Source of the DNA: a virus
IMG/VR virus record: IMGVR_UViG_3300020172_003736
Coordinates: 1 to 42,501 of that record
Direction: 5' to 3' (one strand)
Length of the DNA stretch: 42,501 nucleotides
In this document: positions 1 through 42,501 of the stretch, one piece after another
How positions within the stretch are numbered: the stretch's first letter is position 1
How the letters are laid out: each line of letters opens with the position of its first letter
Program-made: the position numbers and the translations under genes
Notes under the pieces: generated by a model
What the model saw: only the letters and a program-made list of their open reading frames with translations
Databases searched by the model: none
What the model was told of the DNA's origin: nothing

Positions 1-99
1 GCAGCGCATTTTTGAAAATTATCCGCTTCGCTGTAAAATGTTCACCATTGCGTTTTTTTTCGCTGTTCCATGTCGTGATACGAAAAAACTGATTTGAGC
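1..99. repeat. Terminal direct repeat, left copy (assembly overlap)
   Basis: These 99 bases are identical to the last 99 bases (42403-42501). A reading frame runs through the overlap without interruption when the ends are joined. An exact 99-base overlap is what a k-mer assembler leaves on a circular contig, so this is probably an assembly signature rather than a biological terminal repeat. The unique genome length is then 42,402 bp. Confidence 0.95.
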
Positions 100-277
100 C
101 CTTTTTGGCGACCTCCCATGCTTTTGAGGCGGTTTCTTTTTTGTGATTACCTAGCGAATACTTGCGAATTTTTGCAATCAGGTTTGTCCCTGGATAAATT
201 TCCTCATGCGCCAAACACAAAACACCGATCCCACTCAAAAGTTGTTTAGGGGTTAAATCTGCAAGGGCTTCAAACAT
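1..277 (-). CDS. Hypothetical protein, 5' part of a gene split by the contig ends
   Basis: The ATG at 277 overlaps the last 8 bases of the DUF1376 gene, and the frame stays open to base 1. Joined to the other end (continuing at 42402) it reaches a stop at 42230-42232, giving a whole protein of 149 residues that begins MFEALADLTPKQ and ends VQQGKTK. It is rich in Lys, Asn and Glu and has no membrane segment or metal motif. I do not recognise the family. Its position directly after the replication gene suggests a replication accessory role such as a loader, but nothing in the sequence proves this. Confidence 0.75.
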   Translation of the reverse strand, partial: MFEALADLTPKQLLSGIGVLCLAHEEIYPGTNLIAKIRKYSLGNHKKETASKAWEVAKKGSNQFFRITTWNSEKKRNGEHFTAKRIIFKNAL

Positions 278-1109
278 GATCACCGTCTGTTCTGCCGTCG
301 TCTGCAAATTCCTGAAATGCGTCGTCATCACGTTCATGGCTCGCTGAAATGTTTTGCTGTCTAGCTTCGATGATCGCGCAAGCGTCTGCGATTGCTTTGC
401 GATTGCTGTCTTGCTTTGATTTTGCTGTGTTTCCATTTTTTGAATCTCCAAAAATTTTTTCGTTTCTCACCCAGTTTCGCCAAGTCGCAAGCCAATCAAG
501 CTTGGTCCCATCCCTGCCCGCCTTCGCTCGCCAGTAATCCCCAAAGCGTTCAAAAGTTTTTAGGGGGTCAAGTTCTGGCCTTTCCAAGATACAAAAATCT
601 TCCCAATCATTCGGCAAAGAGTTTAGGGAAAAGCGCGAAGCGCGTTCTCTCTCTTTTCTGGTTACTGGTTCTTGGTTACTGGTTACTGGTTCTTGGTTAG
701 GTGGCGCTTCGTTCACGATTCGTTCGTCATTCGTACACGCTTCGTTCACGCCGCGTTCACGCTTCGTTGATTCTTCTCGACGCTTCGTTTCACGTTCGTG
801 TGCGATTCGTTTGTTTGTCGTTGACGTTGCGTGATAGGCTTCGATTTCTTCTTGGACTCGGCTTTGAACAAAGACGCCGTTTTCCAAAACGAAAAACTTG
901 TTCAAAATGAAATCAAGAGCTTCGATTTCGCTTTCGGTCGATGCCCAAGTCCAATCGATTGCCTCTTGTCTTGTGGGAAATTTCTCACGGTCGTAGCACG
1001 AATCCAACAAGATCGTGTACACGCCATGTTGCAAAAGAGAGAGCTTTCCAGCTTTTTTTGCGTAGTCACCAAGATTTTTTTTGTACCAATGCACCCAGCC
1101 CCCGATCAT
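270..1109 (-). CDS. ydaU: DUF1376 (YdaU-like) phage replication protein
   Basis: The N-terminal 90 or so residues match the DUF1376/YdaU family, which sits in phage replication modules: WYKKNLGDYAKKAG, LSLLQHGVYTILLD, AIDWTWAST and VFVQSRVQEEIEAYH are its usual signatures. A charged low-complexity linker (about 95-150, with a doubled NQEPVT) leads to a C-terminal part with WEDF and WLATWRNWVRNE, typical of phage replication proteins. The ATG at 1109 overlaps the HNH stop. A GTG at 1094 after GGGGG would give the family-typical N-terminus HWYKKN and may be the true start. The DNA encoding the linker holds iteron-like repeats, so the replication origin may lie inside the gene. No helicase gene was recognised nearby. 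Confidence 0.85.
   Translation of the reverse strand: MIGGWVHWYKKNLGDYAKKAGKLSLLQHGVYTILLDSCYDREKFPTRQEAIDWTWASTESEIEALDFILNKFFVLENGVFVQSRVQEEIEAYHATSTTNKRIAHERETKRREESTKRERGVNEACTNDERIVNEAPPNQEPVTSNQEPVTRKERERASRFSLNSLPNDWEDFCILERPELDPLKTFERFGDYWRAKAGRDGTKLDWLATWRNWVRNEKIFGDSKNGNTAKSKQDSNRKAIADACAIIEARQQNISASHERDDDAFQEFADDGRTDGDHV
660..701. repeat. Six tandem 7-bp repeats (GGTTACT/GGTTCTT)
   Basis: Six back-to-back heptamers: GGTTACT, GGTTCTT, GGTTACT, GGTTACT, GGTTCTT and GGTTAGG. They encode the doubled NQEPVT of the DUF1376 protein. Position inside the linker of the replication gene recalls lambda, where the O-binding iterons lie within gene O. An origin role is inference. Confidence 0.6.
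706..794. repeat. Dispersed GCTTCGTTCACG repeats within the replication gene
   Basis: GCTTCGTTCACG occurs exactly at 706-717 and 739-750, with a one-base insertion at 782-794, and as overlapping partial copies at 754-761 (CGTTCACG) and 761-768 (GCTTCGTT). Together with the adjacent heptamer array this makes roughly 135 bp of iteron-like DNA in the linker-coding part of the DUF1376 gene. It is a candidate origin of replication. Confidence 0.5.
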
Positions 1110-1564
1110 CTCATTTTGAAAAACATTTTAATTTTCTCTGCCACTGGCAAACAGCCAGCGTCTCGATTGCACGCGACGTGCGTCAAACAGAGATTTGCCT
1201 CATTGTCTGACCCACCGTGAATTTTGGATAAGATGTGCTCGACCGTCATGTCGTCGCCCAACGGTGACGCACAATAAAAACAGTCTTGTCCATCGCGGCG
1301 CAATAGATTGTCGACCACACCAAGGCGCTGCCACGCTTTGTAGTTGTTGCCAGCCACCCATTGTTTTTTGCGTTCAAAGAATTCGTGGGCGATGATGGCC
1401 GCACCCGTGAGTGTGTGACCAGATTTTGAATCATAGACAATACCAATGCCATTTTTTGAATTGAATCGAATGCGCTCATACTCATTCGTTGATTCAAGCA
1501 TTGTGGCGCCAGCCTGCGCGATGTACTGTTTGAATTTATCAACCTTTAAACCGTAAATTTTCAC
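1106..1564 (-). CDS. HNH endonuclease
   Basis: A 152-residue protein with a C-terminal HNH fold: a CFYC zinc knuckle (about 111-114), then VEHILSKIHGGSDNEANL with the catalytic His and central Asn, then LTHVACNRDAG with the final His/Asn. The N-terminal 90 residues have no motif I know. The start is GTG at 1564 behind AAGGGG. The gene overlaps the replication gene by 4 bp, in the recombination/replication operon, not beside the terminase where packaging HNH proteins lie. It could be a homing-type or recombination-linked nuclease. The fold is clear, the role is not. Confidence 0.85.
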   Translation of the reverse strand: MKIYGLKVDKFKQYIAQAGATMLESTNEYERIRFNSKNGIGIVYDSKSGHTLTGAAIIAHEFFERKKQWVAGNNYKAWQRLGVVDNLLRRDGQDCFYCASPLGDDMTVEHILSKIHGGSDNEANLCLTHVACNRDAGCLPVAEKIKMFFKMR

Positions 1565-1583
1565 TCAATCCCCTTAAAATTCA

Positions 1584-1601
1584 GGGTGGCTTTCGCCACC
1601 C
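1584..1601 (-). promoter_or_regulatory. RNA hairpin with GAAA tetraloop before the HNH gene
   Basis: Read on the minus strand this is GGGTGGC-GAAA-GCCACCC, a perfect 7-bp stem closed by a GNRA-type loop. It is followed by TGAATTTTAAGGGG, the Shine-Dalgarno of the HNH gene, not by a U-run, so it is not a typical terminator. It may protect or punctuate the mRNA between two genes. Confidence 0.55.
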
Positions 1602-1649
1602 CCTTGATTTGGCTCCAGTAAACGGGCAGTTTATTTTGGAGTCAAAAAT

Positions 1650-1943
1650 TTAACTTTTTAAAATTCTACACTCAAAAAAATTTGTGAACTGTGGCTGCTC
1701 GGCAATCAGCTTTCGAGCGTACCGAGAAATATAGCTGTTGTTCACCTTGAAATCGCCACGCTTCTCAATCGAGAAGTGCCAGCGAATGCGCTCAAAAATA
1801 GCCTTTGCACCATAGTGCTTTTTGCCAGATTCAAAAACTTGCCTTGTGTAGTTTTTGAACACTTCATAAATGTGGGGATTTTCACGATCGAATTCGTTGA
1901 ATTTCGCATCGAGATCATTCTCTTTTTTGAATTCCAAACTCAT
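1650..1943 (-). CDS. Conserved phage hypothetical protein
   Basis: About 97 residues. The pattern FNEFDRENPHIYEVF, then AKAIFERIRWH, then VNNSYISRYARKLI belongs to a small protein I recognise as widespread in phages and prophages (ENPHvY...GAK.I.ERIRW...NN....YAR), often near recombination or replication genes. It has no known function and no membrane segment. The ATG at 1943 is taken as start. A GTG at 1952 nearer the GGGGG ribosome site is an alternative. It lies between the KTSC/YqaJ group and the HNH gene. Confidence 0.75.
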   Translation of the reverse strand: MSLEFKKENDLDAKFNEFDRENPHIYEVFKNYTRQVFESGKKHYGAKAIFERIRWHFSIEKRGDFKVNNSYISRYARKLIAEQPQFTNFFECRILKS

Positions 1944-1993
1944 TTGAATCACATGACCCCCGTCATATAAAACTGGATTACTCTCACAATATC

Positions 1994-2215
1994 TTAAAAA
2001 CCTTGCGGCCCCCGCGTCATGTTGTTCGCCAAGGTGTCGGGGCCGCGTTGATCGTCACGATGAAACTTTGCTGCCTCAATCTCGTCCGCTACAAATTTTT
2101 TAAAACGATCCATGTGGTCGTTGTAAAAATCCTCATGCGACAAAGGCGTATCAGTGTGCTGCCAAAGAACAGCAATCAGATTTCGCAATTGTTGTGATTG
2201 AGATTTCGAATTCAT
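1994..2215 (-). CDS. Hypothetical protein
   Basis: 73 residues, hydrophilic and rich in Gln, Asp and His, beginning MNSKSQSQQLRNLIAVLWQH. There is a good ribosome site (GAAGGTG) seven bases before the ATG, which lies inside the end of the KTSC gene. No family recognised. Overlap and spacing show it is cotranscribed with the recombination genes. Confidence 0.65.
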   Translation of the reverse strand: MNSKSQSQQLRNLIAVLWQHTDTPLSHEDFYNDHMDRFKKFVADEIEAAKFHRDDQRGPDTLANNMTRGPQGF

Positions 2216-2475
2216 TGCATTGCACCTTCACGCTTTGAAAACGGCTCTGCAATTTTTGTGAAAGGATATTTCACTGGATCCGCTTTGATCACCTGTCCAA
2301 AGTATTTGCCAACCGATTGAGCCTCAAAAAGTGCCGCGTATGTGCCGGTGTCTACATTGTCGTAAACGTAAATCGAGCCGGTCTTGAATTCGACCTCAAG
2401 CTTTTTGGATTCAACGTCATAGCCAATGCTCAAAATTTGCGAGCTATCAACGGTTTTGCGATTGTGTAGCGTCAT
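2212..2475 (-). CDS. KTSC domain protein
   Basis: 87 residues matching the KTSC domain: SSQILSIGYDVESKKLEVEF, then a Tyr-containing strand (SIYVYDNVDTGTYAAL), then the SVGKYFGQVIK motif where the Ser-Gly-Lys-Tyr-Phe run is diagnostic. KTSC domains occur alone or fused to lysyl-tRNA synthetase-like or recombination proteins, and no function is established. It starts four bases inside the exonuclease stop (ATGA) with AAGGGG seven bases upstream, so translation is coupled to the exonuclease. Confidence 0.85.
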   Translation of the reverse strand: MTLHNRKTVDSSQILSIGYDVESKKLEVEFKTGSIYVYDNVDTGTYAALFEAQSVGKYFGQVIKADPVKYPFTKIAEPFSKREGAMQ

Positions 2476-4184
2476 AAAGAAACCCCTTTCGTGATTGGTT
2501 CAGGTACCAGTAGGCTGACATCCATATCGGGATAGATGGTGATGAGCAGTGTCGCAATCTCGCTGAAAATATGATCCCATTTATTTGAAGGTGAGTGTAA
2601 AGCCCACGCGTGCATCGTTTTTGCCAAGACCCCGACTTTATCTTCTGATGCCATAGAAGTTGGTGCATCTGTTTCAAACTCCGAAGGCTCTGATGTTAAA
2701 GTTTCTGTCACTGTGGCGGGCTTATGGAGCGACACAACCTTTTTTTCGCCAGACAGCTTTATTGGTTCTGGTGTTGGTGTTGAAACAACATTTGGCTGGC
2801 TTTGCTCCACCTTTTTGGCTTCGGCTAAAACCTTCGCCTCTGTTTCACGTTTTTTGATTTCAGCATCGGCCAAAGCTTTGACTTCCGCGTCGCGTTTTTG
2901 TTTTTCGCTTGCTGTGTATTTTGCAATTCGATCTTGAACAAACAAAACAAAATCGCCGCCGTCTTTGAAAACAATTTGATTCAAATCGCTGAAAAGGAAT
3001 TTATGGTCTTTGGCAATGTCGTTGTAAGCCGACAGGTTTTTTTCGACTTTTTCTTTAACTTGTTGCGCAAGAATTTTCACACGCGCCATTTCGTCGTTGA
3101 TTGCTTCCTCAACTGATTTGATGGTTTTTTTGCCTTTAATTGCACCGATAAAATCGGGCGCAACAACTTGAAGCAAACCAACATTTTCAACGGTTTTATC
3201 AAGATCAAAAATAAATGAACCGAATTTTTTTCTAGCGTCCTGAATCAACTTTGCGCGAATTTCTTCTTTGCGATTTTTGACCAGCTTATCGAGCATGAGA
3301 CGCTTGGCTTTCATTTCGTCTTTGAGCGAATCAACGATTTTGAAAAGCGTGTCGATTGTTTGGGTTTGACCAAGGGCTTGTTTTTTGACAAGCTCCAACT
3401 CTTTTTCGGCTTTGTCGCAAAACTTCACAACGTTTTCAGCATCAACAAAGTCTTGATCTGTCTGCAAGTCTGTGTTGATTGCTTTGATGAATGCCAAAGC
3501 CTTTGACTGGTACACTTCCAAATTCGATGCCTTGACTTCGCCAACAAGTTCAATAGAGAGCGTTGGGAGTTCCACGATTGTGGCGGCCTTTGGCAAAACT
3601 TCTTGCTCTTTGAATGTGTAGGACTTCAAATCCTCGTCAAACTGTTTCCAACCCGCAAGCAATGCGGCGCGGCGTTCTGGTTTTGACTCATATGTAAGCT
3701 GTGACCAATTTTCGCGTGTGCCATCGCTGCAAACAAACACCACACGCAATGCGCCACTGACCAACAGTTGATGTTCAAGCTGCCAGTAATAGTGCGGCGG
3801 CAATTCACCAGTCGAGATTTGAGCGTCCAAATTTTGATTGCAAAGCTTGTGCTCGAACAAGGTCTCTTCGTCCATTGTGATACCGTCAAACGATGCACTT
3901 AGATAGTCGTCATCATCAACCCCTGTGGCGGGATAAAATTCATCACCGAGATTTTCTTCCAAAATCACACGCGCAAGCTTTTCGGCCTCATGCCCTTTGT
4001 CGTAAAGACTTTGCAAAAATGAATCAGGTGTTTTTTCTTCACCAAACTTTTTTTGTTTTAAAAGCTCATCACGGCTCATGTATTGAGACGCGCCCATCAT
4101 CGCTGGTGCTTCCGAAGCTGTGTGATGTTTTGCGCGAAAGACATGCCACTCGGGTGATCCCTGTACAAGTTTGACAATTTTCAT
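2472..4184 (-). CDS. YqaJ-family (lambda exonuclease-like) viral recombinase nuclease
   Basis: 570 residues. The first 200 or so form a YqaJ/lambda-exonuclease domain: GSPEWHVFRAKHHTASEAPAMMG at the N-terminus, GHEAE near 65, ASFDGI with Asp100, FEHKL with Glu111 and Lys113 of the PD-(D/E)xK core, and a Gln in the WQLEHQL helix (about 134-140). The expected role is 5'-3' resection of double-stranded DNA ends to feed the annealing protein. The remaining 370 residues are predicted helical and Lys/Glu-rich (coiled coil about 200-440), with a Pro/Thr-rich linker and a short C-terminal domain. That is much longer than a simple exonuclease (about 200-300), so the tail may bind the partner annealase. 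It overlaps erf by 4 bp. Confidence 0.9.
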   Translation of the reverse strand: MKIVKLVQGSPEWHVFRAKHHTASEAPAMMGASQYMSRDELLKQKKFGEEKTPDSFLQSLYDKGHEAEKLARVILEENLGDEFYPATGVDDDDYLSASFDGITMDEETLFEHKLCNQNLDAQISTGELPPHYYWQLEHQLLVSGALRVVFVCSDGTRENWSQLTYESKPERRAALLAGWKQFDEDLKSYTFKEQEVLPKAATIVELPTLSIELVGEVKASNLEVYQSKALAFIKAINTDLQTDQDFVDAENVVKFCDKAEKELELVKKQALGQTQTIDTLFKIVDSLKDEMKAKRLMLDKLVKNRKEEIRAKLIQDARKKFGSFIFDLDKTVENVGLLQVVAPDFIGAIKGKKTIKSVEEAINDEMARVKILAQQVKEKVEKNLSAYNDIAKDHKFLFSDLNQIVFKDGGDFVLFVQDRIAKYTASEKQKRDAEVKALADAEIKKRETEAKVLAEAKKVEQSQPNVVSTPTPEPIKLSGEKKVVSLHKPATVTETLTSEPSEFETDAPTSMASEDKVGVLAKTMHAWALHSPSNKWDHIFSEIATLLITIYPDMDVSLLVPEPITKGVSL

Positions 4185-4894
4185 TGAACACCACCTTCTG
4201 TGGCGGCCATTGAATCATCTGCTACTTTTTCAATTTTTAGCTTTTGAGATTCTGTCAACTTGCCTTTGCTTTCGATCATGTTGACGATTTCTTCTGAAGT
4301 TTTTTTGCCTGTCAAAATCAGCTTGCGCCATGCCGCAAAATTTTTATCGAAATCAATTGATGGGTAATATTCAATATTTTCTGCAGCCCGATTGTTTGCG
4401 ACTGGCCTAGTCGGCTGAGTTCCTTTGGCAGGAATTGGAGCGCGGTCGCTACCTGCATTGCCATCATCATCATCTTGAACCACTCCACAAATCGCTGCGA
4501 GAGAATAGCGGCGGGCGTAAGTTATTGTTGAACCGATACCCTGTGGGTCAGTTTTTATCGGTGTCATGGTCAAGACGCTTTTGATCCATTCGCCTGAATC
4601 ATGAACAAGGCGCGTTGTGAGTTCCACTGTTTTGCCGATTCCGTTTGTTGTCTGAATAACAGCAAGGCCATTTTTAGAAAGCGGATCGCGTATCACATCC
4701 CAAACAGCCGACAAGTCAGCATACTTCGATTTGAAAAATGGATTGGCAGCAGACTTAGACGCTGCCGACATTTGACCTTGCGCCTTTGCAAGTGCTGCTG
4801 CAAGCTTGCCAATTGTTGGCGACATTTCTTGGTCTAGTTGCGAGTTTGTAACCGCAATTTCTTTATTCTGATTTTCTATTTGTTCACTGCCCAT
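4181..4894 (-). CDS. erf: ERF-family single-strand annealing protein
   Basis: 237 residues. The ERF superfamily is shown by the helix IGKLAAALAKAQGQM, then ANPFFKSKYADLSAVWDVIRDPLSKNGLAV, then the strand-rich core and STITYARRYSLAAICGV followed by an acidic Asp run (DDDDGNAGSD). It pairs single strands in phage recombination, here with the YqaJ exonuclease directly downstream. The ATG at 4894 has GGAG five bases upstream. A GTG at 4900 would add two residues. On the opposite strand the start codon lies inside the -35 box of a predicted rightward promoter, so antisense transcription could affect its expression. Confidence 0.92.
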   Translation of the reverse strand: MGSEQIENQNKEIAVTNSQLDQEMSPTIGKLAAALAKAQGQMSAASKSAANPFFKSKYADLSAVWDVIRDPLSKNGLAVIQTTNGIGKTVELTTRLVHDSGEWIKSVLTMTPIKTDPQGIGSTITYARRYSLAAICGVVQDDDDGNAGSDRAPIPAKGTQPTRPVANNRAAENIEYYPSIDFDKNFAAWRKLILTGKKTSEEIVNMIESKGKLTESQKLKIEKVADDSMAATEGGVQ

Positions 4895-4922
4895 TGACAC
4901 TCCGTCGTTGTTCGGATAAAAT
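4894..4922 (+). promoter_or_regulatory. Consensus sigma70-type promoter, antisense to the erf operon
   Basis: TTGACA at 4894-4899 (six of six), a 17-base spacer, and TAAAAT at 4917-4922 (five of six). It points rightward, against every gene here, and the predicted start is near 4929. A strong intrinsic terminator follows within about 60 bases, which makes chance less likely. Confidence 0.72.
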
Positions 4923-4928
4923 CAGACT

Positions 4929-4990
4929 CACCACGAATCCAAATTTCATCCGAAGTTATGAGCCGCTTGTTTCCGCAAGCGGCTTTTTTA
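4929..4990 (+). ncRNA. Predicted ~60-nt antisense small RNA
   Basis: The interval between the predicted start of the promoter at 4894-4922 and the end of the terminator at 4962-4989. It fills the gap between the 58-aa gene and erf exactly, and is complementary to the erf leader just upstream of its ribosome site. A promoter plus a nearby terminator opposed to an early phage operon recalls the OOP RNA of lambda, which is antisense to cII. The first ~32 nt would be single-stranded and free to pair; the rest is the terminator stem. No coding potential of note. Confidence 0.6.
4962..4989 (+). terminator. Intrinsic terminator, rightward
   Basis: A GC-rich 8-bp stem (GCCGCTTG 4962-4969 with CAAGCGGC 4976-4983) and a 6-base loop, followed by six T (4984-4989). 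The T-run is on the plus strand only, so it terminates rightward and not operon transcription. Confidence 0.85.
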
Positions 4991-5167
4991 TTATCTGCCT
5001 TGATCAGGTGAAAATAAATCCACCTGTCCCAAATCCAATGTGTATTGCTCAAGCTGATCCTCATACGATTTCAACTCATCGCTAAGATCCCGTTTGATCT
5101 CTTTGATCTCGCTTTTGCGCTTGAGATATTTTTTATAAAGTTCTGCGACCTGTTCTGGTGTACTCAT
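4991..5167 (-). CDS. Hypothetical coiled-coil protein
   Basis: 58 residues, beginning MSTPEQVAELYKKYLKRKSE, almost all charged helix with heptad spacing of Leu, Ile and Tyr. The ATG at 5167 is four bases inside the upstream stop (ATGA) and has AGGGGGC five bases before it. An upstream in-frame start is less likely. No family recognised. First gene before the erf leader. Confidence 0.6.
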   Translation of the reverse strand: MSTPEQVAELYKKYLKRKSEIKEIKRDLSDELKSYEDQLEQYTLDLGQVDLFSPDQGR

Positions 5168-5379
5168 CGTTTGCCCCCTTGTATTAGCCAAAACTTTGGC
5201 TTCATTGAAAAAAGATGTTTTAAAATTGAATGATCAGAAGTTGAACCCCAACGCGCATGCAACATTTTCCAACCTGAATTTGTCAGGCGCGTTCTGATTC
5301 TATAGCGTGGCGGTTTACACTTGCCGCCAGCCCAATAGATTTTTTTTCGAAGTGAAGTTTTTTCTGTATTTGATATCAT
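5164..5379 (-). CDS. Hypothetical basic protein
   Basis: 71 residues, MISNTEKTSLRKKIYWAGGK..., rich in Lys, Arg, Trp and Ser, with a likely nucleic-acid-binding charge and no known motif. The ATG at 5379 is nine bases after a GGGGGAG ribosome site. An ATG at 5388 sits too close to that site. It overlaps the next gene by 4 bp. Confidence 0.55.
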   Translation of the reverse strand: MISNTEKTSLRKKIYWAGGKCKPPRYRIRTRLTNSGWKMLHARWGSTSDHSILKHLFSMKPKFWLIQGGKR

Positions 5380-5398
5380 TAGCACCATCTCCCCCTTT

Positions 5399-5596
5399 TT
5401 AAATTCTGACCGCTTTGATTTCTGCGCCTGCAACAAACTCTTTGATTGCCTGCAAAGTCATCCGATAGCGCGGCTTATGTGCTGAAAAATTCACAATGCT
5501 TGCTTTGATTCGACCGAGCTTGATCATTTTGCGAATGTGTTTTTCACTGCATCCAATGATTTTTGCCGCATCTGCGGGCTTCAAAAGATCATCCAC
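5399..5596 (-). CDS. Helix-turn-helix (excisionase/MerR-like) DNA-binding protein
   Basis: 65 residues. LLKPADAAKIIGCSEKHIRKMIKLGRIKA is a winged-helix signature of the excisionase/MerR-like group, followed by a wing (KPRYRMTLQAIKEFV). The GTG at 5596 has GGAGAGG six bases upstream and overlaps the preceding gene by 8 bp; upstream in-frame starts would run far into that gene. It may be the excisionase partner of the integrase at 8590, or another early regulator. The short length and the early operon position suit Xis. Confidence 0.7.
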   Translation of the reverse strand: MDDLLKPADAAKIIGCSEKHIRKMIKLGRIKASIVNFSAHKPRYRMTLQAIKEFVAGAEIKAVRI

Positions 5597-5945
5597 GGCG
5601 CACCTCTCCGAATGACATGATTTCGAGCGCGTCAATGTAGTCATCAATTTCAAGCATTTTTCGCATTTGAATTTTGATAAACATTTTGCTTTCGCGCAGG
5701 ATGGCGAGCTGGTGCAATTCAGGGATGTTTTTCGTGCCCGCCAACCATTGCGAAATTGTTGTCTCTGAGACTCCTAACTTAGCTGCAAATTCTTTAGATG
5801 ATGACTCAGAAACAACGAGCCGCAGGACTGTCTTAGATGTCGGTTGTGTTTTGTTTACCTGCGGCAAATTTTTATTTACCTCGTGCAAATTTGAATCCAT
5901 TGCCTCTTTAGCGGCGCGGTGACATACGTTATTAAAGTTAGTCAT
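5589..5945 (-). CDS. CII-like helix-turn-helix transcription regulator
   Basis: 118 residues. After a polar N-terminal stretch containing NLHEVNKNLPQVNK, a helix-turn-helix lies at about 50-75 (SKEFAAKLGVSETTISQWLAG). The second gene after Cro in the leftward early operon is the place of cII in lambdoid phages, and the C-terminal helix (MRKMLEIDDYIDALEIM) could mediate oligomers. The ATG at 5945 with AGGGGG six bases upstream is preferred over a longer reading. CII function is inferred from position, not sequence identity. Confidence 0.65.
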   Translation of the reverse strand: MTNFNNVCHRAAKEAMDSNLHEVNKNLPQVNKTQPTSKTVLRLVVSESSSKEFAAKLGVSETTISQWLAGTKNIPELHQLAILRESKMFIKIQMRKMLEIDDYIDALEIMSFGEVRRG

Positions 5946-6159
5946 GGGCGACCCCCTGCCCACCGATTAATTCCATGAGTGAAATGTTAAGTGCGCTTGC
6001 CAAAAGCTTGAGCTTATCAAGCCCAACGTTTGTCACGCGCCCTGTTTCAATTTTCCAAATGTAGTCTGTTGAAAGACCAGACTCGGCACTTAAGCCATTA
6101 AGAGTGAGACCGGCTTTTTCGCGGAATTCTTTCAGCTTGATTGTTTGCTCTGTTTCCAT
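5938..6159 (-). CDS. Cro-like repressor (XRE family helix-turn-helix)
   Basis: 73 residues, nearly all one Cro/C1-type helix-turn-helix: IKLKEFREKAGLTLNGLSAESG, STDYIWKIETGRVTNVGLDKLKLLASALNISL. It is clearly related to the N-terminal domain of the divergent repressor at 6263, sharing the pattern of KIE, NVGL and a Leu/Ile ending. The ATG at 6159 lies only seven bases after a TATAAT, so the mRNA is probably leaderless. First gene of the leftward lytic operon. Confidence 0.85.
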   Translation of the reverse strand: METEQTIKLKEFREKAGLTLNGLSAESGLSTDYIWKIETGRVTNVGLDKLKLLASALNISLMELIGGQGVAHD

Positions 6160-6166
6160 GCTTACG

Positions 6167-6196
6167 ATTATAAACGCACGAATGCAATTGTGTCAA
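6167..6196 (-). promoter_or_regulatory. Early leftward promoter (PR equivalent)
   Basis: On the minus strand TTGACA (6196-6191), an 18-base spacer, then TATAAT (6172-6167), both perfect. The predicted start is at or next to the Cro-like ATG at 6159, leaving no room for a ribosome site. The inverted half-sites TAAACG (6171-6176, overlapping the -10) and CGTTTA (6208-6213) are candidate operator parts. Confidence 0.8.
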
Positions 6197-6222
6197 CGGA
6201 TATTTTACGTTTATTTTATTAT

Positions 6223-6259
6223 TTAAGAATTTCAGCAATTTAGGCTATAATAATATAAT
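6223..6259 (+). promoter_or_regulatory. Repressor maintenance promoter (PRM equivalent)
   Basis: TTAAGA at 6223-6228, a 17-base spacer and TATAAT at 6246-6251, with a second TATAAT at 6254-6259. The repressor ATG at 6263 begins within a few bases of either start and has no purine-rich ribosome site before it, so this mRNA is also predicted to be leaderless or nearly so. Confidence 0.65.
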
Positions 6260-6262
6260 AGT

Positions 6263-6913
6263 ATGAAAACACTTGGTGAAAAAATCAGATATTTTCGTGA
6301 GAGTAAAAACCTATCTCAATCAGGTTTGGCGCGGCTTTCCGACCTTTCAAATGATTACATGAACAAAATTGAGCTGGATAAGGTTGCAAATGTTGGACTT
6401 CAAAAAATTGAATCAATCGCCACAGCTTTAGGCGTTTCCATTTTAGACTTGATTGACAGCAAGGTTGCTGATAGCCGCTACCACCGCCCTCCGAATGCGA
6501 TTGACGCCCCTGATTATACACCCTTTGACATTCCAGTTGTTGGTCTTGCCAAAGCAGGAAAAGGTGGATTTTTTGGGGATGATGGATTGCCGATTTCTGG
6601 GCAGGCTTCGCGCATGATTCATCGTCCTGATGATGTGAAAGATCAATATGCTTATGCAGTGCAGGTTGACGGCGATTCAATGGAACCATTCATTCGTAAA
6701 GGCCATTTTTTGCTTTGCGAAACAGACAAAGAACCAAAAAATGGTGACTATGTGGTTGTTCACCTTCATGATGGGCAAGTCATGGTCAAAGAATACAAAC
6801 ATGATGGTGTTGCGATTGTGCTAAAATCAATCAATCCATTGCATGACCCAATTGTTTTGGCGCCACAAGATGTGAGAGCCATCCATGTTGTGCATTGGAT
6901 AAAAAGGAATTGA
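6263..6913 (+). CDS. CI-like repressor with S24 (LexA-type) autoprotease domain
   Basis: 216 residues. The N-terminal helix-turn-helix is at 4-62 (IRYFRESKNLSQSGLARLSDLSNDYMNKIE). The C-terminal peptidase S24 domain is at about 88-214: a cleavage site at Ala98-Gly99 (AKAGKGG), catalytic Ser139 in VDGDSMEP and Lys176 in VMVKEYK. Such repressors hold the lysogenic state and cleave themselves when RecA filaments form, so this prophage should be SOS-inducible. It heads a rightward operon with the two following genes (1 bp gap, then a 4-bp overlap) and faces the Cro-like gene across a 103-bp control region. Confidence 0.92.
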   Translation: MKTLGEKIRYFRESKNLSQSGLARLSDLSNDYMNKIELDKVANVGLQKIESIATALGVSILDLIDSKVADSRYHRPPNAIDAPDYTPFDIPVVGLAKAGKGGFFGDDGLPISGQASRMIHRPDDVKDQYAYAVQVDGDSMEPFIRKGHFLLCETDKEPKNGDYVVVHLHDGQVMVKEYKHDGVAIVLKSINPLHDPIVLAPQDVRAIHVVHWIKRN

Positions 6914-6914
6914 A

Positions 6915-7880
6915 ATGACACAAAAATATTGCCAATCATGCGGCGTGCAGATTGATTTGAATGCTGCATTTTGTTCAAAGTGTGGCACTTCTCAAACTCA
7001 AGTTGCCAAACCACGAAATGCAAACGACAAAAAAGTTGGTCGAATTCTTATTGGAATTTTTATTGCATCAATTGTATTTGTGGTTTTCTTCAATCCATCA
7101 AGAAAAGAGCAAAAAAATAATCCTAGCACCGAAAACGATGGACGTTTTAGAAATCAATCACAATCAAATAGATACAATCTCACCGCAATTGAAGCTCATG
7201 CGATTTCAACTTTATTCAGTGATGATGTTAGATCATTTGTAAATGGCGAAGACAGTGTTTTTGGCAATGATTTGGTCAGAATAAAATCGATTGTTTTATC
7301 AAAAGAATTTGAAGATAACGAAGTTGCTGCTCTTGAAAAATACAAGGGTAAAACGTTTTTGGTAAGTGCTAACATCACAAGCATCGAAAGCGATTTAACA
7401 GGAGACCCATCCCTACACTTGAATGGCTCAGGATATTTTAATGACCCAATTGCTCAATTTACAAAAGAGCAAATTGTAAAAATTTCAAAATTAAAAAAAG
7501 GCCAAAAAATTGATTTGGTCTGCAATCTCTCAACCGAGATTATTGGTAGCGTTATTTTGGATGAATGCTTTTTTTTAGAAGAATACGCTGAAAAAAATCA
7601 AAACAAGATGACTGAAAACATTACAAAAATTTTGAGTGTAAACAAAAAACCTGAAAAGGTTGAGGGCATGCTTCTTGTTTCGTCCATAGCAATTGCAAGG
7701 TTGTTTTCTTCAAACAATAATTGTGATATTCAAAATGATGATTGCAAAAAAGCATTCACAAATTTTTTAGCTGATTTTCAAAATTCAAAAACGAATATAG
7801 ACCCCAAGCCTCACATTATTTCTGTTCAAAGCGATCTTTCCGCAAAAGGGATTGATCTGAGCATGCTTGAATTAAAATGA
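6915..7880 (+). CDS. Zinc-ribbon membrane protein with OB-fold (tRNA_anti-like) domain
   Basis: 321 residues. An N-terminal zinc ribbon (Cys6, Cys9, Cys20, Cys23) is followed by one transmembrane helix at about 42-59 (GRILIGIFIASIVFVVFF). The outer part includes a segment at about 128-222 with the tRNA_anti-like/OB pattern: NEVAALEKYKGKTFLVSANI, KKGQKIDLVC and VILDECFF. The last 95 residues are unassigned. The gene follows the repressor after 1 bp, so it should be expressed in the lysogen. OB proteins of this kind are found in bacterial membrane proteins of unknown role. A cell-surface or superinfection-related job is possible but is inference. Confidence 0.75.
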   Translation: MTQKYCQSCGVQIDLNAAFCSKCGTSQTQVAKPRNANDKKVGRILIGIFIASIVFVVFFNPSRKEQKNNPSTENDGRFRNQSQSNRYNLTAIEAHAISTLFSDDVRSFVNGEDSVFGNDLVRIKSIVLSKEFEDNEVAALEKYKGKTFLVSANITSIESDLTGDPSLHLNGSGYFNDPIAQFTKEQIVKISKLKKGQKIDLVCNLSTEIIGSVILDECFFLEEYAEKNQNKMTENITKILSVNKKPEKVEGMLLVSSIAIARLFSSNNNCDIQNDDCKKAFTNFLADFQNSKTNIDPKPHIISVQSDLSAKGIDLSMLELK

Positions 7881-8284
7881 AAAAAATCACTCTCACAATT
7901 TTGCTATTCCTTTGCCTGACAGCAAGTGCCGCCGAAAAAGTCTACAAAGAAACATTCGTCGCAACCGTGGTGAGCGTTTACGATGGCGATACTCTCACGG
8001 TAGACATTGACGCCATGCCACCTGTGTTCGGTGATAACATTGGTATCCGCGTTTATGGAATCGACACCCCAGAAATGAAGGGGCCATTCAAGAAAGAGGC
8101 CACAAAAGCCCGCGACCTCGTCCGCTCGCTTTGCAAAATCGGCAGCACAATCGAACTCTCGAACATTCGCCGCGACAAATATTTTCGACTTGATGCCGAT
8201 GTGATTTGTTCCGGCAAAAATGTTGGTGAAGAGCTTTTGAAACGTGGAATGGCCAAACCATATTTTGGCGGCAAAAAAGAATGA
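7877..8284 (+). CDS. Secreted thermonuclease (SNase family)
   Basis: 135 residues with a Sec signal peptide (1-19, KKITLTILLFLCLTASAA) and then a staphylococcal-nuclease fold. The metal and catalytic set is intact: Asp36 and Asp38 in VYDGDTL, Arg58, Asp63 and Glu66 in RVYGIDTPE, and Arg104 in RDKYFR. The family cuts DNA and RNA with calcium. Export would place it in the periplasm or outside. It overlaps the preceding gene by 4 bp and belongs to the repressor operon, so a lysogen should make it. It is about the minimal length of the family. It could degrade incoming DNA or scavenge nucleotides. Confidence 0.9.
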   Translation: MKKITLTILLFLCLTASAAEKVYKETFVATVVSVYDGDTLTVDIDAMPPVFGDNIGIRVYGIDTPEMKGPFKKEATKARDLVRSLCKIGSTIELSNIRRDKYFRLDADVICSGKNVGEELLKRGMAKPYFGGKKE

Positions 8285-8313
8285 GCAGCTCGTGACTTTT
8301 TGTATTACAAATT

Positions 8314-8332
8314 TTCTACCATTCTTCTACCA
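8314..8332. other. Left arm-type sites of attP (two TTCTACCA)
   Basis: TTCTACCA occurs at 8314-8321 and again at 8325-8332, start to start 11 bp, in the same orientation. The same pair with the same 11-bp step lies on the other side of the tRNA core. Paired arm sites on both sides of a core are the usual architecture for lambda-type integrases. Binding by this integrase is inferred. Confidence 0.65.
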
Positions 8333-8386
8333 AACAGATTCAAAAAAGACATTTTACGCCCTTTTGTTCCATTTAAGTCTTTTTGT

Positions 8387-8416
8387 TTGACGTGAAACAA
8401 GTTTTTGATTTATAAG
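8387..8416 (+). promoter_or_regulatory. Probable integrase promoter
   Basis: TTGACG at 8387-8392, an 18-base spacer and TATAAG at 8411-8416 (five of six in each box). It points at the integrase about 170 bases on, with transcription passing through the att core. The interval 8285-8589 has no gene: it contains this promoter, the att core and the arm sites. Confidence 0.55.
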
Positions 8417-8471
8417 AACAAACGGTAAATATCTGCAAACATTGAGTTTGTTGAAAATGCCCTGTTATTGA

Positions 8472-8516
<45 letters not shown>

Positions 8517-8533
8517 ATTAAACAAAGGGTTTG

Positions 8534-8574
8534 CGGTAGAAAGCCCTAAAAAGCTTTCTACCAACCTTCTACCA
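8534..8574. other. Right arm-type sites of attP
   Basis: TTCTACCA at 8556-8563 and 8567-8574 (11-bp step), preceded by an inverted near-copy CGGTAGAA at 8534-8541. The 10-bp inverted repeat GGTAGAAAGC (8535-8544) and GCTTTCTACC (8553-8562) is perfect. The sites end 15 bases before the integrase ATG, so integrase binding could also repress its own gene. Confidence 0.65.
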
Positions 8575-8589
8575 CGAAAAATCAAAACC

Positions 8590-9591
8590 ATGGCCTTTCT
8601 TGCAAAGAAAAAAAACATTTTTTACATTTGCGAGAAATTCAAAGCTAATGGCTCATGGTCAACCAAATGGGTCAAGATTGGCAACATTGCACCGACACAG
8701 GCCAAGGCTGTTCTTCTACGCTACCACAGCGATCAAACCTACCTCAAGCTAGACATGGGCGCCCCTTCGACTTTGACCGTCTCTGAATTGATTTTGGAGT
8801 TCACAGCATGGCAAAAGACCAACACCCGCAAAAAGCCAAAGACAATTCGGGATGAGTTTAACTTTTTGCAACAGGTTGAAAAGCGGTTTGGTGGCGTGCG
8901 AATCGGCAAGTTTGACCATGATGCCTTTACGGCTTGGACAATCGAAAAAGGTTATGAGCCTCAAACGGTGATTCATTACGCTCGCGCCACGCGGCTCATG
9001 TTCAAGTTTGCCATGCTCAAACGGTATCTCAATTTCAACCCAGCGGACAAAATCACACGGCCAAAATTGATTCGTAAACCGCCCAAATTTGCACAGCACG
9101 AAGATGTGATGAAAGTTTTTGAGGCCATGGATATCTATGAGCGTGCCCCGTTCATGTGCATGTACTACGCCGGACTGCGCCCGTCAGAAGCGTTTCGGCT
9201 CAAGGTCAAAAACATCAATCTCAAAACCAATTCAATTGATCTGTATCCCGACCAAACAAAGACCGCTGAAAGTGGGATTCTGCCCATGCACTCCGAACTT
9301 GTGCCACTCTTTAAAAAATTGATTGCCGAAAAATCTAAAGATGATTTTTTGTTTGTGGGCAAGAATGGACACGTTGTTGACTTGTCAAGGCGCTGGCTCA
9401 AGGCGTGTAAAGAGGCTCGGGTTAAACTTACACAATACCAATTACGGCACACGTTTGCAACGCGGCTGCTTGAAAAAACTGGTGACATTCGTGTTGTGCA
9501 ACAGCTTATGCGCCACAAGTCTATTCAAATGACAACTCGCTATGCTACTGCTCTTGATTCAAGGTTGCGTGATGCAATTGACAATTTTTAA
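8590..9591 (+). CDS. int: Tyrosine recombinase integrase
   Basis: 333 residues from the ATG at 8590. The N-terminal arm-binding and SAM-like domains cover about 1-160. The catalytic domain shows Arg197 (YAGLRPSEAF), Lys224 (QTKTAESG), QLRHTFAT with Arg286, His309 (MRHKS) and the nucleophile Tyr318 (TTRYAT). The first position of the usual H-x-x-R box is Tyr283, a tolerated change. The open frame continues upstream to 8473 but that part translates the tRNA core and arm sites, so it is not used. It catalyses integration and excision at the tRNA-Pro site. No ribosome site is obvious before the ATG. Confidence 0.92.
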   Translation: MAFLAKKKNIFYICEKFKANGSWSTKWVKIGNIAPTQAKAVLLRYHSDQTYLKLDMGAPSTLTVSELILEFTAWQKTNTRKKPKTIRDEFNFLQQVEKRFGGVRIGKFDHDAFTAWTIEKGYEPQTVIHYARATRLMFKFAMLKRYLNFNPADKITRPKLIRKPPKFAQHEDVMKVFEAMDIYERAPFMCMYYAGLRPSEAFRLKVKNINLKTNSIDLYPDQTKTAESGILPMHSELVPLFKKLIAEKSKDDFLFVGKNGHVVDLSRRWLKACKEARVKLTQYQLRHTFATRLLEKTGDIRVVQQLMRHKSIQMTTRYATALDSRLRDAIDNF

Positions 9592-9610
9592 AAACCAAAT
9601 GGAGAATAAT

Positions 9611-9787
9611 ATGAAAATGATAGAAATAGTTGATGAGTCTAATACAAAGCATTGGGTAAATACAGATCAAATAAAATACATTCAAGATTTTGGTAGCAGA
9701 CAATTCATCATCTTTTTTGAAAAGGATCTTAAAATTGTTGTCAGCGACAAAACTGGCTTCACAGTTATTCAGATGATGCAACAGTGA
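9611..9787 (+). CDS. Small FlbD-like hypothetical protein
   Basis: 58 residues, MKMIEIVDESNTKHWVNTDQ..., alternating strands and a C-terminal helix. The order resembles FlbD-like or other small beta-rich modules (a short strand, NTDQIKYI, a strand pair FIIFFEK/LKIVVSD, then a helix). The resemblance is topological only. The ATG at 9611 has GGAGA five bases upstream. It is the last rightward gene, directly after the integrase and before a terminator-like stem-loop. Confidence 0.6.
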   Translation: MKMIEIVDESNTKHWVNTDQIKYIQDFGSRQFIIFFEKDLKIVVSDKTGFTVIQMMQQ

Positions 9788-9823
9788 ACCTGAATATTAA
9801 GGGTTTGTTTTAGAAAAAATAAG

Positions 9824-9893
9824 AGACGGCAAAAAGCTAGGATGAAAGGGGTTCACCACACCGCCGGGGGCGGACGTTCACTTTTTGCCGTCT
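9824..9893. terminator. Long inverted repeat between converging transcripts
   Basis: A perfect 13-bp inverted repeat (AGACGGCAAAAAG 9824-9836, CTTTTTGCCGTCT 9881-9893) encloses a 44-base loop that carries a second GC-rich hairpin (CCGCC-GGG-GGCGG). Plus-strand sequence after it is T-rich (TTTAGATTTTTT), and so is the minus-strand side (CTTATTTTTT). It separates the integrase unit from the lysis end of the late operon, and fits a bidirectional terminator. A structured RNA is an alternative because the loop is unusually long. Confidence 0.7.
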
Positions 9894-9951
9894 TTAGATT
9901 TTTTGAATAGCTTTCGCGCCTTCAAAAAAAAATTGATCTGCTGAATGATGT

Positions 9952-10101
9952 TTAGTTTTTTTTTCCGTACAAGGCATTTATGCCATTTTTTACGAGTTCA
10001 AAAACCGAGCTTGATTTGAAAAAATCGAGTGATCCCAAAAGTTCGCTTGTGAAAAATAAAATCGAAACGATTTCCATTTTGTGTGCTGTTAAAAAATCCA
10101 T
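9952..10101 (-). CDS. Small membrane-associated protein, end of the lysis region
   Basis: 49 residues beginning MDFLTAHKMEIVSILFFTSE, with one hydrophobic stretch (about 10-25) and a Lys-rich end. GGAG precedes the ATG at 10101, which follows the amidase stop by one base. Small hydrophobic proteins next to endolysins are often holins or antiholins, but the segment is short and weakly hydrophobic. Function is open. Confidence 0.6.
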   Translation of the reverse strand: MDFLTAHKMEIVSILFFTSELLGSLDFFKSSSVFELVKNGINALYGKKN

Positions 10102-10102
10102 G

Positions 10103-10681
10103 TCATTCTCCTTTTTTGTTGTTGAAAAATTGGTAAATTCCTTGCGATACGCACGTTGCAAACATCACTTGCTGTTTTGCATCTTTCAAAAATTCTGATT
10201 CGGCTGGGTTTGTGATAAATCCACCCTCGATCAAAATCGCGGGCATGTCGGTTTGGTTCAAAACGTACAGTCCGCCAGTTTTTTTAATTCCGCGAATTTT
10301 GTGTGTTGGAAAAAATTGTTTGAACCAAGTCAAAACATATTCAGCCGCTGCCCTGCCTGCGTCACTCGAATAAAAAACCTCGAAACCTTCGGCCTTGTCT
10401 TGCTCTGCTGCGTTGGCGTGAATAGAAACAAACAGGTCACATTTGTTTACATTGGCCATATCGCAACGCGCTTGAAGGTCTTTTGATTTCACTTCGTCAA
10501 GGTGCTGATCAAACGCACGAGTTTGCACAACGCTAAACATAAGCTGTCTCAATTGAGCCGCAACCAAGCTTCCGATGATCAGGTTGAAATCTTCTTCACA
10601 AATACCGTGATCAACTGCCCCCGGGTCTTTGCCGCCATGCCCCGGATCGATGCAAATTCTCTTAATGTCTTCAACGCGCAT
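10103..10681 (-). CDS. N-acetylmuramoyl-L-alanine amidase (endolysin, Amidase_3)
   Basis: 192 residues, a single Amidase_3 domain. Zinc ligands and catalytic residues are visible: ICIDPGHGGKDPGAV (first His), the Glu of EEDFNLI, SIHANA (second His) and ILIEGGFITNPAE (catalytic Glu). It cleaves the amide bond between muramic acid and the stem peptide at host lysis. No signal peptide, so it depends on a holin or similar route. The ATG at 10681 follows AGGGTGG. A GTG at 10702 would add seven residues. The membrane proteins upstream and downstream complete the lysis group. Confidence 0.92.
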   Translation of the reverse strand: MRVEDIKRICIDPGHGGKDPGAVDHGICEEDFNLIIGSLVAAQLRQLMFSVVQTRAFDQHLDEVKSKDLQARCDMANVNKCDLFVSIHANAAEQDKAEGFEVFYSSDAGRAAAEYVLTWFKQFFPTHKIRGIKKTGGLYVLNQTDMPAILIEGGFITNPAESEFLKDAKQQVMFATCVSQGIYQFFNNKKGE

Positions 10682-10698
10682 ACTGACCACCCTTGTTT

Positions 10699-11067
10699 TC
10701 ACTTCTGTAAAATTTCAGCGACAGAAAAACTTACTTTGTTTTTTTTTGAGTAAGTTTTATTCACGCTTAATTCTTGGAGATTTTTTTTTATTTCTTCGAT
10801 GTCGCGTTGCAAAAAATCTTGCTTAACAGAGACAACGTTTACAGTTGTGTCCATTCGATTGACCTTGTCCTCAACTGATTTGAGCTTTTCTTCAAGATGA
10901 TCTTTGGTTTTATTCAGTCGTGTATCCCAATAAAAATAACCGCTCGCCACAAAACTAAAGACGATGCAACAAACGCCAACAATCACCCACCAAAGTTTCA
11001 CAACTTTCATTGGGTTTTCATTTAGAGCTTGATCAAATTGATCTTTGTGTTGTTGTAATGGTCTCAT
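10699..11067 (-). CDS. Membrane-anchored coiled-coil protein (possible spanin or lysis accessory)
   Basis: 122 residues: a short polar start (MRPLQQHKDQFDQAL), one transmembrane helix at about 24-46 (LWWVIVGVCCIVFSFVASGYF), then a coiled coil at about 50-105. The layout of one N-terminal anchor and a long periplasmic helix resembles inner-membrane spanins. No outer-membrane partner with a lipobox was found embedded or adjacent. It overlaps the next gene by 4 bp and precedes the amidase. Confidence 0.6.
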   Translation of the reverse strand: MRPLQQHKDQFDQALNENPMKVVKLWWVIVGVCCIVFSFVASGYFYWDTRLNKTKDHLEEKLKSVEDKVNRMDTTVNVVSVKQDFLQRDIEEIKKNLQELSVNKTYSKKNKVSFSVAEILQK

Positions 11068-11285
11068 TTTTTTGGAACAAAAATTGTTTCTTTACCACCA
11101 ACGTTCAATTTCAATTGGCCTGTTTGCAATTGCTTTTCGATCTCACTTGTAATTGCGCTAGCCGCCTGTTGTTGACCTTCTAAAATCCCATTTGTATAAA
11201 CTGTTTTTGAAAGAAAATTCCAAACGGTAAAAATGTTTGCCGAAAGAGACAACGCTAATAATAAATAAAATATTTTCAACTTCAC
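11064..11285 (-). CDS. Small membrane protein
   Basis: 73 residues with an N-terminal hydrophobic segment (about 4-22, IFYLLLALSLSANIFTVWNF) and a polar C-terminal half ending VGGKETIFVPKK. The segment could be an uncleaved anchor. It overlaps the following coiled-coil gene by 4 bp (ATGA), so both are probably parts of one lysis device. Family unknown. Confidence 0.6.
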   Translation of the reverse strand: MKLKIFYLLLALSLSANIFTVWNFLSKTVYTNGILEGQQQAASAITSEIEKQLQTGQLKLNVGGKETIFVPKK

Positions 11286-11307
11286 TTTTCCCCCTTTAAA
11301 AATAAAA

Positions 11308-11535
11308 TTAAGAAAATTGTTCTAGTATCGACTGCCAACGCTGACAATCAGCGGCCAGTTGCACATTGCTATTTTGAAAAATCGTGATCTGATTTTCGTT
11401 GCTCAAAATCAAGCTTTGCAATTCGCTGATTTTGGTTTCAATCTCAACCTTGGTATAGGTTACATCTTGACTTTCATTGATTGTTGCAACGCCATTTTCA
11501 ACTGATAAAACGTCAAAGTTTTTTTCGTCTTCCAT
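11308..11535 (-). CDS. Hypothetical protein behind the tail fibre
   Basis: 75 residues, MEDEKNFDVLSVENGVATIN..., acidic start and a helical C-terminal half (about 28-70) with coiled-coil spacing. It follows the large fibre gene after 17 bp. Small helical proteins here are often fibre chaperones, but I see no family signature. Confidence 0.6.
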   Translation of the reverse strand: MEDEKNFDVLSVENGVATINESQDVTYTKVEIETKISELQSLILSNENQITIFQNSNVQLAADCQRWQSILEQFS

Positions 11536-11552
11536 AAAAGTACCTTTCTAAA

Positions 11553-14303
11553 TTAAATTAATGCTTTCCCAACTTCTCGCCATGCTGACAAACCACCCTG
11601 TTCGCTGTATTTTAAAGTCAAAGTGTCACCTGAAGTCGCTGTAAAATCTCCCGCACCTGACAAAAGAATAACAGCCGTACCACCGCCGCCAGCCGTGTTG
11701 TGTTTAACAGTCACGTTAGCAGCAAAAACTAAAGTAACCTCTGAGCCGAGCGTAAAATCTGCGGTGTTGATTGCGTTGATTTGTGTTGATCCCGTGACCT
11801 CGAAAGTGTTTCCATCACTGCCCAAAACAAGATCGTTTGCTGAAGCAACGTCAGCACCTTGAGCTTGTAAAACACGTCCATCAAATCGAGAATTGCCAGC
11901 ATCAACAAAAATCGAATATTTATTTGTTAAGCTTACCGATCCCGAGGCTGTAGGCGCGTTTGCAATATATAAACTAGACGAATTATCGACAGTCACAGCA
12001 GAGGCGTCAGTCAGTGTAATTTGTCCAATTGATATTCCGTTTGCGGTGCTGACGCCTGTCATGTTTGTGTTGCCATTGAATGTTATCGTGTGAGATGGAA
12101 TATTTAAAGCAGTGTACAACAGCGACGCGGTTGATGCGGACAAAGCGACATCACCACCAATGTTTGCTGCTGTTGTGTTTGTAAATGTTGCATTTGTCCC
12201 GGCGTTTGGAGCTGAAATTGAAAGCCCTGCCACTTTTGTGATAGTTGACGCGCCTACAAAAGAATACGTCGGCGACGTAATTTTAATGATTGATTGTTGT
12301 CCAAGCGCTCCAGTTGCAAATTGCACAGTACGCGCAAAATTCCAATTTACATCGCTTGCTTCGACGCCAGCCGCTAAAGTTGTGTGTGCACCGCCTGTGA
12401 TGTTTAATGCAGCGGGTGACCCGCTTGTGCCTGCCAATTGATTGACCGTGATTGCGCCATTGTAGCCAACTGAAAATCGTGAAGTTGCGTTGTTGACCAA
12501 AGACAAAAGACTTCCAGCGGTTCTTGTCGTGCCTGTAGTGGCAAAAATAAAGTCTGTTGCAGAAGATGCAGCGGTCAAAGCACTTTTAAACGTAACCGTT
12601 CGAGCGCTTCCAGTTGTATTTGATGCCAAGAAATCAACTACCAATCCGACGTTGGAAGCCATCGAAAAAGATACGTTTCCATTTTCGCTCATGAATGAAT
12701 ACGGTCGTGTGATTGACATATTCGCACCGAATGCAGGCGCGTTTGAAATTGCTAAAGTTGCCGCTGTTGTGATCGTTGATGCACCAACAGCAGAATATTG
12801 TGGTGCCTGAATATAGATAGCTCTTTGTGTAGCAAAATTCCCTGTAGAAAATTGGACAAGACGATTTAAATTGATATCAAAATCTTTTGCTTCGGTCGAC
12901 GCTGTCAAAGTTGTATGCGACCCGCCCTGAAATTTAAAACCGTTTGGTGATCCTGTAGTCGCTGCCGATTGAAAAATATCTAAATTTGCAGCAGGTGAAG
13001 CTGTGCCAAGGCCCAAAAATCCACTCGTGTTATTCCAAAAAAACTTGGCGTTGTTTTGAGATATGACGCCTGCAGCACCTAAGAATGTAACTGATCCCTG
13101 TGTGCCACCACCCAAAATCGGAGCTGTCAAAGTCTTGTTGGACATCGTCAGTGAGTTTGACGTTGTAGCAACAACAGACGTGTCAACAGCCATGTCATCG
13201 GCATTCGCAACCAAGCCAGTTCCTGCGCCGACAGCGAAGTTGAGAGCTGACAGGGTCATGCCGTTGCCAGCTGTGTAATTCGTTGCGCCTGAAAATTGTG
13301 TGAAAGCCAACGCTGTTGTGTCGAGTGTAATTGTTGCGGGTGTTGTTAAAATGTAGCCAGTTGCCGCGTTGCTTATGCCAGCCGCAATAAATGAATATGA
13401 GCCTGTGATCGTTTCAGCAGAGGCGTCAAAGTCGGTTGCGCGGGTTAGCACATAAGATGACCCACCACTGCCAGCGGCTGTTACTGTATAAATTCCGTTT
13501 TCTTGAGCTGTAGTTTGGTTCTTTAAAAGTATTCGTTGTCCAATGCTGGGTGATGCACCGTCAATGCTCAACGCGCCAAAACCGACTTCCGTTAATGTAA
13601 AGCTTGGACTGCCAACATAAGTGCCTGCCACGTTCGCTGTCGACGCATAAGAGCAACTCGTTTTGATCAAAAGGCCAGATGCAATCGCATCGGCATAGGC
13701 TTTGGTAGCGGCGTCAGTTGATGCCGTTGGCGTGGCAAGACTCGTAATTTTAAACGAGTTCATACTCACATCAGCATTCGGCTGCGCCATTTGATTGAGC
13801 TTGCTCGTGCGTACCTGCGTGTCGAAATCTGTGACCGCGGCTGAAGTCAATGTTCCACCACCAGCAGAGTTTGTATGGCTGTGTGTGGCGTTTGTAAAAC
13901 TAGCAATTGTTGGCGTGACGATTGTTGGAGAAGTTGCCTGTACAACGTTGCCCGTGCCTGTCGTTGGCGCGGCTGATATTGCGCTTGCATTGCCCTGAAG
14001 AATGCCGTTTATTGTCGTGCTTAGTGTAATGGCTGGAGTGGTTGTTGAATTTGCAACGCTGCCAGAAAGACCATTTGCAGAAACGATTGAAACATCTGTG
14101 ACTGTTCCAGAACCGCCACCCACACCCGCTGCTTGCACAACGCCATCATTATCAACAAGCAAGCCTTTCATTGTTCCGTCTGCTGTAACGCCAGCAATCG
14201 GCATCAAGGTTTGATTCGAGTTTGATGGATAGGCTTTGCCTGCTGAGTATGCCAATGACGGCAAAATCAAAAACAAGGATAAAAGTTTAACAATTTTTTT
14301 CAT
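11553..14303 (-). CDS. Large tail-fibre-like protein with Sec signal peptide
   Basis: 916 residues, Ser/Thr/Ala/Gly-rich. A clear signal peptide (1-20, cleavage after LAYS) is followed by AGKAYPSNSNQTL, a segment shared with the next gene. GTVTDVSIVSANGLSGSV at 66-83 and TDAATKAYADA near 196 are common in phage tail fibres. Two repeats with GGSHTTLTAS/GGAHTTLAAG, VQF(S/A)TG and VGASTIT lie at about 444-545 and 622-720. The C-terminal end has strand-rich repeats. A fibre with an export signal is odd: fibres normally assemble in the cytoplasm. It may be a fibre fused to a host surface protein start, or a secreted decoy. Confidence 0.8.
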   Translation of the reverse strand: MKKIVKLLSLFLILPSLAYSAGKAYPSNSNQTLMPIAGVTADGTMKGLLVDNDGVVQAAGVGGGSGTVTDVSIVSANGLSGSVANSTTTPAITLSTTINGILQGNASAISAAPTTGTGNVVQATSPTIVTPTIASFTNATHSHTNSAGGGTLTSAAVTDFDTQVRTSKLNQMAQPNADVSMNSFKITSLATPTASTDAATKAYADAIASGLLIKTSCSYASTANVAGTYVGSPSFTLTEVGFGALSIDGASPSIGQRILLKNQTTAQENGIYTVTAAGSGGSSYVLTRATDFDASAETITGSYSFIAAGISNAATGYILTTPATITLDTTALAFTQFSGATNYTAGNGMTLSALNFAVGAGTGLVANADDMAVDTSVVATTSNSLTMSNKTLTAPILGGGTQGSVTFLGAAGVISQNNAKFFWNNTSGFLGLGTASPAANLDIFQSAATTGSPNGFKFQGGSHTTLTASTEAKDFDINLNRLVQFSTGNFATQRAIYIQAPQYSAVGASTITTAATLAISNAPAFGANMSITRPYSFMSENGNVSFSMASNVGLVVDFLASNTTGSARTVTFKSALTAASSATDFIFATTGTTRTAGSLLSLVNNATSRFSVGYNGAITVNQLAGTSGSPAALNITGGAHTTLAAGVEASDVNWNFARTVQFATGALGQQSIIKITSPTYSFVGASTITKVAGLSISAPNAGTNATFTNTTAANIGGDVALSASTASLLYTALNIPSHTITFNGNTNMTGVSTANGISIGQITLTDASAVTVDNSSSLYIANAPTASGSVSLTNKYSIFVDAGNSRFDGRVLQAQGADVASANDLVLGSDGNTFEVTGSTQINAINTADFTLGSEVTLVFAANVTVKHNTAGGGGTAVILLSGAGDFTATSGDTLTLKYSEQGGLSAWREVGKALI

Positions 14304-14313
14304 AAAAATAACC

Positions 14314-14511
14314 TTATGGGATGCAATTCATTTGAACAGTGCCGTCATCACCGACAAGCAAACCAACAATTGTGCCATCAGCTTTAACGCCTGCCACGGT
14401 GATAAGCGTTTGATTTGAGTTTGATGGATATGCTTTGCCTGCCGCGTATGCGATCAGTGGGACAAGCAAAAACTGAAGAATAAAAACAAAAATCCTTTTT
14501 AATTTTTTCAT
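14314..14511 (-). CDS. Short secreted paralogue of the fibre N-terminus
   Basis: 65 residues: a signal peptide (about 1-23, ending PLIAYA), then AGKAYPSNSNQTLITVAGV, which matches the start of the 916-aa protein almost residue for residue (AGKAYPSNSNQTL, AGV.ADGT..GLLV). It stops after QMNCIP. It is either a real short secreted protein or the remnant of a duplicated fibre gene. A start codon and an intact frame are present, and it ends ten bases before the large gene. Confidence 0.65.
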   Translation of the reverse strand: MKKLKRIFVFILQFLLVPLIAYAAGKAYPSNSNQTLITVAGVKADGTIVGLLVGDDGTVQMNCIP

Positions 14512-14513
14512 AA

Positions 14514-15956
14514 TTAAAATGCTCCGCCAGCAGGTGAATATGGACTTGAAAGGGCAAAATTGAACCGATAGGTTCTGAGTGAATCGTTCCCGTCGTCGAT
14601 AAAAGCAACCTCATTACCGTTTAATGCCGCCAATGCTGGAGCACCAGCTCCTGGAGTTGCTATAGAGTTACCAACCAACTCCCACGTTGCACCATCAAAA
14701 CTACACATTCGTATCACGTCAGTTTGGTCGTCAAAAAATACAATGTCTTTGCTGTTTAAAGCTGCAATTGCAACAGCACCAGTAGAAGCAATAGAAAGGC
14801 CAGCTCCGACCAACGACCATGCTGCACCATTCCAGTCGTAGACTCTGAGTGAGTCGTTTCCCGAGTCAAAAAATGCAACTCTTGTACTGCTTAAAGCTGC
14901 AAGAGCTGGGTTGCCAATCGTTGATATTGAAAGCCCTGCTCCGACTTGCGCCCACGTTGCACCATTAAAACTATAAACTCTTAAAGAATCATTTGTATTA
15001 TCAAAAAACGCAACATCTGTACTATTTAAAGCTGCAAGTGCTGGAGTTCCAACTGTTGCAATCGCAAGGCCAGCTCCGACCAACGACCATGCTGCACCAT
15101 TCCAGTCGTAGGCTCTGAGTGAGTCGTTCGTGCTATCTACAAATGCAACTCTTGTACTGCTTAAAGCTGCAAGAGCTGGGTTCCCAACCGTTGCAATCGC
15201 AAGGCCAGCTCCGACCAACGCGTATGCTGCACCATCAAATCTATATGTTCGAAGTGAATCGTTCGTGCTGTCGATAAACGCAACATCTGTACTATTTAAA
15301 GCTGCAAGTGCTGGAGTTCCAACCGTTGCAATCGCAAGGCCAGCTCCGATAAGTTCGGGCCTTGTCCAATTTATAACCATCTCCGTGCTTCCAAGTTTTA
15401 TTTCTCGAAACAAATGCTCTGTTTTTGTAATAAAATTTTGAAGATTTGCACCACTTCGACGAAAAACGACAAGTTCAAGATGAGCCTCATCAGCAGTTAA
15501 AGATGCTTCATCGACAATGACATATTCACCAGCAGCAAGCGTGCCGTATGTTCCTGCAGTCAAAGTTTCATCGGTTGTAGCTGTCGATTTTTTCACAAGC
15601 AAAACTTGCCCATCACCAATTGTCAAAGGTGAGTCTGCAGAATCAATTCTATTTATATAAACCGTATCTTCTTCACGAAAATGAATTTCAATATCATCTG
15701 CAAATGAGATGCTACCTCCAAGCCAATTGATGTTTGAATCTGATCGAATAAAATTTGTTTTAACCTGTTCTGATCCTTGGTTTCTAAAAAAGTTCAACCA
15801 TGTGTAAATTGCATAAAGTAACCAATTCAAAAATTCAAAAGGCGGCTTTTCTTCTGATAAAAAACCAACGTCTTTTTTTGCATCACTTGGCTCGGATGTA
15901 TATGATGCAGGGTTTGTATCTGCCCATCTCGGTAAATTTTGGGGTGCTTCTGCCAT
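14514..15956 (-). CDS. Tail fibre protein with six 45-residue repeats (probable beta-propeller)
   Basis: 480 residues from the ATG at 15956 (AAGGAATA upstream). The N-terminal 60 residues (LPRWADTN..., then EKPPFEFLNWLLYAIYTWLNFF) are a known phage fibre attachment pattern, expected to dock on the DUF2612 or baseplate end. Residues about 203-470 are six repeats of 45 residues with the core LVGAGLAIATVG-PALAAL-ST-VAF-DS-NDSLR-Y-(F/W)(D/N)GA, which suggests a beta-propeller or similar receptor-binding head. No signal peptide. It is translated directly after the DUF2612 gene. Confidence 0.85.
   Translation of the reverse strand: MAEAPQNLPRWADTNPASYTSEPSDAKKDVGFLSEEKPPFEFLNWLLYAIYTWLNFFRNQGSEQVKTNFIRSDSNINWLGGSISFADDIEIHFREEDTVYINRIDSADSPLTIGDGQVLLVKKSTATTDETLTAGTYGTLAAGEYVIVDEASLTADEAHLELVVFRRSGANLQNFITKTEHLFREIKLGSTEMVINWTRPELIGAGLAIATVGTPALAALNSTDVAFIDSTNDSLRTYRFDGAAYALVGAGLAIATVGNPALAALSSTRVAFVDSTNDSLRAYDWNGAAWSLVGAGLAIATVGTPALAALNSTDVAFFDNTNDSLRVYSFNGATWAQVGAGLSISTIGNPALAALSSTRVAFFDSGNDSLRVYDWNGAAWSLVGAGLSIASTGAVAIAALNSKDIVFFDDQTDVIRMCSFDGATWELVGNSIATPGAGAPALAALNGNEVAFIDDGNDSLRTYRFNFALSSPYSPAGGAF
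14547..15350 (-). repeat. Six tandem 135-bp coding repeats
   Basis: The period is 135 bp (45 codons). Repeats 1 and 3 share PALAALNSTDVAF, while 2 and 4 share PALAALSSTRVAF with a (D)WNGAA(W)SL end. This gives a 270-bp higher-order unit and suggests duplication of two-blade pieces. Repeats 5 and 6 are more diverged. Confidence 0.85.
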
Positions 15957-15966
15957 AAAATATTCC

Positions 15967-16548
15967 TTAAACCAAACTTGAGAGTTTACCGCCCAATGAC
16001 AAATCTGCCAAAGTGCCAAACCCTAAAGCGTTAATGTCGCCAGCAAATCCAAAAGCTTCATCGTCATCGAACCAGCCAACATAATCAAGCCGCACACCGA
16101 CACACAAAACCTCTTGGCAAAACGTTTTAATGTCGTCAGTGTTAAGTGCTGAAATATCTAGGTTTGCCATGATCGCACAAGCACCGCCGCCGATATTCAT
16201 GTAATGACTGCGCGTGCTTCCAGTCAGTAAATTAAAAATTGCAATCAAATCTTCTCGAGTCCCATTGCTTACGTTTTGCCCAATTTTTGCATAAATATAG
16301 TTTTCATAGTCTTCATCTGACCGGCCCTGTCTTTCTGCACCAACAATTTTGCCAACTCGATCAAGCTGCACTCCGATTGCGTCGCCTAAATAAGTCCCAT
16401 GAATAACCTGATAAGCTGCGGTTTCAATATCCTGCAATTGGTTCACAATTGCCGTGATTAAGCCCTCGATTTTGACCTTGCCCTTGAATTGATCAGTCAA
16501 ACGATCAATCGCTTGTGCCGCGTGGTTTGTAGTTTCTACAATTTGCAT
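15967..16548 (-). CDS. DUF2612-type baseplate protein
   Basis: 193 residues. The run IVNQLQDIETAAYQVIHGTYLGDAIGVQLDRVGKIVGAERQGRSDEDY is the DUF2612 signature (a region before the fibre, functionally comparable to P2 gpI), with YIYAKIGQNVSNGT and YVGWFDDDEAFGFAGD following. It should link the baseplate wedge J protein to the fibre. The ATG at 16548 overlaps the J stop by one base (TAATG), so translation is coupled. Confidence 0.85.
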   Translation of the reverse strand: MQIVETTNHAAQAIDRLTDQFKGKVKIEGLITAIVNQLQDIETAAYQVIHGTYLGDAIGVQLDRVGKIVGAERQGRSDEDYENYIYAKIGQNVSNGTREDLIAIFNLLTGSTRSHYMNIGGGACAIMANLDISALNTDDIKTFCQEVLCVGVRLDYVGWFDDDEAFGFAGDINALGFGTLADLSLGGKLSSLV

Positions 16549-18332
16549 TAGCTTAACACCGTAATCACAACGCGTGATGAATCCCATGCACTGATTTGAT
16601 TTGACTCAATGGCAATGTTATCATCTGAGTGTGATGTTGTTTTTATTTCAGTACTTGCTTGGCTTGCGCCGTTTGCAACTTCGACGTCATGCAATACCGC
16701 CGGGACACCAGCGGTTTGACTTGTGATTGTAATTTCTCGCGTGCCTGTTACTGTTGCCGTGACAATCAATGATTCGCTTTGTAGCTGTGCCGCAAGTGCC
16801 GTCATTGTGGCCGCATGGCTTGTGGCATAGGTAACAGTCGAAGTGCCTGCAACACCTGAAAGCATATAAGAAACGACGTTGCTTGCGACAAGATCAGCGT
16901 CAAAAGTTAAAGTTTGCACAAGCGCTGTGCTTGCGGTTGAAATTCTTATGTCGTAATCAGTAATCCCAATTACACCGCCTGTTTGAGATAGAGCACCAGC
17001 TATTGAAAGAGTTCCAAAAACAATTGCGTCATCACCAATAGAAAAATTTTCTTCAGCATAATCAACAATTTGAGTTTTCAAACTTGCTGGGCCGCTTGCA
17101 TCTGGAAAATCTGTGTTTGTGCGCAAATCAACTTCAAGATAAACATCGATCTCAGTTGGACGTGAAAATTTAATATCTTCTGAAAACCCTTGAGAATCTT
17201 CAAGTGAAACTGTGGTGCTTCCGTAGTATGTAATTCCTGCTGGAAAGTTTTCGTTTAACTCGTTTGAAATATCTTCGTCAGTTCCACCCAGAACAACAAC
17301 TTCGCAAGAGTGAGGCGGGCGACCACTTGAATCTGTTGTGTCATCTCTATTTGTATAAACAACGCAAGCAGCAACATCATCTAGAGCAAGAATTTTTTGA
17401 CGAATGCCGACTTTTGTTGATTTGCCAAATGCTGCAAGTGAAGCCTCGCGGCGAATTCTCAACTCTGAATCTGTTTCAATGTCTGAGCCAACGGTCGCGT
17501 CAAGTGAGTTTGTGACTGAATTCAACCCGCTTACCGGCGTGTCAATTACTGTCAACGAACCTGCTGCGGCTTCAAGAGCGCCGGCCACAAGTGCCGTGCA
17601 TTCAATGTCAACGTTAGGCAAAACGCCTTGTGTTGTTTCAGCGACTGAGATTGAGACCGAGACTGCCGAAAGCTCAAGCGTGTTGTCTACTGTGGTTAAA
17701 AGCTCTTGGTCTTGCTCACCATCTGAGCCTGTGAATGTAACAACAAATCCAGTTGAGAAATTGCCTGTTACCGTAACCGCCGAAAGGCTCGGAAGGCCGT
17801 TCAATTCGCTTTCAACCGTTGCCGCATTGTCACTATAAAGAATTGCGTTTGTTTCGTCTCCGTCAAACACAAGCTTAAACTCGCCACCATCTGGTACTGA
17901 ATCAAAAGTAATTGTTTGAACTTCGTCAACGCCATTGCCGATTATAGCGGCTGCATCTGTCCCGAATTGAACGTCTGGATTTCCATCGACTGAAAAAATT
18001 GTATCTTCTGGAACTGTTGTTCCGTTTGTGCCGTAAACCGTGACTGTTGCTGTTGAATACGTGGCCTCAAGTCGTGTAAATCCTGTAAGAGCAACAATTT
18101 TATCTAGCAAAACCCCTTCGGCTGAATCGGGATCATACATATTATAAAGCGACTCTAAAACTTCCCAAACCAAAGTTTCGCGTTCTGAAATAATTGCTTT
18201 TATTTTACCAAGCAAACCAGTTTCAAGCGTGTTGACGCCGTTTCCAAGATATGTGCGCAAATCAGCAACCAACTCGGCCTTCACCTCATCGTACGTCTTA
18301 ATCGTCAGTCCTGTTGTGCTAAGTCCTGCCAT
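16548..18332 (-). CDS. Baseplate J-like protein
   Basis: 594 residues. The N-terminus (LTIKTYDEVKAELVADLRTYLG, NMYDPDSAEGVLLDKIVALTGFTRLEAT) and the body (DSELRIRREASLA, GKSTKVGIRQKILALDDVAACVV) are J/gp6-type wedge protein. Two extra domains interrupt it: about 136-222 (VQTITFDSVPDGGEFKLVFDG) and about 471-566 (VQTLTFDADLVASN). The second splits the ordinary J C-terminus between TDYDIRIS and DDNIAIESNQISAWD. It forms the baseplate wedges around the hub. Confidence 0.9.
   Translation of the reverse strand: MAGLSTTGLTIKTYDEVKAELVADLRTYLGNGVNTLETGLLGKIKAIISERETLVWEVLESLYNMYDPDSAEGVLLDKIVALTGFTRLEATYSTATVTVYGTNGTTVPEDTIFSVDGNPDVQFGTDAAAIIGNGVDEVQTITFDSVPDGGEFKLVFDGDETNAILYSDNAATVESELNGLPSLSAVTVTGNFSTGFVVTFTGSDGEQDQELLTTVDNTLELSAVSVSISVAETTQGVLPNVDIECTALVAGALEAAAGSLTVIDTPVSGLNSVTNSLDATVGSDIETDSELRIRREASLAAFGKSTKVGIRQKILALDDVAACVVYTNRDDTTDSSGRPPHSCEVVVLGGTDEDISNELNENFPAGITYYGSTTVSLEDSQGFSEDIKFSRPTEIDVYLEVDLRTNTDFPDASGPASLKTQIVDYAEENFSIGDDAIVFGTLSIAGALSQTGGVIGITDYDIRISTASTALVQTLTFDADLVASNVVSYMLSGVAGTSTVTYATSHAATMTALAAQLQSESLIVTATVTGTREITITSQTAGVPAVLHDVEVANGASQASTEIKTTSHSDDNIAIESNQISAWDSSRVVITVLS
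16635..16922 (-). other. Inserted domain in baseplate J (copy A of a shared virion domain)
   Basis: Residues about 471-566: VQTLTFDADLVASN, then TYATSHAATMTALAAQLQ, then VTATVTGTREITITSQTAG and GASQAS. Similar segments lie in the sheath and the cement protein. The DNA at 16805-16832 matches 28781-28808 of the cement gene in 27 of 28 positions. Confidence 0.85.
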
Positions 18333-18335
18333 TTT

Positions 18336-18686
18336 TTAAAGCTCTCTCACTATTGTAAAATCAATAAATCCATCATTAGTTAAAATTTCAGACGAAACGC
18401 TCAATGTGTCATTTTCATACTCAAAATCTAAACTTAAAATCTCAATCACACCCTGCGTTTCGACAATCTCATTCATAAAAACATTTTGAATTTGTGTGTA
18501 ATTTGGATTTGCCACAAAAACTTCTTCGAAATATGGAAAACCAATTTCAGTATCAAACGCCCATTCACCTTGGATATCACCAAACTTGTTTTTTAAATGT
18601 TGTTCAATAGCCTCTACTCCCTCGGTCAATTCGAGATCGTATGAGGACAAATCAAGATCGCCAGTGCTATCAAGTTTTAAATCCAT
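18336..18686 (-). CDS. gp25/gpW-like baseplate wedge protein
   Basis: 116 residues: DLDLSSYDLELTEGVEAIEQHLKNKFGDIQGEWAFD followed by GFPYFEEVF, the layout of the T4 gp25/P2 W and DUF2634-like family. These proteins bridge sheath and wedge. It lies three bases before J and overlaps the preceding gene by one base. Confidence 0.85.
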   Translation of the reverse strand: MDLKLDSTGDLDLSSYDLELTEGVEAIEQHLKNKFGDIQGEWAFDTEIGFPYFEEVFVANPNYTQIQNVFMNEIVETQGVIEILSLDFEYENDTLSVSSEILTNDGFIDFTIVREL

Positions 18687-18916
18687 TAGATAATTGACAA
18701 ATTATGGGTATCGAGTCTCGAATCCGTTCCCGTTGCTTTTGCGTTTGTTTGTATGTGAGTGACGATCGCTGAGGCTATTGCTCCGTAGAGAAGCGCGTCA
18801 TATTGAGCTTTTGTGAGTCCAACTCTGTGATCGTTGGGATATGCTGTAAAATCTGGCATTGCAGCATTTATCGCTGCGACAATCTCATTTTTGAGATTCG
18901 TTGCATTCATTGCCAT
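18686..18916 (-). CDS. Small baseplate-region protein
   Basis: 76 residues: NLKNEIVAAINAAMPDFTAYPND, then KAQYDALLYGAIASAIVTHIQTNAKATGTDSR. Genes of this size and pattern are common between spike and wedge genes of phages, with no known function. GGAGG precedes the ATG at 18916. Confidence 0.7.
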   Translation of the reverse strand: MAMNATNLKNEIVAAINAAMPDFTAYPNDHRVGLTKAQYDALLYGAIASAIVTHIQTNAKATGTDSRLDTHNLSII

Positions 18917-18941
18917 CTATAGCCTCCTTATTTTAAACCCT

Positions 18942-19631
18942 TTAGTCTTTCTTTTCAACAAAAGTTTCGAGCTTCGCCAATATTTCTGCGAATTCAAAAT
19001 GCCTTAGTGGTTGCGGGCCTGTCGATCCAAGAACAACAGCCTCACTTCCCGCGATTGCTTTCACAAATCTATAAAGCAACCTTATCAATTCGTCGGTTTG
19101 GTTGATGACTTGGAACTTTCCATTTTGTTTTATTCTGATCTCTGTTTTTTTTCCGCTGCGTGTGTTCTTGATGATTATATCTTGATCATTGTTCAAATCG
19201 GCTTTGTTGCTGTAGGGGAACAAGCCAGCCACCGCATAAGCATCAGATAAATGGTGTTTTCGCACATCTTCAGGGTCTACCGTGCCGCCTGTTTGCATCC
19301 ATTTGTCGATTGATCGCTCTGTAAAGTGCAGCATCACATAATCACCAACCTGAATTGGCATGGCAATGATTGCGGCACTTGTGCGCTGAAACATAACCGG
19401 AACTTTTGGTATTTTTGGCATCTCCAAAATGCGACCGTCAGGGAACTTCTTTTTAAGCACCGGAACACAATCAACCGTCGGTCCTTCTTTATCATAAGCC
19501 ACAACTCGTGCCGGAAAGCATGTGTGTGTGTCTAAAAGCTTGGCATCAACCGCGGCCTTTATAACGCTTGTCAGATCAAAGTCTTCTTCGCCGCTTTCCT
19601 GCGGTTCTTTTGTGAAAAGAAAATTTGGCAT
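18942..19631 (-). CDS. Baseplate spike protein (Gp138 N-terminal domain)
   Basis: 229 residues. HTCFPARVVAYDKEGPTVDCVPVLKKKFPDGR followed by VPVMFQRTSAAIIAMPIQVGDYVMLHFTERSIDKW matches the Gp138 OB-fold used by myophage membrane-piercing spikes. KHHLSDAYAVAGLFP is also typical. A strand-rich part (IIIKNTRSGKKTEIRIKQNG) follows. No metal-binding HxH tip is evident. It overlaps the hub gene by one base. Confidence 0.85.
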   Translation of the reverse strand: MPNFLFTKEPQESGEEDFDLTSVIKAAVDAKLLDTHTCFPARVVAYDKEGPTVDCVPVLKKKFPDGRILEMPKIPKVPVMFQRTSAAIIAMPIQVGDYVMLHFTERSIDKWMQTGGTVDPEDVRKHHLSDAYAVAGLFPYSNKADLNNDQDIIIKNTRSGKKTEIRIKQNGKFQVINQTDELIRLLYRFVKAIAGSEAVVLGSTGPQPLRHFEFAEILAKLETFVEKKD

Positions 19632-20428
19632 TATTTTGAAGCCTCACAAATTGAATAAAATGGGCCTTCTTCGCTGTCGCCATCTTGTAAAACTGTTAGA
19701 ATTTTATAGACCCCATTGACACGATCGCTTGTGATTTTGACCCGCCTTCCCGGGGTTAAACGAGGCTGCAAAAGGCTTTTAAACTCAATTCCATTTTTTG
19801 TTTTTGACGGGCTTTCAATCAATCCTGAATTTTGGTCCAATTCAATAATAGTGTCTAAAGTAAACCCTGACTTTGGCATGATTTGAATTGTTTCATTTTG
19901 TACTGACCATTCTAGGTTGCTTTTTTCACAAAGTTCGTCGATCGCGTCTCTTGCCATACCTGAATAGCAATAGCCCTTTTTGTAACGCGTTGTCGGAATA
20001 CCTGAAATGCTACCGCGTGCAAATCCTGACTCGTTTATTAGATCGTCAAAAATATATTGAATTGATGTGTCGGGTGGAAAGCTTTTGTTAAAAATTGAAG
20101 TGCGAAAAGCGTTGTCACCGTCACGAACTTCAATTTTTGTTTCCCAATCAACATCCTGCTTTTTTTCAACAACCTTTGTGATATTTCCTGCGGCAATAAC
20201 CTCGCTTGTATCTCTATATCCAGCCAGCAAAACGATTCTCGTGCTTTGTTGAGCAACAAGACTTCTGTTTTCTTCATTCATGTTTAGAATGGTGATTTCG
20301 CCATTGTTCAAAGATGATTTATTTGTTTTTTTTATTTTGAATTGAACGCGCAACTTTGTAATGAGCTTAGGCGTGCCAAGCTGAGGGATAATTTGGACGG
20401 CAACTTGTCTTGAAAATAAATCTGTCAT
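19631..20428 (-). CDS. Baseplate hub protein (gp27/gpD-like)
   Basis: 265 residues. Position (after the plug, before the spike) and pattern (LRVQFKIKKTNKSSLNNGEITILNMN, IVLLAGYRDTSEVIAAGNITKV, MARDAIDELCEKSNLEWSVQNETIQIMP, SGLIESPSKTKNGIEFKSLLQPRLTPG) fit the hub family of Mu-like and related myophages. It anchors the spike to the tube. It overlaps both neighbours by 1-4 bases. Confidence 0.8.
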   Translation of the reverse strand: MTDLFSRQVAVQIIPQLGTPKLITKLRVQFKIKKTNKSSLNNGEITILNMNEENRSLVAQQSTRIVLLAGYRDTSEVIAAGNITKVVEKKQDVDWETKIEVRDGDNAFRTSIFNKSFPPDTSIQYIFDDLINESGFARGSISGIPTTRYKKGYCYSGMARDAIDELCEKSNLEWSVQNETIQIMPKSGFTLDTIIELDQNSGLIESPSKTKNGIEFKSLLQPRLTPGRRVKITSDRVNGVYKILTVLQDGDSEEGPFYSICEASK

Positions 20429-20754
20429 GCTGCTTTCTCATACAAAAGAACACATCTGTCGCCAAGTTCATCAAACCCGCACTCTTCGTCAGTTCCAGAA
20501 GTATCAAACAAAATCATTGTGCCTTGTGGCATTGAATTACTTTTATATTTTTTTATGACGTTTGTGTTCACCATCAGCGGGATACTCATATTTATTTCAT
20601 TCTCATCCGCGTCAAAAATGTCCATCACCCACAATTCAATCCTTGTGTTCCAACGAAACCTCAAAATAAAATCGACTCCATCAAGCGTTGTTGTGAATTT
20701 AAATCTTGAAAGCCCTGTGCTAGAGTCTGCTGGTATTTTTTGAATATCTGCCAT
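20425..20754 (-). CDS. Baseplate plug-like protein
   Basis: 109 residues, strand-rich: FKFTTTLDGVDFILRFRWNTRIELWVMDIFDADENEI, then a SIPLMVNTNVIKKY segment and LGDRCVLLYEKA. This pattern resembles small baseplate plug proteins encoded between Dit-like and hub genes. The assignment is from pattern and position only. Confidence 0.7.
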   Translation of the reverse strand: MADIQKIPADSSTGLSRFKFTTTLDGVDFILRFRWNTRIELWVMDIFDADENEINMSIPLMVNTNVIKKYKSNSMPQGTMILFDTSGTDEECGFDELGDRCVLLYEKAA

Positions 20755-20756
20755 TT

Positions 20757-21401
20757 TTACCTGAAGAGATTAAATAGTGTTTTTGCGTATGAGTTATTTA
20801 CCTTCGAGCTTGGTGACGTACTCAACGGTTGGTTTTCTGGTATTGTATCGGTTTTCAAGTTGCCAAGATTTTGTGTTGTTTGCCCTGTTTTATTCACACT
20901 GGTTGCAAGCCTATCGGATTGAACATCCAAAACCTTTGACCCAACTTTTACAATTTGAGTCAGGCTAGCCGTGAAGTGAATCGCGTTTGCTGTTGCTGCA
21001 CTTCGATCAACCGTGATTTCTTCAAGAATCATATTCTTGTAAACTTTCAAGTTTGTTATGACGCTGAAGGTTTCTCGCTTATTTCTAAGATCAACAAGCT
21101 TGTTGAATGCGTCAATTGAACGCTTTGATTTTCCGATAATTGTTGAAACAAAATCACGAACGTTTAAATTTGGATTCCTAATTAGGCCAAACACGCTTGG
21201 AGTGTCTGAAATAACACCTTTGATTTTTAACTCGAAAGGCAAAAGGCGAACGTGATCCGTGACGTCAACGCCATCTTCAACAGGGTTTCTTGTTGCAACA
21301 GCTTTTGCCGAATGGGTTTCTTCAACGGAGGCGTCAATAATGATGTTCCCGATTTCAGTTCTTTTGCTGCCAAATAAAATATTTAATACTGATCCTGCCA
21401 T
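20757..21401 (-). CDS. Dit-like baseplate protein
   Basis: 214 residues, starting MAGSVLNILFGSKRTEIGNI. The sequence DASVEETHSAKAVATRNPVEDGVDVTDHVRLLPFELKIKGVISD is characteristic of Dit-like N-terminal domains at the tube end. The last 60 residues are polar and low in complexity. It lies between the tape measure and the plug protein, as expected for the first ring of the baseplate. Confidence 0.8.
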   Translation of the reverse strand: MAGSVLNILFGSKRTEIGNIIIDASVEETHSAKAVATRNPVEDGVDVTDHVRLLPFELKIKGVISDTPSVFGLIRNPNLNVRDFVSTIIGKSKRSIDAFNKLVDLRNKRETFSVITNLKVYKNMILEEITVDRSAATANAIHFTASLTQIVKVGSKVLDVQSDRLATSVNKTGQTTQNLGNLKTDTIPENQPLSTSPSSKVNNSYAKTLFNLFR

Positions 21402-21404
21402 TTA

Positions 21405-22976
21405 TCACACCCCAGCCGTTTCAAGATCGCGCTTAGTATTTCTAAACATACGTGAAGCTTCATCACGAATTTTTTCAGAAATTTTATTTGCGATATCCAT
21501 TCCACCTTCTGTGCCATTCATGTTGACATTGATTTCTGGCTTGAATTCAATATTTTGCTCAACGGTATTGCCACCAACCTTATTTGCTGTCGGCACAGTG
21601 CTTTTGATCGCGCTTAAAGCTCCAAAATTTGAAAAGCCACTTGCAAAGTTTGCAACTTTTCCAATGGTCTCCATTTTTGAAGCGATAAATGAAAACGTGT
21701 CAAATAACGCATTTGTTATGGATTCTTTAATGTAAGAGCTGATTTCTGTGAATAGCGTCACAAAAAATGTTTTAATTTTTGTAATCGCCGTTTGAGATAA
21801 ATCAAAGGCACTTGCAAAAAATGTGTTAACGGTTTCGTTTTTACCCTCAAATATTCTAAGCAATTCTTGCATACTAATAATGATGTTTGTAATCTCAACG
21901 CCAAATCGCGAATAAGATTTTTTTAAATCATCAGCATTTTTTATCATGAATTCAGAATTTCCACCGCTTAACCCTGTGTGCAAATCTTGAATTGTTAAAG
22001 CTACAGTGCCAATGGCCGCCGCCAATAAAGTCCAAGGTAAAATTGCGCTGCCAGTCAAAAACAAAGTCACAGTTTTGATCAGTCCGAACAATGGCAACAA
22101 AGCATTAAAAATATTTATCAACCCACCTATGGCCCACGCGCTCGCTAGGCCACCAAGCAAGTAAGATAGAGTTCTGACATTTCGAATCAAAAATCTAATT
22201 GCATCAACAAACTTTTCTGCATATTCTCTGATTTTTATTTTTATGAATTCTTTATTCACTTTCGCCCAAGCGATTGTGTCGTGCATGATGTCGTTAAAAA
22301 GAGGCATCAATTCTTCAGCCAAAGTGATTTTAAGCCCAAGAATAAAGGTTTTCATGCGCAACATCGAGTCGTTAAAATCTTCACTCGTACGGGCAAAATC
22401 TTCACTGATTATCGCGCCAAGGTCTTGCAATTCAAGTCCCTGATTCTTTATTGATTCAGAACCTTCATTCAATAAATTGATAAGTTGTGCGCCAGATTTC
22501 CCGAATAGCTGTTGAGCAATGGCTGTTTTTTCATAACCGTTTTTCATGCCCTTAAACCTATCGGCTATTTTTAGGAATGCGTCGTTTGTATCTTTGAAAT
22601 TTTTTGGGTCGAGCTTTAAAGTCTCAAAGGCTTTCAAAGCCTCGCCAGTTCCTAACTTTGAATCGAGAAGATTACGCGAAAATCTTGTGATGCCGTTTCG
22701 GAACGTCTCAATATTTGTGCCAGCAAGCTCTGCCGCGTATGAGTATTTTTGCAAATCTGCAATTGACAAACCGATGCGTGCTGAATTTTTTGCAAGCTCA
22801 TCGCCCATGTCCGAAATGTGTTTTGTTAAATAGAAAAGACTAGCACCAAATGCAGAAATTACGCCAACCGCAACAGTCATGGAGTTTCTGACCGAGCTGA
22901 TTTGACCCTCAAAGCTTTTCAACTTTGAAGAATCAACATTGAAACCTAGTTTTGTGACTAGCTCGCGGACTTCCAT
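21405..22976 (-). CDS. Tail tape measure protein
   Basis: 523 residues. The N-terminal pattern FNVDSSKLKSFEGQISSVRNSM, then AKNSARIGLSIADLQKYSYAAELAGTNIETF and KTAIAQQLFGKSGAQLINLL is typical of tape measures, with hydrophobic segments at about 32-50 and 275-330. The protein runs inside the tube and sets its length. At about 1.5 angstrom per residue it predicts a tail near 75-80 nm, short for a myophage. Its start is three bases after the frameshifted chaperone stop. Confidence 0.88.
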   Translation of the reverse strand: MEVRELVTKLGFNVDSSKLKSFEGQISSVRNSMTVAVGVISAFGASLFYLTKHISDMGDELAKNSARIGLSIADLQKYSYAAELAGTNIETFRNGITRFSRNLLDSKLGTGEALKAFETLKLDPKNFKDTNDAFLKIADRFKGMKNGYEKTAIAQQLFGKSGAQLINLLNEGSESIKNQGLELQDLGAIISEDFARTSEDFNDSMLRMKTFILGLKITLAEELMPLFNDIMHDTIAWAKVNKEFIKIKIREYAEKFVDAIRFLIRNVRTLSYLLGGLASAWAIGGLINIFNALLPLFGLIKTVTLFLTGSAILPWTLLAAAIGTVALTIQDLHTGLSGGNSEFMIKNADDLKKSYSRFGVEITNIIISMQELLRIFEGKNETVNTFFASAFDLSQTAITKIKTFFVTLFTEISSYIKESITNALFDTFSFIASKMETIGKVANFASGFSNFGALSAIKSTVPTANKVGGNTVEQNIEFKPEINVNMNGTEGGMDIANKISEKIRDEASRMFRNTKRDLETAGV

Positions 22977-22978
22977 TT

Positions 22979-23607
22979 TTACTTACCTGCTTTTTTTATT
23001 TTCTGGCATTCTTTCCACTCAAGATATTCTTTTAAGTCCAACCACTCGTTTGCATCGGCAATCTCATCTATTGTCCAAAGGTTTTTAACTTCCAACAAAG
23101 AACCCATGCCGGCATCAACTGGCCGCATGATCCAAACCTTTACGCCTTGCAAATTTGTTTTTAGTCCGGCCCCTTCGGATTCTACTGGCCTTTTTGAATG
23201 GGGCTTGCGGCTAAAAAATCGCTGTACTCGAATTGCAACACCTCACGCGCCAATTTAAATGCTGCGAGAATACCAGAATTGAAGCACGAGTTAAAATTTA
23301 AAGGTAAAGCTTTGTCGCCTTGCTCGTTAAAAACTCTTGAGTGTGACAAAATACGTTTGAGAAGTTCAAGTTTCGATTTTGAATCACCGGCACTGTTGAA
23401 AGATTTTAAAGCGGTCATTATGCTATCCATGACGCCTTGATTTTCAACTTGTTCTTCGGATTGCAAAACTCCGGTGATGATAAAACGAAACAAGGATTCG
23501 CCAAGAAAGTTCAACAGGTCAAAAAGCAAAATAGTTGATTCTTCACCCGGAAATCTTTCCAACAAAAACTTTTGATCCCCAATATTCAAAGTTTTGTCAT
23601 TTTTCAT
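22979..23607 (-). CDS. Tail assembly chaperone, -1 frameshift product (G-T type)
   Basis: The 141-aa frame at 23607 ends in a stop at 23182, but the -1 frame is open from before it to a TAA at 22981-22979, adding about 70 residues (RPVESEGAGLK..., later WTIDEIADANEWLDLKEYLEWKE). A shift at CAAAAAGG (23196-23189), where Lys-tRNA can move from AAA to AAA, gives a 209-residue fusion. This two-product arrangement just before the tape measure is the standard G/GT system. The extension fills the only otherwise empty 200 bases of the tail operon. Confidence 0.8.
23182..23607 (-). CDS. Tail assembly chaperone, unshifted product (G type)
   Basis: 141 residues, mostly helical: FLLERFPGEESTILLFDLLNFLGESLFRFIITGV, then LKSFNSAGDSKSKLELLKRIL, ending ASPIQKGQ. 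Size, helical content and position between tube and tape measure fit tail assembly chaperones. It overlaps the tube gene by one base (ATG in TAATG). Confidence 0.8.
   Translation of the reverse strand: MKNDKTLNIGDQKFLLERFPGEESTILLFDLLNFLGESLFRFIITGVLQSEEQVENQGVMDSIMTALKSFNSAGDSKSKLELLKRILSHSRVFNEQGDKALPLNFNSCFNSGILAAFKLAREVLQFEYSDFLAASPIQKGQ
23189..23196 (-). other. Probable -1 frameshift site of the tail chaperone
   Basis: CAAAAAGG on the coding strand, read CAA-AAA-GGC in the zero frame, five codons before the stop. It is not the strict X-XXY-YYZ heptamer. GGCC repeated about 20 bases later can form a short stem. The exact slip codon is inferred. Confidence 0.6.
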
Positions 23608-24020
23608 TAGCTAATACCTCCAACATACATTTCTAAAACACCCATGTTGATAGTCCACTCTCGAGAGCCAGTTTCAACGTCAAAGCTTATGTCAGCAGGC
23701 TTTGCAATACGGCCTTCGCCTACCACTAAAGTCGTTCCGTTCACATCTTTGATTGAAACAATAACGGGCGCATTCAAGCCAAGCTCGCCGGCAACATGAA
23801 GGCCGGAAAGGTAATCATTGCTTGATGATGACTGATCTACAGGCAAGGTCACAACGCCGCTTCGGTCGTTTGATTTTGAATATGTTGGCGATCCACCATT
23901 ATCTACTGTTGTTGAGTACATATCAGAATTTCTTGAAGCTTGAATAGCTCCTTTGATTCCTGAGATTGTAACTCCGTCAACTGTTACGATGACGGCTGTT
24001 GAATCATAAGTTTTTGACAT
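23607..24020 (-). CDS. Tail tube protein (DUF3277-like)
   Basis: 137 residues: TAVIVTVDGVTISGIKGAIQ, then MYSTTVDNGGSPTYSKSNDRSGVVTLPVDQSS, with ISFDVETGSREWTINMGVL at the end. This is the DUF3277/phage tube pattern of Mu-like and related contractile tails. It lies directly after the sheath and forms the inner tube through which DNA passes. Confidence 0.87.
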   Translation of the reverse strand: MSKTYDSTAVIVTVDGVTISGIKGAIQASRNSDMYSTTVDNGGSPTYSKSNDRSGVVTLPVDQSSSSNDYLSGLHVAGELGLNAPVIVSIKDVNGTTLVVGEGRIAKPADISFDVETGSREWTINMGVLEMYVGGIS

Positions 24021-24036
24021 TTAAAACTCCTTCAAA

Positions 24037-25383
24037 TTAAGAACTAAGGTTTCCAGTGAAATAGACCCTGTCGATTGATCCGGCGAAAACCGCTGACCAT
24101 TCTACACCACGCAAAATTCCAGCAGCTTTATCGGCTGGATCAATATCGGCAAGAGCTGGCACACTAACTGTGAATTTATTTTCTGGGTCTGTAGAAAGAA
24201 TCCCCTGATTTTCTGCATCTTGCATTACGCCTGTAACAATTGATTCAACTTCAACGAGTCCTGAAATTGTAAATGGCAAGGCCGCAACTTTTGAAAAACG
24301 GTCAAGCATTCGCTCCTGCAGTCTTGCATAAATCCAATCCTCACCTCGAATGTTTTCGATTTTTGTTCCGTCGGATGTTACGCCCGGGAAAGTGCGATAG
24401 TTATCATTCCCAAAACGAACATATGCGTTTGCATTTTTAGCAATTAAGTTTGCATATTCGGTTTCAGTCAAATTCGAACCAGTTATTCCTGTTGGTTGTT
24501 GGTAAGTCCATTTTGTTTTACCAACCGTGTATGGTGCAACAGTTCCAGTCCAAGCAGAATCAAAATAATCTGTGTTTGTTTCGTTGTAAGCAACAAAAGT
24601 TCTACTGTATGAATTTGCTAAAAGTGTTGCCGCAATATCTGTGGTTGATCCTGAATCTAAAACGTCGGTGTCTGCTGTGCGCAAACCAAAAAGCTTTCGT
24701 TTCGTTTCAACCCAAGCTGCTGCCAATTCTAAAACTGCTTGTGTTGTTGAAACCAAATCCAAAAAATAAAAATCGGGATCGTTTTGGTCAATTGCCGTTA
24801 GGTCTTCAGTGATCCCAACGTTGGCGGTTGTGGTTGCAATTGTTGCAGTTGGGTTTGTGGCCCCGCCTGTTGAAACAAAGCTTGAAAGCGTACAAGGCAA
24901 ACCTGCTGTTTGCGCTGTAACTGTGATTTCTCTTGGCCCGGTAACTGTGGCGGTCGCAACTAAGCTGCTTGCCTGAATGGCTGCGGCGAGTGCCGTCATA
25001 GTCGTGTTGTGGTTTGTAGTAAACGCAACTGGTGTTATGGCTGTACCGCCAACAGTTCCGGAAACAGTGCTGCTAGTCACAAGGTCGCCGTCAAACGTTA
25101 AAGTTTGAACCATTGCAACCGCTGTGTCACGCAAAGCAACTTTTACTTGCTGAACCCTTGGGGATTGAGCAAAGTATTTGCTAGCTTTTAAATATTCGGG
25201 ATCAGTGGCAACAAATCCATCATCAAGCATCGCAGAAAGGCCGGTATAAGTGGAAACTTCGCCCGCTGCCAAATCGCTTGTTGTTGTTTCACCAACAATC
25301 AAGGGAGTTCCGAAACCTGCTTGACTCACGTTATTTGCTGAACGCGTGATGGAAATGTTAATAATATTTGAAATATCTACCAT
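24037..25383 (-). CDS. Tail sheath protein (DUF3383-like) with inserted domain
   Basis: 448 residues. The start (ISNIINISITRSANNVSQAGFGTPLIVGET), LKASKYFAQSPRVQQVKVAL, AAWVETKRKLFGLRTAD and the C-terminus (ERMLDRFSKVAALPFTISGL, VEWSAVFAGSIDRVYFTGNL) match DUF3383 sheaths. About 97 residues (91-187) interrupt the N-terminal third and belong to the domain also found in J and cement. The sheath contracts at infection. The insertion should lie on the outside. Confidence 0.88.
   Translation of the reverse strand: MVDISNIINISITRSANNVSQAGFGTPLIVGETTTSDLAAGEVSTYTGLSAMLDDGFVATDPEYLKASKYFAQSPRVQQVKVALRDTAVAMVQTLTFDGDLVTSSTVSGTVGGTAITPVAFTTNHNTTMTALAAAIQASSLVATATVTGPREITVTAQTAGLPCTLSSFVSTGGATNPTATIATTTANVGITEDLTAIDQNDPDFYFLDLVSTTQAVLELAAAWVETKRKLFGLRTADTDVLDSGSTTDIAATLLANSYSRTFVAYNETNTDYFDSAWTGTVAPYTVGKTKWTYQQPTGITGSNLTETEYANLIAKNANAYVRFGNDNYRTFPGVTSDGTKIENIRGEDWIYARLQERMLDRFSKVAALPFTISGLVEVESIVTGVMQDAENQGILSTDPENKFTVSVPALADIDPADKAAGILRGVEWSAVFAGSIDRVYFTGNLSS
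24823..25113 (-). other. Inserted domain in the sheath (copy B of the shared virion domain)
   Basis: Residues 91-187: MVQTLTFDGDLVTSSTV, FTTNHNTTMTALAAAIQ, VATATVTGPREITVTAQTAG and a Thr-rich end. It is close to the J copy (VQTLTFD, TMTALAA, ATVTG-REIT-T-QTAG). Confidence 0.85.
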
Positions 25384-25397
25384 GTGGAATTCTCCTT

Positions 25398-25898
25398 TTA
25401 CTCAAGATTGTATTCATCAGCATTGACAATAACCGTTTGAATCGCACCAACGTCGTCGGTGTATTCTTGTCCGTATCTCAATGCTATTTCTAAAAATAAC
25501 CGCCGCTCAAATTTTGTTTCGAGCAAAAAACTTAAATCTCTGGCTGCTGAAACGCTAACAACCGCAACTTGATTATCCCTAAAGTATTCATCCAAAACAG
25601 TTTCTTTAGAAAGTGATTGCCGAACCGATTCGACAACTTCGTTTGCTTCGTCTCCAAAAATATTTATCTGCAAAAGTGCTTTTCTGAATCCTCTGATTTG
25701 CATCGTTGTCGGACTACCAGAATCAACAATGCCTAACTGTTCGTCGCGCTGACCTTCAGGCGTCGTTAAAACCAAATCAACCGTGGCATAAGGCTTTTCT
25801 GGCCTTGGGGCGCTCTGCATGGCGTTTATGAGCTGACAAGTCGTGATCTCAGTTGACCAAAAATCATAAAAAAGATTTTTTAACTCGTCGTCTGTCAT
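25398..25898 (-). CDS. Neck terminator-like protein
   Basis: 166 residues: MTDDELKNLFYDFWSTEITT, then YATVDLVLTTPEGQRDE and GFRKALLQINIFGDEANEVVESVRQSL. The order, just before the sheath, and the pattern resemble phage neck terminator proteins (LIC_12616-like). It should cap the tail and join it to the head. It overlaps the preceding gene by 4 bp. Confidence 0.72.
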   Translation of the reverse strand: MTDDELKNLFYDFWSTEITTCQLINAMQSAPRPEKPYATVDLVLTTPEGQRDEQLGIVDSGSPTTMQIRGFRKALLQINIFGDEANEVVESVRQSLSKETVLDEYFRDNQVAVVSVSAARDLSFLLETKFERRLFLEIALRYGQEYTDDVGAIQTVIVNADEYNLE

Positions 25899-26254
25899 AA
25901 GCTTTTTTCAACAGCTATAATTTTGTAATGGTTTAAAACATCGCCTTTATATGGCAAAACCACGTGAACCTCGAAAGTAACGCCTTCATAATCAAATTCG
26001 TCTGCCTTTTTGCTTTCGCTCTCTCTGGCCGTCAACAATTGTGTTTCGGTGTAACCCTTAATTGTTTGCTTCGTTCTTTGGCCTTCTGGCAACTGCAAAA
26101 GCTCTTTGCCACTCAATGGCTGCAAACTTATTTCAACATCAAAAGTTGATGTTGTTCCAGCTACATAATCAAGGCCAGAATAAGAGCCACCTTCAAACCG
26201 AGTGAAAGTCACGGTCTCGGAAAACTCTTCAATCAAATCGCTTGTGTCACTCAT
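25895..26254 (-). CDS. Head-tail joining protein
   Basis: 119 residues, beta-rich: FSETVTFTRFEGGSYSGLDYVAGTTSTFDVEISLQPLSGKELLQLPEGQRTK and HVVLPYKGDVLNHYKIIAVE. It looks like a head-closure or joining protein from this pattern and its place after the tail-completion protein. It overlaps neighbours on both sides. Confidence 0.72.
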   Translation of the reverse strand: MSDTSDLIEEFSETVTFTRFEGGSYSGLDYVAGTTSTFDVEISLQPLSGKELLQLPEGQRTKQTIKGYTETQLLTARESESKKADEFDYEGVTFEVHVVLPYKGDVLNHYKIIAVEKSL

Positions 26255-26741
26255 CGTTGACCTCGAAATCGATCGACTGTCTTAGCCTTCCGGTGTCGAT
26301 CAATGGCCTGCTGCTGCCTTTTTTAGCGACAGTTTTTGGTTTATTAGCTTCAAAAGAACCAGTTCTAAACGTCTCTTGAATTTTGCCTTTGTACCAAATA
26401 CCAATCTTGTTTGCGCCAGTCTTCAAATCGTGTGCGCCTGAGTAAAAGCCCGACACAACCGCATCGATAAATTTTTTGGTGTTGGCACTGTTCTTTTCAT
26501 ACGTTTGTGCAATGAATGGCCTTGCCGAAATTCCTTTTGAAGGAACCCCATATTCCATCATGATTGCGAGTTTAGGCAAATCAATATTACTTCCTTCGCC
26601 TTTGCCTTCAACGTCTGAATGAACATTATAATTATGCTCACCACCGCCGCCGATCACACCAATCTTCACAACCAACCGACTTGAATCGAGAAGCTGTTTT
26701 TTTATGCGCTTCCAACCTTTGTCGATCTCTTTAACGCTCAT
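26247..26741 (-). CDS. Tail completion protein (gp10/Mu G-like)
   Basis: 164 residues: VVKIGVIGGGGEHNYN, then IMMEYGVPSKGISARPFIAQTY, then KGSSRPLIDTGRLRQSIDFEV. The SARPFI and PLIDTGRLRQSI motifs mark the phage neck/tail completion family. It overlaps DUF4054 by 4 bp. Confidence 0.82.
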   Translation of the reverse strand: MSVKEIDKGWKRIKKQLLDSSRLVVKIGVIGGGGEHNYNVHSDVEGKGEGSNIDLPKLAIMMEYGVPSKGISARPFIAQTYEKNSANTKKFIDAVVSGFYSGAHDLKTGANKIGIWYKGKIQETFRTGSFEANKPKTVAKKGSSRPLIDTGRLRQSIDFEVNDE

Positions 26742-27082
26742 GTTAACACCGACGGGCCTTTGCCTTTTGCTTTTGAGGAAATGGCTTTAAACATTACCCC
26801 ATAAGATGTTTCGCCTAGAACCGCCGCACTCAATGGGTTTGCGTAATTCGTTTGAATGTCGCCAACCTTTTTGCTCGTAACGCTTGCACTTCCAACCGTT
26901 GACATTGCATCAAGCTTCAACATATGCGCCGCTAAATAAGCGTGCGCTTGATCATATAAGTTCCCGAAATAAGTTTCGGAGATTTGATCGCTTGCAAAGT
27001 TCAAATACAGGCCGATTTTCGTTGTATCAGTAGCGGCAAATTCAGAAAATAAAGCCTGAATGTCAGCCGCTGCGATCGTCAC
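26738..27082 (-). CDS. DUF4054-like head-tail adaptor
   Basis: 114 residues: LFSEFAATDTTKIGLYLNFASDQISETYFG, AHAYLAAHMLKLD, SKKVGDIQTNYA and ETSYGVMFKAI. These match DUF4054 connectors, which bind under the portal. It overlaps the preceding gene by 4 bp. Confidence 0.82.
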   Translation of the reverse strand: MTIAAADIQALFSEFAATDTTKIGLYLNFASDQISETYFGNLYDQAHAYLAAHMLKLDAMSTVGSASVTSKKVGDIQTNYANPLSAAVLGETSYGVMFKAISSKAKGKGPSVLT

Positions 27083-27402
27083 TTGTTGCCTTTGGTTTTA
27101 GGCCCACGTTTTTTCTTCATTTCAGCAACAACATCGTCTTCAGTTGATTCTTCAACTTTTGAATCCTCAACACCTTGCTCAACAGCGTTTTTATTTTGTG
27201 GCATCATAAATGAAAGCAAATCATTGTCGAAAAAGATTTGAATATCACTTGATAGAACACCGTCTTTTTTACATTTTTCCCAAAGTTCTTCGCTGACTTC
27301 GTTCACGCCCGGAACCAGAACCAACGCTTCAGGCTTGCCTTGAGCGTTTTTTCCGATCTTGTGAGTGAAAAAATGTTTCTTTTTGAAATTTAATTTCAAC
27401 AT
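27079..27402 (-). CDS. Hypothetical head-region protein
   Basis: 107 residues: KKHFFTHKIGKNAQGKPEALVLVPGVNEVSEELWEKC, then an acidic stretch and the basic end KKKRGPKTKGNK. The PGVNEVSEELWE pattern is seen in small phage head-region proteins. No function is known. It lies between capsid and adaptor. Confidence 0.65.
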   Translation of the reverse strand: MLKLNFKKKHFFTHKIGKNAQGKPEALVLVPGVNEVSEELWEKCKKDGVLSSDIQIFFDNDLLSFMMPQNKNAVEQGVEDSKVEESTEDDVVAEMKKKRGPKTKGNK

Positions 27403-27428
27403 AATGCTATTCCCCTTTTAAAATAGTT

Positions 27429-28442
27429 TTATACGCCTTGATAAATGTTAACGCTCAACGGATAACGAATCACCAAACCGCCTGTTTTTGCCACAGTATC
27501 AAATTGGGTTTCGCTGTGTTCGCGTTGACCTGCTTTGACTGTGAATGGTTTTGGTGTTTGAATGAAAAGTTTTTTGGGGTCTGCTTTGAAAGCAACCATC
27601 AAATCACCTGAAAGCGTTGACGAAGGCATGACGCTTGTCCAACCTGCAGTTGGCTCTTGCAATTCATAGCATTTCACGATTGATTTAATCATCGGATTTT
27701 TGTCTAAGAATTGTTGATAAACAGTTTGGTTACTGTTTGTGCCAACAAGAGTGCGAAAGATCGCATTCCAAGGCGCAGGCGCCAAAGCAATGGTGTCGGG
27801 TTTTTCAACGCCATTTGTTGAATCTTCAATATCCTGAACTACATCATGCAAATCAGTCAGCATTTCTTCTGCTGATTTATCTTCAAACAAACGTGAAGTT
27901 GTTGCAGCATTCAAAGGGGCTGTTGTTACAGGCACGTTTGCGTTGCTCAAAAGTCCGGGCAAGTTGTAAGTTTCATCGCCATAAAATGCGATTGTATTTA
28001 CAAAATCATCTGAAGCAATTTTGCAAGCTTCTGAACTTGTGCGATCAAGAGGCAAACCAGTTGCAGAAGCCGCTTCCAACTCATCATCGGTGAAAGAATA
28101 ATATTGGCCATGCTCTTTGATTGTGCCTGTAACATCGCGTGCTGTTAAAGCAATTTTTTCAAAGTCTTTTGCGTAATCATTAATTACTTTTGACTTACCG
28201 AAACGCTCAATTACTTTATAAGCAAAGGCTGTTGCCCATGAAGCTGCAGTCGAAAGACTTGGAAACAATTTGATTGCTTTTCCTTCTGGAACCTCGACCA
28301 TGTAAAGTTCTTTTTCGATGGTTTTCAATTCGTTAGAAATGAAAAGTGAATCAATTCGCTTCCCAGAATCACTAGCAATTTTTTGAACTAAAGAATCGTA
28401 GTGTTTTTCTTTGTTCAGCAATTCGTCATTTTTGTGTACCAT
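27429..28442 (-). CDS. Major capsid protein (DUF2184-like)
   Basis: 337 residues. The DUF2184 pattern is visible: GTIKEHGQYYSFTDDELEAA, FVNTIAFYGDETYNLPGLLSNANV, PDTIALAPAPWNAIF and VKAGQREHSETQFDTVAKTGGLVIRYPLSVNIYQGV. HK97-type fold by family. No N-terminal prosequence is obvious. It follows the cement protein, as in other phages of this head type. Confidence 0.88.
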   Translation of the reverse strand: MVHKNDELLNKEKHYDSLVQKIASDSGKRIDSLFISNELKTIEKELYMVEVPEGKAIKLFPSLSTAASWATAFAYKVIERFGKSKVINDYAKDFEKIALTARDVTGTIKEHGQYYSFTDDELEAASATGLPLDRTSSEACKIASDDFVNTIAFYGDETYNLPGLLSNANVPVTTAPLNAATTSRLFEDKSAEEMLTDLHDVVQDIEDSTNGVEKPDTIALAPAPWNAIFRTLVGTNSNQTVYQQFLDKNPMIKSIVKCYELQEPTAGWTSVMPSSTLSGDLMVAFKADPKKLFIQTPKPFTVKAGQREHSETQFDTVAKTGGLVIRYPLSVNIYQGV

Positions 28443-28463
28443 TTTGTTTTTTCTCCTTAGGTA

Positions 28464-29264
28464 TTATTTCAACAACAAACCAGCGACACTGTTTTCAGTG
28501 TTGACAGTCCATTTTGCGGTTGTAATTTGCACGGCTGTTGAACCGTCAGAATCATTTCTGAATTTTCCAGCGTCAGAATCTTCAACTGAAGTTTGTGTTT
28601 CTGTCGCAACGCCAGTGGCTTGTGATGCGCCGGCTGTTACTGCAATATCTGAAACTGTGAATTCACCGGCTTCACCTGTGTTCAAAGCAGTCAAAGTGAT
28701 TGTGCGTGGTCCTGAGCTTGCAACTGCTGCTCCGATAACACTGCCAAACTGAGCCAAAATCTGTGCTGCAACTGCTGCGATTGTAGCCGCATGGCTTGTG
28801 GCATAGGTGATTTGAGTCATTGCAACGCCATCAATTTTCAAATTAATATTGTTTGATGCAACAAAGTCAGCGTTGAAAGTAATGACTCGAATTTGCTTGC
28901 GGCCAGTGATTCGCATGTAAACATCGTCACCAACTGCAACACTTTCTTCGGTTTGAACCCAAACGTTCCCCTCTTCAAGAACACCCATTGCTGAATTTAA
29001 AGGGTATTCAGTCGCAACGCCTCCGGCTGCTGGGGCTTCAATTTTGTTATCAAGCAATGCTACACCGGCAAAGTCTGCCAACGCATCGCCCGAAGCCGGC
29101 AATCTAACATTACCTTGATTTGAACTGTCTTGAACAACACCGCGACCAAATTCAAGTGTCGTTGCTGTGTTTGCTTTTGTAGAAACACGCTTAGGGTTTG
29201 CGTCAACGATGTTACCCGCTACCGCTCTTGTCATGCTTTGAGAATATGAAGTTTGTACACTCAT
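28464..29264 (-). CDS. Structural cement protein (Gp24-like) with inserted domain
   Basis: 266 residues. The ends match Gp24-like cement: MTRAVAGNIVDANPKRVSTKAN, LEFGRGVVQDSS, FAGVALLDNKIE, VWVQTEESVAVGDDVYMRITG, then DSDAGKFRNDSDGSTAVQI. Residues about 126-225 are an extra domain splitting the usual VYMR...GKFR loop, related to the insertions in J and sheath. It should bind the capsid lattice with the insertion exposed. Confidence 0.85.
   Translation of the reverse strand: MSVQTSYSQSMTRAVAGNIVDANPKRVSTKANTATTLEFGRGVVQDSSNQGNVRLPASGDALADFAGVALLDNKIEAPAAGGVATEYPLNSAMGVLEEGNVWVQTEESVAVGDDVYMRITGRKQIRVITFNADFVASNNINLKIDGVAMTQITYATSHAATIAAVAAQILAQFGSVIGAAVASSGPRTITLTALNTGEAGEFTVSDIAVTAGASQATGVATETQTSVEDSDAGKFRNDSDGSTAVQITTAKWTVNTENSVAGLLLK
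28590..28889 (-). other. Inserted domain in the cement protein (copy C of the shared virion domain)
   Basis: Residues about 126-225: VITFNADFVASNNINLKIDG, TYATSHAATIAAVAAQIL, RTITLTALNTGEAGEFTVSD, AGASQATG. TYATSHAAT and GASQA(S/T) are shared with J, including near-identical DNA. Confidence 0.85.
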
Positions 29265-29276
29265 GGGGTTAGCTCC

Positions 29277-29816
29277 TTATGCTGATTTTTTTGTGAAGTT
29301 TTTGTTCAAGACATTGTTTTTTTGATAAACGTCATGAATGGAATCTTCTTTGTTTGATGCGTTTTCGGCTTTGTCTTTAAACGCGGCCTGAACATTTGAT
29401 TTGTCTTCTTTGCTTGCTGCAAATTCTTCTTTTGCAATGTCGAACATTGCTGCAACGTAATCGTCTGATTTGCCTTCAAGACTAACGTTTGGTTTTTGAC
29501 TTTTAACGATTTGCGTTTTCAACTCAATGTCTGTTGAATCGAGTTTTGCTTCATCGCCCAAAACATTTTTTGCAAAGCCTTCAAGTTCAATGCGTGCTTT
29601 CGCTTCGGCCATAACGTCTTCACGTTTAGGGGCTTCGGCTTTTGCTTTTTCAACATCAGCGAGCAAAGCGTCTTTTTTTGCTTCGAGTTCTGAGTTTGAT
29701 TTTTTCAAAGCTTCAATTTCTTGTTTTTGAGAATCAATTTTTGAAGTGATTTCGTTAGCTGTTGCCTCGTCGCTCACTTCAAATTCTTTTGAATCAATTT
29801 TGAATTTTACTGTCAT
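29277..29816 (-). CDS. Internal-start scaffold protein, nested in frame
   Basis: The ATG at 29816 (Met209 of the longer protein) has GGAAAGGAA six bases upstream, an excellent ribosome site in the middle of a coding region. Translation from it gives 179 residues, MTVKFKIDSKEFEVSDEA..., the coiled-coil scaffold alone. Lambda Nu3 in gene C and many HK97-type phages use the same nested layout. Confidence 0.7.
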   Translation of the reverse strand: MTVKFKIDSKEFEVSDEATANEITSKIDSQKQEIEALKKSNSELEAKKDALLADVEKAKAEAPKREDVMAEAKARIELEGFAKNVLGDEAKLDSTDIELKTQIVKSQKPNVSLEGKSDDYVAAMFDIAKEEFAASKEDKSNVQAAFKDKAENASNKEDSIHDVYQKNNVLNKNFTKKSA

Positions 29817-30440
29817 TTTTGATTCCTTTCCTTTGTTTTTAGCGACTTTTTGAGACTCATCTTTTTTTGAATCACCAAAACTGCCACCGTCTTTTTTTAC
29901 GACCATGAAGGCCGAATCAATTTTGATTTTAACGTCAGGGCCAGCACGGCCTTGATCCACAATTGCCACATGGTTGTAGCGAATATTTTTTTGAACAGCG
30001 TCGTACTCTTGTCCATTCCAAACGCCTTTTTGATCCCACACTTCACAAGTGTAGCCACAAGACATTTCCTGTTTTTTCATGACAACAATGTCGTGAACTG
30101 CGTTTTTCTGAAGCACGGTTAAACCGAGCGCGACAAAATCACCGTCACGAACAACGCTGTCGTTGGTCATGCCAACGCTGTAGTCTTTTGAGTTTTCGCT
30201 ATTTACAAAATCCCAAGGATGGTCATTTGTGACTGGGATTTCTTTTAAAGTGTCGAGAGACTCTTGCAAAAACACTTCTTCTTCAGGGCGAAACTCCCGT
30301 CGAATCGTCCCGTCGTACATTTGATATTCGAAAATCCCTGAACGCGTGACGTAGGCGTCGGCTTTCAAATAGCCTTCTGCTGTGACAACTGGCTCACGCA
30401 TTTCTGCAAAATCAAATCTTTGGACGGTCTTTTTCGACAT
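29277..30440 (-). CDS. DUF2213 prohead protease fused to scaffold
   Basis: 387 residues. Residues 1-180 are a DUF2213 maturation protease: VTRSGIFEYQ, IPVTNDHPW with His75, EMSCGYTCEVW with a nucleophile-like Ser127, and NHVAIVDQGRAG with His157. Residues about 210-387 are acidic/basic helix with a coiled coil at 230-275, typical of scaffolds. An internal ATG with a strong ribosome site makes a second, scaffold-only product likely. It lies between gpF-like and cement genes. Confidence 0.85.
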   Translation of the reverse strand: MSKKTVQRFDFAEMREPVVTAEGYLKADAYVTRSGIFEYQMYDGTIRREFRPEEEVFLQESLDTLKEIPVTNDHPWDFVNSENSKDYSVGMTNDSVVRDGDFVALGLTVLQKNAVHDIVVMKKQEMSCGYTCEVWDQKGVWNGQEYDAVQKNIRYNHVAIVDQGRAGPDVKIKIDSAFMVVKKDGGSFGDSKKDESQKVAKNKGKESKMTVKFKIDSKEFEVSDEATANEITSKIDSQKQEIEALKKSNSELEAKKDALLADVEKAKAEAPKREDVMAEAKARIELEGFAKNVLGDEAKLDSTDIELKTQIVKSQKPNVSLEGKSDDYVAAMFDIAKEEFAASKEDKSNVQAAFKDKAENASNKEDSIHDVYQKNNVLNKNFTKKSA

Positions 30441-30469
30441 TAAAAATCTAAATTGTTTTTTTGATTGTG

Positions 30470-30496
30470 GCCCGCAAATATGCTTTGCGTGCGGGC
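30470..30496 (-). promoter_or_regulatory. Leader hairpin with two alternative stems
   Basis: The outer stem GCCCGCA (30470-30476) pairs with TGCGGGC (30490-30496). An inner alternative pairs CGCAAA (30473-30478) with TTTGCG (30484-30489). The two share bases, so they may be exclusive. No U-run follows on the minus strand. It lies in the leader of the protease-scaffold gene. Confidence 0.5.
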
Positions 30497-30522
30497 TTGA
30501 AGACTGAACACTCTATGAAAGA

Positions 30523-30551
30523 ATGTTAAAAGTTAAAAATAGAAATTTCAA
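30523..30551 (-). promoter_or_regulatory. Possible promoter before the protease-scaffold gene
   Basis: On the minus strand TTGAAA (30551-30546), 17 bases, then TAACAT (30528-30523). It matches five and four of six. This is the largest gap (156 bp) in the late operon and is AT-rich. An internal promoter for capsid genes is plausible. Confidence 0.4.
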
Positions 30552-30596
30552 CTTATCACTATTTTAAATCATTTGCTGTTCTGTGTCTAATTTTAT

Positions 30597-31412
30597 TTAC
30601 AACAATTCATCAAAAATCGGCAAAGCAACACAACGACATTGAAAATCTTCTCCGGGATTTCCGGTGTCTGTTGGCGGATCGTCCCATGAGAAAGTTACGC
30701 CATCTTTTGCCTCGTGCGAATCTCTCACACGATCGTCACCAGAAGTTGACCAAACATATTTTGTGATCCCAACGCTTTTTTGCCTGAGTTCATTCAATTG
30801 GCCGTTGAACTTTGAAACCTGATCCCTTGCAATAAGCTTTGCACGGTTTCTGATCCCCTTTTCTGAATCGCTCAAGCCAAGCAATGACTTTGCTACTGTT
30901 TTTTGGATATCTCGCCCGAGCCGGCCTTCTTTGATCCCATTCAAAACAGACGTTTCAACCTTCTTGATATAATCATCGCCCATGTTTTTAATGAGCGTCA
31001 TGTTTTGATAAGTGAAGTTGTCCATTTGATCTTTTAGATACGGCTCAAACAAAAACGGGTTTACGCCTGTGGCGTGCTTCATTTGCTTCGAAAATTGCTC
31101 TTTGTTGAATGCCTGTGTTGCTTCAGCGCCTGTCGCGGCCACTGGCTCTGTGCTTTCATCGCCGACTTTTTTCCCGAAAACGTCAAGAACAACATTGAAA
31201 TCGTTGTAAAAACTATCCTCTAAGCGGTCGGCTTTTTGTGGGGCTTGCAATGAAGCTTGATAAATATAACTTTCGATGTTCGGTTTTATTTGAGCCTGAA
31301 CGGCTTCAATGATGGGATTTATTATCTTTTCACGAATCAACGCATAATATGCGGCTTCAGTTTTCTTTGTAGTCTTTGGCTTTAAGGGCTTTTTGATTTT
31401 TCTTTTTGCCAT
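30597..31412 (-). CDS. Mu F-like minor head protein
   Basis: 271 residues. The C-terminal part holds the phage Mu gpF/SPP1 gp7 signature: AKLIARDQVSKFNGQLNELRQKSVGITKYVWSTSGDDRVRDSHEAKDGV, then PGEDFQCRCVALPIF. The N-terminus is basic (KRKIKKPLKPKTTKK). It takes part in head morphogenesis near the portal. It overlaps the portal gene by one base. Confidence 0.87.
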   Translation of the reverse strand: MAKRKIKKPLKPKTTKKTEAAYYALIREKIINPIIEAVQAQIKPNIESYIYQASLQAPQKADRLEDSFYNDFNVVLDVFGKKVGDESTEPVAATGAEATQAFNKEQFSKQMKHATGVNPFLFEPYLKDQMDNFTYQNMTLIKNMGDDYIKKVETSVLNGIKEGRLGRDIQKTVAKSLLGLSDSEKGIRNRAKLIARDQVSKFNGQLNELRQKSVGITKYVWSTSGDDRVRDSHEAKDGVTFSWDDPPTDTGNPGEDFQCRCVALPIFDELL

Positions 31413-32728
31413 TACTCTTGAACGTCGATGTTGTTTGGCGCTGATTCTTCGATCAATTTTGTTTCGACCGAATATTCTTCGTCGCCAAATCTTGAATTGC
31501 GAACCTCGTTTTCAGTAACAACGAAGCGATCCAAATAAATAGAATCGGCTTCGGCTTGCAATTTGTGCAATTCCGCTTTCTCCTTTTGTGTCAATTGCCA
31601 CAATGATTCAAAAACGATTTCATAACTCTTTTGAGCGTCTGAAATCGTTCCAAAAACTTTTGTTTGAGATAGGATTTTATTGATTGCATTTCTAAGAATT
31701 GGCTTCAATTCAGACTCTTGCTTTTTGACGACGTAATCGTACCACACGCGTGACTCTGCTGATCCGTCATTGTTAAGCCCGCCGCCAAGCTGCGATCCTA
31801 AAATGATATTGTGCGGCATGTTTGAATCAGAAACCATTTTGTCTTTTAAGATTTTGACAAGTGCATCGAGGCCGGAAACGTTGGCGCTTTGCAATGAATA
31901 TTCGTCATTTTTATCAGTGTAAACAATATTTCTTAGTGAGGCATAGCGTCGAATTGATTTCATTTTTTCAGACAAGGCGATAGCTCCTTCGTCTGTTTGC
32001 AACAAATCGTTGTAACCATCAACTTTGCAAACCTTTTGAATAAAGTCCTCAACGATTGACGCTGTGTGATGATGCACGGCATCATAAGCCATGCAAGAGT
32101 CATAAAATTTTGAAAGCGGCGAAATACCCCAGTAATTACTGTCTGAATTCAAAGTTTTTGGGGCTTCATCGCCGGTGAATAAAAGTAAACGAGAATGATG
32201 TATCAGCAATTCTGAATTGTTTGATTTTATTTTGTAAAGCGTTGGCTTGCCGTAGTTTTCTTTTGTTACATCTTTTTCAATGCTTTGAGTTTCCGGCGTG
32301 ATTTCTGTGCGGTCTAAAACAGTACAAAACTCAATTTTTTTGATATTCTCAACTTGCTTGTCTTGAGTTGTGTTGCTGTCGAACATAAAAAAAATTGCTG
32401 CGCCATTGTAAAGCCTAGCCCAACGCAAAGCTTGCTCAATTTTTTTATTCAAATTTAATCGTTCAAGTTCGTTGAATAAGTCGGTCCTTATTTTGTCGTT
32501 TGTTTTTTCAAAAACCAGATCATATCCCTCTCGCATCATATCAAATGGAAGTTGGTCGACAAACTTGGTTGCTGTCGGACTCGACACATAAGCAGATTCA
32601 AGACTTGGATCATCTTTTTGCGTTGTGCTGTACTCGTTGCCAGTTTTTTTATCTTCAACGTTAAGGCCAAGTTTTGTGTATAGGTTTCGGATTGAATCTT
32701 TTGTGAATTTAATTAGTTTGTTTGCCAT
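31412..32728 (-). CDS. Portal protein (DUF1073-like)
   Basis: 438 residues. LRWARLYNGAAIFFMF, NYWGISPLSKFYDSCMAYDAVHHHTASIVEDFIQKV, HNIILGSQLGGGLNNDGSAESRVWYDYVVKKQESELKPILRNAINKIL and VFESLWQLTQKEKAEL match the DUF1073/portal family. It forms the packaging ring. It overlaps the terminase by 20 bp. Confidence 0.87.
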   Translation of the reverse strand: MANKLIKFTKDSIRNLYTKLGLNVEDKKTGNEYSTTQKDDPSLESAYVSSPTATKFVDQLPFDMMREGYDLVFEKTNDKIRTDLFNELERLNLNKKIEQALRWARLYNGAAIFFMFDSNTTQDKQVENIKKIEFCTVLDRTEITPETQSIEKDVTKENYGKPTLYKIKSNNSELLIHHSRLLLFTGDEAPKTLNSDSNYWGISPLSKFYDSCMAYDAVHHHTASIVEDFIQKVCKVDGYNDLLQTDEGAIALSEKMKSIRRYASLRNIVYTDKNDEYSLQSANVSGLDALVKILKDKMVSDSNMPHNIILGSQLGGGLNNDGSAESRVWYDYVVKKQESELKPILRNAINKILSQTKVFGTISDAQKSYEIVFESLWQLTQKEKAELHKLQAEADSIYLDRFVVTENEVRNSRFGDEEYSVETKLIEESAPNNIDVQE

Positions 32729-34253
32729 ACGCTTTTAAAAGTGTTTTTGCAGCAGAGTTTTTGGACGGGTCAAAATGATCCATCGCTTGCGTCTGCGCGT
32801 CAACTTGGTCATTGACCTCGTTGTTATCACCTGTAAAAAGCGCGTGTTCTTCTTTGAAATCATTTACCCATGGTTGTTCGTGTTCGTCGGGTAAATAAAT
32901 ATTGCCGGAGTTTTGCATCCAATTCGTTCGCTCGGCTCTCTCGTATTTTGAGCCTTTAGGTTCGATTGAAATAAGACCGGCAATTTCACTTTCTAGCTCA
33001 TCTAAAATCGCACTTCCGTTTGCTTTGTCTTCGATCAGCTTTATTTTAGCGTCTTTGAACTCATTTGTCACACGCAAAAAAGCTTGCTTGGCTTCCATGT
33101 AGCCGCATTGCTTGCGCCATTGATACCGCAAATAAATGTTTGGCCCCTTTTTAGACCAGACTTGAATCACCGTGAACGATTTTTTCTTTTTGTCATTTGA
33201 AGGCTTCTTGAATGAAAAATCTGCTGAAATGATTGTTTTATCAAGTGCGGCCGGTAAAATTCTATAATGCCGCCATAACTCACGCGGGTAAAGCGTGTCG
33301 ATCTCATCGGACGGCCTTTGCATGTATTGCGCCTCTAAGTCTGCTCTGCTTAAACCGTTCCCGTCGCCTCTAGAAATCGCGTTCAAATAATCTTCGTCAA
33401 TCAAATCGGGGAAAAATAAACCTTGAGGCCCATCATCGCTGTAAAATTGCCTAAGTGATTCGGGCTGAACGTTTGGTAAGTTTCTTGCAGGAATGATTAT
33501 TGATTGCCAATCAGGATCGTTTAAAATTATGCCGGTGACGTCGTCCGTTCTGATCCTTTGCTGAATATTGATCCTTGCGCCAATTTTGGCGTTGTCTAAA
33601 CGTGAGGCAAGAACCGTTGTGTGGACGTAATTTGCTTTTTGAACTGCTGCAATTGAATATTTATCGTTCACATCAAGCAAATCGTCTTGGATGATAAAAT
33701 CACCACCAGAACCAGTAACTTTACCACCAACATAGCTCGATTTTCTATACCCTAAAGTCTGCCCTCCTTTTTTTGTTTGGAAAAACTCTTTTGCATTTTG
33801 GCTGTTGTCTAGCTGATAACAATGGCCCCAATGCCCCTGATACCAATCAGACTCAATTAAACTTCTTGTCTTGCTCGATAGTGCGAACGATAGGTTTTGC
33901 GTGTGACTTAGGCAAAGAAAACGCATCCAAGGCCATTTGATCCAGCACCACGCATTGAATGCAACACTTACAATATTGCTCTTTGCAGTACGGGGCGAAA
34001 TATTTATGTTGATATGCTTTTTTCTTGGGAGTTTTGCCGCAATTCTCTCGGCTTCTTTTTGCAGCAATCGACACAAATATTCAATGTGCCAGTTTAAAAT
34101 CAAATCATTGTTTGGGTCTAAAACGTGCCAACACGCGACAAAGAATTGATAAAAATCATCGGCGCACCTTTTGCCTTCTAAGATATAATCAGCAACAATG
34201 TCGTTGATCAACTCAAGCTTTTTTGCCTCGTCGTTTTTTATGTTCGTTTTCAA
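32709..34253 (-). CDS. terL: Terminase large subunit
   Basis: 514 residues. The ATPase has a variant Walker A, SPRTAKS (86-92), Walker B FIIQDDLLD (about 186-194) and WHIEYLCRLLQ before them. The nuclease domain starts near ISADFSFKKPSNDKKKKSFTVIQVW with later LIEDKANGSAILDEL. It drives packaging. The start lies 40 bases inside the small subunit gene. It translocates DNA through the portal encoded next. Confidence 0.92.
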   Translation of the reverse strand: MKTNIKNDEAKKLELINDIVADYILEGKRCADDFYQFFVACWHVLDPNNDLILNWHIEYLCRLLQKEAERIAAKLPRKKHININISPRTAKSNIVSVAFNAWCWIKWPWMRFLCLSHTQNLSFALSSKTRSLIESDWYQGHWGHCYQLDNSQNAKEFFQTKKGGQTLGYRKSSYVGGKVTGSGGDFIIQDDLLDVNDKYSIAAVQKANYVHTTVLASRLDNAKIGARINIQQRIRTDDVTGIILNDPDWQSIIIPARNLPNVQPESLRQFYSDDGPQGLFFPDLIDEDYLNAISRGDGNGLSRADLEAQYMQRPSDEIDTLYPRELWRHYRILPAALDKTIISADFSFKKPSNDKKKKSFTVIQVWSKKGPNIYLRYQWRKQCGYMEAKQAFLRVTNEFKDAKIKLIEDKANGSAILDELESEIAGLISIEPKGSKYERAERTNWMQNSGNIYLPDEHEQPWVNDFKEEHALFTGDNNEVNDQVDAQTQAMDHFDPSKNSAAKTLLKAYGKQTN

Positions 34254-34650
34254 GTTGTTCTATGCTCATGCCTTGCAATTCAGCTATTTTGTTTGCAAGC
34301 TCTGGGTTTATAAAATTTACTTTCAGCGTGTCCTTTGACTTGTTGCCGTGCTGCATTTCTAAAATTCTCATGACGGATTCGCTCGAACATCTGTTCAAGT
34401 CTTTAACTAGTTCCCTTGCTATTGACCTTTCCAAAATTGTTGCATCTGGATTTTTGTCTATCTCTTTTATTTCTTCGGTCGTCAAAGCAAGGATCGCATT
34501 GAACATATCGTCGATTTCTGATTTTTTATAACCTTGATCGACGAGCTTTGAAACGAGCTTGCGCGGGCGGCCATTTGGATTGCCTGATTCACCCTTTTCA
34601 AAGCGGTTTATCATCCCGCCACCGTGCTTTGGTTTGACTTGCTTTGCCAT
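34213..34650 (-). CDS. DUF5681-type protein, probable small terminase
   Basis: 145 residues. The start (PKHGGGMINRFEKGESGNPNGRPRKLVSKL) is the DUF5681 pattern (KGQSGNPNGRPK). The helical remainder ends in MQHGNKSKDTLKVNF. Such proteins directly before terL probably serve as small terminase. It overlaps terL by 41 bp. Confidence 0.78.
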   Translation of the reverse strand: MAKQVKPKHGGGMINRFEKGESGNPNGRPRKLVSKLVDQGYKKSEIDDMFNAILALTTEEIKEIDKNPDATILERSIARELVKDLNRCSSESVMRILEMQHGNKSKDTLKVNFINPELANKIAELQGMSIEQLENEHKKRRGKKA

Positions 34651-35169
34651 TTACTTTCTCTTTTTTGCCAAGAATTCGTGGTGACATTCTGGACATTGCA
34701 CCAAAATTGAATTTGACTTCGGGGCTGTATTGACTTCCTCGACCCCTTCAACTTCATCAATTTGAATTTCTGGCAACTCCAATCCGAATTCTGAAAGCTC
34801 TTCTATTTCCCACTCGTTCGCAAGTAAGTCGAAATCATGCTCGCCATTTGAAACGTTATCTTTGATCGCAATTGCCCTGAGTGTTTTAATGCTCGTATTT
34901 TTAGGCAATACCTTGCAAGGCATCTGCTTAAGCCCAATTTCTTTACCGCCTGACAAACGCCTGTTGCCAGCTATAACGACGAAAAATTTTTCGATCGGGT
35001 AAACAATCAATTCCCTGAGTTCGATCATCTCGGGCGTGTCAAGCATGGACTTAACAAGCTGTTTAAACCTATCGTCCCGAATGAAACGTGGGTTTTTAGG
35101 AAGCTCATCAATTTGCCCGTTGTTCGGAACAAGCCTTTTAATATCGATCAATGTGGTTTGCATATTCAC
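34651..35169 (-). CDS. ParB-like nuclease domain protein
   Basis: 172 residues. IDKRLVPNNGQ-like start (DIKRLVPNNGQIDELPKNPRFIRDDRFKQLVKSM), then IYP-F-VIAGNRRLSGGKEIGLKQMPCKV: the GNRR-L-A box is the ParB/Srx nucleotide-binding signature. AIKDNVSNGEHDFDLLANEW follows. A CPECHHEF knuckle ends it. Such proteins occur in phage DNA packaging and regulation regions; the substrate is unknown. Confidence 0.85.
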   Translation of the reverse strand: MNMQTTLIDIKRLVPNNGQIDELPKNPRFIRDDRFKQLVKSMLDTPEMIELRELIVYPIEKFFVVIAGNRRLSGGKEIGLKQMPCKVLPKNTSIKTLRAIAIKDNVSNGEHDFDLLANEWEIEELSEFGLELPEIQIDEVEGVEEVNTAPKSNSILVQCPECHHEFLAKKRK

Positions 35170-35420
35170 TCATCTACAGCAGCCTTCTTTTTACTTTTTT
35201 TCACCTTCTCTTGGTCATCAATTGCAGGCTGTACAATTGGCGAATCAGTTCGAGGTGCAATTTTCACTTGGCCTGAACGAATCTTTTCTTGATACTTTTG
35301 CGCGGCTTCGTAATTCATGCCGTGATTTACATTAAAACCTTTCTCATGAAGGATGAAACCATCATCGGCGTAAACCTTCACAACCCAGCCAAGACCTTGT
35401 TTTTCAAGTGTGCATCTCAT
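35166..35420 (-). CDS. Hypothetical protein
   Basis: 84 residues: MRCTLEKQGLGWVVKVYADDG, a small strand-rich start, then a Lys-rich C-terminal end. No family recognised. It overlaps SSB by 17 bp and the ParB-like gene by 4 bp. Confidence 0.6.
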   Translation of the reverse strand: MRCTLEKQGLGWVVKVYADDGFILHEKGFNVNHGMNYEAAQKYQEKIRSGQVKIAPRTDSPIVQPAIDDQEKVKKSKKKAAVDE

Positions 35421-35760
35421 TTTTCTCTCCTGTTTTTTTGTCTAACAACATAAAATTTTCGACGTGCAACACGTCTTGCGTGAAAATCACGCCGGAAACC
35501 GTGAACTCTTTCGCCTTTGTTGGGCCTTGGATGAAAACAAGGTCGCCCTTTTTGCACATGGCATAGATTGCATCGGCTTTTTTCCCGCTACATTGACACC
35601 TATGCCAATCCGTGTGCTTTTTGCGCTCGCCCGTCTTTGTAGTCCAAGCCTCATCTGTCGCAATCGTAAAGTTGACAACCGAGACACCGTTTTTGTTCAC
35701 GCGATGTTCTGGGTCTTTACCAATGTTTCCGATTACAATTTTTTGATTCAATGACGTCAT
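35404..35760 (-). CDS. ssb: Single-stranded DNA-binding protein
   Basis: 118 residues, OB fold: NQKIVIGNIGKDPEHRVNKNGVSVVNFTIATDEAW, TDWHRCQCSGKKADAIYAMCKKGDLVFIQGPTK. It lacks the acidic C-terminal tip of cellular SSB (it ends KKTGEKNEMHT), so it probably cannot recruit host proteins that way. It is far from erf/yqaJ but in the same leftward transcript. Confidence 0.9.
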   Translation of the reverse strand: MTSLNQKIVIGNIGKDPEHRVNKNGVSVVNFTIATDEAWTTKTGERKKHTDWHRCQCSGKKADAIYAMCKKGDLVFIQGPTKAKEFTVSGVIFTQDVLHVENFMLLDKKTGEKNEMHT

Positions 35761-35793
35761 AATTCAAGCCCCCACTTGTGATTTTACCACAAT

Positions 35794-36027
35794 CTATTTT
35801 TTGTTGTCCTGAGTTTTTAACAAGGCCACCACGCCTTTAAATTGCTGTGAGAAATACTTAGCCTGCCTTGCCAAGCAAAGAACGTCCTGAACGTACCACG
35901 AGGCCAACACGGCGGGGTCTTGCGTCGTTGTTGCAAGTTGCTTTGCAGTTTCCAAACGTGATTTTATTCGCGCAAGATCATTGCCTGACAAAATCGAGCC
36001 GTCGAATTTCAGAATTTCGTCTGTCAT
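35794..36027 (-). CDS. Hypothetical helical protein
   Basis: 77 residues: ILKFDGSILSGNDLARIKSRLETAKQL, then a helix ending in LLKTQDNKK. No family recognised. It overlaps the preceding gene by 4 bp. Confidence 0.6.
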   Translation of the reverse strand: MTDEILKFDGSILSGNDLARIKSRLETAKQLATTTQDPAVLASWYVQDVLCLARQAKYFSQQFKGVVALLKTQDNKK

Positions 36028-36311
36028 TCGATTGCCTCCAATTCCTCAAGCTTCAATTTAATTTTTTTAGGTTTTGGGAGGATTCGATCAAGCGGGCTTT
36101 TGTATTTTGTTTTTTTGAATTCGGGACTTTTGATTTTCATTTCCCTAACTTGAAATCCAGCGCCTGTGCCGTTCTTGCGGGCTTTAAAAGATATTTTGAA
36201 TTCGTATTGCGCCCAATCGGACGATTGAATGACGCCGAACAAAAGACGAAGGATGATATTTTCAGGATTTTCTTTAAATTTGATTTGATTCTGTAGAGCG
36301 AGTTTCGGCAT
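36024..36311 (-). CDS. Hypothetical basic protein
   Basis: 95 residues from the ATG at 36311 (MPKLALQNQIKFKENPENI): a strand-rich middle (YEFKISFKARKNGTGAGFQV) and a Lys-rich end. An upstream start at 36341 would add ten residues. No family recognised. Confidence 0.6.
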   Translation of the reverse strand: MPKLALQNQIKFKENPENIILRLLFGVIQSSDWAQYEFKISFKARKNGTGAGFQVREMKIKSPEFKKTKYKSPLDRILPKPKKIKLKLEELEAIE

Positions 36312-36381
36312 ATACCCCCATATGCTTAAACTGCCCTGCAAAATCCTTACACAGCGAAATTGATTGTGTCAAAATTATTTT

Positions 36382-36759
36382 TTAGACACCGGCACAACCG
36401 ATGCCCGCAGTTAATAAACTTTCTTTAAAATGACTGTGCATGTAAATTTTTTTTTGAATCAAATAGCACCCGGGGCGACTTGCAAAATTGATTTCGCGTT
36501 GGCTCCATTTTTTTCTGATTCTTTTTTTCTTTGATTTTGGAAAACGCACCTGCCGCAAGGCCATGACATGATCTGAAAAGATTACAGGCACCGGGTATTC
36601 TAAATGGGGTGTAAGGGCAACGAATTTTGATTCAAGAGAATATATCGTTTTTTTTAATTCTTCGATTATTTGTTCCGATGTTTGGTTAGCCCACGGGTCT
36701 GCGGTGTCTGAAAACGTGCTAGTAATCTCCGAATCCAATTTGAATCGGTCTTGGGTCAT
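36382..36759 (-). CDS. Hypothetical protein with basic KKKRIRKKW motif
   Basis: 125 residues from the ATG at 36759, behind GGAGGTG. FPKSKKKRIRKKWSQREINF is a basic box common in small phage proteins. The rest is unassigned. It overlaps the DUF551-like gene by 4 bp. Confidence 0.65.
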   Translation of the reverse strand: MTQDRFKLDSEITSTFSDTADPWANQTSEQIIEELKKTIYSLESKFVALTPHLEYPVPVIFSDHVMALRQVRFPKSKKKRIRKKWSQREINFASRPGCYLIQKKIYMHSHFKESLLTAGIGCAGV

Positions 36760-37193
36760 GATTTCACCTCCGGTTCTTCGGGCTGCTCGTGATATTGATT
36801 TTCCCAAACATTCGACGGCGCGTCTGGCAGAGTCAACGGTTGCCAGTGAGTGCCATTCACTTCATAGCCATTTTCATCAACAAAAAATTCATGATTTTCA
36901 TCCCATGCAGCAATTTTAAATTGCCATCCATGTCCTGTGCCAGCATACCAACTGATAACGATCATCTCTTCATCGCGAGCGTCAAACGAAACGCTTTCGT
37001 CTTTCTGAATTTTCGGCGCCGTCTCGATCGGCTGCCATCGCTTCGATTCGGCAACGCGCAGGATGTGTTCGGCGAAATGCACAAGGCCACTAAAGATGTT
37101 TTCATCGACATCTAATGTGCCATCAGTACAAGTAGGATCTAGATTAAATTCAAAAAATTTTATGCATTCTTTTTCGATTTCGTCGAGTGTCAT
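36756..37193 (-). CDS. DUF551-like protein
   Basis: 145 residues. RWQPIETAP, then ISWYAGTGHGWQFKIAAWDE and GTHWQPLTLPDAP is the DUF551 layout (WxPIxTAP ... THWxPLPxxP), a common phage accessory family of unknown function. The first 50 residues are helical and acidic. Confidence 0.82.
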   Translation of the reverse strand: MTLDEIEKECIKFFEFNLDPTCTDGTLDVDENIFSGLVHFAEHILRVAESKRWQPIETAPKIQKDESVSFDARDEEMIVISWYAGTGHGWQFKIAAWDENHEFFVDENGYEVNGTHWQPLTLPDAPSNVWENQYHEQPEEPEVKS

Positions 37194-37196
37194 GGT

Positions 37197-37388
37197 TTAA
37201 TCCTTTTTGCCAATGCCTACACCCCAGTTTTCAGAATCTTCATCGGCAAGTCTTTTGCGCTCTTCTTCATCGTCAAGTTCAGAACGTATAGAGCCAAATC
37301 CAATACCGGCGCCCCAGCAATCGCGTTCAGCCTTTTTTTCTTCTTCGCGAAGTTCTTCTTTAGATTTTTTCCGTCCAAAAAAACTCAT
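37197..37388 (-). CDS. Small charged hypothetical protein
   Basis: 63 residues, about half charged: MSFFGRKKSKEELREEEKKA, with GAGIGFGSI and a similar GVGIGKKD end. No family known. A ribosome site (AGGAGTG) lies before the start. Confidence 0.55.
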   Translation of the reverse strand: MSFFGRKKSKEELREEEKKAERDCWGAGIGFGSIRSELDDEEERKRLADEDSENWGVGIGKKD

Positions 37389-37419
37389 ATAACACTCCTA
37401 AATAAAATTTCGTCGCGTG

Positions 37420-37689
37420 TCATAATTTTACAACTCCTTCGATCATGATTTTTTGAATTGGCTTTTCAAGGTGTTTGCCATTCAATTTTAGTCTATTCGA
37501 TATTGTCTCTTGCACTTTATTTACAGTGTCATCGTTCAATTTGTGCCCAATAAATTTTTTCAAATCCTTTTGCATCATTTTGCGAAGTTTTCGCGCGCAC
37601 CATCTCATCTCTATTTCGTTCCACAAGCCAAGAAATTGAAACATCGGCTCTCGCCACCAATCGCGGATTTTTTGCAAAATTAATTTCAC
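37420..37689 (-). CDS. Hypothetical helical protein
   Basis: 89 residues: MKLILQKIRDWWREPMFQFLGLWNEIEMRW, amphipathic and basic, no clear transmembrane helix. It overlaps the preceding gene by 4 bp. No family recognised. Confidence 0.55.
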   Translation of the reverse strand: MKLILQKIRDWWREPMFQFLGLWNEIEMRWCARKLRKMMQKDLKKFIGHKLNDDTVNKVQETISNRLKLNGKHLEKPIQKIMIEGVVKL

Positions 37690-38003
37690 TTAATTACCCC
37701 CGTCATAATCGAATGAATATACTGGTTGAGCATACCGACAAGCCACATCAACCCAACCCCTTTGCTCGTGTAAAAATCAACTCTATCGCCAGTTGTGTCA
37801 CGAACTAGAATACAAGCCATTCGTTGACACTCGCCAGCTTTAGCCATTGCGAGAATGCGCTCGCACTCGATAACAAATTCTTGATTGACGGTTTTTGTTC
37901 CCATAATTTTGTTTGCCTCATCGATCAGCGCGTTGCCATTTTTCATCAGTTCTAAGCCTTTGATAAAATTCTGGTCGACTAGTTTTATTTTTTCATAAGT
38001 CAT
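37686..38003 (-). CDS. Hypothetical protein
   Basis: 105 residues from the ATG at 38003 (MTYEKIKLVDQNFIKGLELM), with AAGGG before it. Longer in-frame starts would run through the preceding gene. VKDTTGDRVDFY-like strands and a mildly hydrophobic LMWLVGMLNQYIHSIM end. No family recognised. Confidence 0.6.
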   Translation of the reverse strand: MTYEKIKLVDQNFIKGLELMKNGNALIDEANKIMGTKTVNQEFVIECERILAMAKAGECQRMACILVRDTTGDRVDFYTSKGVGLMWLVGMLNQYIHSIMTGVIK

Positions 38004-38274
38004 CGATTTGCCCTTGCATCTCTTTTGTAAATTTCCAATTGTGACTTGGCCCCGTTTTTGGCGGCCCTTCGATAACCATCCAATAGCCTTTGGTGAAAGT
38101 CGTTGTGGCCAAGTCGCCTGTGGCCAAACCACCTTCGGGCAACCCGTCAAGGTTTAAAGTCTCTTGTGTTGTTGCTTTTGGCAAAACAAAATCCGGCGCT
38201 TTCTGTTTGTTAAGAAAAACCACAAGTGAAAAATGCCCAGCAAAAACTAGCAATATAAAAACGATGCCTCTCAT
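37993..38274 (-). CDS. Small secreted or membrane protein
   Basis: 93 residues with a hydrophobic N-terminus (about 4-21, IVFILLVFAGHFSLVVFL) and a polar outer part with Thr/Gly-rich GLPEGGLATGDLATTTF. Likely a signal anchor. It overlaps both neighbours. Function unknown. Confidence 0.6.
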   Translation of the reverse strand: MRGIVFILLVFAGHFSLVVFLNKQKAPDFVLPKATTQETLNLDGLPEGGLATGDLATTTFTKGYWMVIEGPPKTGPSHNWKFTKEMQGQIDDL

Positions 38275-38651
38275 AACTGTTTACCCCCTGCCAAAAATTC
38301 GTAAAGTTCACGACACGTGCGCTCCACCTGCTTGGCTTCGTATCTAAACAAGACTTCATAAAATGTGTCAACACCTTCTCTTAAATGTTTATCGTGCTTA
38401 TGAGATTCGCAATCCAAAATAATTTCATTCAATGTAAGAACTCTGCCATTTTCATCAACAACCTTTGACATATCAAAGCCTATGGAACTTAAAGTCATGG
38501 GGATGGGAACCTGAATTTCTGCTGAATTAGAATCAACATGGCGTGGTTTGACGTGCCAGCAACGCCAAAGCAGACCACACAAAATACCACATAAAACAGC
38601 ACAAATCGCCGTAGTCCCAAGTTTGACGCATGTTTTTTTAAACTCGGTCAT
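38271..38651 (-). CDS. Single-span membrane protein
   Basis: 126 residues from the ATG at 38651 (behind AAAGGG). One membrane helix (about 13-32, AICAVLCGILCGLLWRCWHV, Cys-rich) and a charged helical C-terminal part. No family recognised. Confidence 0.6.
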   Translation of the reverse strand: MTEFKKTCVKLGTTAICAVLCGILCGLLWRCWHVKPRHVDSNSAEIQVPIPMTLSSIGFDMSKVVDENGRVLTLNEIILDCESHKHDKHLREGVDTFYEVLFRYEAKQVERTCRELYEFLAGGKQL

Positions 38652-38655
38652 GATA

Positions 38656-38853
38656 TTAACCCTTTCTTGTTGGTGCCCATTCACAGTTTACAAAAGTTCC
38701 ATCTGGGTTTTGTTTCCAAGCCCAGTTTGGGATTTGTTTTTTGGTTTTGATATTAAATTCTTTGTCGCATCGATGGCAAAACAACATATCTCGTTTTTTA
38801 TAAACAAGAGGTTTACGGTCACAACATCTATCTTTTTCATCTAAGCCACTCAC
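38656..38853 (-). CDS. Small Cys-rich protein (probable zinc ribbon)
   Basis: 65 residues with CC at 10-11 and CHRC at 26-29, suggesting one zinc site, followed by a WAW segment. Common small phage proteins have this layout. Function unknown. Confidence 0.6.
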   Translation of the reverse strand: MSGLDEKDRCCDRKPLVYKKRDMLFCHRCDKEFNIKTKKQIPNWAWKQNPDGTFVNCEWAPTRKG

Positions 38854-39107
38854 TCGTCCCTCACAATCCAGTCGTCGGCGGAAATAAAAACAACTTTTCT
38901 TTTAAAGCCAAACTGTGACGCAACAAATTCTGAAATTTCGCGCCTCGCGTTCAAAATATCATTCATGTACGCTGGGCTTATACCGATGGATTGAGCTGCA
39001 ATCTTTCGTGTTTTGAATCTAGCAACGAAACTTTTGATGTGTTTCAACATGCACTTGTTGTCTAAAGCCTTTGCCTTCCCGCTTTTTATCGCTTCGATGA
39101 TGGTCAT
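38850..39107 (-). CDS. Helix-turn-helix protein
   Basis: 85 residues. FKTRKIAAQSIGISPAYMNDILNARREISEFVASQFG is a helix-turn-helix of the Cro/CII type found in phage accessory regions. It could regulate late or middle genes. It overlaps its neighbours by 4 bp. Confidence 0.75.
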   Translation of the reverse strand: MTIIEAIKSGKAKALDNKCMLKHIKSFVARFKTRKIAAQSIGISPAYMNDILNARREISEFVASQFGFKRKVVFISADDWIVRDE

Positions 39108-39298
39108 AGCTCACCCCTTAAAACTAAAATGTATTTGCGGATTTCCATTCTTTTGGCTGTGTCTAGCCTATCAAGACAGTGGCATCCACCATTTGTATGT
39201 TGTCCACGATTGCGCTTGACGATGCAATTTCCGTCACCACATCCATATATCTCAAGCTTATCTAATTTCTCTTGTAACTCTTTAGTAATTTTTGTCAC
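39104..39298 (-). CDS. Cys-rich conserved phage protein
   Basis: 64 residues. GCGDGNCIVKRNRGQHTNGGCHCL contains four Cys and the TNGGC motif that I recognise in small proteins of many phages. A metal site is likely. Function unknown. Confidence 0.7.
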   Translation of the reverse strand: MTKITKELQEKLDKLEIYGCGDGNCIVKRNRGQHTNGGCHCLDRLDTAKRMEIRKYILVLRGEL

Positions 39299-39528
39299 AC
39301 AGACTCCTTGGTTTTGGTAAGCACAGCTCTTATACGAGCGTGTCGTTCAAAACCGAGACCACCTTCAAAATCCAACTGTTTCAATTCCTCTCTCAACTCA
39401 TCCCGCTGCTTTGTGACTGCGGTGAGTTGGGAGTGGAGGGCATCTCTATGTTTTTCTATTGAATAGACAAGCAATTCCAACTTATCAATTTCTGTTAACG
39501 GCTCTTTCGTGTGTTTTTGATCTGTCAT
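39295..39528 (-). CDS. Coiled-coil hypothetical protein
   Basis: 77 residues; the middle (about 14-50, LELLVYSIEKHRDALHSQL, TKQRDELREEL) is a strong coiled coil. It overlaps the next gene by 4 bp. No family recognised. Confidence 0.6.
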   Translation of the reverse strand: MTDQKHTKEPLTEIDKLELLVYSIEKHRDALHSQLTAVTKQRDELREELKQLDFEGGLGFERHARIRAVLTKTKESV

Positions 39529-39541
39529 GATGTGGTGTCCT

Positions 39542-39625
39542 TTATTTTAAACAAACAACTGCTAACCAATATCCTACAGTGACTAATGCCAGCGCGACAA
39601 AATACCCGATTAATTGATTATCCAT
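39542..39625 (-). CDS. 27-residue membrane peptide
   Basis: ATG at 39625 behind AGGAGTGAGT gives MDNQLIGYFVALALVTVGYW and a short end VVCLK: one transmembrane helix and nothing else. The ribosome site and spacing are strong, so it is probably translated. It lies directly after the tRNA-like element. Confidence 0.55.
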   Translation of the reverse strand: MDNQLIGYFVALALVTVGYWLAVVCLK

Positions 39626-39644
39626 ACTCACTCCTAAAAATTTC

Positions 39645-39753
39645 GAGCGCGGGCAGGGATTTGCACCCCGCATGGTTTCTATTCCCGAAACAGCAAATTG
39701 CTGCCTATACTCCCTTACTGCTTTTATGCGTCTACCTATTCCGCCACCGCGCT
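39645..39753 (-). ncRNA. tRNA-like element without a canonical anticodon arm
   Basis: On the minus strand: acceptor AGCGCGG pairs with CCGCGCT (39753-39747 and 39652-39646), then TG, a D arm GCG-GAATAGGTAGA-CGC that matches class II tRNAs, and a T arm CGGGG-TGCAAAT-CCCTG (one extra base before the acceptor). The middle 56 bases are about 17 too many for a tRNA and show no stem with a 7-base loop carrying U33. They do contain GTTTC-GGGAATA-GAAAC and CAGCA-ATT-TGCTG. No CCA follows. This looks like a tRNA mimic or degenerate tRNA. Confidence 0.65.
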
Positions 39754-39759
39754 ATGTTA

Positions 39760-39942
39760 TCAAGCTTCACACACCTTTGTATAAATCGAATTGACCACGC
39801 CAACCTGTTTTTCCGAAAGCGTTTTGCCTTCAGCGATTTGAAGCTGTACCGACTCGATGAATTTTCGCTCGAACTCCGAAAACAAAGAGCGTTGTGCGTC
39901 AAGAATATCAACCATGTCGTCGATTTTTTCTTTTGTGGTCAT
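39760..39942 (-). CDS. Conserved small phage protein
   Basis: 60 residues: FSEFERKFIESVQLQIAEGKTLSEKQVGVVNSIYTKV is a pattern (Phe-Ile-Ser ... Leu-Ser-x-Lys-Gln ... Ile-Tyr) recurring in small phage proteins of unknown function. It ends just before the tRNA-like element. Confidence 0.7.
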   Translation of the reverse strand: MTTKEKIDDMVDILDAQRSLFSEFERKFIESVQLQIAEGKTLSEKQVGVVNSIYTKVCEA

Positions 39943-40085
39943 AAAACCACCGCAATCTTGATGTGTATCAAAAGCCAGCCGATGATCTCAACTAGCTTCC
40001 AAATGGCCAATGGCAAAACTATCAATTGAAGAAAAAGCAAAGTTTTAAAAAATCCAAATCCATAATCGTTTGTATAGTTGCTCAT
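39939..40085 (-). CDS. 48-residue membrane protein
   Basis: Start ATG at 40085 overlaps the preceding stop, and the TGA at 39939 overlaps the next ATG. MSNYTNDYGFGFFKTLLFLQ and the remaining LPLAIWKLVEIIGWLLIHIKI are hydrophobic (about 12-46), so one or two membrane helices. The exact fit between two 4-bp overlaps makes it a real gene. It could be a holin-like or other membrane peptide. Confidence 0.7.
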   Translation of the reverse strand: MSNYTNDYGFGFFKTLLFLQLIVLPLAIWKLVEIIGWLLIHIKIAVVL

Positions 40086-40312
40086 TTTTCCCTTTCTGCG
40101 AGCATGGCGTCGGCAACTTGATAAGACCGACTTGCAATATCATCAGGCCCATACGGATCACCCATGGTTCCACTGTGTGACGCTAAACCATTTGCAATTT
40201 TCGCCGCAAAATAATCGCGCAACGTCATGCCGCCGTAAATACCTGCGACTTTGCCACGCGACTCTTCTTGACTTATTGGAAACGCTGGCCCGCCATCATT
40301 TTTATTTGCCAT
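40082..40312 (-). CDS. Conserved phage hypothetical protein
   Basis: 76 residues. NDGGPAFP at the start, GMTLRDYFAAKIANGL in the middle and YQVADAMLAERE at the end are the marks of a protein widespread in phages and prophages, with no known function. Confidence 0.82.
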   Translation of the reverse strand: MANKNDGGPAFPISQEESRGKVAGIYGGMTLRDYFAAKIANGLASHSGTMGDPYGPDDIASRSYQVADAMLAEREK

Positions 40313-40511
40313 CGGATTTTTCCTTCCTCAAAACCAAAACCTTATCACCGTTCTCATCAACACGAACATCAAACGGATATTCTTTTTCGAATTCCAAACC
40401 CCACAACCATGGCAGGCTTTGCGCGACATAACCCACGTCGTCGCAATGCCATGCGGTCTTTTTGTGATCGATGTTTTTCAAAACCAAAATGCACATTGTT
40501 GAGATAATCAT
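40302..40511 (-). CDS. Hypothetical protein
   Basis: 69 residues: ILVLKNIDHKKTAWHCDDVGYVAQSLPWLWGLEFEKEYPFDVRVDENGDKVLVLRK, two strand regions. The ATG overlaps the preceding stop by 4 bp. No family recognised. Confidence 0.6.
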   Translation of the reverse strand: MIISTMCILVLKNIDHKKTAWHCDDVGYVAQSLPWLWGLEFEKEYPFDVRVDENGDKVLVLRKEKSDGK

Positions 40512-40732
40512 TCGACCACCTCATGTCCGGGGCATCCGTCTTGATAGCTGAAACCTTCACATGGCCCATGAATCGGAAGCACCTTTTTGCCTTCGTCCAA
40601 ATAATGTTGAAACACATTTTTCAAATTTCGAACCGTTATGTTGTTGTCTCTAGCCACGCGACGCCAAATTCTCGGCTCCCAATTTTTCAAAGCTCCTTGA
40701 ATGCTTTGGCAGATGTGTATTGTTCTTGTCAT
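40508..40732 (-). CDS. Hypothetical protein
   Basis: 74 residues: MTRTIHICQSIQGALKNWEP, then RRVARDNNITVRNLKNVFQHYLDEGKKVLPIHGPCEGFSYQDGCPGH. Cys in GPCEGF and DGCPGH could bind metal. No family known. Confidence 0.6.
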   Translation of the reverse strand: MTRTIHICQSIQGALKNWEPRIWRRVARDNNITVRNLKNVFQHYLDEGKKVLPIHGPCEGFSYQDGCPGHEVVE

Positions 40733-40739
40733 TTGAACC

Positions 40740-40859
40740 TCAGGCTCGATTTTTACGACGAGCTTTGCGTGCCAATTTGTTTTTGGCGCGATTCAATTTT
40801 TTCTTTTGAATGCCCATTTGTGTAAGGTTGCCTTGCTTGTCGATAAATAGTTTTCTCAT
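40740..40859 (-). CDS. 39-residue Arg/Lys-rich protein
   Basis: Start ATG at 40859 behind GGGGAAG: MRKLFIDKQGNLTQMGIQKK with an end RAKNKLARKARRKNRA. About 40 percent Lys/Arg, so probably nucleic-acid binding. A short GC-rich hairpin (CGCCC-ACG-GGGCG) lies just upstream of the ribosome site. Confidence 0.6.
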   Translation of the reverse strand: MRKLFIDKQGNLTQMGIQKKKLNRAKNKLARKARRKNRA

Positions 40860-40898
40860 ACTTCCCCTTTCGCGCCCCGTGGGCGACATTGTTAAAAA

Positions 40899-41363
40899 TT
40901 ATTTTGAGAACTGCCCAAAATAAAAATTAACTGTTTTTACAAACTCATCAAACGTCTTAACAATCCATGTGAAAAATCCGCGCTCTTTCAGTTCCGCAAT
41001 CAATTTTTTTTGATCCGCACTCGTTGTTCCTTTTTCTGATTTCAATTCAATGAACAACCCGTGCCACTCGCCAAAAGGTTCAGGTATAAAAATATCAGGA
41101 AAACCGTTCAAGGTTCCCATTTTTTTAAACCTGATTGCTTCGCGCACATTTCTAGTTCCACCATTCGGGCTGTGATGAATGATCATTTTTGGATATTGAA
41201 TTTTAAACCATCTCACACATTGCTCTTGCAAGATTTTTTCGCGCTGAATCGGACGAGCCTTTGGCGCTTTCACTTTGGCCACGGTCATCTTTTGACGATT
41301 TCTTTCATCGCGATTTTTTGCCCATGCTTTAAATTCGTCTTGGTTCATTCTAAATGCATTCAT
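40899..41363 (-). CDS. VRR-NUC domain nuclease
   Basis: 154 residues. The PD-(D/E)xK core is complete: GFPD (Asp90), FIELKSEKG (Glu106, Lys108), then SADQKKLIAELKERGF with Gln118. IQREKILQEQCVRWFKIQYPKM begins the domain. The VRR-NUC family includes Holliday-junction and structure-specific nucleases, so it may resolve replication or recombination intermediates. Confidence 0.88.
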   Translation of the reverse strand: MNAFRMNQDEFKAWAKNRDERNRQKMTVAKVKAPKARPIQREKILQEQCVRWFKIQYPKMIIHHSPNGGTRNVREAIRFKKMGTLNGFPDIFIPEPFGEWHGLFIELKSEKGTTSADQKKLIAELKERGFFTWIVKTFDEFVKTVNFYFGQFSK

Positions 41364-41384
41364 CCTTTGTTTCCCCTTTGTTTT

Positions 41385-41885
41385 TTACTGTAAATAGTTT
41401 ATAACAAACCATGTCCGAACATCGATAAAAGCAACGCGCCAATCATATTCTGTTTTTTCCACACCTTCAGCAAAACAAACCATCAAGCCATTTTCTGTGT
41501 GACCCATGCCAATCGCGTGAATGAGTTCGTGCGTCATAACCTCTGCTGTATAATCAAAATTCATCCCACTTAAAATTCGCACGATAACCTCACCGCTTGC
41601 ATTTGACGTATTTGTTTTGCCAAAATTATTTTCACCAAGATCATCAACGAAATCGACTTTGACCTGAGCGCCGCCACCAACAATCTCATAAACATCTGTT
41701 GAGAGGTTTTCGTTGATAAGCTCTATTGCTTCATAAAAAATATTTTCTTGTTCTTCGGTTTCAAAGCTTTGCAGCGACACAGTGACCGGCAATTCATCCC
41801 ACAAAAAATTTGGCTCTGTTTGAATTTTGCAATCGTTTGCGCAGGCACTCAAAAGCAAGGTAATCATAATTAGAATGGTTTTCAT
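41385..41885 (-). CDS. Metzincin-type zinc metalloprotease lipoprotein
   Basis: 166 residues. A lipoprotein signal (LLSAC, Cys15) is followed by a domain with the full metzincin zinc site HELIHAIGMGH at 119-129 (His119, Glu120, His123, Gly126, His129) and a Met downstream (GLM, Met135) in the position of the Met-turn. The closest known types are matrixin or snapalysin-like. It would be a membrane-bound surface or periplasmic protease. Its place in a phage accessory block suggests a moron acting on host or rival envelope proteins. Confidence 0.85.
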   Translation of the reverse strand: MKTILIMITLLLSACANDCKIQTEPNFLWDELPVTVSLQSFETEEQENIFYEAIELINENLSTDVYEIVGGGAQVKVDFVDDLGENNFGKTNTSNASGEVIVRILSGMNFDYTAEVMTHELIHAIGMGHTENGLMVCFAEGVEKTEYDWRVAFIDVRTWFVINYLQ

Positions 41886-42136
41886 AAGCCTTTACTCCCC
41901 TTTTTTGGCTTGCTGAATTTCTGAACCGGCTCACCGTGCATGGTGCTGTAGCTTTTTGGCGCCCTCGGCCTCGCCATTTGCTCCCCAGCCTTTTTATCCA
42001 GATCGGCCATGCACACGGTACAAAAAAGAAACTTATCGCCGCACAGGTCAACCTTGACCAATTCGGCTTTGGGTGAACAGAATCTGCTTTGGCTTGCGCA
42101 AAGCTCATGCTTTTTAAGTTTTGATTTTTTACTCAT
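41882..42136 (-). CDS. Cys-rich hypothetical protein
   Basis: 84 residues from the ATG at 42136 (MSKKSKLKKHELC), with Cys pairs HELC, RFC, CGDKFLFCTVC. A zinc-binding small protein is likely. It overlaps the next gene by 4 bp. A longer start at 42151 would add five residues. Confidence 0.6.
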   Translation of the reverse strand: MSKKSKLKKHELCASQSRFCSPKAELVKVDLCGDKFLFCTVCMADLDKKAGEQMARPRAPKSYSTMHGEPVQKFSKPKKGSKGL

Positions 42137-42233
42137 CGCGCACCGCCCCATTTTTGCACCATTTGCATTTTTTGCCGTTTTTGATTCCTTTACCCCTACA
42201 AACTTCGCATTTTTTTAAATTTGGTCTGTTCAC
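42129..42233 (-). CDS. 34-residue zinc-knuckle protein (DnaJ-type half finger)
   Basis: Start GTG at 42233 overlaps the preceding stop by one base pattern (AAGTGA). The protein carries CEVCRGKG and CKWCKNG, the two half sites of a DnaJ-type CxxCxGxG zinc finger. The frame ends exactly before the next overlapping gene. The compact zinc finger suggests RNA or protein binding. Confidence 0.6.
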   Translation of the reverse strand: MNRPNLKKCEVCRGKGIKNGKKCKWCKNGAVRDE

Positions 42234-42501
42234 TTGGTTTTCCCCTGCTGGACGCATTCCGAACTATTTTCGCCCAAAATTGCACTCAAGTTTTCAGCCT
42301 CTAAGAATTCGTTATAAATTTTAAAAAAGTGCGCTCTCAAAACCCCCTCGTTTTCTGTGTTGTAAAACTCGGAATGTCCGATCGCTTGCATTGTCCTGTC
42401 GAGCAGCGCATTTTTGAAAATTATCCGCTTCGCTGTAAAATGTTCACCATTGCGTTTTTTTTCGCTGTTCCATGTCGTGATACGAAAAAACTGATTTGAG
42501 C
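42230..42501 (-). CDS. Hypothetical protein, 3' part of the gene split by the contig ends
   Basis: This is the continuation of the gene at 1-277 after the 99-bp overlap. It ends at the TGA at 42230-42232 after VQQGKTK. Joined it makes one 149-residue protein. Not a separate gene. Confidence 0.75.
   Translation of the reverse strand, partial: SNQFFRITTWNSEKKRNGEHFTAKRIIFKNALLDRTMQAIGHSEFYNTENEGVLRAHFFKIYNEFLEAENLSAILGENSSECVQQGKTK
42403..42501. repeat. Terminal direct repeat, right copy
   Basis: Identical to bases 1-99. See the left copy. Removing either copy gives the unique circle. Confidence 0.95.

Follow-up and report, generated by a model that had tools for sequence, protein, structure and literature searches.

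The DNA analyzed here is a single IMG/VR record (IMGVR_UViG_3300020172_003736; 42,501 bases), the whole of which we call the window, and its structural gene cluster is encoded on the minus strand. Three genes of this cluster each carry one copy of a small domain, hereafter the module:

16548..18332, minus strand: baseplate J (wedge) protein of 594 aa, host of the first module (PF04865, 5.9e-17; phrog_6, 1.1e-52; PDB wedge homologs 9zd7 and 9ndy)
16635..16922, minus strand: module copy in J, residues ~471-566, near the C-terminus, flanked by TDYDIRIS and DDNIAIES (BLASTP, profile search)
24037..25383, minus strand: DUF3383 tail sheath protein of 448 aa, host of the second module (PF11863; phrog_205)
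24823..25113, minus strand: module copy in the sheath, residues ~92-186 (BLASTP, full-length model)
28464..29264, minus strand: structural cement (decoration) protein of 266 aa, host of the third module (PF22758 Phage_cement, 1.3e-20; phrog_563)
28590..28889, minus strand: module copy in cement, flanked by DVYMRITGRKQ and DAGKFRN (BLASTP, AlphaFold2)

The Pfam and PHROG matches bear out the host families that a preliminary description had assigned. Sequence searches of the PDB with the window sheath recover 9zdk, the Bas63 sheath (9mt4) and Pam3 (8hdr), and its full-length model matches the Sf14, Bas63 and phiTE sheaths in Foldseek. By reading, repressor-like and integrase-like genes are present on the plus strand (6263-6913 and 8473-9591), which suggests that the phage may be temperate. 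A 916-aa protein of the structural region (11553-14303, minus strand) begins with a putative secretion signal (MKKIVKLLSLFLILPSLAYS), which is unusual in a phage virion protein.

The three related segments of the preliminary description are present at the coordinates it gave, and in BLASTP with compositional adjustment the J and sheath copies align at 60% over 77 aa (E 2e-27), the J and cement copies at 45% (E 7e-13), and the sheath and cement copies at 35% (E 2e-9). A profile of the three copies, searched against the 42.5 kb record, hits exactly three places at E<=1, all of them known copies, such that within the record the segments match one another only. Judged by sequence, the three ~95-aa segments are beyond doubt homologs and represent one domain family.

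An AlphaFold2 model of the cement copy, with an alignment of 39 module copies as input, has a pLDDT of 90.5 and a pTM of 0.84, and shows strands at 2-5 and 14-19, a helix at 33-47, and strands at 51-56, 63-68, 79-85 and 93-96. In the full-length sheath model (pLDDT 89.1 overall, about 91-97 within the module blocks) the corresponding strands lie at 92-97 and 106-111, the helix at 125-137, and the remaining strands at 142-149, 152-157, 166-172 and 180-186. The structure predictions that the preliminary description had called for thus give the same order of strands and helix at high confidence in two copies that were predicted separately, while the likeness of the J copy is one of sequence (the 60% to the sheath copy). 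The module is therefore predicted to be a compact, independently folding domain of about 90 residues with a strand-strand-helix-strand-strand-strand order. Its most conserved positions across copies from all hosts (N13, T36, G87 and Q90) lie outside the strands or at strand ends.

Searches with the module sequence found no family in Pfam or PHROGs and no match in the PDB, and a Foldseek search of the PDB with its fold gave zero matches at E<=0.001. The best matches, all of which fall short of this threshold, are mostly virion and flagellar proteins; T7-like tail proteins and the sheath of cyanophage A-1(L) (8kee) are among the top ones, at a non-significant E of about 0.1 and a TM of about 0.5-0.6. 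A match to the module at 1.4e-6 comes from one predicted viral protein (773 aa). The closest parallel is provided by the phage Ig-like domains (T4 Hoc, the extra sheath domains), which are likewise small domains of unrelated virion proteins, are horizontally exchanged, and have been proposed to play an accessory surface role, as we propose for the module; the same promiscuous occurrence in unrelated virion proteins is found for the module. However, the Ig β-sandwich lacks a central helix, whereas the AlphaFold2 models of the module place a helix of 13-15 residues between the strands, and the module sits in internal loops, unlike the phage Ig-like domains. This helix, together with the absence of any Pfam Ig or Big match for all three segments, excludes an Ig-like fold. 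An intein or homing element was also rejected: the module is only ~95 aa long, has no nuclease or intein family match in Pfam or PHROGs, and on inspection starts with VQTLTFD and has no terminal His-Asn.

To take a census of the module we used searches of viral contigs followed by iterative profile scans of all ORFs, and assigned hosts by the PHROG matches of representatives and by clustering. This yielded 220 copies in 115 phage genome groups, mostly from uncultured phages. The principal hosts are cement (82 copies), the DUF3383 sheath (80), J (15) and the connector (phrog_939; 12), followed by the terminator (phrog_7975; 6) and a second sheath family (phrog_23; 4), with fibre-like, other decoration and other proteins as single cases. 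More than one host family carries the module in 49 of the 115 genome groups. In the window, the genes for two of these families are empty:

25398..25898, minus strand: tail-terminator-like protein, relatives in phrog_7975; module present in the relatives from L009, L120, L172 and others
25895..26254, minus strand: head-tail connector-like protein, relatives in phrog_939; module present in the relatives from L004, L063 and ~10 others

Insertion points were mapped by deleting the modules and then realigning the hosts. This resolved 17 sites in four families (5 in cement, 6 in sheath, 4 in J and 2 in the connector), at each of which some homologs are empty. The window cement site is filled in 10 homologs and empty in 51, the window J site is filled in two (the window and L139) and empty in 6 other J homologs, and at the window sheath site 38 homologs have the module whereas 7 lack it. 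In a sample chosen by the sheath C-terminus, independently of module presence, the module is absent from 43 of 67 sheaths, 26 of 41 cement proteins and 28 of 34 J proteins, and connector and terminator homologs mostly lack it. Once the flanks of the window cement copy are joined, 17 of 18 alignments to module-less homologs run straight through the junction. The module is not integral to its host families, because most homologs lack it, and in this homolog sample it is an obligatory part of none of the J, DUF3383 sheath and cement families. The comparison with relatives lacking the segment, which had been left as a check, and the clean cement junctions thus uphold the initial claim of insertion at loops.

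Several individual cases deserve mention. The J protein of L165 (4477-6759) has, by reading, two tandem modules inside J's own β-β-α-β-β domain. In L119 an ORF (1-2109), cut by the contig end, has a partial module directly ahead of a portal protein, and is either a fusion or an assembly artefact. The fibre-like protein of the window (14514-16019, minus strand), which has five direct repeats spaced 135 nt, resembles in its N-terminus (PRWADTNPAS...FEFLNWLLYAIYTW) the N-terminus of a module-bearing protein (L066, 5758-8070). A record with four module copies (L140; IMGVR_UViG_2617271244_000001) has an isolate-like rather than a metagenome-like name, and is a possible experimental system. A tblastn search of GenBank phages with four module sequences found no matches. 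As sheath and J queries do match in the same collection, GenBank phages seem to lack a close copy of the module at tblastn sensitivity.

The tree of module copies requires at least 43 changes of host family (86 columns, few well-supported branches), between the minimum possible of 5 and the mean of 87 for shuffled hosts, indicating that copies keep to their host gene to some extent but also move. Identity between copies in different host families of the same genome is 0.41, against 0.353 (sd 0.008) in permutations (0/500), a comparison in which kinship of the genomes is not controlled. In L019, the cleanest case, the cement and sheath copies share 53 identical bases in register on one assembled contig, and a tandem pair in L156 has a 98-base exact stretch. 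The L019 tract and the permutations indicate within-genome copying in the relatives. Coordinated occupancy of hosts was considered (Fisher P 5e-4 for sheath-cement and 6e-5 for sheath-J) and set aside, since the independent changes are too few to separate it from shared ancestry.

Taken together, we favor, with a probability of about 0.75 that covers the predicted fold as well, a compact domain that has repeatedly moved and would serve as an accessory in loops of virion proteins. The module sits in frame in such loops, and among phages it has repeatedly come to occupy genes for cement, sheath, baseplate wedge, connector, terminator and fibre proteins, by inheritance as well as by copying within genomes. 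The most likely route would be ordinary recombination between copies with rare illegitimate insertion, because the module carries no element or nuclease. It is best read as an accessory domain of promiscuous habit, equivalent to the phage Ig-like domains but not itself Ig-like. We lean slightly towards the further view that this undescribed non-Ig domain spreads from gene to gene inside single phage genomes by internal copying and conversion, with the result that it is displayed on the surfaces of head, neck, tail and baseplate alike.

With regard to function, the extra domains found in the sheaths of other phages are situated away from the tube, and have been proposed to serve in adhesion or stabilization (PMC9230969). 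In cyanophage A-1(L) the outer sheath density is poor because the loops between domains I and III are flexible, and the wedge has an insertion domain that contacts the hub or holds a tail fibre (PMC10966104). By analogy, the module would face outward as an accessory surface of the particle, which could either bind weakly to surfaces of the host or the environment or add particle-stabilizing contacts. A specific form of the first option is an adhesin, i.e. a weak binder of host surfaces or glycans multiplied over the virion surfaces for avidity. This would parallel the proposal that phage Ig-like domains bind surface carbohydrates (Fraser 2006, quoted in PMC9230969); the hosts are virion proteins, including the high-copy cement and sheath, and the conserved N13, T36, G87 and Q90 could form a putative site. 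However, these positions are possibly just structural, the module has neither sequence likeness to any known binding module nor a significant PDB fold match, and its hosts include the connector and terminator proteins, which form low-copy neck rings. We hold adhesion tentatively; binding appears somewhat likelier than stabilization, and about as probable as stabilization is a neutral module that is simply tolerated and does little or nothing else.

The sheath offers a possible origin for the module. At the module site, module-less sheaths are either empty or contain another β-β-α-β-β domain. This TINGT-type domain, found at the same sheath site in the DUF3383 sheaths of L265, L229 and L070, has an element order similar to that of the module and is aligned across it in the solved sheath 9zdk; its sequence family is different, and sheaths with both domains or neither occur. 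Profile comparison by HHalign gives a probability of 58-63% and a P of 7e-5, versus 0.02 for reversed controls, and the score exceeds those of all reversed and slice controls save a slice that is itself the TINGT domain. Remote kinship of the two is modestly supported by these profiles, and a sheath origin of the module is plausible given the shared site, the 9zdk alignment and the profile similarity. In a stronger version, the module would be an ancestral β-β-α-β-β domain native to the sheath family that has diverged in certain lineages, and the other hosts would have acquired it from the sheath; the sheath copy would therefore be no insertion. The leaning of the Foldseek matches to virion proteins, the 8kee sheath among them, fits this version as well, but its sequence link is weak, the L111 sheath is empty at the site, the sheaths of L006, L072, L073 and L176 hold both domains at different sites, and the module occurs at five other sheath sites too. 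We consider it possible, though less likely than not. J has a second, different domain that is weakly module-like (HHalign 57%):

17628..17927, minus strand: beta-rich domain resident in J, common to L139, L219, L274 and L286

The preliminary description had also read a near-identical stretch shared by two copies as a sign of recent copying within this genome. Base comparison locates it as follows:

16804..16831, minus strand: 28-bp tract of the J copy that matches the cement copy at 27 of 28 bases
28780..28807, minus strand: 28-bp tract of the cement copy that matches the J copy at 27 of 28 bases

The tract itself stands: of 400 codon-usage simulations run on these proteins just 2 reached such a match, and the likeness is probably above chance and confined to the tract. 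The J/cement excess of synonymous codons is largely due to it, with codons elsewhere near background, and the other pairs are at background (J/sheath 22 versus 18.8 expected; sheath/cement 12 versus 10.8 expected). A recent duplication of the whole module in this genome was rejected on the codon test, and that part of the earlier claim is not supported. Both by identity (54%) and in the tree, the J copy is nearest to the window's sheath copy, which would suit recent copying, but the L139 J copy at the same site is close behind (51%), and for the cement copy the nearest relative is the cement copy at the same site in L006 (55%). Recent copying within this phage as the source of the three copies is hence distinctly improbable. 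Background codons and near relatives in other genomes instead indicate that the module is old here, perhaps with a small conversion tract. A search for relatives by the window sheath recovered 7 loci only, at 32-36%, all too distant for dating any of the window insertions.

The notion that the segments belong intrinsically to their three host families, or resemble one another by chance as low-complexity sequence, as their Ala/Thr-rich composition might suggest, has next to nothing left in its favor: it is refuted by the module-less homologs that align across the junctions, and runs against E-values that hold under compositional adjustment, a confident fold model, and the absence of the module from most homologs.

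Domain shuffling among phage proteins was surveyed by Smug et al. 2023 (PMC10684548), where domains are common to functional classes, as is the case with the module; passages of that text stress receptor-binding proteins, endolysins and polymerases, and the word 'sheath' is absent from it. Promiscuous parts of phage particles are usually exemplified by the Ig-like domains, and the module, a domain that Pfam and PHROGs failed to recognize here, would be a second, unrelated fold doing likewise. Its insertions in sheath, wedge and neck proteins reveal which loops tolerate insertion, and these hundreds of natural insertions offer a resource for testing what surface domains of this kind do.
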